From IMG/VR virus record IMGVR_UViG_3300032180_000014, positions 1 through 46,807 of that record: a DNA stretch of 46,807 nucleotides. One strand, given 5' to 3'. Both the position numbers and the translations under genes were made by a program. Positions 1-46,807 of this stretch are shown here, in pieces. Under the pieces are notes generated by a model, which worked only from the letters and a program-made list of their open reading frames with translations, was not told where the DNA came from and made no database searches. The stretch comes from a virus. Numbering within the stretch: the first letter of the stretch is position 1; every line of letters begins with the position of its first letter.

Positions 1-269
1 GGAGAAGGGGGGGAACTCTTTAGTTCGTTAGCTAACGCTGCCACAATGTTAGCTAACTTCTCGATTTTGTCATTCAAATCAAGGATATGCCGGTTTTGCT
101 CCGTTAGGTAACGGAGGATGGTTTCCTTGTGGCGGGCCTGACGTTGAGAAACTGATAGAGGCAAATGGCGTATCCTCCCCTTGAAGAGTTTGAGCGGGTG
201 CCGCCGGCGTGTCAAGTTGCCAAGAGGCCGGAAAAATCGGTGCGTAGGTAGCCTTGCGGCACGAACCAT
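1..269 (-). CDS. coiled-coil protein, C-terminus cut by window end (possible N-terminal half of replication protein)
   Basis: An open minus-strand frame runs off the left edge. From about residue 40 it reads QRQARHKETILRYLTEQ and continues as a heptad-like segment (LDLNDKIEKLANIVAALANEL) ending in SSPPS, clearly protein-like. Two starts are possible: ATG at 269, which overlaps the upstream gene by 58 bases, or TTG at 215, which overlaps the upstream TGA in a TTGA arrangement like other junctions here. Neither has a clear ribosome-binding site, so translation is probably coupled. No family is recognised. On a circular molecule it would lead into the replication protein fragment at the right end, but the junction as given is out of frame. 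Confidence 0.55.
   Translation of the reverse strand, partial: MVRAARLPTHRFFRPLGNLTRRRHPLKLFKGRIRHLPLSVSQRQARHKETILRYLTEQNRHILDLNDKIEKLANIVAALANELKSSPPS
27..57. repeat. two copies of palindrome GTTAGCTAAC, 21 bp apart
   Basis: GTTAGCTAAC, a perfect 10-bp palindrome, occurs at 27-36 and 48-57, two helical turns apart. A similar imperfect palindrome, CCGTTAGGTAACGG, lies at 101-114. All are inside the coiled-coil reading frame, where the decamers encode part of two LAN tripeptides. They could be iteron-like sites in a replication gene or a by-product of the repeated residues. Confidence 0.4.
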
Positions 270-685
270 GCAGGGGGACGGCCACCTGGAGACCGCAGCC
301 ATTTCAGCTTTTTGGCGTCTCTCCCGAGCATCCATCCCATCACCCGGAAGTTCGGGGTGTGACCGGTCACTAATGCAAAATAGTCACGGTCGTCATCGTC
401 GGGACGCACGATCAGTGATCCATGCTCGAGCATGGTGCCGCGGAACTGGATGTTGTGCCGGGCATCCGGGAGTTTGAAGTGGTTGACGCTGCCGGACCAG
501 ACGAGGCCGAGTGCCTTGCAACCTGCGGCTTCTGCGGGTGCTCCGACCAGGTCGATGACCATTCCGTCGCCGGTAAAGCCGTGCTTGTCAGCCAGGTGCG
601 TCGACTCCGCAGCACGCCGGCGAGCCACCCGCTCGGCCTTGGCAACTTCCTCTGCGTTCAGCTGCACGTCGATAGGAGCTATCAT
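212..685 (-). CDS. uncharacterised phage protein, PD-(D/E)XK-like pattern
   Basis: A 157-residue protein starting at ATG 685, with AGAGGG a few bases upstream. It contains PAEAAGCKALGL (about residues 50-61), then PDARHNIQFRG, LIVRPDDDDRDYFALVTG, FRVMGWMLGRDAKK and a C-terminal RPPAWFVPQGYLR. From memory this resembles a widespread uncharacterised phage family with the pattern GE...K, NIEVR, LIVR-DDPDD, GWI-GREAK and FVPQ. The E then D-x(n)-(Q/E)-x-(R/K) order recalls PD-(D/E)XK nucleases, but the usual E of ExK is Q here, so activity is doubtful. It heads the minus-strand unit leaving the left end. Confidence 0.7.
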   Translation of the reverse strand: MIAPIDVQLNAEEVAKAERVARRRAAESTHLADKHGFTGDGMVIDLVGAPAEAAGCKALGLVWSGSVNHFKLPDARHNIQFRGTMLEHGSLIVRPDDDDRDYFALVTGHTPNFRVMGWMLGRDAKKLKWLRSPGGRPPAWFVPQGYLRTDFSGLLAT

Positions 686-715
686 CTGACCCTCTGGTTG
701 TGGTATGGCCGCGAC

Positions 716-790
716 ATGATGACGCAGATATTCTGGTCCCTGCTCGCGGTATGGTGTGTCGTGTTCATAATCTTCTTGAAAAGCTACTGA
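716..790 (+). CDS. possible 24-residue single-span membrane microprotein
   Basis: ATG 716 opens a 24-residue frame (MMTQIFWSLLAVWCVV, then FIIFLKSY) that is almost entirely one hydrophobic segment with a basic/aromatic tail. Its TGA at 788-790 overlaps the ATG of the phosphoesterase at 790, the coupling seen at most late-gene junctions. The ribosome-binding site is weak, and the same frame stays open far upstream inside the opposite-strand gene, so it could be chance. If real, it may couple translation of the exported enzyme. Confidence 0.35.
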   Translation: MMTQIFWSLLAVWCVVFIIFLKSY

Positions 791-1659
791 TGTCGTTTCT
801 CAAAAAATGTCTGTGGCTTTCTGTCTTTCTGTTGATTGCTGTTCGGGGACAGGCATTAATTCTATTTTCCCCCACGACCGTCCGCCCCCCTATAAATCAT
901 ATCGTGGTGGTTATCCTAGAAAACGCCAATGCGAGCGACGCTATGGCGCAACCCTTTATGGCATCGCTGATTACAAACGGGACCTATTTAAATAATTACC
1001 ACGCTATCGCCCATCCATCACAGCCGAATTATATCGCGATGGAAGCGGCGCAAACGGCGGGAGTTGTCGATGACACCGACGTCAACCTGGCCGTTTCCCA
1101 TTTAGGAGATCTGGTTGAGTCGGCCGGAAAGAATTGGAAGATTTATTCTGAAGGATGGCCCGGCAGCTGTTATACGGGAACTCAAAGTGGCAACTACGTG
1201 CGCAAACATAATCCATTTATCAGCTTTAATAACGTTCGCACCAACTCAACACGGTGTAATGCCCATGTTGTGGACTCCTCAGTGTTGAACACTGATATCA
1301 CGAATGGGACGTTGCCGGCGTATGCTCTTTACGTCCCGGACCTGCAGAATGATGGCCATGACACCAGCGTAACGTTTGCCGATACATGGCTTTCAGGAGC
1401 TTTTGGCCCAAGACTTTCGAACCCGGCATTTATGAATAATACCTTGTTTATTGTTACGTTTGACGAGAATGACTCTACTAATGATACTGATATGAACACA
1501 GTATATATGGTGATGTATGGCGCCCGCGCGACACCGGGGGTGAATTCATCTACGTTGCATGACCATTATAGTCTTATGAGATTGGTGGAAGACACATTTA
1601 GTCTTGGCAATCTTGGATTAAATGACGCAACTGCCTCCATAATCAACGAGCTTAACTGA
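790..1659 (+). CDS. secreted phosphoesterase (AcpA/phospholipase C-type, alkaline phosphatase superfamily)
   Basis: A 289-residue protein. ATG 790 is preferred over longer starts because it begins a Sec signal peptide (MSFLKKCLWLSVFLLIAV, cleavage near GQA). The mature part has the order of motifs of the phosphoesterase family PF04185: NHIVVVILEN near residue 35, HPSQPNYIAM near 75, VPDLQNDGHD in the middle, FDEND with metal-binding acids, and DHYSLMRLVEDTF near the C-terminus. Such enzymes hydrolyse phosphomonoesters or phospholipids outside the cytoplasm. It is the first full-size plus-strand gene, upstream of the packaging genes, and is visibly richer in A+T than its neighbours, which fits a transferred accessory gene. 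The substrate cannot be told. Confidence 0.82.
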   Translation: MSFLKKCLWLSVFLLIAVRGQALILFSPTTVRPPINHIVVVILENANASDAMAQPFMASLITNGTYLNNYHAIAHPSQPNYIAMEAAQTAGVVDDTDVNLAVSHLGDLVESAGKNWKIYSEGWPGSCYTGTQSGNYVRKHNPFISFNNVRTNSTRCNAHVVDSSVLNTDITNGTLPAYALYVPDLQNDGHDTSVTFADTWLSGAFGPRLSNPAFMNNTLFIVTFDENDSTNDTDMNTVYMVMYGARATPGVNSSTLHDHYSLMRLVEDTFSLGNLGLNDATASIINELN

Positions 1660-1667
1660 GCAACGCC

Positions 1668-1850
1668 ATGTCCAAAATGCCTGATGAGGATGACGACGCC
1701 TATACAATCATTGATTGGATCGACGAGGTGAACACGTTGACTGCCGAGGATCCCGCGGATGATGATGACGAGTCCTCGGGAACAAGCGATCCAATGGACG
1801 GCTATGATCTTGACGGTGAGGAAGAGGACGATGAGAGTGATGAGATGTGA
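1668..1850 (+). CDS. small very acidic protein
   Basis: A 60-residue protein starting at ATG 1668, eight bases after the phosphoesterase stop. It is dominated by Asp and Glu, with runs such as DEDDDAY, DPADDDDESS and GEEEDDESDEM. It has no hydrophobic segment or cysteine. Its end overlaps the next gene. Such acidic peptides can mimic DNA or bind basic proteins, but no family is recognised and no function is claimed. Confidence 0.6.
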   Translation: MSKMPDEDDDAYTIIDWIDEVNTLTAEDPADDDDESSGTSDPMDGYDLDGEEEDDESDEM

Positions 1851-2067
1851 GCGATGCAGGGGGGATGGCTGGTTGCTGGTTCCCGCGCCAACAAAATTCG
1901 GGCTTCCCGAAGAAGTCCCGTGCCCCGAGTGCGGAGGCTCGGGCATCGCTCATTGCTGTGAGGGCGATCAGACGCAGCCCGGGTCAGCTAATGATTACGA
2001 TGACGTCGACTTCACCGCAGCAATCATCAGTCGTTTCCCGAATATCCTGAAGCGTCTTGCGGAGTGA
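1840..2067 (+). CDS. small zinc-finger protein (DnaJ-like CxxC knuckles)
   Basis: A 75-residue protein. ATG 1840 (MRCERCRGDGW) is chosen because cysteines begin at once; an in-frame ATG at 1831 is also possible. Two Cys knuckles, CERCRGDGW and CPECGGSG, match the CxxCxGxG pattern of DnaJ cysteine-rich domains and probably bind one zinc ion. The C-terminus (FTAAIISRFPNILKRLAE) is helical. It overlaps the preceding gene, and its TGA overlaps the terminase GTG. The position just before the large terminase would suit a small packaging accessory, but it does not resemble a known small terminase. Confidence 0.7.
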   Translation: MRCERCRGDGWLLVPAPTKFGLPEEVPCPECGGSGIAHCCEGDQTQPGSANDYDDVDFTAAIISRFPNILKRLAE

Positions 2068-4049
2068 CCGCCGAGCTTTTATCGCTGATCCGCGAGAACC
2101 GGTTCCTGGCTCACTCCGAACTGTTCCAGCACCGGCACGAATACCCGTTTGCTGACTTTCACCGCTCGCTGGTTGAGGATTTCTGGTCGCCTGAGCGGTT
2201 CTACATTGATCTCGGATTTCGCGAATGCGGCAAGACGACGTTGGTCGAGGAAGGGATCATCGTCGCTGCCCTCGAGGGCGCCTTCCGCAACTGTCTGATC
2301 ATCGGGGCCAAGGAGGAGCTGGCGGCCGAGCTCCTGGTCAACATCAAGTCAGAGCTCGATAACAACGAATGGCTGCAACTTGCCTGGGGATACAGTGATT
2401 GCCATGGCGACACCTGGACCAGCACCAAGATCACCTTGCGATCAGGCTGCTGTATTCAGGCTCGAGGTGTCGGGCAGACCATGCGGGGAACTCAGCATCA
2501 TAACATGCGCCCGGATCTGGTGGTCGTTAATGACTTTGAAGATGATGAGGACGTCCTCAGTCCCGAAGGACGACGGAAAACTCTTCGGTGGTTTTTAAAG
2601 ATCCTGCTCCCGGCCTGCGACCGCGCTCGCCGCAAGATCCGCATCTACGACACGGTGCGGGACGCCGACAGCGTCCCGATGATGCTGATCAAAAATCAGA
2701 AGTGGCCGCACCGGTTTATCCCGATATGCTACCGTGACGAGGCTGGTGCGGAGCGGTCGAGTTGGCCTGGGCACCCAACACTCACGGAAGAGTGGATCTC
2801 AAACGAGCGCCGCATGTATGCTCAGCTCGGCGAGCTGGATATTTTCGAACGCGAGTACATGTGCGAAGCGATGTCACAGGCTGATCGGACTTTTACCGCC
2901 GACATGCTGAAGATAACACCGGTCGAGCACACCTTTCAGGGCAAGTGGGTGTCGATCGATCCGGCTCGGTCGACCACCCGCAGCTCGGCCTTTACCGGGT
3001 GGGCGGTGTGGAGCTGGGATCGTCATCGGCTGATCGTCTGGGAATGCGGCGCCAAACATATGATGCCGTCGGAGATAGTCGACCTGGCGTTTCGGCTTAA
3101 CCGTGATCACCAGCCGGTTGAAATCGGGATAGAGGAAAATGGCCTCAACCAGTGGTTGCTCGAGCCCATTCGAGCACGAGTGGCAAGTGACGGAGCAATC
3201 CCTTATCGATCCCTTTGGATACCTAAAGGGCAAATCGATTTCATCAAGGGACTTCAACCTTTCTTTGCCAATGGCCAGGTTGCGCTTACGACTGAAATGC
3301 CGGAATTGCGAGAGCAGCTTCTGGGTTTTCCCACCGGTCGAAGAGACGCCCCAAACGCCCTGGCATATGCCCTCCAACTCCGACCCGGCCGCCTGATTTA
3401 CGAAGGATTCAATCCAAATGTCCATATCCAACCTGCGGAACCTGGAAGCGGCGCTCTCTACCTGGCTGTCAATGCAACCCGCGGCATGGTGGCAGCGGTT
3501 CTTGTCAGGTTGGACGGAGGAAGAATTGCTTGTCTTGCTGATTGGTGCGTCGATGGAGATCCGGGCCAAGCAAGCGAGGCGCTTGTCCGCTCAGCCAGCA
3601 TGTTCGCCGGAAGCGGGCTCACCGCCATCGCCGGTCCTCGACACTTCGACCAGTGGCAAAACGTCGGCCTCGTCCAGGCTTTCCGAGAACTCGGAGTCCA
3701 ATGCCGTCCTGGAGGGGCAATTGAAGCAGGGCGAGGCGTATTGCGCAGGGCTATGGAACGAACAGTTGCCTCTGAACCGGAGTTATCCGTGGCCCCAGAC
3801 GCAGGTTGGACCCTTCGCGCCCTATCGGGGGGATACGCAAGACCGACCAGGGACGGACGGGTTGCCGACGAAGCCGAGCAAAATCGATACCGGGTGCTGA
3901 TCGAGGGCTTGGAAAGTCTCGCCGGGCTCTTTCAGTGGGGGCTGCGCGAGGATGAAGAACGCAACTACGCGGTAGGTAAGGACGGCCGGCGCTATCTCTC
4001 GATCATGCCGCAGCAGCAGCCTGAGTTGGAGCTGAAGACCTATGCCTGA
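2064..4049 (+). CDS. terL: terminase large subunit with extra C-terminal domain
   Basis: A 661-residue packaging ATPase/nuclease starting at GTG 2064 in a GTGA overlap. The N-terminal ATPase has a deviant Walker A, GFRECGKTT (51-59), and Walker B, DLVVVNDFEDDED (151-163). The RNase H-like nuclease shows acidic residues in VSIDPARS (D299), GIEENG (E357/E358) and GRRDAPNALAYAL (D428). About 200 further residues (465-661) follow. They begin with a strand-rich LYLAVNATRGMVAAVLVRLD and contain an AIAGPRHFDQWQN segment resembling a second RNase H-like fold without its first aspartate. The protein is long for the family. It overlaps the portal gene by 8 bases. Confidence 0.92.
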   Translation: MTAELLSLIRENRFLAHSELFQHRHEYPFADFHRSLVEDFWSPERFYIDLGFRECGKTTLVEEGIIVAALEGAFRNCLIIGAKEELAAELLVNIKSELDNNEWLQLAWGYSDCHGDTWTSTKITLRSGCCIQARGVGQTMRGTQHHNMRPDLVVVNDFEDDEDVLSPEGRRKTLRWFLKILLPACDRARRKIRIYDTVRDADSVPMMLIKNQKWPHRFIPICYRDEAGAERSSWPGHPTLTEEWISNERRMYAQLGELDIFEREYMCEAMSQADRTFTADMLKITPVEHTFQGKWVSIDPARSTTRSSAFTGWAVWSWDRHRLIVWECGAKHMMPSEIVDLAFRLNRDHQPVEIGIEENGLNQWLLEPIRARVASDGAIPYRSLWIPKGQIDFIKGLQPFFANGQVALTTEMPELREQLLGFPTGRRDAPNALAYALQLRPGRLIYEGFNPNVHIQPAEPGSGALYLAVNATRGMVAAVLVRLDGGRIACLADWCVDGDPGQASEALVRSASMFAGSGLTAIAGPRHFDQWQNVGLVQAFRELGVQCRPGGAIEAGRGVLRRAMERTVASEPELSVAPDAGWTLRALSGGYARPTRDGRVADEAEQNRYRVLIEGLESLAGLFQWGLREDEERNYAVGKDGRRYLSIMPQQQPELELKTYA

Positions 4050-6219
4050 CCGTCGCCGCGATGCAGAGATCCTCGGACGCAAGACCTCGAAACAATACGA
4101 GGACATGTGCAAGGTATTCCATCGTGTAGAGGAAGGGTTCCGCAACCAAGGCAGTCGCGCTGACAGCATTCAGGACTATTGGGCAATTTATAACTGCGAG
4201 GTTGACGGTAACAATTACTACAATGGTAATTCTGATCTGTATGTGCCTATTGTTCATGTGGCGATCGAGGCGCGGAAAACCAGAAATCTAAACCGACTGT
4301 TCCCACAATCCGGCAGGTATATTGACGCAACCGGGTCGGACGGAGAGATCCCGGCTGAGATCGTGGCGCTTCTCGAGGACTATGTCCGGGTCACCAAGCT
4401 GCGTACTCAGCACATCGCTGGCCTCTTGCGCAACGGTGATATCGAGGGCCACTACAATTTGCTTGTCGACTGGGACCGTTCATCGCGGCACATTGTTTCA
4501 CGTGAAACCGCCCCGCCGACGCTGAGCCTTCGCGGCATGATGCGCTCGGTCTCTGCGCTTGATGTCACCCGCGAACCGATCGAGAAGATGCACGAGGAGG
4601 AGGTGTTCGATCAGCACCCCTCGGTCGAGGTTTTGCACGACAGCGATGTCCTGGTCCTGCCCCAGAACTCGCAGTCGGTAGACGATGCCCTGCGCCGCGG
4701 CGGCAGCGTTACGGTGATACGGCGGTGGACCAAGGAACAGCTCGAGGAGATGATCGACGAGGGCGAGGTGCGCCGTGGCCCGGGAGAGGAGTTGCTCGAG
4801 ATCCGCTCTCGCGTCTTTGAAAACCCGCGCAGCATTGAGAAGGATCTGATCGATGCCGCCGGGATCAAGGATAGTGGCCAAACGATCCAGGGTTACGTTA
4901 CCTGGTGCCTCCGCGATATTCCCGGCGAGGGCAAGCGGCTGACCGAATCGATTTGGGGTGGTTACGATCTGGTACTGTCGTGCCGTCGCATACGCTACTG
5001 GAACGACAAGTGTCCGCTGCTCTCGGTGCCGCAGAACAAGATCGCCGGCGCCTTCAAGGGAGTGTCGCCGATCAAGCCGGGGGTCGCCTCGCTACAGTAC
5101 TACGCCAACCAGATAGCGCAGCAGGCGGCTGATAGCGCCACCTACTCGATGCTGCCGATCGTGATGACCGACCCGGCCAAAAACCCGCGCACCGCGACGA
5201 TGATCCTCAATCTGGGAGCGGTGTGGGAGATCGACCCGAACTCGACGAAATTTGCCGAGTTTCCGAAGTTATGGCAGGACGGCGTTCAAATTCTCCAGTC
5301 GATAACCGCTCAGATCCTTCAGAGCCTCGGGGTTAATCCGGCGATGTTGCCGCAGTCGACCGGGCGCCCCGGCGCCAAGCGCAACCAGGCCGAGGTGGCC
5401 CTGGAGCAACAGGTCGATGTGCTGACCACCGATGAGTTGTGCTCGGTGGTTGAAGAGGGTGTGCTGACCCCGATGCTGGGTTTGTGGGTCGATTATGATC
5501 ACCAGTTCCGCGACGACGAGACAACGGTTCGGATGTATGGTGAGCTTGGTCATCTGGCAAAGATGGAGAAGGTCCCGCCGCTACAGTCGACCAACCGTTA
5601 TCACTTCACCTGGTTTGGCGTGGAACAAGCCAGGAACGCAGCACAGGTCCAGCAGCAGATAGCGGCCCTCAACGTTTACAAGGGGTTTGAGCAGGCGCTG
5701 GGCAAGGCGGGGTATATGCTGGACCCGGCTCCGCTGCTTGTGCACTCGGCCGGCAACGTCTTTGGCTGGCGTGAGGGGCATCTGATAATTCGTGATATGC
5801 GCTCGCAGCTGGCGATGGATCCGAATACCGAGAACGAGATGCTGGCGATGGGCCAGAAGGCTGTTGTCCATCCTCTGGACAACCATCCCGAGCACATTCA
5901 GGCGCACTCCCAGCTGCTGCAAGCGCTGGATTCCGGTTCGCCGGAGCATATGAACACGCAGCTTCATATCAATTTCCACCAGCGGTTTATGGCCGAACAG
6001 GCGGCGCAGATGGCGCAACAGCAGATGATGCAACAGATGCAGGCTGCCGGCGGGGGTGGTCCACCAGGAGCCCCCGGGGGCGGGCAGGGAGGCGGCGGTG
6101 GTGCTCCGGCACCGGGCGGTGCCGCACCTCCTCCCAACCCGTTGCGGGGGCCTCCTGGGATGATCCATCCCGATCAGATGCCGCGGGCGGGTGCCGCGGT
6201 CATGCCGAGGAAAATGTGA
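4042..6219 (+). CDS. portal protein
   Basis: A 725-residue protein that follows terL with an ATGCCTGA overlap. Size, position and content fit podovirus head-to-tail portal proteins: an N-terminal helical region (QDYWAIYNCEVDGN, SDLYVPIVHVAIEARK), a long alpha/beta body, and a helical region with GRPGAKRNQAEVALEQQ. The C-terminus is Gln/Met-rich, then Gly/Pro-rich (from about residue 670), typical of a flexible tail lining the portal. Twelve copies would form the DNA channel docked to TerL. The assignment rests mainly on synteny and general sequence character. Confidence 0.85.
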   Translation: MPDRRRDAEILGRKTSKQYEDMCKVFHRVEEGFRNQGSRADSIQDYWAIYNCEVDGNNYYNGNSDLYVPIVHVAIEARKTRNLNRLFPQSGRYIDATGSDGEIPAEIVALLEDYVRVTKLRTQHIAGLLRNGDIEGHYNLLVDWDRSSRHIVSRETAPPTLSLRGMMRSVSALDVTREPIEKMHEEEVFDQHPSVEVLHDSDVLVLPQNSQSVDDALRRGGSVTVIRRWTKEQLEEMIDEGEVRRGPGEELLEIRSRVFENPRSIEKDLIDAAGIKDSGQTIQGYVTWCLRDIPGEGKRLTESIWGGYDLVLSCRRIRYWNDKCPLLSVPQNKIAGAFKGVSPIKPGVASLQYYANQIAQQAADSATYSMLPIVMTDPAKNPRTATMILNLGAVWEIDPNSTKFAEFPKLWQDGVQILQSITAQILQSLGVNPAMLPQSTGRPGAKRNQAEVALEQQVDVLTTDELCSVVEEGVLTPMLGLWVDYDHQFRDDETTVRMYGELGHLAKMEKVPPLQSTNRYHFTWFGVEQARNAAQVQQQIAALNVYKGFEQALGKAGYMLDPAPLLVHSAGNVFGWREGHLIIRDMRSQLAMDPNTENEMLAMGQKAVVHPLDNHPEHIQAHSQLLQALDSGSPEHMNTQLHINFHQRFMAEQAAQMAQQQMMQQMQAAGGGGPPGAPGGGQGGGGGAPAPGGAAPPPNPLRGPPGMIHPDQMPRAGAAVMPRKM

Positions 6220-6443
6220 TGGGCGCACTCATTATCGGGATCTTGTGGATACTCCTTGCTGTTGCGTTGATCGCCGGGATCTTTCTGGCTGTGCTGTGGG
6301 TGCTGCGCTACATCGGCTTGCCAATCCCGCCGCAGGTCGACAAATTCGGTTTGCTGATCATAGCTTTGCTGGCCCTGATCTGGGTTGCGACGCTGGTCTT
6401 CGGTGGCGCGGCGCCGTTTGCCGGCGTTCACATCGCTCGCTGA
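6219..6443 (+). CDS. small two-span membrane protein
   Basis: A 74-residue protein starting at ATG 6219 inside the portal stop codon; GTG 6216 is an alternative. Two hydrophobic segments (ALIIGILWILLAVALIAG and LLIIALLALIWVATLVFGG) flank a short polar link, IPPQVDK. The topology is holin-like, but its place among packaging genes is unusual for a holin and a better candidate lies at 29257. The role is unassigned. Confidence 0.7.
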   Translation: MGALIIGILWILLAVALIAGIFLAVLWVLRYIGLPIPPQVDKFGLLIIALLALIWVATLVFGGAAPFAGVHIAR

Positions 6444-6445
6444 GC

Positions 6446-6652
6446 ATGGGCGTTTTTGATCGTTCCGACCCAAGACACGCCAGAATGATGGCGCTTGCCG
6501 AGAAGTGGGGATATCCGGAAGGGCTCCCATTCCCGTGGTGGCTCGTCAAGGAGGCGGGATACTCGGACGAGGAGATCGCCGAGATGCAGCGGATCATCGA
6601 TGAGCATGGGCGGGGAGTCACCAACTCCCAATCGCGGTTTACTACCACCTGA
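6446..6652 (+). CDS. hypothetical small protein
   Basis: A 68-residue protein starting at ATG 6446, three bases after the previous gene. It reads as a mainly helical soluble protein with MMALAEKWGYPEGLPFPWWLVKEAGYSDEEIAEMQRII; the last part resembles a small helix-turn-helix or helical hairpin. No family is recognised. It closes the first late transcription block before the promoter/operator region. Confidence 0.65.
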   Translation: MGVFDRSDPRHARMMALAEKWGYPEGLPFPWWLVKEAGYSDEEIAEMQRIIDEHGRGVTNSQSRFTTT

Positions 6653-6836
6653 CGCCACTCTACTACGGTCAGGTCCGTTACGGGTACCGCGCTAAGGTTT
6701 TTCAACTATTATTGGCCTGACCGGCTAATCCGGCTTCGCCCATGCAAAGATGCCCCCACTTTGCCGCGGAGGGCGCTGCCGGTTAATTCCGGTTGGCGGT
6801 GGTCGACCATTCCCACTCTATGACAAACGAATTAGC

Positions 6837-6866
6837 TTGACACGCGGCATTTTGTCGCACCATAAG
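6837..6866 (+). promoter_or_regulatory. promoter-like TTGACA-N18-CATAAG before the scaffold/capsid block
   Basis: The roughly 285-bp gap after 6652 contains a perfect -35 hexamer, TTGACA (6837-6842), and a -10-like CATAAG (6861-6866) separated by 18 bases. The spacer is almost entirely filled by the 17-bp dyad listed separately, the classic position for a repressor operator. The scaffold gene starts about 73 bases after the -10. I see nothing else definite in the gap. Confidence 0.6.
6843..6859. promoter_or_regulatory. 17-bp dyad operator, copy 1
   Basis: CGCGGCA-TTT-TGTCGCA, one mismatch from the consensus TGYGRCA-N3-TGTCGCA shared with four other sites in this window. It lies between the -35 and -10 elements of the promoter-like sequence before the capsid genes, so a bound protein would block RNA polymerase. 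Confidence 0.6.
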
Positions 6867-6938
6867 CCAGCACAAGCTGCGAGGCAGTTGGCGCCGATCC
6901 CGAGCTGCAATTGCTATTCCGCGCTGTAGGAAGACGCC

Positions 6939-7718
6939 ATGTCGGAAGAGCGTACGGGCACTGAGCTGCCTGAAGACGACGATCTCGCCATGCTTGACGA
7001 CTTGTTGGAACCTGAGACCGACGAGTTGGAGCCTGGCGAAGGCGAAGACCTTCCTGAAGAAGAGGCTGAAGACGAGCCGCCACCGGAACCCCGGCGCAGG
7101 CCGTCTGCCCGGCAACGAGCCGTTCTGCGGTTGCGTGACCGGCAGTCAAAGCTGGAGGAAGAGAACCGCAATCTGCGCCAGGTGATGGAGCGGCTATCGC
7201 AGACCCAGCCGCCGCCGGCACCTCAGCCGGTCGATCCATACCGGCAGCAGGAGATCGAGCAGCGGGAAGCCGAGCGGGTGGCACAGATGATGCCGCACGA
7301 GCAGGCTCAGTACTACGCTCGCAAGGCCAAGGACGAGATGTCCGGCGAGTTGATGAGGGCGCGGATTGAGGTTGCTGATTATCTCGACCGTCAGTCCTTC
7401 GACCTGCTTAAGCAGCAGGAGCCGATGGCGGAGCGGCTTTCGACGAAGATCGAGGAAGCTCTGGCGCATTCCCGTCGCAACGGGATGAACCCGACGCGGG
7501 TAGCGCTCTACAACCAGATCTTCGCTGAGGAGGTCCGGGCCAAGGCCAAGCGGCAGGCTGATACGCAGAGGAAGAAGGGCCGCGCCTCGATCGAGGCGCA
7601 AACGACACGGCCGGGCTCGGCACGCTCAACAGCTGCACCTGCCCGCCGGCGACAGGATGACGAAGCGGCGGGTCTTGATGACCGGCTGCGAAAGGTGACG
7701 GTAGGCGACGTCTGGTAG
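6939..7718 (+). CDS. scaffolding-like protein
   Basis: A 259-residue protein starting at ATG 6939 with AGGAAG upstream. The first 50 residues are very acidic (LPEDDDLAMLDDLLEPETDELE and so on). They are followed by a basic stretch (RRRPSARQRAVLRLRDRQ), a coiled coil (KLEEENRNLRQVMERL), a Gln/Pro-rich linker and a helical Arg/Lys-rich C-terminal half. Acidic and coiled-coil N-terminus plus basic C-terminus, with a position immediately before the major capsid gene, is the usual form of phage scaffolding proteins. The assignment is by composition and synteny. Confidence 0.72.
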   Translation: MSEERTGTELPEDDDLAMLDDLLEPETDELEPGEGEDLPEEEAEDEPPPEPRRRPSARQRAVLRLRDRQSKLEEENRNLRQVMERLSQTQPPPAPQPVDPYRQQEIEQREAERVAQMMPHEQAQYYARKAKDEMSGELMRARIEVADYLDRQSFDLLKQQEPMAERLSTKIEEALAHSRRNGMNPTRVALYNQIFAEEVRAKAKRQADTQRKKGRASIEAQTTRPGSARSTAAPARRRQDDEAAGLDDRLRKVTVGDVW

Positions 7719-7760
7719 CTCTGTCCTTGGCGGCAGGGCGCCGCTGAGGAGTAGGACTAA

Positions 7761-9137
7761 ATGGCTGCTACATTAGGCACTTCACCACTTTACGCAGGTG
7801 ACGTACAACGGTTTCTGGCCCGTGAGGTTCTGCCCGTTGCCCAGCGCCATCTGGTTGTGCGGCAGTTTGCGCAGAAGATCAGGATACCCCAGCATCAGGG
7901 GCTGACCTACACCGCGACACGCTACAACCGGTTTGTTCTGCCGTTTGGGCCGATTGCTGAAGGGGTGGCTCCGGTTGGACAGGCCCCGACGATCAGCCAG
8001 ATTACCGGTGTCGTGCAGCAGTGGGGCGATCGAGCCAACATCACCGACATTGCCGAAATCACGCCGCTGCATGATGTGCTGACCCAGGCGGCCAAGATGT
8101 TGCAGCTGCAGGTTCCTGAGACCTACGAACGCAACATGTTCGTGCAGCTCAATGCTGCGGTTCAGGTCAACTTTGTCAACCAGAGAGGGTCAAGAGCCGC
8201 GCTGACCGCGGGCGATCTTCTCGACCCGGTCACCGTCAACCGCACTGTCGCCAATTTGAAGACGCTCGGTGCCTACATGATGAACGGGCCGACCGAGACT
8301 GATCCGCGCAAGGATATCGAGGAAGGTCCGCGCAAGGCTCGCGCCAACCCGGCGACACACGAGCATTATGTCTCGGTCACTCACCCGATACCGCTCAACG
8401 ATTTCGCCAACAACTCGACCGTGCAGCTGGCGTGGTCCTACAGCGACATCAACAAGCTCTACATTAACGAAGTCGGCCAATGGCGCGGCTTGCATTTCTG
8501 CGAGAGCAACATGGTGCCGTTCTGGGTCGGAGTTGCTAACAACGACAGCGGTCTGACCTACACGCCGGCGATTACCGCGGGCAACCTCCCTGCGGCGACC
8601 TATGTGATCCAAGTCACCGGATCCGATCCACAGAACCAGTACGAGCAGCGGATTTACCAGGTGTCAGCTTCACAAGTGGTCGGGGGCACGACAGTGGGCT
8701 CGATTTCTGTGGTGCTGCCGTCCTCACCCGCCAACTACACCTATTCGATCTACATCTCTTCGGGAGCGGGCACGCAACCTGCCAACCTCGGTTTGACAAC
8801 CTCCGGCCCGACTACCGGTCCCTATGCCGGACAAGCGGTTCAACTGGCGGCTGGAAGCACCGTTGTGATAACTGGGATCGGTGTCCCGCAGGTACCTCCG
8901 GCCGCCCCGGCTACCGGTGTCACGGTATTTCCAAGCTACATCTTTGGTGAGAACTACTTTGCTGCGCTTGAATTGGAGAACATCACCTGGCACCGGTTGA
9001 TGAACGCCGACAAGTCCGACCCGTTGAACCAGCTCCGCATCATCGGCTGGAAAGGTTGGGATGGTGCGGTGATCCTGAACCAGCTCTTTGGCGCCAGGAT
9101 TGAGTCTTCGGCGTCCGGCACGGGGGCCTTCGGCTAG
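7761..9137 (+). CDS. major capsid protein, N4-gp56 type, with inserted beta-rich domain
   Basis: A 458-residue protein with GAGGAGTAGG upstream of ATG 7761. The N-terminal part (GLTYTATRYNRF, EGVAP, ITGVVQQWGDRANITDIAE) and the C-terminal part (VFPSYIFGENYFAALELE, LNQLRIIGWKGWDGAVIL) look like the N4-gp56 capsid family. Between them, residues about 262-386 are a Thr/Ser/Gly-rich, beta-strand-rich insertion (for example YVIQVTGSDPQNQYEQRIYQ) resembling an Ig or fibronectin-like domain. It probably projects from the capsid surface. Two small putative capsid accessories follow directly. Confidence 0.82.
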   Translation: MAATLGTSPLYAGDVQRFLAREVLPVAQRHLVVRQFAQKIRIPQHQGLTYTATRYNRFVLPFGPIAEGVAPVGQAPTISQITGVVQQWGDRANITDIAEITPLHDVLTQAAKMLQLQVPETYERNMFVQLNAAVQVNFVNQRGSRAALTAGDLLDPVTVNRTVANLKTLGAYMMNGPTETDPRKDIEEGPRKARANPATHEHYVSVTHPIPLNDFANNSTVQLAWSYSDINKLYINEVGQWRGLHFCESNMVPFWVGVANNDSGLTYTPAITAGNLPAATYVIQVTGSDPQNQYEQRIYQVSASQVVGGTTVGSISVVLPSSPANYTYSIYISSGAGTQPANLGLTTSGPTTGPYAGQAVQLAAGSTVVITGIGVPQVPPAAPATGVTVFPSYIFGENYFAALELENITWHRLMNADKSDPLNQLRIIGWKGWDGAVILNQLFGARIESSASGTGAFG

Positions 9138-9146
9138 GAGTAACAG

Positions 9147-9458
9147 ATGGCTGACAATCTCTATATGGTCCGGGTTTACGCGGACATCTGCCTTGTCCCG
9201 CGTGGCGTCGGCGGGCCGGGACTGCAGCAGAATAACTCGAATATTGGCGGTTATGGCGCGACGCGGGGTCCGGGGAACGCTCCGCACGGACAAACCATCC
9301 TGTTCGTACAGGATGAGATGGTGCCCAACGCGATCGGGACGCCACCGACCGCCGCCAACATCGGAACGGCACTAACCTCGGCGGCAACCGACATTCAGGC
9401 GCAGATCACCGCTCCGATCCTGGCACAGATCCAGAATTGGGCGACGGGTAGCGAGTAA
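9147..9458 (+). CDS. small virion-associated protein, tandem paralogue 1
   Basis: A 103-residue protein starting at ATG 9147 with GGAGTAAC upstream. It begins MADNLYMVRVYADICLVPRG and ends QNWATGSE. It is a tandem paralogue of the next gene: the first 30 residues are identical and the C-terminal third nearly so, with a divergent middle (residues 31-57). Its place right after the major capsid gene suggests a decoration or minor head protein. No family is recognised. Confidence 0.72.
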   Translation: MADNLYMVRVYADICLVPRGVGGPGLQQNNSNIGGYGATRGPGNAPHGQTILFVQDEMVPNAIGTPPTAANIGTALTSAATDIQAQITAPILAQIQNWATGSE

Positions 9459-9462
9459 GCTA

Positions 9463-9777
9463 ATGGCTGACAACCTCTACATGGTACGCGTCTACGCTGA
9501 TATATGCTTGGTGCCGAGGGGTGTCGGCGGACCTGGATTGCAGCAGAACAATGCGAACATCGGTGCTTACGATGGCGTATCTCAGGGTGAGGGGTCGTCC
9601 CCGCATGGACAGACCTTGCGGTTGCAGCAGTGCGAGATGGTGCCCAACGCGATTGCTACACCGCCGACCGCGGCCAATTTTGGGACGGCCTTGACGTCGG
9701 CGGCAACTGATCTGCAGGCACAGATTACCGCGGCGGTCCTTACCCAGATCCAGAACTGGGCAACTGGGAGCGAGTAG
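9463..9777 (+). CDS. small virion-associated protein, tandem paralogue 2
   Basis: A 104-residue paralogue of the preceding gene, four bases downstream. The proteins share most residues, but the DNA differs at many third codon positions even where the protein is identical. This points to an old duplication under purifying selection. Differences concentrate in the segment after QQNN (AYDGVSQGEGSS versus GYGATRGPGNA). Two related subunits may occupy different positions on the head. Confidence 0.72.
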   Translation: MADNLYMVRVYADICLVPRGVGGPGLQQNNANIGAYDGVSQGEGSSPHGQTLRLQQCEMVPNAIATPPTAANFGTALTSAATDLQAQITAAVLTQIQNWATGSE

Positions 9778-9779
9778 CC

Positions 9780-9902
9780 ATGCGGGCGATGAAGGGTAAA
9801 CGAAAGGTCGGTGGCAAAGGCCTCCCGATGAAGCCTGAGTTTCAGAAGGGCATGGCCAAGCCGCCGGGCGGGATGAAGTCCAAGGGTAAGAGGAAGATGT
9901 AG
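9780..9902 (+). CDS. 40-residue Lys/Gly-rich basic protein
   Basis: A 40-residue frame from ATG 9780, three bases after the paralogue stop, ending TAG 9900-9902 directly against the next ATG at 9903. It is rich in Lys, Gly, Met and Arg (MRAMKGKRKVGGKG and later MKSKGKRKM) with almost no acidic residues. The perfect fit between neighbours supports it as a gene. Composition suggests DNA or RNA binding or a packaged basic peptide. A compositionally similar 66-residue protein is at 32537. Confidence 0.65.
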   Translation: MRAMKGKRKVGGKGLPMKPEFQKGMAKPPGGMKSKGKRKM

Positions 9903-10199
9903 ATGGCGACCCACACGTTAGCGACCAGCGCCGCATTGACAGCGATCACTTATAATCAGTCGCCAAATGTCTTGTTGCCTGCCGATATTGCTACGGTAGC
10001 TCAGTTGATCAAGGACGACATCAACGTAGCGCATCCGGCACTAAACGGAGCCTTTGATTACCGGGGCATTCTGATCGTGCCAAACCGGTATGTCGGGCTC
10101 AAGGTGCTGCCGGGTGATGTGTTGGCGGTAGACGCTAATGGCTGGCCAATTGTGGTTTCGGCTTATTCGATCGCAACTGGAGGATGGACGTTCACGTGA
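9903..10199 (+). CDS. hypothetical head/virion protein
   Basis: A 98-residue protein from ATG 9903, contiguous with the stop of the basic peptide gene. It has NVLLPADIATVAQLIKDDINVAHPALNG, YRGILIVPNRYVGLKVLPGDVLAVDANGWPIVV and an aromatic end. The second half is strand-rich. No cysteine or membrane segment is seen. By position it is a structural or head-completion protein; the family is not recognised. Confidence 0.65.
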   Translation: MATHTLATSAALTAITYNQSPNVLLPADIATVAQLIKDDINVAHPALNGAFDYRGILIVPNRYVGLKVLPGDVLAVDANGWPIVVSAYSIATGGWTFT

Positions 10200-10897
10200 G
10201 TTTTGCACATCTGACCCCGGAACAGCGTCGCGCCGCCCAGCTAAGGTCGGCAGCTACCCGCAAGGCCAATCGAGACAAGGCTGCCGCGCGGTTGGCGGCC
10301 ATGGATAATGTCATTCTCGACTCCGAGGCCGACGAGACTCTTGATCGCCTCGCTTCGCATGATGTTGCCGAGCCGCTGGTGATCAAAACCCCGGAACCCG
10401 AGGATGCTTGGGTAGAGGGGATCCTTACGGATGCGGAGAAGGCGGAGCTTCGCGCTGCGGCGCAGAAAAAGGCACGCGAGGACAAGCATAAGGCAGCGCG
10501 GGCCGCTTATGCCAAAGAGCAGCTGGAGATTGCAAGACGCGATCTCGGGTCTATGCCTGCAGATGAGGAGTTTAGGACTCTGATGCAGGAAGAGGTTCGG
10601 GTTTACATCGACATGCCCCGGATGAGAAAGCCGACTGGCGGCGAGCAGGATCCTGAGCCGATCATCATTGACCAGGTGGCTTATTCTTCGGGTCGCTACT
10701 ACACAGTCGAGCGTGGTAAGGCGATCTACCTCCAGCATCTGATGGATCAGGCGCGTCGCCATGTGAACCAGGTCGATGGCCGCTCACGGACCTACTACAA
10801 CGCCGGCGTCGGGCAGATGATCTATCAGGGCGGCCCAGCGATGGGTGGCGGATCTCTCGGGGCCAGCTTTGATGCGTTGCACAAGAGGTCCGCATGA
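10196..10897 (+). CDS. hypothetical structural protein, helical and charged
   Basis: About 233 residues. GGAGG lies at 10179-10183. The ATG at 10184 touches it, so GTG 10196, in a GTGA overlap with the previous stop, is preferred; either is possible. The N-terminal two thirds are Ala/Lys/Arg/Glu-rich helix (TPEQRRAAQLRSAATRKANRDKAAARLAAM). The last third is more compact, with RVYIDMPRMRKPTGG and YSSGRYYTVERGKAIYLQHLMDQARRH. It lies between capsid and connector genes. Function unknown. Confidence 0.68.
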   Translation: MSFAHLTPEQRRAAQLRSAATRKANRDKAAARLAAMDNVILDSEADETLDRLASHDVAEPLVIKTPEPEDAWVEGILTDAEKAELRAAAQKKAREDKHKAARAAYAKEQLEIARRDLGSMPADEEFRTLMQEEVRVYIDMPRMRKPTGGEQDPEPIIIDQVAYSSGRYYTVERGKAIYLQHLMDQARRHVNQVDGRSRTYYNAGVGQMIYQGGPAMGGGSLGASFDALHKRSA

Positions 10898-11469
10898 CCG
10901 CGCCAACCAGGGAAGATCTTGCAACCTTTGCTGCCGTTCTTGAAGAGTTTGCCGCGGCCGAGCGAGCTCGAGCACTCACCGAAACCCGCAAGCAGCGCAT
11001 CGGGGTTGTCCGGCATGTCGGCGATCAGAATGTCACGTTTGAGATCGTCGTCGACGAAGGCTCGTCAGCTGCGGATATCTTTGATATTCTGGCGCCAATA
11101 GACGGGGCCATAGATCGGCTGAAGGCCAAGACGGACATGCTGGAGCACTATACCAGGATGGCTGATGATCTTGGTCTTATCGAGATGACTCAGAAGAAAA
11201 TGGCGACCACCGTTGCCGAGTTTCGCAGGCAGAATGATGCGCGTAATGAGAACCGCCGTCATCCGATTGTATGGACGCAAACGCAGGCCGCCGCTATCGA
11301 CAACTTCCGCGATACGATCAAGGATTGTTTTGAGAGCATAGAAGGCAAACGCGCTGCGGTTGAGCGTTGCCGCAGGATCTTGGGGGGTGAGCCGCGGGTC
11401 AATGTCCTGGATGAACAAATCGAGGCTCGACTTGATCAGCTTCGAGGTGCGCGGCAAGACGCCGCCTGA
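10894..11469 (+). CDS. hypothetical coiled-coil structural protein
   Basis: A 191-residue protein starting at ATG 10894 in an ATGA overlap. It is mostly helical: an N-terminal helix (LATFAAVLEEFAAAERARAL), a short strand segment with VGDQNVTFEIVVDEG, then long helices (IDRLKAKTDMLEHYTRMADD, ESIEGKRAAVERCRRIL). By position it belongs to head-tail joining. No family is recognised. Confidence 0.65.
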   Translation: MTAPTREDLATFAAVLEEFAAAERARALTETRKQRIGVVRHVGDQNVTFEIVVDEGSSAADIFDILAPIDGAIDRLKAKTDMLEHYTRMADDLGLIEMTQKKMATTVAEFRRQNDARNENRRHPIVWTQTQAAAIDNFRDTIKDCFESIEGKRAAVERCRRILGGEPRVNVLDEQIEARLDQLRGARQDAA

Positions 11470-11475
11470 GCATGA

Positions 11476-12636
11476 ATGCCGCTAACCTTTGGCCAGATCG
11501 CGGCTATCGCAAGAGAGGCGGCGCATAGTCCTGGTAAGATCCAGCAATCGTATGATCTTCTGAACGCGATCCTGTCGGATGCGTGCCAGGAGCGCGATTA
11601 TGCCGAGGCCCGTGGACAGTACCTGTTCAATTTTGCGCCGCAGCAAATCTTTGGTGCCGGTGGGACAACGTCGGTAACTTCGGGCTCGCTCTGGGGGTCG
11701 ATGGTCTGGGGTGGGAATATATGGGGAGGCGCCGACACTTCGGTAACCGCACCAGGAGTGTGGCCCGGCATACAATTCGGCTCCGGCCCTTACGCGATGC
11801 CGGTCGACTACTTGCGGCTTTCCGGCTCGTCCGGTTCGCATGGCGCACAGCGCTCATTCATCTGGTGGTTGAACGGCGTGCCTTATCCGGTTATCCCGGT
11901 CGACCTTGCCGAATTCGACATGCAGGTGCAACAAACCGGGCTGCAAAGCTATGTCTGGCTTGGCTCTACCGACATGTCGGCCCCGGTCGATGATCGGTAT
12001 CTTCTGCAGACCTTTGGTGACACGGAAGCTGGCAGTACGGCGCTCAAAAATGTGCTCTCGACCGAGCGGCTGATCGGCGGGGGTATTCTCGGCGTTGGCG
12101 GGCAAGGCATTCGCCCTGGGACTGTTCTTCTCGAGATCGTGACGCCGGGTGCTGTGATTGGCACGGGCGGCGGTGTCGTTGGCACGGGTGGCGGCGATGT
12201 GATCGGCACCGGCCCTGCGGTTGGTCAGCTCACCTTGTCACAGCCGGCGGTGGCGACGATCCCTGGTGCTTCGTTGATCTTTGGCTATGCCCCGGTGATC
12301 TTTGTCTATCCGCCTCCGGTTTCCTCGCTGATAGCGATGATCCGCTACCAGCGTCAGATGCCTCCGATCGTCGATCCGACACGGTATCCCTGGTTGCACA
12401 ATGACCGGTATCTGATCAAGGCTCTGACCGGGCGACTTTGTGCGCTGAATGACGACAGCCGGGCGGATGTCCTGAATGCCGGCCCGGACACACCCGGCAG
12501 TGCCGAGCATGAGCTGACCAATTACCTCATCATGAAAGATGACGAGCAGTCGCATCCCAAGCAAATGACGCTCGACCGTCGTACCTTTGGTCGCCGCATT
12601 TCGAACCTTGATATAACCAAGCGGGTGGGCTGGTAA
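11476..12636 (+). CDS. head-tail connector / tail tube-like protein with WG motif
   Basis: A 386-residue protein starting at ATG 11476. The N-terminal LTFGQIAAIAREAAHSPGKI and YAEARGQYLFNF and the C-terminal NDRYLIKALTGRLCALNDDS resemble gp4/gp11-type podovirus connector proteins. Inserted after residue 68 is a WG-rich stretch, SLWGSMVWGGNIWGG, then a large Gly/Val-rich region with IGTGGGVVGTGGGDVIGTG. The same WG pattern recurs three times in the next protein, so the two probably interact or share a module. The stop overlaps the next ATG by one base. Confidence 0.62.
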   Translation: MPLTFGQIAAIAREAAHSPGKIQQSYDLLNAILSDACQERDYAEARGQYLFNFAPQQIFGAGGTTSVTSGSLWGSMVWGGNIWGGADTSVTAPGVWPGIQFGSGPYAMPVDYLRLSGSSGSHGAQRSFIWWLNGVPYPVIPVDLAEFDMQVQQTGLQSYVWLGSTDMSAPVDDRYLLQTFGDTEAGSTALKNVLSTERLIGGGILGVGGQGIRPGTVLLEIVTPGAVIGTGGGVVGTGGGDVIGTGPAVGQLTLSQPAVATIPGASLIFGYAPVIFVYPPPVSSLIAMIRYQRQMPPIVDPTRYPWLHNDRYLIKALTGRLCALNDDSRADVLNAGPDTPGSAEHELTNYLIMKDDEQSHPKQMTLDRRTFGRRISNLDITKRVGW

Positions 12637-14999
12637 TGCCGCTCCGCAATGCTACCGCCCTGACCTTTCGCCCCAAGGGGGTGACCGACGCGGTAGATGC
12701 GACCGATGCTGCTGCGGGGTCGCTATCGGCTGGGGCCGATCTGATCCCGTCGATGCATACCCGCAACGTTTGGGTGCCACGCCCCGCGGCCTATCAGTTG
12801 TCCGCCACTCCAGTGACCGGAGAGCTGCTAAAGACCATCGGATCAAAGGTTTACGGGTTTACCCCGTCATCCCGGTTTATCGGTCACTCCGAGCCCTTTG
12901 CTCTGGATGAGGCGACGCAGCTGCCGATCCCGATAGCCGGGATCACCGAGGCGAACACGCCAATCACCGCACCAGTGATGGGGGACTGGACGCCGCCGAC
13001 GTTTGCCGCGGTCGGTGCCTATTTGCTCTTCACCCATCCCGGATTTCACCTGCCAAACGCTTTTGGTTGGCTGGATCAGACCGGGTTTACCGACACCGCG
13101 ACCGGGACAACCGGGTTTGGTCATGTTTCCGGGTTCTGGGGGTTTATGGGATGGGGCTCGGGGATCTGGGGTTCACCCTCGGCGGGTGGTGGCAATGTTA
13201 TCGCCAATCTCAGCAAGAATGTGCTGCTCGCCGGCTGGCGGCCTGGCCTTCTGATCACCGACAGCTCTGGCGTCATTCCTGTTGATACACGCATCGACGC
13301 GATATCGGCAGATGGCCTCTCGATCCTCCTGACCAAATCGGCTGTCGGCAGCGTTGTCGGCGATACGCTGACCGTGTTTGGTGGGACGCCGGCGTTTCCG
13401 TTGTGGTCGGCTGGCAACACCAACCAGAACCCGCTTCCTGCGGTTCCGACGGCGGTCAGCCAGTTTAATGGCCGAGCGTTCTTTGCGGTTGGGAGTGCCA
13501 CACCCTATTCTGACGCTCTCGATCCGCTGCAGCGCACTAATGCCAACCAGGTACTGACCTACGACAACGGGCTTGATGTCACCGCGTTTGGAACGATTCC
13601 ATTTCAGACGACTGCGGGCGGCATCATCCAGTCGCTGCTGGCCTTTCAGGGCGACGCGGCGATCCAGCAGATAACCGGCGACCAGGCAACAGGTAACCTG
13701 GCGAAGAACCTCTTATCCGAGATCGGCACGCTAGCGCCCAACGCCATCGTCTCAACCCCCGAGGGGGTAGTATTTATCGCTCCGGACGGACTACGAGTCG
13801 TCAACCAGACCGGGGTGGTCAGTCCGCCGATCGGGGCCAACGGTGATGGGGTGGCGCTGCCCTTCGTCAACGCGATCTTCCCGTCACGGATGTGTGCCGC
13901 TTACAACGAAGACGTTGTCCGTATCTCGGCTACTTACAACGACTCGCTTGGCGGATCGGTGATCAGCCAGGAGGTTTCGGCGGAGTTCTGGTATCACATC
14001 AAGCTGAAAGCGTGGAGTTGCCCGCATTCGTTTCCGGCAGCATTGATCGCCTCGCTTGACGGCCCACGCACCCGCCACGGGCACATCACGTTTCCGCTCG
14101 ACCCGAATGCCAAGGGTCTTTGGTTCTCCAACACTCGCCCGATGATCGACTCGGCCTATACCGAGAATGGCAGGTCTCTGCGGTGGCTCTTCAAGACCAG
14201 CCTGCTCCCTGACAACGAGCAGATGTTCATGAACGGGATGAACGAGACCACGGTAATGATCTCGCTTCCGGTAGGAGTTGCTGCAGACGTAGCCTTTGTC
14301 AATGAAACCGGTACTTTGCTGGATAGCGTCAAGATTGCGGGCTTCAACCCGCAGAGTGGTTTCTGGGGGGCGATGCTCTGGGGTTCCGGACGCTGGGGTG
14401 GGAATGCAGTTCCGGCGGGCCTCTGGGGCACGATGATTTGGGGGCAGAGTGTCTGGGGTGCAGGTGTCGGGGGCGCTACGCTCGCGCAGCGACTGATCCC
14501 GTGGGATAGGGAGCTGGTGTTCAAGCAGGGGCAGTTTCTGATCTCCGGGCCGAGTTCGCCGCAGATCGCGATCGGCAACCTCTATATGCGCTATCAGATC
14601 ACCGGCTACACGCTGGAAGATCCGGGTCCCTTTGTCGGACAGCCGGTCGAGTTTCCGTTTCCGCCGATCCTCTTCCCGCAACCCCCTGTCGTTGGCCCTC
14701 AGGGGCCGTCTGGTCCTCCCGGTCCTACAGGGCCCGTTGGCCCCCCTGGCCCCGCCGGTGCCGGGGGTATCGGAACGGTGGTCGAGTTGGGGTTAGGGCA
14801 GGCTTACCAATTGCCTGCAGCTACCAGTACAGGGCAGGTTTTTACAGTTATCGCCAGCGCGTTGGCTAGTGCCAGCACACCAAATATTGTTTCAGCCCAA
14901 TCCGGTGTAACCATAAATGGATCTCCGACATTCTCTCTCCACTACGGTAATGCTGCTATCTCTGTTTGGTGGAATGGTACTCAGTGGAGGATCTTCTAA
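12636..14999 (+). CDS. large tail protein (tail hub/nozzle-like) with WG motifs and collagen-like repeat
   Basis: A 787-residue protein starting at ATG 12636 in a TAATG overlap. It is beta-rich and lies where podoviruses encode the tubular tail or stabilisation protein. WG motifs occur at 13131-13175, 14358-14402 and 14418-14463, each of the form (F/L)WG-x-M-x-WG-x3-WG. Residues about 687-708 are a collagen-like Gly-X-Y run (GPQGPSGPPGPTGPVGPPGP), followed by a small beta domain ending in WWNGTQWRIF. Such C-terminal modules often attach fibres. The last 83 bases are also read in another frame by the next gene. Confidence 0.68.
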   Translation: MPLRNATALTFRPKGVTDAVDATDAAAGSLSAGADLIPSMHTRNVWVPRPAAYQLSATPVTGELLKTIGSKVYGFTPSSRFIGHSEPFALDEATQLPIPIAGITEANTPITAPVMGDWTPPTFAAVGAYLLFTHPGFHLPNAFGWLDQTGFTDTATGTTGFGHVSGFWGFMGWGSGIWGSPSAGGGNVIANLSKNVLLAGWRPGLLITDSSGVIPVDTRIDAISADGLSILLTKSAVGSVVGDTLTVFGGTPAFPLWSAGNTNQNPLPAVPTAVSQFNGRAFFAVGSATPYSDALDPLQRTNANQVLTYDNGLDVTAFGTIPFQTTAGGIIQSLLAFQGDAAIQQITGDQATGNLAKNLLSEIGTLAPNAIVSTPEGVVFIAPDGLRVVNQTGVVSPPIGANGDGVALPFVNAIFPSRMCAAYNEDVVRISATYNDSLGGSVISQEVSAEFWYHIKLKAWSCPHSFPAALIASLDGPRTRHGHITFPLDPNAKGLWFSNTRPMIDSAYTENGRSLRWLFKTSLLPDNEQMFMNGMNETTVMISLPVGVAADVAFVNETGTLLDSVKIAGFNPQSGFWGAMLWGSGRWGGNAVPAGLWGTMIWGQSVWGAGVGGATLAQRLIPWDRELVFKQGQFLISGPSSPQIAIGNLYMRYQITGYTLEDPGPFVGQPVEFPFPPILFPQPPVVGPQGPSGPPGPTGPVGPPGPAGAGGIGTVVELGLGQAYQLPAATSTGQVFTVIASALASASTPNIVSAQSGVTINGSPTFSLHYGNAAISVWWNGTQWRIF

Positions 15000-15231
15000 T
15001 GCGGAAGGGCCTCTCGCTTGCGATCCGGCGGAAGACCCGACCGTGTGCATGCTCAAGGTTGAGCGCAACAACGCAATGGATGAGTTGGCGATGGCCCAAG
15101 GGTCCGTTATGCGGATGCTTGGAAAGGAGAAAGACCGTGCTGAGTACTGGAAGAAGTGGGTCGATGGCGACCTGGAGAAAGCTGGTTGGTGGGGCGGTTT
15201 GTGGCGCGATCTTATCGGCAAGCGCCACTAG
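14917..15231 (+). CDS. small exported coiled-coil protein, overlapping both neighbours
   Basis: A 104-residue frame from ATG 14917 (14950 is an alternative). It has a hydrophobic N-terminus like a signal peptide (TTVMLLSLFGGMVLSGG, then SSNA) and a helical body, CMLKVERNNAMDELAMAQGSVM, with WWGGLWRDLIGKRH at the end. It overlaps the previous gene by 83 bases and the next by 68. The stretch 15000-15163 has no other gene, which supports it. N-terminal export signal plus coiled coil recalls spanin or tail-assembly peptides, but no family is recognised. Confidence 0.5.
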   Translation: MDLRHSLSTTVMLLSLFGGMVLSGGSSNAEGPLACDPAEDPTVCMLKVERNNAMDELAMAQGSVMRMLGKEKDRAEYWKKWVDGDLEKAGWWGGLWRDLIGKRH

Positions 15232-15973
15232 TTGGGCGGCCTATACCGGTACCCCGCCACTGCTCGTGGTAGATGGCGGCACGGGGGCCGCAACCTTTAC
15301 CGCCCACGGCGTTATCCTCGGCGAGGGCACCGCCGCGCTTGGCGTAACCGCGGTCGGCACTACCGGTATTCCGCTGATCGGGCAAACCGGCGCTGATCCG
15401 GTATTTGGTACTGCGTTGGTGGCCGGTGGTGGAACGGGGCTGGCGACCCTGACCGCGAACAGCGTTCTGGTGGGCGCAGGCACATCGGCGATCCATATGA
15501 TTGGCACCTCGTCGACCGCGGACAGCAGCTTGCATTGGGGTGCGGCTGGCGCTGATCCAGGTCTGCTGGCCTTTCCGAATTGCGCTGACAGCGGCGGCAA
15601 CCACCTCAACTATACGACTGCGGCGCATACGCTGACGTGCGGCACCACAAGTGGAGCGACTGTTATCCCGACCGTTGCAACTGCTACCGGCGCGACGCCG
15701 ATCGCGATTACGGCAACAAATTTGCTGACGACCATCATTTCGATGGCGACGCCCACTGCCTCGACGATCAATCTGCCGACCGCGGTGCAAACCGCCGGGT
15801 TCCGCTTATGCGTCAAGGATGGGACGACAAATTTCGCAACAAACAATGCCACCGTAAAGAGCCCGACATCCGGAACCATAGATGGAGTTGCGGGGGCAAC
15901 TGGTGTGGTGATGAACCAGGCTCGTCAGGAGCTGTGTTTTATCTCGGATGCGACGAATTGGTTCATCGAGTAA
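15164..15973 (+). CDS. exported tail-fibre-like protein
   Basis: A 269-residue protein. The frame is open further upstream, but ATG 15164 is preferred because it begins a Sec signal peptide (MATWRKLVGGAVCGAIL, SASATSWAA) and has GGAAGAAG upstream. The mature part begins with repeats typical of phage tail fibres (VVDGGTGAATFTAHGVILGE, then TGADPVFGTALVAGGGTG). The C-terminal part is a compact beta domain with paired cysteines ending FISDATNWFIE. It is the first of a series of tail-module proteins with export signals. Confidence 0.68.
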   Translation: MATWRKLVGGAVCGAILSASATSWAAYTGTPPLLVVDGGTGAATFTAHGVILGEGTAALGVTAVGTTGIPLIGQTGADPVFGTALVAGGGTGLATLTANSVLVGAGTSAIHMIGTSSTADSSLHWGAAGADPGLLAFPNCADSGGNHLNYTTAAHTLTCGTTSGATVIPTVATATGATPIAITATNLLTTIISMATPTASTINLPTAVQTAGFRLCVKDGTTNFATNNATVKSPTSGTIDGVAGATGVVMNQARQELCFISDATNWFIE

Positions 15974-15992
15974 AAAAGGAAGGCATCTTGAC

Positions 15993-16649
15993 GTGCTTCG
16001 ATGCGCAGCGATTGCTGTCGGCCTCTTGATGTATGCGCAGACTGCAAAGGCCGGGTTTAATGAGCCGGTCGGGTGTACCGCACTTCCGGCTCTTACCGGG
16101 GTTGTCACTACCCCGTCTGGGAGTTGCGCGACCGCAGCAGGCACGGCTGGGTTGGTGAAGGTCAGCACTCAAACGGTGTCTGCCGGGGCGAGCATCGCAT
16201 TTACCGGCCTGGCCACATACGTAAATTATCAATTGGAATGCACGGCAGTATTCCCAGCCACTCCTTCTACGGGTCTCTTTCTACAAGTAGGAGAGGGCGG
16301 AACCCCTACATGGGAGACATCCAGTTATAGTTATACCAGGATGATTATTATTTCTAACAGTGCCACTGTTGTCCCAGACGCCCAGTCCGGTGCTTCTGGT
16401 CTTAATCTGGCTTCGTCTGTCGGGGCCGTGGCTACGAGCTGGACTGGATCATTTACAATCCACAATGCAACGTCGACTAATACAGTGAAGCATATGACAG
16501 GTCATGGGGCGCTTTTGTCTACGGATCAGTATAATGTCGTATATAGTGGCGCGTATATCGGCGACACCAATGCGATAACGGCCATTAGACTTATAGCTGC
16601 CTCCGGCAATATTTCGGGTGTCTGTACATTGTATGGGTTTACACCATGA
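15993..16649 (+). CDS. exported beta-rich tail-module protein
   Basis: A 218-residue protein. GTG 15993 is chosen because GGAAGG lies nine bases upstream and it gives a clean signal peptide (MLRCAAIAVGLLMYAQTAKA). A start at 15948 would add an unlikely charged leader overlapping the previous gene. The mature part is Ser/Thr/Gly-rich beta sequence with scattered cysteines and ends SGVCTLYGFTP. It lies between two fibre/spike genes and is probably a fibre accessory; the fold is not recognised. Confidence 0.6.
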   Translation: MLRCAAIAVGLLMYAQTAKAGFNEPVGCTALPALTGVVTTPSGSCATAAGTAGLVKVSTQTVSAGASIAFTGLATYVNYQLECTAVFPATPSTGLFLQVGEGGTPTWETSSYSYTRMIIISNSATVVPDAQSGASGLNLASSVGAVATSWTGSFTIHNATSTNTVKHMTGHGALLSTDQYNVVYSGAYIGDTNAITAIRLIAASGNISGVCTLYGFTP

Positions 16650-16678
16650 GTCCTCTGAAGTTGAGATAGGAAACACCA

Positions 16679-17593
16679 ATGGCCTCGCTCAATCCACCGC
16701 TGACCGTTCCGTTTATCTTCACCAACGGTACGGTTGCGGATGCAACACAGGTCAATGCCGACTTCTCGGCGCTGGCTGGCGCGATCAATACCAATGTGCG
16801 CACGGTCTTGTCTTCTGCGACAACCTTTTACGTAGCGACGACCGGCTCGGACACGACAGGCAGCGGACTTACCCCAACGACGCCCGCGGCGACGATTCAG
16901 TTCATCATTTCTCTGATCGAGAACAGCTATGACTTAAACGGCCAGACTGTAACGATCCAGCTCGCCAACGGCGCCTATACGCAATCGACGGTGATTTCCG
17001 GCATTTTGCTTGGTCAGAATGCGCCAGGCAATTTGCAGATTACCGGCAATATGGCGACCCCCTCTCTGGTGACGATAGAGGGCAATCCATGTTTCAGCGT
17101 GACTAATGGGGGTGCCTGTCAGATCCAGGGGATACTCATGACGAGCAGCATATCGCAGTGCATCATCTCGCAAGAGTCGGGCAACGTCGCGATCACTACG
17201 GTATCCTTTGGCAATGTTGTGGGGAGCCATTTGTTGGCGGTTCGTACCGGAACGATCAAGACTTTGGGAAATTATACGATCGTCGGAGGTGGTTCGTCGC
17301 ATATGAAGGCAAATGGTGGGCAAATCTATATCGAGGCTCCTCCTGGCAATTACACAGGTGTTCCTGCGGGGGTTCCCACCGTTACGTTGACCGGCACGCC
17401 GGCGTTTATCCAGGCGTTCGCCGTTTCTACCCATACCGGAAACATCGTGTCGCTCGCCACGTATTCGGGTGCTGCGACCGGCACACGCTATGATGTGGAA
17501 GCCAACGGAGTCATCGAAACCCAGGGCGCCGGAGCCAACTATTTCCCCGGAAATGCCGCGGGTGTGGTCCTTACGGGGGGTCAGTACATATGA
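16679..17593 (+). CDS. tail spike-like protein with right-handed beta-helix
   Basis: A 304-residue protein from ATG 16679 with AGGAAA upstream. The N-terminus (VPFIFTNGTVADATQVNADF) is a common phage fibre head-binding motif. The rest (FYVATTGSDTTGSGLTPTTP, then IQLANGAYTQSTVISGIL) is the opening of a pectate-lyase-type beta-helix. It has no signal peptide, unlike most of its neighbours, so it is a good candidate for the true virion-bound fibre or spike. A catalytic site cannot be named. Confidence 0.72.
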   Translation: MASLNPPLTVPFIFTNGTVADATQVNADFSALAGAINTNVRTVLSSATTFYVATTGSDTTGSGLTPTTPAATIQFIISLIENSYDLNGQTVTIQLANGAYTQSTVISGILLGQNAPGNLQITGNMATPSLVTIEGNPCFSVTNGGACQIQGILMTSSISQCIISQESGNVAITTVSFGNVVGSHLLAVRTGTIKTLGNYTIVGGGSSHMKANGGQIYIEAPPGNYTGVPAGVPTVTLTGTPAFIQAFAVSTHTGNIVSLATYSGAATGTRYDVEANGVIETQGAGANYFPGNAAGVVLTGGQYI

Positions 17594-17880
17594 TCATCAA
17601 GGCAATCACCGCCGGTGGCACTAACGCTATCGTGAGTGCTTCTCGCGTACGCAACTATCTCGGCATCTTCAATCAGAGCATAACTGCGACGGTCTACATC
17701 GCTTTTGACACGGCGGCGGTGGCGGCGGCGACGGCCGGGCAGCTGACGCTTGGCCCGCTCGGTAGCACAGGTGTTCCCGCTTCGTTTGTCTGGGATGGCG
17801 GCAACAGCCAGAATGTGCCGACGCAGGCGATCAACATGATCGCGAGTGCAGGGGCCACAACCGTGACGATAATTGAATGA
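17590..17880 (+). CDS. hypothetical small tail-module protein
   Basis: A 96-residue protein from ATG 17590 in an ATGA overlap with the spike. It is compact and beta-rich (IKAITAGGTNAIVSASRVRN, YIAFDTAAVAAATAGQLTLG, FVWDGGNSQNVPTQAINMIA). No signal peptide is seen. It resembles small trimer-tip or fibre-capping proteins in character, but no family is recognised. Confidence 0.65.
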   Translation: MIIKAITAGGTNAIVSASRVRNYLGIFNQSITATVYIAFDTAAVAAATAGQLTLGPLGSTGVPASFVWDGGNSQNVPTQAINMIASAGATTVTIIE

Positions 17881-18608
17881 AACGGCTCTTTCCTGTCGCG
17901 TTCCTGGCTACGGCGGCTCTTCTGCTCCTCGCCGGTGGGCTTGACGCTGCGAGCAAGAAAAAGGTGCCCGCCAAGCCAAAGGAAATGCAGCTTGCTCAGG
18001 CGGCCCCGGTTCTTACGGTCGGCAATCCCAACATCATCTATCTTGCCAACCTTGCTCAGGTCGGGATCACCCGCGACAGCGACACGACATTCTGGTGCGA
18101 TACGCCGTCAGGCTGCGGTCCCGGTGTCGATCTGAAGCGCATCACCGCTCCGCAGATCTCGAGCTATGTGCTCAGCAAGATCATCGCCTCTCCGCCGCTC
18201 TCATTTAATGGTTCAGCACTTCAGCTTGGCTATGACAGCACTTTGGCGGTGATCGGTGGGCAGCTGCATGTCCAGGGTGGAAGTGGCACTGGGTTCCCGT
18301 TCGTCCTCGGCGGCACCTCGATTAACGCCGGCTCGACCAATACGATGATCTCGAACCTGACGTTGGGCAGCCCGACCCTGGCCGGCAACGTGGCGGGCTC
18401 GCCGAATTACACCGGCGTTCCGTTATTCACTGCGCTCAACACCGGTACTCCGGTCTTTTGCCTGGCACTCGACTCCGGCAACAACCTGATCAAGGTGCCG
18501 GCGGTCAGTGGCTCATGTGCGGGGGGCGGAGGGGGTGGAAGTTTCCTTCTTGCAGACACCGGTAGTCATCTTCTGGTCGATACCGGCGTTTCTTTCCTAG
18601 TCCAATGA
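17877..18608 (+). CDS. exported tail-fibre-like protein
   Basis: A 243-residue protein from ATG 17877, overlapping the previous stop. The Sec signal peptide (MKRLFPVAFLATAALLLLAG) is followed by a Lys-rich linker (SKKKVPAKPKEMQL). The body has fibre-like text (ADT/DTG repeats, TSINAGSTNTMISNLTLGSP). The C-terminus is a Gly run and short repeats, LLADTGSHLLVDTGVSFLVQ, a beta-repeat tip also seen in a related form at 20359-20565. Confidence 0.66.
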   Translation: MKRLFPVAFLATAALLLLAGGLDAASKKKVPAKPKEMQLAQAAPVLTVGNPNIIYLANLAQVGITRDSDTTFWCDTPSGCGPGVDLKRITAPQISSYVLSKIIASPPLSFNGSALQLGYDSTLAVIGGQLHVQGGSGTGFPFVLGGTSINAGSTNTMISNLTLGSPTLAGNVAGSPNYTGVPLFTALNTGTPVFCLALDSGNNLIKVPAVSGSCAGGGGGGSFLLADTGSHLLVDTGVSFLVQ

Positions 18609-20380
18609 GGATCCTGGGTATGAGAAAGCTTTTCGCTATCGCCTTCCTCACCGGACTGGGGGCATCGCAGGCCTGGGCGGATAGTACGATTAATGCTTTG
18701 GCTGCGGGCGGGGCGCTTAGCGGCGGTGAGCTGATCCCGATGTTCCAATCTGCCAACCCCGCGAAGACGACGACGCCAAGCGCTATCGGCACCTATCTGG
18801 TCGGGACAGGTAATTTTGTCCCAACGACGAGGACGGTCAGCACGACTTCGCCACTCGCCGGCGGGGGCTCGTTGTCAGGAAACCTGACGCTTAGCATCGG
18901 CAATATCCCGGTCACCAACTTGAATTCCGGGACAGGGGCCAGCGGGACCACCTTCTGGCGGGGTGACGGGACTTGGGCTGTCCCGGCCGGTGGCGGTAGT
19001 GGGCTCAGCGGGATGACGGCGGGCTATATCCCGGTCGCAGCTACGGCCAGCACCGTAACGTCAAGCATCCTGCAATCGACCTGGTTATTCTCGGCCGCCG
19101 GCAACAGTACGCTGGCAGGCAGTGGGGTGCGCTGTTTGCACGCCGATAACACCGGGGCTATCAGCATAGCGTCGGGCGATTGCGCCACCGGCGGCAGCGG
19201 AAGTGTCACGAGCATAACCCAGGGTACGGGGATGTCTTTCTCCGTAAATCCCATTACGACAACGGGCACGATAAACCTGGGCAACACCGCGGTCACTCCA
19301 GGCTCCTATACTAATACCAACCTCACGGTTACCGCTGATGGTCGCATTACCGCTGCTGCAAATGGTAGTGGCGGTGGTGGTACCGCGGTGCTGAGCTACG
19401 GCACGATCGCCGGCGGTCCCACCGCGTACACGATCGCCTCGCCAACCCCGGCGGTGGCCTCGAACGTTGCCAACTATTCTGTGCTGGCCAGCATCCCGAC
19501 GACTGTCACAAAGAACACGGGAGCGGCAACCTTGGCGGTCGGAACCGCCGCTGCCTTGCCTTTGCAAGTAAATACCAGCGGCGGCGGCCTGGCCTTTGCC
19601 GGCGGCGAGTTTGTCGGGAATGATACAGGTGGCGGCGAAACCCAGGTCCTGCTCAAACTTAATTCCGGGGGAACGGCGTGGGTGATGGTGACGCGCCCCG
19701 GCGGCGGGACTACGGTTAATCCTAGCGCACACGCGATCACTCAAAGCGAATGGGCTAACAGTCAGGTCTTCCTCTGCACATCGGCCTGTTCTCTGACGAT
19801 GCCCAACCTTGCGACCGCCACGCTAAGCTCGAACGCGGGTCCGACTATCGTGACTATCGGCGCTATCGCGACGATCACTTCGCTGGGGACCGATGGCGTC
19901 AACAACGGGCAGGTCGGCGGTATCGGTACGGCCGGTGCTTTCTATGTTCCGGCCGACATTACGGCCCCGATGTTCACCTCAGGAGCGGCCGGAGCCGGGG
20001 CTTACTCGATCCCGACCGGGCCGGTCCAGTATTTTCCGTTCAGTTGGTTGCCGGGGATGGATCTCTCGACAGCGACTGCGGGCATCCGGGTCGGGCGCTT
20101 TGCGACCCCCCGCATCCTTTACGCGATCCGTTGTGAAAATGACATCGTTGCAGGCGCAGCGCAAACGATGGTCTTCAGACAGCAGACCGCAAGCGGTTTG
20201 ATTAGCGCTGGCACCCTGGTTAACTCCGGCTCTTTTAACATGAATGCCTCGGCTGGGACTGAAGTGAGCGTTACGCTTACTGCTACTCCGCTTCTCATTC
20301 CAACAGACTACTGGGTCGGCGCGGTAGTTACTGGTAGCGCCACAGCAGGGAGCGGGGCTTGCCAATTTACGTACAGATAG
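18605..20380 (+). CDS. large exported tail-fibre-like protein
   Basis: A 591-residue protein from ATG 18605, overlapping the previous stop. The signal peptide is MRKLFAIAFLTGLGASQAWA after a short leader; an in-frame ATG at 18620 could be used. The body has fibre repeats (LSIGNIPVTNLNSGTGASGT, TFWRGDGTWAVP) and NLGNTAVTPGSYTNTNLTVT, a motif common in phage tail fibres. The C-terminal 170 residues form a compact beta domain ending SGACQFTYR. The fibre repeats together with an export signal are unusual. Confidence 0.7.
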   Translation: MRILGMRKLFAIAFLTGLGASQAWADSTINALAAGGALSGGELIPMFQSANPAKTTTPSAIGTYLVGTGNFVPTTRTVSTTSPLAGGGSLSGNLTLSIGNIPVTNLNSGTGASGTTFWRGDGTWAVPAGGGSGLSGMTAGYIPVAATASTVTSSILQSTWLFSAAGNSTLAGSGVRCLHADNTGAISIASGDCATGGSGSVTSITQGTGMSFSVNPITTTGTINLGNTAVTPGSYTNTNLTVTADGRITAAANGSGGGGTAVLSYGTIAGGPTAYTIASPTPAVASNVANYSVLASIPTTVTKNTGAATLAVGTAAALPLQVNTSGGGLAFAGGEFVGNDTGGGETQVLLKLNSGGTAWVMVTRPGGGTTVNPSAHAITQSEWANSQVFLCTSACSLTMPNLATATLSSNAGPTIVTIGAIATITSLGTDGVNNGQVGGIGTAGAFYVPADITAPMFTSGAAGAGAYSIPTGPVQYFPFSWLPGMDLSTATAGIRVGRFATPRILYAIRCENDIVAGAAQTMVFRQQTASGLISAGTLVNSGSFNMNASAGTEVSVTLTATPLLIPTDYWVGAVVTGSATAGSGACQFTYR

Positions 20381-20565
20381 CCGCGATCATCCTGGTACTC
20401 GGCCTCGCCATCGCCGGCGATGCAGAGGGCCGCTCTGCCGGTCGCACCCTGGGCCGTGCGGGTGGTGCTGCACCAGGTGGTGGCGGCGGCGGGCAGCTTA
20501 CTAATGACGGCGGCACACTGGTCCTAACCAATGATGGCGGCACTTTGAGGTTAACAGCCTTATGA
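20359..20565 (+). CDS. small exported Gly-rich protein with repeat tail
   Basis: A 68-residue frame from TTG 20359, overlapping the previous gene by 22 bases and the next start by four (TTATGAG). A hydrophobic N-terminus (VQIAAIILVLGLAIAGDA) reads as a signal peptide. It is followed by a Gly-rich linker and the tandem repeat LTNDGGTLVLTNDGGTLRLT. The repeat tail parallels the C-terminus of the 17877 protein, suggesting a stand-alone fibre-tip module. Confidence 0.55.
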   Translation: MPIYVQIAAIILVLGLAIAGDAEGRSAGRTLGRAGGAAPGGGGGGQLTNDGGTLVLTNDGGTLRLTAL

Positions 20566-22385
20566 GACGTTTTCTCCTATGCCTCGCAGTCTTGCTTGTC
20601 ACGGCAAGTGTGGCGAATGCGCAGACGACCCCATTCCCGACGTTTCTTAATGGGCAGGGAGCGGCCGGCGCACAAACGGGCACTGATCAGATCCCGGTTA
20701 TACAGGGGGGGGTAACAAAGAAAGCCCCTCCCTCGTATTTCAATACCCCGGGTACGATTGTTCTTCAGCCGATCGCTGGGGATAATGCTGCTGCTATAGC
20801 AGCAGCACTAACAGCTTCTCAGGTAGTTTTGCTATCCCCTGGTTATTATCAGGTTTGCAGCCAAATTGATGTTCCGAGGTACCGAACGTTATTCGGTTTG
20901 GATGGCGTACGCCAGGGCATCGGAAATCAAGCTCCAAGCTATCCCTTTAACATGCAACCTACTGTGGTTGGCTCAAATGGTTGTCCGAACGGCGGGAATG
21001 GCACCTTCGCGGCGACCGATCAGGGCTTTTTCCATCTTCATGATAATATAAATCTCTCAGGTTTTGCGATCCAAGGCCAACGCCAAATTGGCGGTCATTT
21101 CGCGATCAATTGCGTCAATGCTGAGAATGCAGCAACTATCGTCATCTACGGGATGACCTTGGTTGACTGCTACTATGGTGTAGATCGACGGTCGACAGCA
21201 ACTCCAGGAGATACTGGTTCTATTTCTCAAACTGCTGTTATTTCTTTCAATGCTATCCCCTATGTTGAACAAGCCGGCATCATTTGCGGAACCCGTGATG
21301 GTGGGAATGGTTGTGCTGATGAGCGGTACACGGATAATTGGATTGATGTGGATTTTGTCGACGGCATCTTCATAGACGGCGGCGTGGAGTTCCAGATTGA
21401 GAATAACCGTATTGAGGATGGCGCTTCTGCTGTTCACCTGCAGAACGCCCAATTTGGCATCATCAGCGGTAACTTAATCCGTAGGCAAAGCGCGTTGAAT
21501 ATCACGAGTACTGGCGGTGGAGGGACTTCCAATATCTCTTTTATAGGGAACAAGATGTCGGCGAGTGAACCCGCAAGTGGGCAAGCGGCCATTAATATCG
21601 GGGATTATTGCCAGAGCATGCTCTTCGCGAACAACGTATTCGGATACAACTATGTCGGAGCGTTTTCAGCGGACGCCGGTACCACTCTTGAAGGCTCGAT
21701 TATCACGAACAACCTCTACGCCGCCAACCCCGTAGCCCCCTCGATTAATGGTGATACGTCTTCCGCTATTGTAAATGCAATCCCTGGGGTGGTCCCAACC
21801 TTTAGGGGTAATGCTGCTGATGCAGGCTCAGATCCTTTGGGCTTTGCTGGAGGGGGCGATGTTAGTCTTAGAAGCTGGACGGCTACCGCCTCAACACTTG
21901 CTACACGTTCAGTTATAGACCCCACAGGTTTTCAAATGGGGGCGCGGATAACTGAGGATGCGACAACCGCCACGCACTTAATTACTTCCCCCGGCACTTA
22001 TGCGCTTATCTCCAGCAAAACCTATACGATGATGGCGCTATTCGCTCCTGGCTCTTCAGGAACTCGTAATGTAGGACTTGCCGTGAATGATGGGACGAAC
22101 TTTATTAGAGCAACATTTAATCCGTCTACTTGCGCATTTGTGGCAACGGCCGTGGCCGGGACCGGGGCAGCGGTTGGAACCCCTTCAGCGGTTTCCATTG
22201 GTGGCGGGTGGTGCCGAGGAGCCGTCTCGTTTACGGGTATAAGTACGGGGGCTTCCAGGCTGATGTATTTGATGTCCGGTTCTACCTCTTCCTATGCGGG
22301 AGATGGCACCTCTAATGTGGTCGTCTATGGAATAGCAACCGTTGATAGTCAGGTGCCTCCTGGGGCAGTTGCCTGGCGGCCATAG
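20562..22385 (+). CDS. exported tail-spike-like beta-helix protein
   Basis: A 607-residue protein from ATG 20562. The Sec signal is MRRFLLCLAVLLVTASVANA. Next come PFPTFLNGQGAAG and GTDQIPVIQGGVTKKAP, motifs common at the start of phage spikes, then a parallel beta-helix (residues about 110-390; INLSGFAIQGQ, GIFIDGG, FQIENNRIEDGASAVHLQNA). The C-terminal 160 residues look like a carbohydrate-binding jelly roll (GTYALISSKTYTMMALFAPG). It is lower in G+C than its neighbours, consistent with exchange of receptor-binding genes. Probably a polysaccharide-binding or -cleaving protein. Confidence 0.72.
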   Translation: MRRFLLCLAVLLVTASVANAQTTPFPTFLNGQGAAGAQTGTDQIPVIQGGVTKKAPPSYFNTPGTIVLQPIAGDNAAAIAAALTASQVVLLSPGYYQVCSQIDVPRYRTLFGLDGVRQGIGNQAPSYPFNMQPTVVGSNGCPNGGNGTFAATDQGFFHLHDNINLSGFAIQGQRQIGGHFAINCVNAENAATIVIYGMTLVDCYYGVDRRSTATPGDTGSISQTAVISFNAIPYVEQAGIICGTRDGGNGCADERYTDNWIDVDFVDGIFIDGGVEFQIENNRIEDGASAVHLQNAQFGIISGNLIRRQSALNITSTGGGGTSNISFIGNKMSASEPASGQAAINIGDYCQSMLFANNVFGYNYVGAFSADAGTTLEGSIITNNLYAANPVAPSINGDTSSAIVNAIPGVVPTFRGNAADAGSDPLGFAGGGDVSLRSWTATASTLATRSVIDPTGFQMGARITEDATTATHLITSPGTYALISSKTYTMMALFAPGSSGTRNVGLAVNDGTNFIRATFNPSTCAFVATAVAGTGAAVGTPSAVSIGGGWCRGAVSFTGISTGASRLMYLMSGSTSSYAGDGTSNVVVYGIATVDSQVPPGAVAWRP

Positions 22386-22403
22386 ATCCGAGAAGGTAGG
22401 GTT

Positions 22404-23315
22404 ATGAAGCGCTTTGTTCTCGGTGCTCTAGCCGCTCTGGTTATCGGTGCCGGGCTGGGCGCTGGTCTTGACAGGTCTCGCGCCGGTATACTGTTCAAGC
22501 CGACCACCTCGGGCGGTGGGGGGTGTTCCCAGGCGACCGCCTATCTCGCTCGCGTCAGCGGATACGACGGGGCTCATATAACCGCGGCGACAAACACGAT
22601 CTGCGCACTCGTCACCGATGGCGTCTGGAACATGTGGGATGGCCTTTATTTCCTGGCTACCGACACGGAGGCGAATGCGGAAGTGAATCTTAAATCGAGC
22701 AGTTTTACGCTCGTCAAGCACGGTTCGCCGACCTTCGTTGCCAACTCTGGCTCTACCGGGATTGATGCGAACCCTTCGACTGCATACTACGATACTCAGT
22801 TCAACCCGGCTACGGCGAGCACCCCACAGTTCGTGCAGAATAGCGCTACTCTGATGGCGTGGAGCATGACGAGTGTGCAATCGACAGTTCAAGGGTGGAT
22901 ACTCGGAGCGGAAACTTCAGTCGGAGCATCATCATCTGAACTGGAAATATGGTCCTCTGCAGGTAATGACACTTTTGACGTAAATGTCGCACTCGGTTCT
23001 TCTGTAGTATTTACGCCTGCCGGAACAGCCTCCGGGAGTTGGATAGCTACCCGAACCGGGGCCAGCCTTACCAAAGCCTACCATAATGGTACGACGCTGA
23101 CTCTTACCAATCCTACTCAGGCATCGCTTGCTCCAATCAACGCCAACTTCTTTGTCCTGGCAACCAATGCGGGAAGTGTCATCGCCGGCGGCCCCAACCA
23201 GATTGGTATCTTTGGCTTTGGCAGCATGTTTGTCGATGATGCTCATGCACTCACGTTTCACAACGACATTTGCACCAACTGGCTGACTCCGATCCACGGA
23301 TCATGCCCACTATAA
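22404..23315 (+). CDS. exported LamG/concanavalin-like protein
   Basis: A 303-residue protein from ATG 22404 with GAGAAGG upstream. The signal peptide is MKRFVLGALAALVIGAGLGA, followed by a Gly-rich linker. The body (YLARVSGYDGAHITAATNTI, WNMWDGLYFLATDTEANAEV, TASGSWIATRTGASLTKAYH) has the beta-sandwich character of concanavalin/LamG-like domains in phage fibres. It ends with cysteines in NDICTNWLTPIHGSCPL. It probably binds carbohydrate. Confidence 0.65.
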   Translation: MKRFVLGALAALVIGAGLGAGLDRSRAGILFKPTTSGGGGCSQATAYLARVSGYDGAHITAATNTICALVTDGVWNMWDGLYFLATDTEANAEVNLKSSSFTLVKHGSPTFVANSGSTGIDANPSTAYYDTQFNPATASTPQFVQNSATLMAWSMTSVQSTVQGWILGAETSVGASSSELEIWSSAGNDTFDVNVALGSSVVFTPAGTASGSWIATRTGASLTKAYHNGTTLTLTNPTQASLAPINANFFVLATNAGSVIAGGPNQIGIFGFGSMFVDDAHALTFHNDICTNWLTPIHGSCPL

Positions 23316-24985
23316 AATCTCTGCTGATAGCCGTCCTCGTTTTCTGGGGGCTGCTCGGCGCAGCGCACACCCAGGTTGCCGTCCGCAACTTTGACGGCGG
23401 AGGCACGTCACGTGCCAATCAGATCAGCCGGATGGATGTTAACGGCAATCACCTCCGGGGGGTGGATGCCGGGAAGTTCGTGCAGTTCGCCGGCGATCCT
23501 CACATCTACTGGTATGTGCCCACAGAGGATGTCGGGTTTCTTTATACGACAGGGGTGGGGACATTTGGTGGGTTCGAGGTCTATTCGTCCGTAGGAACGG
23601 ATGTTTCGCAATGGGTCCCTGTAGGGGAGGGGCCCGGCGGGGTGCTCTTTGACGCATCTTCTACTCCCTGGCAAACGCTTTGTTCAGGCCCGGTCAGCGG
23701 GACCGTCTACCCTTACTGTTATTCGCCGCTCCCGGTCTTTCGACCCGGCACAAATGACTATGTGGTCTGGTTTGGCAACAATCTGAGTTTCTACACGTTG
23801 CGGTGTGCCCGGCCGACCGGGGGTTGCGACACAACGCCCGTGGAGGCAGCCTCATGTACCGGCACGAACCGTTATTTACCGACCCCCTTTATCGATAACG
23901 ATGGCACCGGGTACATCACCTTTACGGTTCACGGTGTCACTCAAATTCAGCAGCTTAACGCCAGCTATACGGACTGCGTGGGGCCGAACGTGGCTGTTGA
24001 TGCATCCGGGCCGGTGGTTGAGACGCCATCCATGTTCCGGGCTGGCTCAACATATTTTATTACGGCAGGGACAAATTGCGCCTACTGTGGCGTAGGGTCT
24101 ACCGCTCTTTATTGGACGGCCCCGACTTCTTCAACGCCGGTCAGTGCTACGTGGTCCACTTCGACAGGATATGATAGCGGCTCGAGCTCCTGTCATGGTC
24201 AGCCTTATAACGTAGCTCACCTGTTCATTAATGCAACCGAGGTATTTCTGCTCCAAATTAATGAATACGACCCCGGAAATGGCAGCAATGCTAATACTGG
24301 CGCGGCGAACGCAGCGCAGGGCACTGTCGCAATAGTACCTCTGACTGTCAGTGGCAGCACGATCTCGCCGTTCACCTGTACGGCGACTGTTTCTATTCCT
24401 GGAGCTGTTCCGCAGCCTCTCCCGGGTCTTTCCGGAACCGATCAATCTACGGAGAACAATCCTTCGAACAGCGTCTGCGACATCGGTGGGGCAAACCAGA
24501 CTTATCAGACTTTCACAGCCGGAAGATCCGGGGCCTTGACCCAGGTATGGGTGGAAACAGGCCAGGGTAATAACGATTGTCTTGGGGCGTTTTTTGGGGG
24601 AACCTGCCCAAACCCGGTAGGGGTCAATGCTGATCTTACGGTTAATGTGGTCAATGACAGCGCCGGCACGCCGGGGGCTGGTTTGGCTACGGCCACGGTG
24701 CTGCGCTCTTCTGTCAGGTGGGCTCCGAACCGGACGGTGATACCTCTGTCTCCGGCGCCGACTGTGAGTGCGGGATCGGTGTACGGTATTCGGCTGTCGA
24801 GCCCGAGTGCTACGTTGGGATGCTGGAATAAGCAAGCCGGTCATCTTGTCGCTTATACTGGCGGGCAGGAGTACATCAGCACCAACAGCGGTAGCACCTG
24901 GACCCCCGTGGCAAGCACCGACATCGCGTTTTCCACCGTCGTAGGCATCCCCGGGGGTGGACGCAGGATTGGTCATGGTCGATGA
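23303..24985 (+). CDS. exported beta-propeller protein, glycoside hydrolase family 43-like
   Basis: A 560-residue protein. ATG 23303, overlapping the end of the previous gene, is preferred over 23270 because it starts the signal peptide (MPTIKSLLIAVLVFWGLLGA). Residues about 45-320 have GH43-like blade text: DVNGNHLRGVDAGKFVQFAG, IYWYVPTEDVGF, FGGFEVYSSVGTDVSQWVPV, RYLPTPFIDNDGTGYITF, ETPSMFRAGSTYFITAG. The last 160 residues are a separate beta domain. The usual catalytic acids cannot be confirmed by eye. A role in cleaving host surface polysaccharide is inferred. Confidence 0.65.
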   Translation: MPTIKSLLIAVLVFWGLLGAAHTQVAVRNFDGGGTSRANQISRMDVNGNHLRGVDAGKFVQFAGDPHIYWYVPTEDVGFLYTTGVGTFGGFEVYSSVGTDVSQWVPVGEGPGGVLFDASSTPWQTLCSGPVSGTVYPYCYSPLPVFRPGTNDYVVWFGNNLSFYTLRCARPTGGCDTTPVEAASCTGTNRYLPTPFIDNDGTGYITFTVHGVTQIQQLNASYTDCVGPNVAVDASGPVVETPSMFRAGSTYFITAGTNCAYCGVGSTALYWTAPTSSTPVSATWSTSTGYDSGSSSCHGQPYNVAHLFINATEVFLLQINEYDPGNGSNANTGAANAAQGTVAIVPLTVSGSTISPFTCTATVSIPGAVPQPLPGLSGTDQSTENNPSNSVCDIGGANQTYQTFTAGRSGALTQVWVETGQGNNDCLGAFFGGTCPNPVGVNADLTVNVVNDSAGTPGAGLATATVLRSSVRWAPNRTVIPLSPAPTVSAGSVYGIRLSSPSATLGCWNKQAGHLVAYTGGQEYISTNSGSTWTPVASTDIAFSTVVGIPGGGRRIGHGR

Positions 24986-27780
24986 AACTCACGCGACGCA
25001 ACCTGGGTCGGCTGTTTCTTGGTGCCGCCGCGAGCTTGTCGTCGGTATCGGCTCTGGCTCGGAATATCAGCCGTGGGGCCGCCCGACCAGGTGGGGCCGC
25101 GGCGGGCACGTTTCAGCCTAGCGTTGCTGGGTCACTATTCCCAGGGCTGCCTTTTATTTCCAGTGAGAACGCGTTAAATGTGCAGGTTTCTCCGGTCGCA
25201 AACAGCTCATCAGAAGTAAGCGTCATCTCGGGAACGGTAACACTAACTGCTAATTACGAAGTTTTTGCGCCCGGAGCCGGATCGGTAATTGAGTTTCTGT
25301 TGGATAACGCACTGATACCCGGTTCCCGAGTGACTGGGCCGCCGTTTTCCATCTCATGGAATACGACCACCACTACTGACGGGACCCACGTGGTCAATGT
25401 CCGTCTTATAGACTCTCCCACCGATGATTTTTATGGAACCAAGACGACAGGGCGCCAGGTGATGGTCATCAATGGGAGCCCCGCGGCAATTTCTCCAAGT
25501 GTCGCCCAAACGGTGGTGACCACTACTACCGGTGCTGGTGGGAACGTGGCGTTTACTTCGCCCAGCATGGCTGAATTTGTCCCTTATCCGGGCTCTCCGG
25601 CGTCGGTCTTTAATACAACGTACCCTACCACGTATCCGACCATCCCCCCGGCTACTTCTGATGCCCGTTATATGGGGGCTAATGCGACACTGTTGCGAAA
25701 CCAGTCTAATTTCTATCGCGAACCAGCCAACGAGTATGTCTGGAGTCTTTACGGCTGGACGCCGAGCTTTGAGACCACACAGAATGGTGGAGTTTTCGTC
25801 CAACACTGGACCCCGCAACGGGGCTCCACCACATTGGTCGACTCTTACGACATCATTATTCGGCAGAACGCGTGGGACGGCGGCCGGCTCGACAATCAGA
25901 TCAGCCCCTATATCGAGTGGGTTGAACACCCCGATGGGTTGGGGTTTGTCGGAGCTGAGGTTAACGGACGCATCTCGAAGTACACCTGGGATGGTGCGGT
26001 AACAACACTGTTTGGCTTTAAGCGGGACCGATCCGTGCTCAATATCGATAGCACGGATTTGACGCTGGCAGAAGGTAGTATCACCCGCACGCATGTTGGC
26101 ACCTGCATCGGGTTTGGTGATCTCGGCGGGTGCAATGATTTATGCTTTGACCCGACGAACTCCAACCTGCTGTATGTGTGCTGTACGATCGAGACGAGCA
26201 GCTTTATCGCGGTGGTCAATCTGAGTGGCGGCACGATAGCCGGGATCCCGGCTCTGTCTGCCAAGATATACGCGGGGATACCGGGTACGCTCAGCTACGT
26301 TGACAATGTTACAGCACTCAGCGCTACATTCAACAACCCGATCTCTATTTGCATGGTGACCACCGCCGGCGGTCATGATCCCGTCGGGACCATGTATGTC
26401 GCGGATCAGTTCAATAACGCAATTCGCAAGATTGCCCAGACCTCACCGGGGATAGCCGGAACGGTAACGACCCTGGTCGGTGGCACTTTGCGGTCGAACC
26501 CAGCTGATTTCCCGACCTACTCAGCCGGTTTTGCGACCTATTGCCCTACCACCGTGACCCCCTATACAAATGCATATATAATACAACCAGCTTTTATTCG
26601 CATTACCAGCAACATGGGCATAGCATGTGCCGAACAGTGGAATAATAACATCCGCTATATTGACCTGTCAGGCAATACAGTGACAGCCCCAACTTCGGCG
26701 TTTCAGGGAAATCCTTCTATCGCTGACGTTCAGGCATTCAAGGTACTTGATTGTGACTATAAAGGCACCTGTGGGCCAGTTGACGATGTGGTGATGTGTG
26801 TTGCTAATAGTGGCGGCGGTAGCGCTAACGTCACGTTTTGGCGATTTGGAACCGACGGATTTAGCGGCCTCATGAACAATGGTGGCCGCTACCTGCCGCA
26901 AGGGCAGCTGCCTCTACCATTTGAAGGCCTGGGGCATTATCCCTGGAGTTTTGCATTTTCGCGACAACATGGGAGATTTATTTCGGGCGGTATTGGCAAT
27001 CCAAATCCAGCAAGTTGTAGAATTGCTACTACTACAGACTTCACAGCCAGCGCTGCCATTAATCAAGATCCGCAGCAGGATGGGTTTGCTTGTTGGATGT
27101 ATGGAACCGCATCATTACCGGTCGACGGGAGCGGGAACCGTCAGCCGATTTACCCGTACAACTCGCGCCCCAGCTTTTTTACTCTGGGCGGGCCCGCCGG
27201 TGTCACCCATCAAGGGTCCTGGCCTGGGAAAAATACGTTTGACGATATCTCGGCCGCTTACCCCTCGGATGGCAATTATGATTTGATGCCCGGTGATCCA
27301 GCGAATGCGGGGACGCTGACGGCGTACATACAAGCAGGGCTCGGCGGGAACTATCCGCGTCCGGAATTTACCGGCCGGATAGTGCGCAACCTGATTTATT
27401 GGATACGAACAACCGCCACCGCCGGTTTTTGGCCAACACCGGTGGCCTTGGGTCCGACCAATCCGGATGTGACGGCACCGGTTATCACAATCACCGGCGT
27501 TACCCACAATACCGGGGCTAACACGTTGACAATCAATTGGAATACCGACAAGCCGACTTTTGGTGTCATATGCTGCGGATCGCCGACGCAGCAAGGTTTT
27601 ACGTGCCCCTATCCCTTGTGGCAACTCGAAGCATATAGCTACCCCGCTGGGTACCTGACGACAGGGCACACTGCCACTATCACCGGGTTGCCGGCAGGTG
27701 TCACGCCTATCCACTACTCGGTGCAGGCCAAGGATATTGCGGGGAACGTCGCGCATACCCTTGATGGAACAGTTGTTTAG
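24982..27780 (+). CDS. large exported (Tat-type) protein with Ig-like domain and NHL-type beta-propeller
   Basis: A 932-residue protein from ATG 24982 in an ATGA overlap. The N-terminus MKLTRRNLGRLFLGAAASLS carries a twin-arginine signal. Residues about 60-160 form an Ig-like domain (VSVISGTVTLTANYE, TTDGTHVVNVRLIDSP). The centre has NHL/SMP-like propeller repeats (FNNPISICMVTT, GTMYVADQFNNAIRKIAQ, WNNNIRYIDLSGNTV). The C-terminus is a fibronectin-like domain (HYSVQAKDIAGNVAHTLDG). Tat export of a folded protein from a phage tail module is unexpected. The function is unassigned. Confidence 0.68.
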   Translation: MKLTRRNLGRLFLGAAASLSSVSALARNISRGAARPGGAAAGTFQPSVAGSLFPGLPFISSENALNVQVSPVANSSSEVSVISGTVTLTANYEVFAPGAGSVIEFLLDNALIPGSRVTGPPFSISWNTTTTTDGTHVVNVRLIDSPTDDFYGTKTTGRQVMVINGSPAAISPSVAQTVVTTTTGAGGNVAFTSPSMAEFVPYPGSPASVFNTTYPTTYPTIPPATSDARYMGANATLLRNQSNFYREPANEYVWSLYGWTPSFETTQNGGVFVQHWTPQRGSTTLVDSYDIIIRQNAWDGGRLDNQISPYIEWVEHPDGLGFVGAEVNGRISKYTWDGAVTTLFGFKRDRSVLNIDSTDLTLAEGSITRTHVGTCIGFGDLGGCNDLCFDPTNSNLLYVCCTIETSSFIAVVNLSGGTIAGIPALSAKIYAGIPGTLSYVDNVTALSATFNNPISICMVTTAGGHDPVGTMYVADQFNNAIRKIAQTSPGIAGTVTTLVGGTLRSNPADFPTYSAGFATYCPTTVTPYTNAYIIQPAFIRITSNMGIACAEQWNNNIRYIDLSGNTVTAPTSAFQGNPSIADVQAFKVLDCDYKGTCGPVDDVVMCVANSGGGSANVTFWRFGTDGFSGLMNNGGRYLPQGQLPLPFEGLGHYPWSFAFSRQHGRFISGGIGNPNPASCRIATTTDFTASAAINQDPQQDGFACWMYGTASLPVDGSGNRQPIYPYNSRPSFFTLGGPAGVTHQGSWPGKNTFDDISAAYPSDGNYDLMPGDPANAGTLTAYIQAGLGGNYPRPEFTGRIVRNLIYWIRTTATAGFWPTPVALGPTNPDVTAPVITITGVTHNTGANTLTINWNTDKPTFGVICCGSPTQQGFTCPYPLWQLEAYSYPAGYLTTGHTATITGLPAGVTPIHYSVQAKDIAGNVAHTLDGTVV

Positions 27781-27784
27781 CTTG

Positions 27785-27794
27785 ACAAGCTTGT
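27785..27794. repeat. 10-bp palindrome ACAAGCTTGT after the fibre block
   Basis: A perfect palindrome five bases after the stop of the propeller gene. The 92-bp gap also contains TTGACA at 27782 but no convincing -10. No U-tract follows, so it is not a typical terminator. Confidence 0.3.
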
Positions 27795-27844
27795 GGGCAT
27801 GAGCGTACCCGTGTCCCAGAATGGAACAACCATTGGAGGTTACC

Positions 27845-27883
27845 ATGTCTGGTTTGATACGGGAAGTTGCCGATGTCCGATAG
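27845..27883 (+). CDS. 12-residue leader-like reading frame
   Basis: ATG 27845 has the strongest ribosome-binding site nearby (GGAGG at 27835-27839, five-base spacing) and encodes only MSGLIREVADVR. It ends at TAG 27881 after overlapping the next start by 11 bases. A short frame with a good start signal overlapping the next gene suggests translational coupling or attenuation of the membrane-protein cluster. Confidence 0.35.
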   Translation: MSGLIREVADVR

Positions 27884-28202
27884 TGGCAATGGCACCAAGA
27901 TCTTCAATATCGGAAATGTGGTTGCGATCCTGGTTGTCGCCGGCATGGCGGCGGGTGGCTATGCGACGCTGAGCCGGGTGCAAGGGGACACCGTGAGAGC
28001 GGTTGATGATCTTTACAAGATTGTGTACGAGTTGAAGAGTGATACGCGTGATTGGGAAACCCGTGAGACTGGCTATGATGCCGAAATCAGGGCGCGAACG
28101 GAGGCGGTTGCGGCCGAAAACCGTGATACCTTTCGACGTCTCACCGATCGCTTAAACGACTTGGCTGTACGTGTCGGAGCGTTGGCTAACGGAACCAAGT
28201 AG
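27873..28202 (+). CDS. membrane-anchored coiled-coil protein (lysis-cluster type)
   Basis: A 109-residue protein from ATG 27873, with GGGAAG about eight bases upstream; TTG 27867 is less likely. One membrane segment (IGNVVAILVVAGMAAGGYAT) is followed by a charged coiled coil (VDDLYKIVYELKSDTRDWET through RRLTDRLNDLAVRVGAL). The layout matches small phage proteins of the hemolysin XhlA or inner-membrane-spanin kind. Nearby membrane and lipoprotein genes make a lysis role plausible but unproven. Confidence 0.6.
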   Translation: MSDSGNGTKIFNIGNVVAILVVAGMAAGGYATLSRVQGDTVRAVDDLYKIVYELKSDTRDWETRETGYDAEIRARTEAVAAENRDTFRRLTDRLNDLAVRVGALANGTK

Positions 28203-28251
28203 GTAGTTTACGCATCTCGAAACTGTCACGCAGATGTGCTAGGATAGGAGC

Positions 28252-28659
28252 ATGGCAACAGACTCCATCTCTGGTCTTCATGATGAGCTGACTGCGGCGC
28301 TTGCTGTTCTTGACCCGCAGATCCAGGGTGTCCATGACCTGAACGACATTCAGTCGATAACTCCGGCCTTGGACAATGCCCTGACTTCGGCAGAGCAGAG
28401 CCTGCACCAGCGCCGAGCGCTCATTCAAACGGTGCTTGACGACATCGAAGCTCTGTTACGGGATCTTGCCTCGTTGGAGGCCGATGGATATCCAACCCCG
28501 GAAACTTTTCCGCTTACCGGAGACCTGAAGGACGAACTCGATGGGCAGATAAAGGATGTTGAGACCGGCGCCAGCGTTTTTACCTCGGGGGCTCTGGCGA
28601 CACACCTCGAGGTGACTTTTGGAGATCCGGTGCCAAAGGTCGGAATACCCATAACTTGA
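28252..28659 (+). CDS. hypothetical helical protein
   Basis: A 135-residue protein from ATG 28252 with GATAGGAG upstream. The N-terminal 75 residues are a helical bundle (LHDELTAALAVLDPQI, ALDNALTSAEQSLHQRRALI, DDIEALLRDLASLEADG). The C-terminus is beta-like and ends TFGDPVPKVGIPIT, echoing TFGPPVPKA at the end of the next protein. The two may be partners. No family is recognised. Confidence 0.65.
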   Translation: MATDSISGLHDELTAALAVLDPQIQGVHDLNDIQSITPALDNALTSAEQSLHQRRALIQTVLDDIEALLRDLASLEADGYPTPETFPLTGDLKDELDGQIKDVETGASVFTSGALATHLEVTFGDPVPKVGIPIT

Positions 28660-28674
28660 TCAAAGGATTAGATC

Positions 28675-29010
28675 ATGGCTACGATGAACACTTCCCAAAT
28701 GCTTCCCTTCACCCTTCAACCGGTCAAGGCTGACAATACCCCCGCTGAGGTACAGGTCGGGAGTATCGTCTATGCGTCATCGGACGAGACCGTGATGACG
28801 ATTACCGGTCTCTCCGCTGACCAGCTTAGCGGTAACGCGAGTGCGGTGGCTGAGGGTGTCGCACGGATGACCGTGCAAGCTGACGCTGATCTCGGTGCTG
28901 GCGTGGTGACGATTACCGGTGTTAGTGAGGATGTGACCGTGACTGCCGACCCGGCCAACCTGGCCTCGTCCTTCACCTTCACATTCGGGCCGCCTGTCCC
29001 AAAGGCATAG
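28675..29010 (+). CDS. small Ig-like beta-sandwich protein
   Basis: A 111-residue protein from ATG 28675 with AAAGGA upstream. The sequence VQVGSIVYASSDETVMTITG, ARMTVQADADLGAGVVTITG and VSEDVTVTADP is typical of bacterial Ig-like (Big-type) domains. There is no signal peptide. It may decorate the virion or be a fibre accessory. Confidence 0.62.
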   Translation: MATMNTSQMLPFTLQPVKADNTPAEVQVGSIVYASSDETVMTITGLSADQLSGNASAVAEGVARMTVQADADLGAGVVTITGVSEDVTVTADPANLASSFTFTFGPPVPKA

Positions 29011-29253
29011 TTGCCCCCGCGGCCTCGTATCCTCTCGGAGCAAGAGCTGGCGGCGTTTCGAGAGTGGCGCCGGCGCGGCGCCTCGATATTTGACTGTGCC
29101 GAGGCGTTGACGATGAGCACGTCCGATGTGCAGGCCCTGGCGGTCAGGCTTGACCTGGCTGGCCATGTCTGTCCATGGTGTGGACGGGGAGCGCCAACCA
29201 GACGGCTAGGTCGACCCAAGCGAGGGAGCCTGCCGCCGCGGATCTTGGAATGA
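29011..29253 (+). CDS. small helix-turn-helix protein with CPWC knuckle
   Basis: An 80-residue frame from TTG 29011, directly after the preceding stop. LSEQELAAFREWRRRGASIF, DCAEALTMSTSDVQALAVRL has the spacing of a sigma-factor or resolvase-type helix-turn-helix. It is followed by HVCPWCGRG, one CxxC pair, and a basic tail (TRRLGRPKRG). It probably binds DNA. The TTG start is inferred from contiguity and could be wrong. Confidence 0.55.
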   Translation: MPPRPRILSEQELAAFREWRRRGASIFDCAEALTMSTSDVQALAVRLDLAGHVCPWCGRGAPTRRLGRPKRGSLPPRILE

Positions 29254-29256
29254 GCG

Positions 29257-29508
29257 TTGGATCCAAAGACTGTTAGGACTTACGGCGCGATAGCAATTTC
29301 AGCGCTCGTCTGCGTGATCTTCGCTGCATGTCTGGTTCTTGCCGTTTATACTAAAGATGGTGCAATGCAACAGCTACTCATCGGGATAGCCGGAGGGCAA
29401 TTCGCGGGCGTGGTAGGCTATTGGATCGGCTCATCTGCAAGCTCGGCACAGAAAGATGATCAGATCGAAAAACAAACCCCGCCGGCTGCTGCTCCTCCTC
29501 CTCCTTAG
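29257..29508 (+). CDS. holin-like two-span membrane protein
   Basis: An 83-residue protein from TTG 29257. Two hydrophobic segments (IAISALVCVIFAACLVLAVY and LLIGIAGGQFAGVVGYWIG) are followed by GSSASSAQKDDQIEK and a Pro-rich end. The pattern GYWIGSS-ASS-KD after the second span is common in phage holins. It lies directly before a lipoprotein gene, as in lysis cassettes. No endolysin is recognised beside it. Confidence 0.65.
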   Translation: MDPKTVRTYGAIAISALVCVIFAACLVLAVYTKDGAMQQLLIGIAGGQFAGVVGYWIGSSASSAQKDDQIEKQTPPAAAPPPP

Positions 29509-29818
29509 CTTCGAGGTTGCCAGCTGCAGCGCCGCATCAGACCGAGAGCTTCAGATGTTTGTGTCGGGGGACATAAGGAACGCCGAATTTATCGCAGGCG
29601 CTGCGAGGCTCACCAGCTACGTTGCTTGTCTGCATACGCTTGAACCCGTCGCCCTGCCCTCTCCTGATCCACCCAATGATGGGTTGCTAACCATCGGTGC
29701 ACGCAAGATGGCGCTCGAGGCGGCTGTCTACGGGCCGTGTGGTAGCGTGCTGGCGCCGATCCTGCTAAAGGCTCTCGGCAAGGCCGCGGGCCCGTTCGGC
29801 ATAGCGTTGCCGTTCTGA
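29456..29818 (+). CDS. predicted lipoprotein, possible outer spanin
   Basis: A 120-residue protein from ATG 29456, overlapping the holin-like gene by 53 bases in another frame. The basic N-terminus and Leu run (KPRRLLLLLLLS) lead to a lipobox-like VASC at residues 21-24. The mature part is helical, with IRNAEFIAGAARLTSYVACL. Nesting of a lipoprotein gene with a holin-like gene is the usual arrangement for outer spanins, although it is long for one. Confidence 0.55.
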   Translation: MIRSKNKPRRLLLLLLLSFEVASCSAASDRELQMFVSGDIRNAEFIAGAARLTSYVACLHTLEPVALPSPDPPNDGLLTIGARKMALEAAVYGPCGSVLAPILLKALGKAAGPFGIALPF

Positions 29819-30255
29819 TGGTCATTCTGCGGGTCCGCTCGCAGAGCACGATCTATCAAGCCGATGTTCGCGCTCTTATCCTGCGTGCGGTAGAGGCGAC
29901 CCGCTATCCAGGCACCATACCCTCGCGTTTTTACGACGAGTTGCGTGTCCGCATAGGTGAAACTGGTCTTGGGGTGTTCGTCGGCTTTGACGGTGGCCCT
30001 CGAGCTATCGTGGTAGCGATGCTGCCGGGCTCGTCGTTGATGATGGCGCCGCAGGTCCCGCTTGTGTATAACGAGGGTACTCCATCGCTCTTTAGAGCCG
30101 TTGCGTCTCGCTTGCGATCCTGGTTGATCGAGAGCGGCTATGATCGCGCTCTCGGCATAAATCTCTATCGTAAGGATGCGTTGTTCATGCGGGGATTTGC
30201 CCATTTCGGCAAGCCTAGCTACAAAGGATCCCTGATCGAGTTCGACTTACGCTGA
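29818..30255 (+). CDS. GNAT-like acetyltransferase-fold protein
   Basis: A 145-residue protein from ATG 29818, overlapping the previous TGA. VFVGFDGGPRAIVVAMLPGS, LFRAVASRLRSWLIESGYDR and MRGFAHFGKPSYKGSLIEFD follow the strand-helix order and terminal FxxFGxxxxGSLIEF of GNAT-like phage proteins. A clear acetyl-CoA loop (Q/RxxGxG/A) is not seen, so catalysis is uncertain. Its stop lies in a small hairpin (30249-30265). Confidence 0.5.
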   Translation: MVILRVRSQSTIYQADVRALILRAVEATRYPGTIPSRFYDELRVRIGETGLGVFVGFDGGPRAIVVAMLPGSSLMMAPQVPLVYNEGTPSLFRAVASRLRSWLIESGYDRALGINLYRKDALFMRGFAHFGKPSYKGSLIEFDLR

Positions 30256-30272
30256 AAAACAGCGTATATGCC

Positions 30273-30289
30273 TGTGGCATCCTGTCGCA
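30273..30289. promoter_or_regulatory. 17-bp dyad operator, copy 2
   Basis: TGTGGCA-TCC-TGTCGCA, a full match to TGYGRCA-N3-TGTCGCA. It lies in the 37-bp gap before the GTG at 30293. A TATATG (30265-30270) just upstream could be a -10 element. A 6-bp stem with an A5 loop (ACGCTG-AAAAA-CAGCGT, 30249-30265) precedes it. Confidence 0.55.
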
Positions 30290-30292
30290 GGA

Positions 30293-32527
30293 GTGATAGC
30301 TATTCCTGGTCTTTTCGGCGGCGGCGGCAGCACCCCGCCATCCTCAACGGTCAACCAGCAGCCGGCAGCCGGGACTGCGCAATTCTTTCAGCCGCAGCAG
30401 CAGCCGCAGGCTGACACAAGCTACAACAACCTGGTCAACAGCTTTATCAATCAGTACCAGGCCGGCAATACCCCGCCGCAGCAGCTTTACCCGCAAGCCC
30501 AGAATATGGCGCAGTATGCGGGCAACCTGGCGGGCCCGAACGGGCTGATTTCGATCCTGGCCGGGAACCAGATCTACGGCAACCCCGGCTGGTCACAGCA
30601 GACGAACGCCGCCAATTCCGCGGCGGATTTTGGTCTGAACAGCCTCTCGACGCTTCAAAATCTGTTCAATACCGGTACGGTTGGGCAGAGCGGGATGCTC
30701 GGCCAAGCTCAAACGCTCGCTGGATATGGGAGCCTTATACCTGGCTTTGCGGCGAACACGGCTGGGCTTGGTGCCAACATCCCCGGATACGCGGGCTCGA
30801 CTGCCGCGCTGGCGCCCTATCTGCAGGGCCTGTCGTCCCAGGTTGGCGGTGGTCTGGCTCCGACGCAGGGGCTCGCCGGGCAGGTGTCACAGACCTTGCC
30901 GCAGTATCAGCAGCTGGCGAACCAGGCCGGCGGTCTCTTTCCGCAATCCCAGGCGCTGCAGCAACAGATCGCATCGCTGATGAACCCGGTCACCGGGCTG
31001 GCGCAGGGGGTTGCACCCAATGCTGCGGCGATCAACCAGCTTGCCGGGCAACCGACCGGGGCCCCGCAGTTGCAACAGGCCGCGGGTAATTTTCAGGGGC
31101 TTGCCAGTGGGCTTGCCGGTCAACCTACCGGGTCCCCGCAGCTTCAGGGGGCTGCTTTCGATTACCTGAACCGCGCCAATCAGGCAGCCAATCAGCCTAC
31201 CGGGGCAGGAACGCTATTGGCGGGCGGGCGGTCGGTTTTGAACACAGCCTTTGATCCGCAAAATGCCCTTCGCGCGAGTGAGCAACAGCAACTTACCGAC
31301 AGCCAGAACGCCATCAACGCGATGTCCGGGGTAGGAACTTCGCCATATGGCGCAGGGGTCACCGGAGATGTTCTCGAGAAGTTCGGCATCGATTGGCAAA
31401 ACCAACAGCTGGCTCGGCAGGCTCAAGGCCTGGGGGCGGCGGGGTCCGCATTTGGACAAGCGCAGGGTCTGAGATCTGGGCAGCTTGGCATGGCGCAGTC
31501 CGGCCTTTCCGCCTTAGGAACGGGCCTCGGGCAGGCGCAAGGGTTGAACTCTGGGCAGCTCGGTCTTGCGGGTGCGGGTCTTCAGGGATATGGCGCCGGC
31601 TTAGGGCAAGCCAGCAATCTCACCGGTAACCAAGCCAATCTCTATAGCCAGGGTGCTGGGCTGAACAACCTGGCGTCCGGCATTTACGGAAATGCTGCCA
31701 ATATCGGAGGACAGGGCATCTCCGGGCTGCAGGCGGGTGGAAGCATTCAGCAACAGATCGCGAACATCCTGAGCGGCCAAGGCAGCCAGGCTGCGACCGC
31801 GGGAGGGCTCTTCAGTCAGGCAGGTGGGATCGGCACGTCGGCGGGCAATCTTGCGACGGGGGCTGGCAATCTCTACGGGGGCGCCACTAATCAGTTGATC
31901 GGCGCTGGCGGGCTGAACACGCAGGCTGTGAACAATCTGGGGACCGCCGGCCAGCTTGGAGCTGCGGCGTCTAACATATACGGGCAATTGCCGGGGGCTG
32001 GAGCGGCCAACACGGCGGCTCTGAGTGGTCTTTTGAACACGCAGCTGGGTGCCGCCAGTCTTCCGGCACAGACCTTCTCTCAACAGCAAAACCAGGCGTT
32101 ACAGGCAGCTCTGCAAGAGTTTGGAGCAGTGAACCCAGCGCTCACAGGCCTAACCAACGCAGCCAATCTTGGGCTCGGGCAATACAATTTGCCGCAAGCC
32201 GCGGTTTCCGATCTCGCGAATTATCTGAAGCTAGGGCAGAATGCCTCGCTGGCAGGAGCCAATATCGGGCAGATCGGCACTCAGAATGCTCAAGCCGGGC
32301 TCGCTGGGCTGGATACTTTGCTTGGCGGTGGCGGTGCCGCCGGCGGCTTGTTGTTTGGCAGCCAGGGGTTGAGCGGTGCGCTCGGTCTCGGGAGCAGTGG
32401 GTTGTTAGGGGCTGGCCTTGGTGCTCTTGGCGGCGGACTCTCTGCGGGAGCTGCAGGAGCTGCGTCAGGATTTGGCGACGCCTTTGGGTCTGGAGCTCTC
32501 GATCTTGGCACGCTGTTGTTTGCATAG
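30293..32527 (+). CDS. large Gly/Gln/Ala-rich internal virion (ejection-like) protein
   Basis: A 744-residue protein from GTG 30293; the frame has no ATG nearby and AGGA touches the GTG, so the start is uncertain. It is strongly low-complexity: Gln/Gly/Leu/Asn repeats such as LGQAQGLRSGQLGMAQSGLS and LGQAQGLNSGQLGLAGAGLQ. A more helical C-terminal part ends in Gly-zipper-like GSSGLLGAGLGALGGGLSAG. Its place before two other large late proteins fits podovirus internal or ejection proteins. Assignment is by position and composition. Confidence 0.62.
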   Translation: MIAIPGLFGGGGSTPPSSTVNQQPAAGTAQFFQPQQQPQADTSYNNLVNSFINQYQAGNTPPQQLYPQAQNMAQYAGNLAGPNGLISILAGNQIYGNPGWSQQTNAANSAADFGLNSLSTLQNLFNTGTVGQSGMLGQAQTLAGYGSLIPGFAANTAGLGANIPGYAGSTAALAPYLQGLSSQVGGGLAPTQGLAGQVSQTLPQYQQLANQAGGLFPQSQALQQQIASLMNPVTGLAQGVAPNAAAINQLAGQPTGAPQLQQAAGNFQGLASGLAGQPTGSPQLQGAAFDYLNRANQAANQPTGAGTLLAGGRSVLNTAFDPQNALRASEQQQLTDSQNAINAMSGVGTSPYGAGVTGDVLEKFGIDWQNQQLARQAQGLGAAGSAFGQAQGLRSGQLGMAQSGLSALGTGLGQAQGLNSGQLGLAGAGLQGYGAGLGQASNLTGNQANLYSQGAGLNNLASGIYGNAANIGGQGISGLQAGGSIQQQIANILSGQGSQAATAGGLFSQAGGIGTSAGNLATGAGNLYGGATNQLIGAGGLNTQAVNNLGTAGQLGAAASNIYGQLPGAGAANTAALSGLLNTQLGAASLPAQTFSQQQNQALQAALQEFGAVNPALTGLTNAANLGLGQYNLPQAAVSDLANYLKLGQNASLAGANIGQIGTQNAQAGLAGLDTLLGGGGAAGGLLFGSQGLSGALGLGSSGLLGAGLGALGGGLSAGAAGAASGFGDAFGSGALDLGTLLFA

Positions 32528-32536
32528 GAGAAGCGT

Positions 32537-32737
32537 ATGCGTATCAAAAAACCAAAGTTTGGCGGTGGCGGGAAGGTTGCGGCTCCGAAGCGGATCAAGA
32601 TGAGCGGCGGGAAGGGGGGCGGGATGAAAGTTGCCGCTCCCAAGGTGTCGTTTGGTAAGAAGGGCGTTGGGTTCAAGATCCCTACGGCTGGCGGTGGGGG
32701 TGCTCGGCGATCTAAGAAACCTGGCATTGAGATGTGA
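32537..32737 (+). CDS. 66-residue Lys/Gly-rich basic protein
   Basis: Starts at ATG 32537 with GGAGAAG upstream. It is almost all Lys, Gly, Ala, Val and Ile with a repeated pattern, KVAAPKRIKMSGGKGGG and KVAAPKVSFGKKGVG. The strong positive charge suggests DNA binding inside the head or packing with ejection proteins. Compare the 40-residue basic protein at 9780. Confidence 0.65.
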   Translation: MRIKKPKFGGGGKVAAPKRIKMSGGKGGGMKVAAPKVSFGKKGVGFKIPTAGGGGARRSKKPGIEM

Positions 32738-32891
32738 AGCGGACCTTGGCTTTAACAAGCTGCTCGTCGATGAATGTCTTGGCGCTCTCGCACCCGGCCT
32801 GTGATGCGAACGACAGGTGATCGATGATCGGGGTTGTAGCCTTGGGACCGCCCATCGCGACAAAGCTGATGATGATCAGGACGTATGACAT
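32712..32891 (-). CDS. small exported protein, minus strand inside the late region
   Basis: A 59-residue protein from ATG 32891 with GGAGAG upstream; the frame is open further but has no start signal there. MSYVLIIISFVAMGG is a signal or anchor, followed by HLSFASQAGCESAKTFIDEQ and a C-terminal VRFTSQCQVS. Two cysteines could pair. The style matches small phage proteins with FDSxxxCExA text. It is transcribed against the late genes, overlaps the end of the basic-protein gene by 26 bases, and has a dyad operator 58 bases before its start. Confidence 0.6.
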   Translation of the reverse strand: MSYVLIIISFVAMGGPKATTPIIDHLSFASQAGCESAKTFIDEQLVKAKVRFTSQCQVS

Positions 32892-32948
32892 TTTGCTCTC
32901 TCCGGGTTGTGACTGAGGTAGATATGGCAAGCGGTTGCCTATCTGGTA

Positions 32949-32965
32949 TGTGGCGGGGTGTCGCA
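32949..32965. promoter_or_regulatory. 17-bp dyad operator, copy 3
   Basis: TGTGGCG-GGG-TGTCGCA, one base from consensus. It lies between the minus-strand small gene (start 32891) and the plus-strand gene at 32958/32970, so it could control either. It covers the GTG at 32958, which favours the ATG at 32970 as the true start. Confidence 0.55.
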
Positions 32966-32969
32966 GGTA

Positions 32970-34760
32970 ATGCCCTTTAATCTCGGAAGCTTCGCCCCTC
33001 TTGAGGGACTGCTGCAGTCTGATAAGCTGCTCCAGCAGCGGCAATATAACGAAATCCTGAAGCAGCAAGCGCAACAGCAATTACAGAAGCAGCAACAAGA
33101 TCAGGCGGCGCTTTCGTTTACCGGCCGGGTGTTACCGCAGATCCCGCAGATGGATCCTCAGATGGGAATACCGCAGCAGGGGATAGGCGGACAGCCGGTA
33201 CCACCGCCGCAGCAGGGGGCTGGGGTTATGGGACAACCCTACGGACAGAACCAGGCTGGTTTAACCCCAGGCGATCCAGGTGCGGTCAAGGCGTCATGGT
33301 TTGGCAATGCGCCGGGTTGGCGTGATCCCAGCGACAGCGGATTGCAGGCAGGTGGGCAGCCGGTCAGTGCCGGACCCGGCATTGCTCTCCCCAATCGCGG
33401 TACGCTCGGCCAGCAATTTGATGTGACTGCTCCGAGTGGCAAGACAATGACCTTGCCGCAAACTGACATTGGCCCTGCGGCTCGTACCGGGCGAGGAGTA
33501 GATATCAATGCACCGGCGGCCGAGGCCTTTGGCTATACGCCGCAGAATTTTCCGACCGACAGCCAGTTTGTCGTGCGGGCGCACCGCCAGCTGGATGTTC
33601 AGCTTGATCAGAGCGGCGGCAAGATGATCCAGGCCGGCGTCCCGGGGCCGGTGGTGCAGGATACAACCAAGACCGCGATGAATGTCGGTCGTGAATTTAA
33701 TCCGCTGGAGTGGGGTCGGCTGACGCAAAAGCAGATCATCGACACGATCGAGAGGGTCGGGCCGAACGAGCCTGATGCGGTCAAGGCTCTGACGTTTATG
33801 CAGCTTAATAAGCTCATGGCGCCTGAGGAGAAGATGGCGGCACAGATATGGGCAAAGCAAAATCAGCAGGATCTACAGCTCACTCTTGAGAAGATGCGTG
33901 AGGGAAGCCGCGAAAGCCTCGAGCAGACGAGGGAGCAATTCCGACGTGAAAATCCACCGCTGACGCCCTTCCAGACAGATAAAGGGCCGATGTCATTTAA
34001 TCCACGCTCAAATACGATGCAGCCGATATTAGGACAGGGTGGGCAACCGTTTGAGGGCAAGCTTACCAAGCCAGGCTCCGAGCCCCGCAATGCGCCTGCT
34101 ATAGCGCTGCGGACGTTTATGGAAGAATTTCAGGCTGAAAACGGCCGTCCCCCCTCGAGCGCCGAGGTGAGAAATTTCCAAGCGGCTCAAACCGAGGCCG
34201 TATCGGAGGCACGAACAGTAGGCACCGCATCGGCTAATATGGAGAGGGCATCAAACGCGGCCGCGGCTCTGATACCGTTGGTAAGAGAGACATCCGCCAA
34301 AATCTCCCGGACAGATTATCCCGACGTCAACTCTTTGATCCTTGCGTACGAGACCAAAACCGGCGGTACGGATGTCGTCCAATACGGAGAAATGGTAAAC
34401 AGCTTGCGCTATCTCTACGCCAGGGCTCTGGCCCCAAGTGGGCAGGGCCCACGGGTTGCGGATATCAATCATTTTGACGAGATTTTCAACAAAGCGTGGA
34501 GCAAGGGGCAAGTTGGTGCGGCTCTTGATCAGATAGAGAGAGCCATCAAGATCGAGAAGGGTGCCACGGAAAAGACAAAAGACGAGATCCTCGGCCGGAC
34601 GCCTAAGGCTGCGCCTTCAGCGCCGGCGGCTAGTGCCGGAACTGCTTTACCGGGAGCAAAGGACATAAAACCGGGCTATATAGAGAACGGTTACAGATTT
34701 GAGGGTGGAGATCCCCTCAACCGCGAGAGTTGGGTTCCCGCTACAACGCCGCCTCAGTAA
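32970..34760 (+). CDS. internal virion/ejection-like protein with RlpA-like double-psi beta-barrel
   Basis: 596 residues from ATG 32970 (GTG 32958 adds four). The N-terminus is Gln-rich coiled coil. From 33288 the sequence KASWFGNAPGW, GIALPNRGTLGQQFDV, MTLPQTDIGPAARTGRGVDI, APAAEAFGY follows the motif order of RlpA/DPBB domains (ASWYG, then TLG, DRGP, GR-IDLS-AAA-LG), with the Asp of DxGP kept. RlpA proteins cleave peptidoglycan glycan strands. The C-terminal 400 residues are helical. A virion lysin acting during DNA entry is inferred. The stop overlaps the next ATG. Confidence 0.66.
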   Translation: MPFNLGSFAPLEGLLQSDKLLQQRQYNEILKQQAQQQLQKQQQDQAALSFTGRVLPQIPQMDPQMGIPQQGIGGQPVPPPQQGAGVMGQPYGQNQAGLTPGDPGAVKASWFGNAPGWRDPSDSGLQAGGQPVSAGPGIALPNRGTLGQQFDVTAPSGKTMTLPQTDIGPAARTGRGVDINAPAAEAFGYTPQNFPTDSQFVVRAHRQLDVQLDQSGGKMIQAGVPGPVVQDTTKTAMNVGREFNPLEWGRLTQKQIIDTIERVGPNEPDAVKALTFMQLNKLMAPEEKMAAQIWAKQNQQDLQLTLEKMREGSRESLEQTREQFRRENPPLTPFQTDKGPMSFNPRSNTMQPILGQGGQPFEGKLTKPGSEPRNAPAIALRTFMEEFQAENGRPPSSAEVRNFQAAQTEAVSEARTVGTASANMERASNAAAALIPLVRETSAKISRTDYPDVNSLILAYETKTGGTDVVQYGEMVNSLRYLYARALAPSGQGPRVADINHFDEIFNKAWSKGQVGAALDQIERAIKIEKGATEKTKDEILGRTPKAAPSAPAASAGTALPGAKDIKPGYIENGYRFEGGDPLNRESWVPATTPPQ

Positions 34761-36454
34761 TGCCTGATACCGACCCACCCTGGCTTCGCCTTCAGCAGCA
34801 GCCCGACCAAACGCCACGGGGCAACCCGTGGGACAGGCTGAAGTCGAGTGTCACCGAAAAACCCGCTGAAAAGCCAACCTCGATCTGGGAGTCTTTGAAG
34901 CAAGGTGTGGTGCGGGGCGGGCGGGATGTGCTTGAGAGCGGTGCCGCCATCGGCGCTCGGATGGAGGCCGCCGGGTCTGAAGTTGGGCCATTCAACACGA
35001 CACCTGACAAGAGTATGCCAGGCCGGGTTGATGCTGCAGCGCAACAAAGCGAGCAGGCTTATCAGGGGAGCCCTGCGGTTAGGCAACATCCACTGGCATC
35101 AGGTCTTGCCAGGGCCGGCGGTAACATCGCCGCTGCCGCACCCCTTGCGGCCGTCCCCGGAGCGTCGGGCGCGGGCATGGGGATGGGAGGGAGGGCTTTG
35201 CTTGGAGCGGGGATGGGGGCCGCTACAGGTGGCGGGCCGGGAGCTGTAGCAGGGGGGCTCACGGGAGGCCTTGGGGCTATGGTAGGCCCCCCGGTCGCGC
35301 AGGCATTCCAGAAAATTGCTACCGAGATACCGCAACTTGCTCAAATGGCAACAGGGGTTCTGGGGCGCACACCAGAAGCGTTTCAGAAGTCCTTCTCCAA
35401 CTGGGTGCTTGATCCGATCAAGGAGACCGTCGGACCCAAAATCAAGGTCGGCTCGGATCTGGTCAATTATGTCGGCGACAAGATCGGCGATGTCTATAGG
35501 TCGCTTCTACCAAAGGTGACGTTCCGTGCAGCCGAGGTCGATCCAACCACTCAGAAGTCATTTCAGTCCGGATTGACCGACCTTGCTGCCAAGGTGCCGA
35601 CTGCACACGAGAAGGATTTCCAGAGGCTGTTGCAGCAGGAGATCGTCAGCAAGCTTGATGCGGGCGGCAACATGTCCGGAGAAGCATATCAGAAAGCGCT
35701 ATCCTCGATCGGCCGTGACGCCCGGCGATACTCGGGTCCCAGGGCTAACGCCGACCAGGAGAAATACGGTGAGGTCCTGTACGACCTCCAGGCTGAGATG
35801 CGCGAGACGCTGGCGGCGCACAATCCCCAGCAATCTGAGGCCCTGCGGGCGGCTGACACGGCATGGGCCCGCTATGTTCGGCTTGAGGAAGCGGCCGGGC
35901 GGCGCATCGACTCAAATAGCCAGTTCATGCCCAACGATGTCCTGCATGCGGCTCGTAAGGGCTACAGCAACCGGATCTTTGCGCACGGCGAGCAGATCGG
36001 GCAGAAATTTGGCAACGCCGGGAACGATCTGCTAGCTGGGCGTCCGCCAAATTGGACAAGCTACGTGGCGGACGCTGCCGGAGCAGCCGCCGGCGGCGGT
36101 ATTGGTCATGCGGTGGGTGGCGCCATGGGTGCGGGAGTTGGTGCCGCTGCGGGGGGTGCCCTTGGTCACACTCTTGGCCGTAAGGGGGTAGAGGCTTTTA
36201 GAAACCGCACGACTGGCCAGGTGGCTCGCAAGACGGGAGAGATGATCAGTAGGATCGGGGCACCGGCCGCCGGTACCGGCGGGGGTGCGGCGGACCGTGT
36301 GCGCCAGCGGCTCAAAGCATCGCAGAAGGTCGGCGAGCTCTCGAGCCAGCGCTACCAGGCTAATCGCCGTGGCGATATCGCGGAAGTCGAGTCGTTAGGA
36401 CAGAAGCTGGCTGAGGCTCACCGGGAGTACCGAGAGTTGGGCGGATCAGCTTAG
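34760..36454 (+). CDS. internal virion/ejection-like protein with glycine zippers
   Basis: A 564-residue protein. ATG 34760 in a TAATG overlap is preferred over TTG 34730. Two Gly/Ala zipper segments that could insert in membranes are seen: around 35185-35290 (ALLGAGMGAATGGGPGAVAG) and 36075-36185 (GGIGHAVGGAMGAGVGAAAG). Between them is a helical domain (NADQEKYGEVLYDLQAEMRE, YVRLEEAAGRRIDSNSQF). As last gene of the late unit, with membrane-active segments, it fits an ejection protein forming a channel. Confidence 0.62.
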   Translation: MPDTDPPWLRLQQQPDQTPRGNPWDRLKSSVTEKPAEKPTSIWESLKQGVVRGGRDVLESGAAIGARMEAAGSEVGPFNTTPDKSMPGRVDAAAQQSEQAYQGSPAVRQHPLASGLARAGGNIAAAAPLAAVPGASGAGMGMGGRALLGAGMGAATGGGPGAVAGGLTGGLGAMVGPPVAQAFQKIATEIPQLAQMATGVLGRTPEAFQKSFSNWVLDPIKETVGPKIKVGSDLVNYVGDKIGDVYRSLLPKVTFRAAEVDPTTQKSFQSGLTDLAAKVPTAHEKDFQRLLQQEIVSKLDAGGNMSGEAYQKALSSIGRDARRYSGPRANADQEKYGEVLYDLQAEMRETLAAHNPQQSEALRAADTAWARYVRLEEAAGRRIDSNSQFMPNDVLHAARKGYSNRIFAHGEQIGQKFGNAGNDLLAGRPPNWTSYVADAAGAAAGGGIGHAVGGAMGAGVGAAAGGALGHTLGRKGVEAFRNRTTGQVARKTGEMISRIGAPAAGTGGGAADRVRQRLKASQKVGELSSQRYQANRRGDIAEVESLGQKLAEAHREYRELGGSA

Positions 36455-36717
36455 CAAAAAGGGTTGCGCCAAGGTCGGGCCCTATAAAGTCTTCCCCACC
36501 TTATGCGGTTCTGGGTATAGGAAATTGACCAGTTCATTCTTTCGGCTATTTCTTTCGTCGAGATCCCGACGTCTCTCTCATCAGCCAGTGAGATCAGCAG
36601 GAGTGTCTTCCGCTGGCGCTGGCTTGCCCAATCTTGTCCGGGAGGGCGAGGAGGTGGGGGAGCATTGTGACCGCACAGAATTTTAAACCATACCTGTTCG
36701 TCATATCGGGTCAGCAT
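36451..36717 (-). CDS. helix-turn-helix protein
   Basis: An 88-residue protein from ATG 36717, convergent with the late operon and overlapping its last gene by four bases. The C-terminal half, LLLISLADERDVGISTKEIA, then ERMNWSISYTQNRIRWGRLY, has the helix-turn-helix spacing of homeodomain-like or winged regulators (STKEIAERMNWS). The N-terminal part (QVWFKILCGHNAPPPPRPPG) is less ordered. Probably a small DNA-binding phage regulator. Confidence 0.6.
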   Translation of the reverse strand: MLTRYDEQVWFKILCGHNAPPPPRPPGQDWASQRQRKTLLLISLADERDVGISTKEIAERMNWSISYTQNRIRWGRLYRARPWRNPFC

Positions 36718-36723
36718 CTCAGC

Positions 36724-37083
36724 CTAGCGTCCGTTGTAAATATGGTATCCGCCAAACCCATCAGGCACCACGGTGGTTGTCGGGCGGTTGGGCGCAAAGA
36801 CATGGTATCCGCCCAAGCCGTCCGGGATGACGGTTTCGATCCTCGGCGGAGGCTGCTGACCGTAGGGCTGGTATGGCTGGTAGGCGAGCCCACCGAGCGG
36901 CGCAAGCTGACCTATGCCGCCGCCAGCGTGGGCCGGTAAGACGAAGATCACCAAAGCCATAGCAAACAAAGCCAAGGATGCTAATCGCATCCACGCGGCA
37001 TGTCTTAGCATATGGTCGATCTTCGGATCAGATCCGTACCTGTACCCGAACCCGGGGCTCTTGTAGAAGAGGGGTTCTTTCAT
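36724..37083 (-). CDS. exported/membrane protein with PDG(L/F)GGYH repeats
   Basis: 119 residues from ATG 37083, supported by AGGAG seven bases upstream. Later starts (ATG 37011 or 36990) would give a cleaner signal peptide (MRLASLALFAMALVIFVLPA, HAGGG). The mature part has a Tyr/Pro/Gln segment (YQPYQPYGQQPPP) and two repeats, VIPDGLGGYHVFAPN and VVPDGFGGYHIYNGR. If 37083 is right, the start codon overlaps that of the opposite-strand gene at 37082 by two bases. No family is recognised. Confidence 0.6.
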   Translation of the reverse strand: MKEPLFYKSPGFGYRYGSDPKIDHMLRHAAWMRLASLALFAMALVIFVLPAHAGGGIGQLAPLGGLAYQPYQPYGQQPPPRIETVIPDGLGGYHVFAPNRPTTTVVPDGFGGYHIYNGR

Positions 37084-38392
37084 GCGTGTTCTCCTAATCT
37101 GCGACGCTGGCGACGGTCTCCTCGACCTGGCTCTGCGTGCGACTGCATCAGGACATGATGTCCGGGTCTTCATCCGCAAATATGACAAATTGACGCGGCC
37201 GATCGGCAAGGGACTGATCGATCTAATCCCCGATTGGCGTGGTGCGATGGACTGGGCCGATCTCGTGATCCTCGAGGGCAACGGCGTCTACCTCGCCGAC
37301 ATGGCCGTCTGGCAACGTCGGGGCGTCAAGATCATCGGCGGCACACCCGAAAGTGCTGCTTGGGAGCTCGACCGAAAGAAGGGGATGGAAGTCTTTCGGA
37401 AAGCAGGCATACCCGTCCCCGAGTTCCGGGAGTTTACCGACTACGAGGAAGCGATCCGGTACGTCGAGAAGCGAGGCGAGGTGTTCTATTCCAAGCCGTG
37501 CTCGGACACTGCCGACAAGTCGCTGAGCGCCAAAACGGGCATACCGGAAGACCCATCCTGGATGCTGCGCAAGTGGAAGAAAAAGCATGGCCGGCCTCCT
37601 TGTCCTTTTCTACTTCAAGAAGGGATCGACGGTATCGAGTTCGCGGTCGGGGCCTGGGTCGGGCCAGCTGGGTTCGCTGACGGATGGGAGGAGAATTTCG
37701 AGCACAAGCGGTTTTGTGCTGGTGACATAGGTCCGAACACCGGCGAGATGGGTACTGTACTCCGTTACACCCGTAATTCTAAACTCGCTCGCCTGGTTCT
37801 CAGTCCCCTTGAAGCGCTCTTGGATGAGCTTGGCTATGTCGGCAACGTCGATGTCAACTGTATGATAGATAGTCATGGTTCAGCCTGGCCGTTGGAGTTC
37901 ACGATGCGGCTGGGGTGGCCCGCGTTCAACATTGAGACGGATCTTTTCGCCTGCGACCCGATAGATTTTCTGTATGCAGTAGCGGCGGGTGAGCCAACTC
38001 GAGGAGCGCATCACTTAGATCAAGTAGCAGTTGGCGTGGTGTTAGCACTTCCTCCTTATCCGTCCCCTCCAAGAGATTACGCAGAGATCGTCGGAGTCCC
38101 TCTGTATAACGCCGGCGAGGGCTGGCATCCATGCGAACTGATGGGGGATCAGGAGGCAGATTATTCATCGGCTGGACACTATCTCGGGGTAGCGACAGGA
38201 ACCGGTGAAACCGTGCGGCAGGCGATGCGGGGGGCGTACAAGACGTTGCGCAGGATCAGCATGCCAGCGAGCCCCTTTTATCGCAACGATATCGGTAACG
38301 GATTACGCAAGCAATTGCCCCAGCTGCAAGAGCACGGTTACGCATCGAGGATGGAATTCCAGCATGTCGGCGGACCCCAGCCCGGAGAGTAG
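37082..38392 (+). CDS. PurD-like ATP-grasp ligase (phosphoribosylamine-glycine ligase-like)
   Basis: A 436-residue protein from ATG 37082 with AGAGGGG upstream. The Rossmann-like N-terminus is MRVLLICDAGDGLLDLALRA. The ATP-grasp region has KKGMEVFRKAGIPVPEFREF, FYSKPCSDTADKSLS, LLQEGIDGIEFAVGAWVG, then EHKRFCAGDIGPNTGEMGTV, close to the GD-GPNTGGMG signature of PurD, and VNCMIDSHGSAWPLEFTMRL, where PurD has LEFNARFG. The canonical GGREHA motif is missing, so the substrate may differ. It is the only plus-strand gene in this part, with no purine genes near. It may join an amino acid to a nucleotide-like amine; this is inference. Confidence 0.78.
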   Translation: MRVLLICDAGDGLLDLALRATASGHDVRVFIRKYDKLTRPIGKGLIDLIPDWRGAMDWADLVILEGNGVYLADMAVWQRRGVKIIGGTPESAAWELDRKKGMEVFRKAGIPVPEFREFTDYEEAIRYVEKRGEVFYSKPCSDTADKSLSAKTGIPEDPSWMLRKWKKKHGRPPCPFLLQEGIDGIEFAVGAWVGPAGFADGWEENFEHKRFCAGDIGPNTGEMGTVLRYTRNSKLARLVLSPLEALLDELGYVGNVDVNCMIDSHGSAWPLEFTMRLGWPAFNIETDLFACDPIDFLYAVAAGEPTRGAHHLDQVAVGVVLALPPYPSPPRDYAEIVGVPLYNAGEGWHPCELMGDQEADYSSAGHYLGVATGTGETVRQAMRGAYKTLRRISMPASPFYRNDIGNGLRKQLPQLQEHGYASRMEFQHVGGPQPGE

Positions 38393-38414
38393 CCGGGGTC
38401 CGCGACACTCCGCA

Positions 38415-38441
38415 GCGTCGCCCAGAAAGGGGAAGCGACGC
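38415..38441. terminator. hairpin between convergent genes
   Basis: GCGTCGC (38415-38421) pairs with GCGACGC (38435-38441), 7 bp, in the 65-bp gap between the convergent PurD-like gene and the minus-strand gene ending at 38458. No clear T-run follows on either strand, so terminator function is tentative. Confidence 0.4.
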
Positions 38442-38457
38442 GCAGCCCCCAACCCTG

Positions 38458-38715
38458 TTACTCCCTCGACGTGATGGCGACCTCAGCCACCCACATGTTC
38501 GGAGGGTCGGTCTCATACTTGATCTCGCATACCCGATAGCGTTCGGTGTCGCTACCGTTCTGCAGGATCAGAAAATCACCTGCTTCGACCCATCGTCCAA
38601 AGCCGATTAGTCTCGCTTTCTGGCTGCCGATGGCCTCTGGTGGGTGAAAAAGATAGTCGTGACCCCAGTACCGATGGGTGTAATCGTGAGTCCGGGCCTC
38701 TCGCATCTCACTCAT
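38458..38715 (-). CDS. hypothetical small soluble protein
   Basis: An 85-residue protein from ATG 38715, overlapping the preceding gene by eight bases. It has a beta-barrel-like RWVEAGDFLILQNGSDTERY and RVCEIKYETDPPNMWVAEVA. The N-terminus is Tyr/His-rich (HDYTHRYWGHDYLFHPP). It is last in the recombination operon. No family is recognised. Confidence 0.62.
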   Translation of the reverse strand: MSEMREARTHDYTHRYWGHDYLFHPPEAIGSQKARLIGFGRWVEAGDFLILQNGSDTERYRVCEIKYETDPPNMWVAEVAITSRE

Positions 38716-38884
38716 CCTTGGCTGGCGGCTGAACGAGACCCGCCTGCTCGCGGGCAAACTCGGCATTCACCAGAGCCTGCATGATCAGCAGGATCTCCTG
38801 CTTACGTCTGGTAGAAATACCGCGCTCTCCCCAACGATCAATGAGCCCACATGCGGTTGCTGCGTTTTCACGATGGTCGCTCAT
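38708..38884 (-). CDS. hypothetical 58-residue protein
   Basis: From ATG 38884, overlapping the SSAP gene stop by four bases, to TGA 38708, overlapping the next start. It is mostly helical: ENAATACGLIDRWGERGIST, RRKQEILLIMQALVNAEFAR. Both overlaps support it as a real gene. The function is unknown. Confidence 0.62.
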   Translation of the reverse strand: MSDHRENAATACGLIDRWGERGISTRRKQEILLIMQALVNAEFAREQAGLVQPPAKDE

Positions 38885-39783
38885 AGCCCGCCCTCCTGAG
38901 CTGCGACCACAAAGTCAGGTGTAGTTGCGTCCTCCGGCTGGAGCGGGGGGTCCACAGGCGCCGGAGGACGCTCCGGCTCGGGCGCCGGATACTGTTCGTT
39001 ATAACGCGGGTCGATGTGGCTTTCAGCTTGAGCGGTTGCGATCTTGTGGTCAGCCTGCTCGGCATACTGCTTCAGGATCGCCGGGCACCCAAGCTGGGGG
39101 TCGGCGCGAAGCTTCTTACAGATAGCCATCCGCTCACGGTTGCCCGGCAAGCCTGCCCAGAAGCTCCTGAGAGCACGCGTGCCCTTATCCGAGGCATCAT
39201 AGGCCTGATTGACCAGAAGGTCGCCAGCGGGCCTCCGCGGGGCTTCCAGGGCACGTTCGACATCGCCGGCGAACTCAGCCCTGACGTCACGCACATATTT
39301 GGAGTCGTCGAAGAGCCCCATGTGGATATCCGCGGCCATCCCGATCTGCTTCATCGCATTACCCAAGGCATCGGTGTAAGCCGACTTGAAGGCCTCGTCG
39401 CTGGTGCGCAGCCCGCCGGCGCCGCGAGTGACCACCTTGTCACCGCCAACACCATAGACAGAGCACCGATACGGGGAAGGGGTTGCGGATGGCTCGGAGT
39501 ACCAGATCGACACCGTGCAAAAGACCATGATCTCACCGTTGCCCTCAATCGGCACAAGCTGAAACTCCGGCTTGTCCATCCCCCACCCGACCCCGCATGG
39601 GCCAAAATGCTCGGTCATACGTCGGCCGCTCTCGATCGGCTTGATCGCCGTACCTTTGAACCCGCCAGACCGGGTAAACGGCTTGGTGTGCTCCGGGTTG
39701 GTCGTGCCAAGCGCCGACCAATGCCGCAAATTCTCTGCGGCCCGTGCGCCTTCAATAGCCGATTTCGACGTCGTCTTGGTCAT
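38881..39783 (-). CDS. single-strand annealing protein (Rad52/ERF superfamily)
   Basis: A 300-residue protein from ATG 39783 with GGAGAG upstream. The core GFKGTAIKPIESGRRMTEHF, CGVGWGMDKPEFQLVP, IMVFCTVSIWYSE, YGVGGDKVV, DEAFKSAYTDALGNAMKQIG and ADIHMGLFDDSKYV matches from memory the phage Rad52/ERF-type annealing proteins. The last 50 residues are Pro/Glu-rich and flexible. It follows the exonuclease gene with a 32-base overlap, forming a Red-like exonuclease/annealase pair for recombination and perhaps concatemer formation. Confidence 0.82.
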   Translation of the reverse strand: MTKTTSKSAIEGARAAENLRHWSALGTTNPEHTKPFTRSGGFKGTAIKPIESGRRMTEHFGPCGVGWGMDKPEFQLVPIEGNGEIMVFCTVSIWYSEPSATPSPYRCSVYGVGGDKVVTRGAGGLRTSDEAFKSAYTDALGNAMKQIGMAADIHMGLFDDSKYVRDVRAEFAGDVERALEAPRRPAGDLLVNQAYDASDKGTRALRSFWAGLPGNRERMAICKKLRADPQLGCPAILKQYAEQADHKIATAQAESHIDPRYNEQYPAPEPERPPAPVDPPLQPEDATTPDFVVAAQEGGL

Positions 39784-40666
39784 CAAACTCTCCGGAACTC
39801 TCTTTTAAACGCAACAGGTTCTTGGCGAAAGCAGGCAGCGGCACACTTGTTATTCTACTACCCTGCCTGCTATACCCTGGCCACAAATCGGCCTCCCAGG
39901 CTCGCCTGAACTCGTGCAGGGCTTTCTTGATCAGAGTGCGGCCCCACGCGAGACTTTCTTCTTCGACGCTATAGACCTCGACCAGATGTGGCGGGGTCTT
40001 GGCGACGACAACAAACAAGTAATCCGCCGCATCACGAACGCCGAGCTTGACGGCGTTGCCTTGTTCGCTCCATCCGTCAGTATACCACGCTGCACGGACA
40101 TGATGCCCGTCGCGATGCATGGCTCGCTCAAATGCTGCAGGCGAGGCGGTGGTCGATGTCTTCAAGTCGATGATGGAGTCCGTGGTGATCCGGTCGGCTC
40201 GTGCCTTGCCCACTATCGGCTTCTCCGTGGGCTCGAATGCTGATGGGCCACCAAGCTCCCAAGTATAGGTAACCTCGTTCACGCCCTCTCCAAATAGCAG
40301 CTCCGCCGCCTCGCTCTCGCACAGAGCCTTGTGCATCGCCATAACCAATTCCCAATCCTGGGGGCGCAGTGGCGTTTTCCCAGCCTCGTAAGCTTCATCG
40401 CGAAGCTTCTTGGCTATATCGCTGCTGTAGGAGCGATGACCGATCAGGACCGTGCGCTTGGCAAATTCTTCCGCTTCCAGCACCAGCAGGTGGGTCGCTG
40501 TGCCGATGTCAAACTCGGTCAATTTCTTTGATGGAGGCCGCTTGGGGTTGTACGGGCTCTCATACCACGCCTGTCGCCCGCACTCGCTGATCCAGGTCCA
40601 GATCATGCCGGCACTCACCGCTTCTCGAGCATGATAGATGGCCGCACTCTCTCCGTGAATTATCAT
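39752..40666 (-). CDS. PD-(D/E)XK exonuclease (phage recombination type)
   Basis: A 304-residue protein. ATG 40666, in an ATGA overlap with the upstream gene, is preferred over a longer frame. Motifs in order: GIWT-like AGMIWTWISECGRQAWYESP, FDIGTATHLLVLE (GTAxH), IVGKARADRI with the metal-binding Asp, and SIIDLKTSTT (DLK of the PD-(D/E)XK core), then YTDGW. This is the layout of phage exonucleases of the YqaJ/DUF3799 kind. It should make the 3' tails used by the downstream annealing protein. Confidence 0.85.
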   Translation of the reverse strand: MIIHGESAAIYHAREAVSAGMIWTWISECGRQAWYESPYNPKRPPSKKLTEFDIGTATHLLVLEAEEFAKRTVLIGHRSYSSDIAKKLRDEAYEAGKTPLRPQDWELVMAMHKALCESEAAELLFGEGVNEVTYTWELGGPSAFEPTEKPIVGKARADRITTDSIIDLKTSTTASPAAFERAMHRDGHHVRAAWYTDGWSEQGNAVKLGVRDAADYLFVVVAKTPPHLVEVYSVEEESLAWGRTLIKKALHEFRRAWEADLWPGYSRQGSRITSVPLPAFAKNLLRLKESSGEFDDQDDVEIGY

Positions 40667-40845
40667 GGCATCCTCTCCCACCCGGGCCGGTTGAAGCTGT
40701 AGTTGAACGCGTAGCCCTCGGGCACTTTGGCGTAGATACGCCAGCATGGTTCGTGACCGGCGACTTGCCGCGGTGTCACATAAGCCCAGACATGCTCGAC
40801 GTACCAGGCCTTGTAGGGCTCCGGCAGGGGAATGAAGTCAGTCAT
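40663..40845 (-). CDS. hypothetical 60-residue protein
   Basis: From ATG 40845, overlapping the preceding microprotein stop (TCATGAC) and the exonuclease ATG. It is aromatic-rich and basic: FIPLPEPYKAWYVEHVWAYV, then WRIYAKVPEGYAFNYSFNRP. No membrane segment is seen. It sits between a membrane microprotein and the exonuclease in the same operon. The function is unknown. Confidence 0.62.
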   Translation of the reverse strand: MTDFIPLPEPYKAWYVEHVWAYVTPRQVAGHEPCWRIYAKVPEGYAFNYSFNRPGWERMP

Positions 40846-40940
40846 GACTTTTTGCTCCTGACCTCCAGGAGGCGGACAATGCGAGCCAAAGCCAACAGGC
40901 ATCCTGCCACGAGTACGCTCATCATTTCGATTTCATTCAT
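40842..40940 (-). CDS. 32-residue single-span membrane microprotein
   Basis: From ATG 40940 with ACGGAGAGAACG just upstream, the same start-signal sequence used by two other microproteins at 44773 and 44915. It encodes MNEIEMMSVLVAGCLLALAR, then IVRLLEVRSKKS: one hydrophobic span and a basic tail. The stop overlaps the next ATG. It is the first gene after the tandem operator region and so heads the recombination operon. Confidence 0.62.
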   Translation of the reverse strand: MNEIEMMSVLVAGCLLALARIVRLLEVRSKKS

Positions 40941-40972
40941 CGTTCTCTCCGTCTTTACGGAGGTAAAGCTAC

Positions 40973-40989
40973 GCTCACATTCTGTCGCG
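40973..40989. promoter_or_regulatory. secondary operator-like site (ACGCTCACAnnnTGTCGCGCT family), copy 1
   Basis: GCTCACA-TTC-TGTCGCG lies next to operator copy 4. The surrounding 21 bases (40971-40991) match 44939-44959 except for the three central bases. On the minus strand a weak pair TTGAGC / TAGCTT with 17-base spacing spans this site and could be the promoter of the recombination operon. Confidence 0.5.
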
Positions 40990-40994
40990 CTCAA

Positions 40995-41011
40995 TGCGGC
41001 AGGGTGTCGCA
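40995..41011. promoter_or_regulatory. 17-bp dyad operator, copy 4
   Basis: TGCGGCA-GGG-TGTCGCA, a full match to the consensus, upstream of the minus-strand unit beginning at 40940. The secondary site lies about 22 bp away, so two protein dimers could bind side by side. Confidence 0.6.
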
Positions 41012-41070
41012 GGTGTATCAGCCGAAGAACGTGCTAAATGATAAACGCAGGCCGTGGCTGCCCCTACCCT

Positions 41071-41101
41071 GATCCCTCGCCCGCGGCACTTGCGGGGGAT
41101 C
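41071..41101. terminator. stem-loop after the RusA-like gene
   Basis: GATCCCTCGC (41071-41080) pairs with GCGGGGGATC (41092-41101), 10 bp with one G-T pair and an 11-base loop. It is directly downstream of the RusA stop, where the minus-strand unit should end before the next promoter. No U-run follows, so it could be a factor-assisted terminator or a processing site. Confidence 0.45.
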
Positions 41102-41103
41102 GC

Positions 41104-41517
41104 TCACAGAGCCGAGACGGTGATCACCAGCTTGGGCTGATTGCTATAGACTTTGCTTGCGATCAACGCGGACACCAGGCGATCGTCGGTCCACACCAGA
41201 CCGTTAAACGCATCGCCTATCTGCTTGATAATATTGTCGATGTCAGGAGAGCTGCCGTGGGCAAGCTGGCCGAGGATAGCGGCGTTCTTCTTCTTCTTCG
41301 ACCATGACGGCTGGATCTTGAATTCGGCCCGCACGGTAAGCTTGACCGGGGTTGTGAACATCTCGCGGTCCCGCATCTCGCCCGCGGCGGCCAGCTTCAG
41401 ATAGCCCTCATTAGCTCTGGTCTTTTTGTCTGTATACGCATGCCCGTGTCCGGCGAACCTGGGGCGACCCTTGCCGACCGGCTGCCCGAGCAGCACGACC
41501 GTCAGAGGATCAGGCAT
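41104..41517 (-). CDS. rusA: RusA-like Holliday junction resolvase
   Basis: A 137-residue protein from ATG 41517 with GGAGAA upstream. GQPVGKGRPRF near the N-terminus, a basic middle (SWSKKKKNAAILGQLAHGSS) and PDIDNIIKQIGDAFNGLVWTDD with the conserved acidic residues (D-x-D-N and DD) are the RusA signature. The length fits. It cuts four-way or branched DNA, suiting the recombination module and preparation of DNA for packaging. Confidence 0.88.
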   Translation of the reverse strand: MPDPLTVVLLGQPVGKGRPRFAGHGHAYTDKKTRANEGYLKLAAAGEMRDREMFTTPVKLTVRAEFKIQPSWSKKKKNAAILGQLAHGSSPDIDNIIKQIGDAFNGLVWTDDRLVSALIASKVYSNQPKLVITVSAL

Positions 41518-41680
41518 CGGGTGGCTTCTCCTGATCAGAATGGCAATTGAGAGCTGCATCCAGCTTCGCCAGAAAGCGCCAGGCCTCGCGATAGACTTCG
41601 TCGGTGGGCTGTGACAAGCCTCTTTCTACCATTATCGCGTTAACGACGCGGAAGACCCTTTTGTTTTCGGCTAAGCTCAT
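41510..41680 (-). CDS. hypothetical 56-residue helical protein
   Basis: From ATG 41680, overlapping the previous stop by four bases, to TGA 41510, overlapping the rusA ATG by eight. It encodes MSLAENKRVFRVVNAIMVER, then DEVYREAWRFLAKLDAALN, with an acidic end. Overlap on both sides supports it. The function is unknown. Confidence 0.6.
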   Translation of the reverse strand: MSLAENKRVFRVVNAIMVERGLSQPTDEVYREAWRFLAKLDAALNCHSDQEKPPDA

Positions 41681-41883
41681 GGCGTTGTGCTTGTCTCAGT
41701 CGACGCCGGCGGCTGCTCCGGCCCGTGTATCGGCGGGTGCCAGGGGCCCGCCGGCTTCCACACCTGCGCACCAGAAGGCGCTGGCTGCCCTGGCTTCAGG
41801 TGATGCAGCAAACCATCACGATCTCGCCAGATCGAAATGCACAAGCAGTCCGCGGTTTCCTGGATATGCTCGTCAAGCGTCAT
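41677..41883 (-). CDS. hypothetical small protein with Pro-rich tail
   Basis: A 68-residue protein from ATG 41883, overlapping its neighbours by four bases on each side. The N-terminal part (LDEHIQETADCLCISIWRDR) is helical. The C-terminal 40 residues are Pro/His/Thr-rich and probably unstructured. No family is recognised. Confidence 0.58.
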   Translation of the reverse strand: MTLDEHIQETADCLCISIWRDRDGLLHHLKPGQPAPSGAQVWKPAGPWHPPIHGPEQPPASTETSTTP

Positions 41884-42182
41884 TCTACCGGATCATCCAG
41901 CGGATCGCGATCCTTCCCGTTCTTCATTTTCTTTGTCAATTCCGCAATCAGCTTGTCGCGCTGCAGCGATATGTCGCGATCCCGCATCCCAAGCTTCATG
42001 CAGGTGTGCAGCACCGCCCGAATGACGTTGATCTTGGCGCCCATTAGAATGCCGTTGCGAAAATCAATAGGTTCGGCCAGGACATCGTGGCATTGATCGG
42101 TGGTCATGTGGAGCAGAGTATACAGCCGCTCCTGTTCGGTCATCGCAAGCCAAGTAGCCTTCGGGGTGATCTCCTTACCCAT
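41880..42182 (-). CDS. hypothetical helical protein
   Basis: A 100-residue protein. ATG 42182 with GGAAGAG upstream is preferred over 42209. It encodes WLAMTEQERLYTLLHMTTDQ, AKINVIRAVLHTCMKLGMRD and RDKLIAELTKKMKNGKDRDP, all helical, with a charged end. It is in the middle of the tightly overlapping early operon. The function is unknown. Confidence 0.62.
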   Translation of the reverse strand: MGKEITPKATWLAMTEQERLYTLLHMTTDQCHDVLAEPIDFRNGILMGAKINVIRAVLHTCMKLGMRDRDISLQRDKLIAELTKKMKNGKDRDPLDDPVE

Positions 42183-42348
42183 GCTCTTCCTTCTTTGCTC
42201 TCCTGGCACGCTCCCAATTGATCTCGAAGCTTATCACTTCAAGTTCCCGCAGTGTAGGCATGGTGAGGAATTGCCTCCACCATGCCGCACCGCGGGCACT
42301 CATAAAGTTGTACATCAGCACCTGAAGCAGGTCGGGCACCTTAGTCAT
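42175..42348 (-). CDS. hypothetical 57-residue protein
   Basis: From ATG 42348, overlapping the previous gene by eight bases and the next by eight. It encodes MTKVPDLLQVLMYNFMSARG, AAWWRQFLTMPTLRELEVIS, then a basic end with ARRAKKEEHG. It is helical and soluble. The function is unknown. Confidence 0.6.
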   Translation of the reverse strand: MTKVPDLLQVLMYNFMSARGAAWWRQFLTMPTLRELEVISFEINWERARRAKKEEHG

Positions 42349-42562
42349 GGATTGTCCTATCGCGGTCCCGATGTTGCCGTTGCCGAATGATCTCACGCGA
42401 CCCATGCTCTACGATGGTCCGTATGGCGATTCCTGCGATCTGATCAAGCGCTAATACGATGTCCGTACCAATTGGCGAAGAATCTCGATCATAGGGATAG
42501 CCGAGCCGGGCCAGATGATGGATCGCTTCCAGCAATTTCAGGGCTTCTCGTTCGTCAATCAT
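42341..42562 (-). CDS. hypothetical small helical protein
   Basis: A 73-residue protein from ATG 42562. It encodes IDEREALKLLEAIHHLARLG, IVLALDQIAGIAIRTIVEHG and a basic/acidic tail (RQRQHRDRDRT). It lies 23 bases after the Tat-signal gene and overlaps the next gene. The function is unknown. Confidence 0.6.
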   Translation of the reverse strand: MIDEREALKLLEAIHHLARLGYPYDRDSSPIGTDIVLALDQIAGIAIRTIVEHGSREIIRQRQHRDRDRTIHD

Positions 42563-42585
42563 GTCCGTCCCCTTATCGCCCAGGG

Positions 42586-43680
42586 TTAAGGACCGAAGGG
42601 GTCTTGGAAGCTCTGGGCATCATCTACAAGATTGGTACCCGAATTACCAAACCTCGTATCCAGATAGACTCCCTCAGGTAGTTCGGAACTATTTATGATG
42701 CCATAGTTACGCATAAAACCTAGCCCGTCTCCAAGCACCTCTCCTATCAAAGCAACAGGGGAATAACCTGAAGTTGAAGTGAAGGCATTATGTGCGCCAT
42801 AGCCTGGATTGATAAAGGCCCCAGTGGGAAGATGCACGGCTTGCGAGATTGTATAATTTGGATCGGCCGCCTGCGGACTATAGGTCACTGAGCCTATGGT
42901 GGTGTTTTGTAAGCTTCCCTGCGATCCCGGCCCAAAGGTGTTTGGGATCCTTCCGATTGTAATGTCCAACTGACTTCCTGACCCTGTCATCCCTACAGGC
43001 AGGTTCATTGGAACGTTGACTATCGCAGACGTCGGTCTATCCCGGTTCGGATAGCCGACCATTATCGGCATTTGTTCCAGCGACGGACTGCGCTGATTCT
43101 TTAGGAACTGAAAAGCTGTCACACCTGCCTGGAGCGATCGAGTTACATCATTCAACAGGACTATTATGGTTTGCCATACTCCCGCATCCCATCGGGGCAG
43201 CATGCCGACAAAAGTTGCAACCCCTGCTGTTGTTTGAGCCTTTACTCGCAGCATAGGCAAGCCCCATGAGGTTACCCCTTGGGCAACGGTAAGTGGCGTG
43301 CCGGGAGGGTAAATCGTGAGAGCTAAAATCTCGGCTATAGGCCCGGCGTGTTGAGTAAACAGCCTCATTCCCTCAACCGGAATATCAGAAAGAAGTTCCG
43401 GAAGAACCGTGGCTACTATGCTCGCAGACGCACTTGTGTTGAATGGTACGTTGGGGAAGGCAGAAGTCTTCCCTCTTCCATTGATGATATCTGAACTCGC
43501 TCCTGCCTGATTTGAGAAAAAAGCCGCGGCATTCGCTGAAGGAATGACCCCCTCAAGCATGTACGTCAACCCTTGAGCTTGACCGCTACCGGATGCAGCC
43601 AGAGCTTTAGCTGAGACAAGAGCTCCAGCTCCTGCACCAGCGCCGCGAACCAACAGGTCGCGGCGTGTTATCTTATTCAT
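42586..43680 (-). CDS. exported (Tat-signal) protein of unknown function
   Basis: A 364-residue protein from ATG 43680 in a TAATG overlap. The N-terminus MNKITRRDLLVRGAGAGAGA, then LVSAKALAASG, is a typical twin-arginine signal. The mature part is beta-rich with few charges (IYPPGTPLTVAQGVTSWGLP, VAMLPRWDAGVW-like text, QMPIMVGYPNRDRPTSAIVN) and a central helix. It resembles coat- or fibre-type beta proteins more than an enzyme. It is lower in G+C than its neighbours. A Tat substrate in the early strand of a phage is unusual. Confidence 0.65.
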   Translation of the reverse strand: MNKITRRDLLVRGAGAGAGALVSAKALAASGSGQAQGLTYMLEGVIPSANAAAFFSNQAGASSDIINGRGKTSAFPNVPFNTSASASIVATVLPELLSDIPVEGMRLFTQHAGPIAEILALTIYPPGTPLTVAQGVTSWGLPMLRVKAQTTAGVATFVGMLPRWDAGVWQTIIVLLNDVTRSLQAGVTAFQFLKNQRSPSLEQMPIMVGYPNRDRPTSAIVNVPMNLPVGMTGSGSQLDITIGRIPNTFGPGSQGSLQNTTIGSVTYSPQAADPNYTISQAVHLPTGAFINPGYGAHNAFTSTSGYSPVALIGEVLGDGLGFMRNYGIINSSELPEGVYLDTRFGNSGTNLVDDAQSFQDPFGP

Positions 43681-43979
43681 TAGTTATTATCCGTATAGAA
43701 CCAGGCGCAGGTGTTGCCTGCGTTGGTGCCAAAGTACGCGTTGCGATGTGAGATAAAGGCCGCGTAATAGTCGGCCCGATCCTGCCCGTATGTCGGGAAA
43801 TTAGCATTATTGGACTCGCTACAAGTCGATTGTACGGTTCCGTTGCTGTCGCAATACCACGCGGCAAACCATCCGGTTGGGGATGACTCGAAAGCGCAAA
43901 TGTTATACGAGGCGTTTGCCTGGGTAGAAGCGCAAGCTAGAGCAAGCGCTACAGCCGTAGTTGCAAGAAACTTGTTCAC
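43680..43979 (-). CDS. small exported Cys-containing protein
   Basis: 99 residues. GTG 43979 with AGGGAG about eight bases upstream begins a clear Sec signal peptide (MNKFLATTAVALALACASTQ, ANA). The longer frame to 44147 would bury it. The mature part has ICAFESSPTGWFAAWYCDSN and STCSESNN, with a C-terminal NTCAWFYTDNN: four cysteines, likely two disulphides. It is coupled to the Tat-signal gene, so the two may act together in the periplasm. The 200 bases upstream hold no gene I can support. Confidence 0.58.
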   Translation of the reverse strand: MNKFLATTAVALALACASTQANASYNICAFESSPTGWFAAWYCDSNGTVQSTCSESNNANFPTYGQDRADYYAAFISHRNAYFGTNAGNTCAWFYTDNN

Positions 43980-44180
43980 TTCGATCTCCCTGGGTTGATC
44001 GGGACCTGTCTTCCGCGGCACGTCCCGAGAATGCCGCTTTCGTTTGTAGTTGCCGCTCCCGGATATAGGCTGCGGCTCGTCCTTCGCTCCTGCCCGGTTC
44101 AGGCCGTCGCTCGCGTCGGCAATGCTCACGATCGGTAGCTTCAACATCTTTCGATGGCCGTACTAGCTAAGCTCTGTATC

Positions 44181-44666
44181 CTATGTCAGGGGTCGGGGTG
44201 CGCAGCTGACGACGAAGCCATAGGCGGTACGCGGCTGCAGGAAATTGGTAGCAAGCCACGTCACGTTTACCGTTGTCGGATGAACCCCATCATTCAGCGT
44301 GTACTCGCCGGTTTGGAATGTAACCATCGGCCAGTAAGGGTTGCCGTATCCTGGCGGGGTGTACTCAGGACCGGTTTGCGCCCCTGTAACGCTACATAGC
44401 GGCCGCGGATGAGCCACGGTGTTGATGCTGCCAGGGACCGAGATCCTGGCGCTCCCGTATGGCTCAGGATTATCTCCTGTGTAGATGTACACATGGATGG
44501 AGTTGCCGACCCATACGAATTGCGTCGCCAGGCCACCAGACCCCAGGCCATCGCTGGGTATCTCTGTTCCGATTGCTGTCGCCAGCGGGCCTGTGCAATC
44601 AGGACATTGGGCATATGCCGAAGCTGCGATCAGCATGCCGACAACAAATGGCAGCAAGCGTTTCAT
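44181..44666 (-). CDS. exported protein, possible periplasmic beta protein
   Basis: 161 residues. ATG 44666 gives the signal peptide MKRLLPFVVGMLIAASAYA, cleaved before QCPDC. The mature part is beta-rich (TQFVWVGNSIHVYIYTGDNP, YWPMVTFQTGEYTLNDG, TAYGFVVSCAPRPLT) with four cysteines. It follows two membrane microproteins in one unit. No family is recognised. Confidence 0.62.
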   Translation of the reverse strand: MKRLLPFVVGMLIAASAYAQCPDCTGPLATAIGTEIPSDGLGSGGLATQFVWVGNSIHVYIYTGDNPEPYGSARISVPGSINTVAHPRPLCSVTGAQTGPEYTPPGYGNPYWPMVTFQTGEYTLNDGVHPTTVNVTWLATNFLQPRTAYGFVVSCAPRPLT

Positions 44667-44668
44667 GG

Positions 44669-44773
44669 CTAGCCCCACACGGCAAAAGCAGCGAGGAATA
44701 TGGCCAGCGCTGAAATAAACACAGCAACAGCGGCCAAAAACTCGGGAAGCGACGTAAATTGTAACAGTGGCAT
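44669..44773 (-). CDS. 34-residue single-span membrane microprotein
   Basis: From ATG 44773 with ACGGAGAGAAGAG upstream, the same start region as the neighbouring microprotein. It encodes MPLLQFTSLPEFLAAVAVFI, then SALAIFLAAFAVWG, one long hydrophobic span. It ends three bases before the next gene. Probably an inner-membrane peptide. Confidence 0.6.
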   Translation of the reverse strand: MPLLQFTSLPEFLAAVAVFISALAIFLAAFAVWG

Positions 44774-44786
44774 CTCTTCTCTCCGT

Positions 44787-44915
44787 TCACTGCTCACTCT
44801 TTATTGCCAACATCAGGATGGCACCTAGACCCAGCCCGAGGCACATTCCAACGATAAACCCGATCCCCAGACCCAAGCCAAAAGCCTGGTTTAGCGCTTC
44901 GCTAGCAAATAGCAT
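44787..44915 (-). CDS. 42-residue membrane microprotein with Gly-rich span
   Basis: From ATG 44915 with ACGGAGAGAAGAG upstream. It encodes MLFASEALNQAFGLGLGIGF, IVGMCLGLGLGAILMLAIKS, then EQ. The Gly spacing (GLGLGIGF, GLGLGAIL) suggests a self-associating membrane helix. It is the first gene after the second tandem operator region. Confidence 0.6.
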   Translation of the reverse strand: MLFASEALNQAFGLGLGIGFIVGMCLGLGLGAILMLAIKSEQ

Positions 44916-44940
44916 CTCTTCTCTCCGTTATCTTCGTAAC

Positions 44941-44957
44941 GCTCACAACATGTCGCG
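44941..44957. promoter_or_regulatory. secondary operator-like site (ACGCTCACAnnnTGTCGCGCT family), copy 2
   Basis: GCTCACA-ACA-TGTCGCG, 26 bases before the microprotein start at 44915. It is paired with the site at 40973-40989 in both sequence and context. Confidence 0.5.
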
Positions 44958-44975
44958 CTAAGAAGCAAGAGTCGA

Positions 44976-44992
44976 TGCGACAAGCTGTCGCA
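44976..44992. promoter_or_regulatory. 17-bp dyad operator, copy 5 (perfect inverted repeat)
   Basis: TGCGACA-AGC-TGTCGCA is a perfect inverted repeat with 7-bp arms, the most symmetrical copy of the set. It lies just past the stop of the 57-residue gene and upstream of the microprotein unit starting at 44915. Confidence 0.62.
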
Positions 44993-44993
44993 G

Positions 44994-45167
44994 CTAGTAG
45001 CGTTCGTGATGCCCCTCGATGCGGAAGATCTCAGGCCGCTCCCGCAGATCATGCTGCAGGTTGTACCAGGCGTGCTCGCCATGCACGTTGGCTTGCGCCT
45101 GGCGGTAGTCGTACGCAGGTAGACAAAGCAACCACATGCCGGCATACCAGCAGGTCAGCCAGCTCAT
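44994..45167 (-). CDS. 57-residue small protein, possibly membrane associated
   Basis: From ATG 45167, directly after the stop of the upstream gene, to TAG 44994. It encodes MSWLTCWYAGMWLLCLPAYD, YRQAQANVHGEHAWYNLQHD, then RPEIFRIEGHHERY. The hydrophobic, Trp-rich N-terminus could be a weak signal. Contiguity with the upstream gene supports it. The function is unknown. Confidence 0.58.
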   Translation of the reverse strand: MSWLTCWYAGMWLLCLPAYDYRQAQANVHGEHAWYNLQHDLRERPEIFRIEGHHERY

Positions 45168-45380
45168 TCAGCACCGCTCCGGATGGTCATGGCACCAGCG
45201 GTGCTCACGACGCCAGTTGTGGCGCTGCTTCCACTCCCGCCATTCCTGATTGTCGTGGTGATCGCAGACAATGCGGTAGCCCTCACGCCAGCAATGCCGC
45301 TCCTCAGCGATACCCCCAGCCGCATTCGCAACCATCGCCAAGCCAAGAAGCACCGCAGACAGAGTCCGACTTGAAAGCAT
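45168..45380 (-). CDS. small exported His/Trp/Cys-rich protein
   Basis: A 70-residue protein from ATG 45380 with AAAGGGG upstream. The signal peptide is MLSSRTLSAVLLGLAMVANA. The mature part ERHCWREGYRIVCDHHDNQE, WREWKQRHNWRREHRWCHDH, PERC has four Cys, many His and Trp and high charge. It may bind metal or form disulphides. No family is recognised. Confidence 0.6.
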   Translation of the reverse strand: MLSSRTLSAVLLGLAMVANAAGGIAEERHCWREGYRIVCDHHDNQEWREWKQRHNWRREHRWCHDHPERC

Positions 45381-45722
45381 GTTCTTCTACCCCTTTGCTC
45401 GCACAGCCTACGCTAGCGATGAGCTAAACGATTGTTAGCGCTGAAATGTGCGCCACTCTTTCTTACTTCTCTTTTACACGCCCGGAGCTTTTATCGTCTG
45501 TCTAGAAGCTGAGCTTACGGGGATAACCTACGGGGGGAGGGGGAGTGGGTGCTAATTTTTGCGCCCACCTTCGGAAACTGGAGACGTTTTTGTAGGATCT
45601 CCCGTTTAAGTGGTGCGGTTGACCCTGTGTAGCGGTATCCGTGCGCGAGGGGTTTTTATGTGTAGCACAAGTTTTTTGTGACAGGATGCGATAACCCCAG
45701 GAAAGCCGCCATTTGCCTTGGA
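45381..45722. other. non-coding interval with hairpins between regulator and exported-protein unit
   Basis: About 340 bases without a supported gene. A stem at 45545-45568 (GTGGGTGC/GCGCCCAC, 8 bp with one G-T pair, 8-base loop ending TTTTT) and a weaker GGAGA/TCTCC pairing (about 45580-45602) are visible. Nearby homopolymers are G-rich (45531-45543) and T-rich (45671-45676). It may hold terminators, a promoter for the 45380 unit or an origin; none can be fixed by eye. Confidence 0.4.
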
Positions 45723-46223
45723 TTAAAGGCAATTGACCAGATCTGGCGGTGTAGAATTTGATTCGGTGGAGGGTTTGTGCGTGATCGGGTACCGGCGAAA
45801 GGCTCTTTCCTCGGGTGATTCGCCGTAGAAGCCGCAGCCCCATGGGGTGCCGATCGAGCAAGGGCTTGGGTCTGGCGCGGCATATGGGCTGCGGGTTGAC
45901 TTTTGCGTCGACGCCGCGGCATCATTTGCCTGCGTAACCTCCCCAAGATTGCGCGAACTCCTTGGAGCCCCGGTTAGTCCCCCTGGCCGGGGCTTCTCCT
46001 TTTTCGGCAGCAGCTCCTCGAGCTCGGCGATCAGGATCGGCACGATAGCCTCTGCATACTCGGGTGGCAGGGACGTGAGCCACCATCTGGGTATGCGTCG
46101 CATGCCGCGTTCGACGTAGTTGATCATCGAGGTTGAGCGGCAGACGGAGGCCGCAAGGTAGCGTACTTTGTCGCAGCGTTCCTTGCGGACACGGCGGAAG
46201 GCCTGGCCTGGGGTCTCGGTCAT
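45723..46223 (-). CDS. Cro/CI-like helix-turn-helix regulator
   Basis: A 166-residue protein from ATG 46223, one base after the previous stop. Residues 5-50 (GQAFRRVRKERCDKVRYLAA, SVCRSTSMINYVERGMRRIP) follow the helix-turn-helix of the XRE/Cro-CI family, including the recognition helix before the YVERGMRRIP turn. A short helical region (VPILIAELEELLPKKEK) follows. The C-terminal 90 residues are low in structure and Pro/Ser-rich. It is the best candidate for the protein that binds the 17-bp dyads; this is inference. Confidence 0.62.
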   Translation of the reverse strand: MTETPGQAFRRVRKERCDKVRYLAASVCRSTSMINYVERGMRRIPRWWLTSLPPEYAEAIVPILIAELEELLPKKEKPRPGGLTGAPRSSRNLGEVTQANDAAASTQKSTRSPYAAPDPSPCSIGTPWGCGFYGESPEERAFRRYPITHKPSTESNSTPPDLVNCL

Positions 46224-46224
46224 G

Positions 46225-46413
46225 CTAGACCTCCGTGATTGCGAGTGCGGTCAGCCGGCGGATGACCTTTTCGGAGGGATCGCCGACCGCCCTCAGCTCC
46301 TCGGCCATCGTGGTGCCGAGGATCTCGATGACCTCCATGGGGGTGTAGTCTTCGTCCAGCAATTCCTTCCGCAGAGTGCGGCAACGGTCAGCCACGGTGA
46401 GTCGGGGTTTCAT
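46225..46413 (-). CDS. hypothetical small helical protein
   Basis: A 62-residue protein from ATG 46413, overlapping the replication protein stop by four bases. It encodes VADRCRTLRKELLDEDYTPM, EVIEILGTTMAEELRAVGDP, EKVIRRLTALAITEV. It is fully helical and soluble. Its place between a replication protein and a regulator suggests an early regulatory or replication role. Confidence 0.62.
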   Translation of the reverse strand: MKPRLTVADRCRTLRKELLDEDYTPMEVIEILGTTMAEELRAVGDPSEKVIRRLTALAITEV

Positions 46414-46807
46414 CGTCCTAGCTCCTTTGCCCGGTCGCGGGCTGTAATCTCGGCCATGATTTCGGTCGGGTCTCGGATGCGGCCAAAGCTGGGGCTATGG
46501 CCGTTGGGTTTGGGTGCCGGGTACTCGTCATTCCATCGCTCCTGATTTAGCCAGGTCGCGGGATTACACCACGGTCGGTCATGGGGTTTGTATGTGACGT
46601 AACGCCGCAGCCCCTCGGTAAGCGCCTCTTCGGTTGCCCCGGACTTAAGGGCCTTCAAGAAGGATCTCTCAGCTGCTCCCTTCCCAACTTTTTCTGGATA
46701 GCCTTCATACCACCGAGCAAAGCGAGGGTCGTAGACCCGAGAATGGATATTTTTTTCTGAGGGGGGGATTAAGGGGGGGTTAGGAAGAGAGTCCAGAGAG
46801 GAACCTA
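46410..46807 (-). CDS. phage replication protein, C-terminal part (N-terminus beyond window)
   Basis: An open frame runs from the right edge to TGA 46410, about 132 codons; a TTG at 46658 is internal, not the start. The sequence YDPRFARWYEGYPEKVGKGA, AERSFLKALKSGATEEALTE, GLRRYV and WCNPATWLNQERWNDEYP is the typical C-terminal domain of phage replication/primosomal proteins (pattern F-WYxAYPxKVGK-AA, then W-PATWLNQ-RW-DE). The linker before it is Pro/Ser-rich (SLPNPPLIPPSEK). It probably recruits helicase at the phage origin. Confidence 0.75.
   Translation of the reverse strand, partial: GSSLDSLPNPPLIPPSEKNIHSRVYDPRFARWYEGYPEKVGKGAAERSFLKALKSGATEEALTEGLRRYVTYKPHDRPWCNPATWLNQERWNDEYPAPKPNGHSPSFGRIRDPTEIMAEITARDRAKELGR

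Follow-up and report, generated by a model that had tools for sequence, protein, structure and literature searches.

Predicted tail fibres and spikes of a tailed phage from an IMG/VR virus record, like related fibres of other phages, begin with well-formed predicted signal peptides; in the fibre family surveyed below these are placed exactly in front of the domain at which signal-less fibres start, and the proteins combine membership of tail-fibre families with a signature of disulfide bonding. Real export of these proteins and their folding with disulfides are well supported by the sequence evidence, and we lean towards the explanation that the fibre and spike products are exported by the host Sec system, cleaved, folded in the periplasm with disulfides and joined to the virions at lysis. 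To our knowledge, production and assembly of the fibres of tailed phages are regarded as wholly cytoplasmic, and no earlier description of signal-bearing tail fibres was found in the open-access literature searched. If true, a widespread class of exported, disulfide-bonded fibres would change the description of virion assembly, would make the host Sec and Dsb factors a part of phage production, and could explain the misfolding of some fibres on cytoplasmic expression; a simple sequence rule, a signal plus an even number of cysteines, would serve for spotting such fibres in metagenomes.

Layout of the window and its fibre region

The window, i.e. the whole 46,807-base virus record IMGVR_UViG_3300032180_000014, has its genes arranged as in a short-tailed phage: a terminase (phrog_38, 1e-50), a portal-like protein and the major head protein (phrog_1357, 3e-31) are followed by further virion genes, a tail protein (12636..14999, + strand), the fibre region, small membrane or lipoprotein genes on its 3' side (27867-29818) and, after these, large internal-virion-like proteins. 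The tail protein, which has no signal peptide and adjoins the fibre slot upstream, served as the anchor for comparing relatives, and the gene order suggests that it is nozzle-like. Its C-terminal extension gives collagen-like matches to tail fibre PHROGs (aa 685-724); the stretch 14618-14999 (+ strand), coding for a collagen-like run of GPP and for additional C-terminal sequence, lies beyond the part shared with the loci L003-L006, whose tail proteins are 37-39% identical to it. Elsewhere in the window, a pair of neighbouring small genes beside the major head protein gene (9147-9458 and 9463-9777, + strand), whose products start almost identically, is apparently a tandem duplication. A gene at 37082-38392 (+ strand) encodes phosphoribosylglycinamide synthetase (PurD-like) domains (2e-8), and a downstream gene of L150 (18892-20217) has a similar start. 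A Phosphoesterase family protein (PF04185, 3e-32) is encoded at 700-1659 (+ strand); if an internal Met is its start, it has an apparent signal peptide, MSFLKKCLWLSVFLLIAVRGQA, and is predicted to be probably exported.

The region 14917-27780 was found to contain 11 credible genes, not twelve as counted in an earlier note on this DNA. Two starts are of note: ATG 15164 was taken for the second gene, and not the long ORF from 14966, and ATG 23303 instead of TTG 23270 for the GH43-like gene; for the gene at 18605 an alternative start at 18620 is equally good. The starts of 17590, 17877, 18605 and 24982 are supported by ATGA overlaps.

Signal peptides were recognised with a home-made scorer, which rewards a positive n-region, a hydrophobic core and small residues at -3/-1, and so itself favours such residues. 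It was calibrated on annotated genes of E. coli K-12, and scores of 7.5 or more were obtained there for 13 of 16 exported, 2 of 64 cytoplasmic and 6 of 26 inner-membrane proteins. Eight of the 11 fibre-region genes score 7.9-11.2 and display the features expected for Sec and signal peptidase I (positive n-region, core of 7-17 residues, small residues at -3/-1). With the weaker case of 14917, nine of the 11 have signal-peptide-like N-termini, eight strong and one probable, where the earlier note had counted at least eight and probably ten. No signal was scored in any of the twelve upstream genes (1759-14999), and the scorer bore out the claim that 16679 and 17590 are signal-less.

The first gene of the region (14917..15231; this and all those that follow are on the + strand) encodes a 104-aa protein with two Cys in the mature part. 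The core and end of its N-terminus, MDLRHSLSTTVMLLSLFGGMVLSGGSSNA^EGPLACDP, are signal-like, and because its n-region carries no net positive charge the signal peptide (14917-15003) is counted only as probable. The fibre-like protein 15164..15973 (signal peptide about 15164-15238, score 9.9, 4 Cys) shows a weak match to a fibre-like protein of L023, beginning just past the signal. It is followed by a phrog_14820-family protein (15948..16649, 1e-9; signal peptide 15948-16052, score 9.6, 4 Cys), by the signal-less fibre 16679..17593, which has a 'PytfTNGT-ADA-QVNaNF' N-terminal domain and no Cys pair, and by a small signal-less protein (17590..17880). Next to these lie the fibre-like protein 17877..18608 (signal peptide about 17877-17948, score 8.8, 4 Cys) and a fibre with the FWRGDGTW motif, 18605..20380 (signal peptide 18605-18679, score 10.4, 6 Cys), whose homologues in L007 (45%), L025 (57% over the N-terminus) and L142 have signals too. 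The spike-like protein 20562..22385 (signal peptide 20562-20621, score 11.2, 9 Cys) matches GTA_spike_fiber with its C-terminus (NF048003, 1.3e-8, just under the cut-off), as well as NosD (0.0014, under the curated cut-off). In the phrog_18498-related protein 22404..23315 (2e-7; signal peptide 22404-22484, score 9.3, 4 Cys), all four Cys are conserved in the L007 homologue at 36% identity. The GH43-like protein 23303..24985 (signal peptide about 23303-23371, score 8.0, 14 Cys) matches GH43 with an E-value of 0.0022 and 17.8 bits, below the Pfam cut-off of 32.2, and the last, 932-aa protein (24982..27780, score 9.2, 16 Cys) has a twin-arginine signal-like N-terminus (24982-25059) and a Big_7-like segment (0.0006, under the curated cut-off).

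The earlier note had read the bodies of these proteins as fibres, spikes, a GH43-like propeller and lectin-like domains, a reading that the family matches support in part: GTA_spike_fiber, phrog_14820 and phrog_18498 are matched, and the matches to GH43, NosD and Big_7 stay under their cut-offs. As to the Tat-type signal it had assigned to 24982, a twin-arginine stretch, TRRNLGRLF, is visible by eye and no Tat model or family was reported at E<=0.1; export via Tat is possible, and the folding before export that this route entails would be a poor fit with the 16 Cys. Twin-arginine signal-like starts are also seen in slot genes of L147 (7839-8324 and 9289-11801). No relatives of 20562 and 24982 were found in the viral-contig scans, and in the fetched loci 20562, 23303 and 24982 have no close relatives, apart from L007, which the C-terminus of 20562 matches weakly; a virion role of these three is therefore suggested mainly by their location. 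Searches of phage records returned no close relatives of the window DNA, of the fibres 18605 and 20562 or of a fibre of L071, and an AlphaFold model of 20562 built with no alignment (pLDDT 34) was too poor for use.

Signal-bearing fibres in relatives and in other phages

Of the relatives initially obtained for the tail protein 12636, L004-L006 (near-identical contigs, counted as one phage) have three signal-bearing fibres in the slot and L003 has none. A profile search with the same protein gave 18 loci, and signal-bearing fibres are found in the slot of nine of the 11 readable distinct phages sharing the tail gene, window included (the window, L004, L140, L143, L146, L147, L148, L149 and L150, as opposed to L003 and L144); outside this count are L141, whose contig stops after a signal-less start, and L145, which stops short of the slot. 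In the window and the relatives alike, the fibre genes come directly after the tail gene. In a mechanical count over the phages sharing the tail gene, 27 of 50 slot genes had signals, as did 2 of the 78 genes that lie upstream (p=7e-12); the former figure is an undercount because some fibres of L140 and L150 escaped the greedy gene caller.

Signal-bearing fibres are not peculiar to the window phage, and the search for homologues in other phages that the earlier note had called for located them both in relatives and in other phage backgrounds. A 69.8-kb contig (L007) has a row of such genes, of which two are homologues of 18605 and 22404; in L054 and L071 they occur on contigs with baseplate-like neighbours. 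They have been also identified in a lambda-like tail module of Nitrobacter sp. Nb-311A (L095), in a Rhizobiales genome (L126) and in the Bradyrhizobium phage isolate ppBdUSDA122-1, where two such genes adjoin a tail protein. In this phage of Bradyrhizobium diazoefficiens USDA 122 (OP596612) the two lie at 5285-7882 and 7918-9366, with MKLQRLL as the intact N-terminus and a predicted mature one near AEQSSYV. Signal-bearing fibres are a minority among fibres overall: about one seventh of 83 motif-bearing fibres in other scored contigs are signal-bearing, a few of these calls looking false, and in several further isolates and records the related fibres have no signal.

Scans of genomes with a two-sequence N-terminal alignment, and searches of four genomes with a model of the N-terminal domain described below, found nothing. 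A genome scan with 18605 returned mostly FWRGDGTW proteins, many of which are bacterial surface proteins; FWRGDGTW repeat proteins with signal peptides (L090-L137) are common in genomes of Bacteroidetes and Patescibacteria and are probably located on the cell surface. The motif was dropped as a sign of phage origin, since many bacterial surface proteins carry it together with signals, and for the same reason a host origin of some of the genes is possible.

The N-terminal domain and the cysteines

Many fibres of the slot start with the domain PytfTNGT-ADA-QVNaNFnal, of which the window copy is the signal-less 16679. A search of viral contigs with six copies of this domain, followed by removal of duplicates, gave 43 distinct copies preceded by a signal peptide, whose hydrophobic core averages 13 residues, and 26 proteins that start directly at the domain; the signal peptide ends at the very point where the signal-less fibres start. 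On the best domain tree, built with the cysteines masked, short and partly unresolved, the signal state changes at least nine times, three of the changes being forced by well-supported branches; the signal-less L183 lies among the signal-bearing L185, L192 and L193. A second signal-bearing gene is found nearby in 25 of 40 loci with a signal-bearing copy versus 5 of 23 (p=0.002; the surveyed sequences are related, so that p-values overstate independence), and owing to this clustering the signals seem to characterise whole phages in addition to individual genes. A second type of fibre, with a 'GPQDPSQ-NtLIqsIN' start domain, also occurs behind signal peptides, often just 3' of the first type (L172 6213-6800, L177 6245-7450, L208 6708-7913, L216 6617-7207, L150 12411-13019).

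The families of the signal-bearing proteins indicate that the predicted exported products are members of conventional tail-fibre families. Phage Tail Collar (PF07484) was found in 11 of the 43 (best 5e-19), one has a gp53-like C-terminus and two match Mtd weakly, and PHROG families of tail fibres and collars dominate the signal-bearing and the signal-less set likewise. Past the N-terminal domain, a profile of the 43 matches two tail fibres of solved structure, PDB 7z47 (3e-8) and PDB 8vbx (4e-6). Recognised fibre domains are thus present in the signal-bearing relatives, while the window's own genes match weakly and have thinner family evidence.

A pair of Cys spaced by 27-28 residues, the first of them 2-6 residues past the predicted cut, is present in 31 of the 43 signal-bearing copies versus none of the 26 signal-less ones. 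The remaining 12 signal-bearing copies have neither Cys and none has a single one, whereas 7 signal-less copies have one and 19 none. A pair of fixed spacing that is all or none, and occurs only with a signal, is the pattern expected of a disulfide formed outside the cytoplasm. Even numbers of Cys, a preference described for exported proteins of Gram-negative bacteria (PMC7678975), were counted in 32 of 36 complete signal-bearing fibres versus 8 of 16 complete signal-less ones (p=0.004), and in 33 of 36 proteins of a second, mostly separate signal-bearing set. Paired and even cysteines, as expected of folding in an oxidising compartment, are therefore found, and this pattern argues that the export is real and that disulfide folding would take place outside the cytoplasm. 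In an independent-pair test on the tree the Cys pair never goes opposite to the signal, the supported pairs being too few for significance. In the window itself, the products of the signal-bearing genes contain 17.5 Cys per 1000 residues (63 of 3608), as compared with 2.7 (16 of 5947) for those of 17 other virion or late genes (p=2e-14); since the density does not clearly separate the signal-bearing and signal-less groups of the surveyed domain family (11.2 versus 9.0 per 1000), the fixed pair and the even counts were used instead.

Proposed export and assembly, and competing explanations

The earlier note had left a choice between proteins that act outside the cell and a signal that is used in tail assembly. 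Real export and disulfide folding are supported by the predicted signals and the cysteines, and the second of the two readings is favoured, as a prediction, because the mature N-terminus is the domain at which signal-less fibres start, on proteins of conventional fibre families. We propose that the fibre and spike products would pass through the host Sec system (24982 possibly through Tat) and have their signals cut off by signal peptidase I, that the mature proteins would then fold in the periplasm, acquiring their disulfides, and that this compartment would store them during the building of capsid and tail in the cytoplasm. Lysis by holin and endolysin would then unite fibres and particles, and the fibres would attach, at or after lysis, through the N-terminal domain that they have in common with signal-less fibres. 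As the capsids of tailed phages are products of the cytoplasm, the simplest route would be to keep the fibres in the periplasm until they attach at lysis; in extracts, particles can be joined by the fibres of several phages, which makes this physically possible. Their presence on virions we infer from the family, the slot and the retained N-terminal domain. In more general terms, we hold at about even chances that this is a second assembly route, in which fibres are made in an oxidising compartment, stabilised by disulfides and kept apart from the capsids until lysis, and which is switched on or off by gain or loss of a signal before the same domain.

The main rival, which we judge unlikely but take seriously, is that the proteins are exported and never join the virion, i.e. 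that they are secreted or periplasmic lectins or depolymerases, derived from fibre domains, which modify the surface of the infected cell in superinfection exclusion, release of progeny or shielding. Nine signal-bearing genes are many for one virion, spike- and GH43-like bodies would fit such roles, related motif proteins with signals are present in bacterial genomes, and a further enzyme of the window, the phosphoesterase 700-1659, is apparently exported as well. On the other hand, the genes sit in the fibre slot beside tail genes across unrelated phage types, the N-terminal domain of ordinary fibres is kept right past the cleavage site, and copies with and without a signal alternate in the tree. 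Moreover, in Gram-negative cells a Sec signal alone brings a protein no further than the periplasm.

It is improbable that the signals are uncleaved anchors holding the fibres on the inner membrane, e.g. as an assembly platform: signals do resemble anchors, and the scorer accepts 6 of the 26 membrane proteins of E. coli, but the cores average 13 residues and are followed by small -3/-1 residues (sites that the scorer itself favours), and the first Cys of the pair comes only 2-6 residues past the predicted cut. We give still less credence to functionless leftovers of recently captured host surface-protein genes, as the sharing of FWRGDGTW and signals by host surface proteins might suggest, for the signals are kept despite divergence (33-57% identity), have been repeatedly gained or lost, are tracked by the Cys pair and cluster in the same phages (25 of 40 versus 5 of 23 loci, p=0.002). 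That they are no signals at all, but hydrophobic head-binding helices of ordinary fibres, which the earlier note had named as the finding that would refute it, or products of wrong start codons, is hardly credible, even with inferred starts and home-made scoring, as the ATGA junctions and the independently annotated isolate ppBdUSDA122-1 support the starts of such genes, signal-less relatives start directly with the following domain, the cores are short with small residues at -3/-1, and the disulfide signature would be left without explanation.

In families, slot and mature start domain, the exported products we favour as virion components are like the known fibres of Caudoviricetes (PF07484, PHROG families, 7z47, 8vbx), from which they differ by having the export signal and the N-terminal Cys pair that those are not known to carry. 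Virion proteins with cleavable signals are known in filamentous phages, whose coat proteins pIII and pVIII are kept at the membrane before assembly. The proteins described here are similarly signal-bearing, with a predicted virion role; however, the assembly of filamentous phages takes place at the membrane and they leave the cell by extrusion, not by lysis, whereas the phages analysed here are tailed, with genes for terminase, portal and capsid. Use of host Sec by late phage proteins is exemplified by the SAR endolysins of phage JG068 (PMC3765740); these and the lipoprotein spanins are, however, lysis proteins with uncleaved or lipoprotein signals, and not fibres. Lysogenic-conversion proteins such as Lom of lambda (PMC12309495) are also signal-bearing and encoded between tail genes, but Lom is an outer-membrane beta-barrel, while the proteins of the fibre slot are fibre-, spike- or lectin-like.
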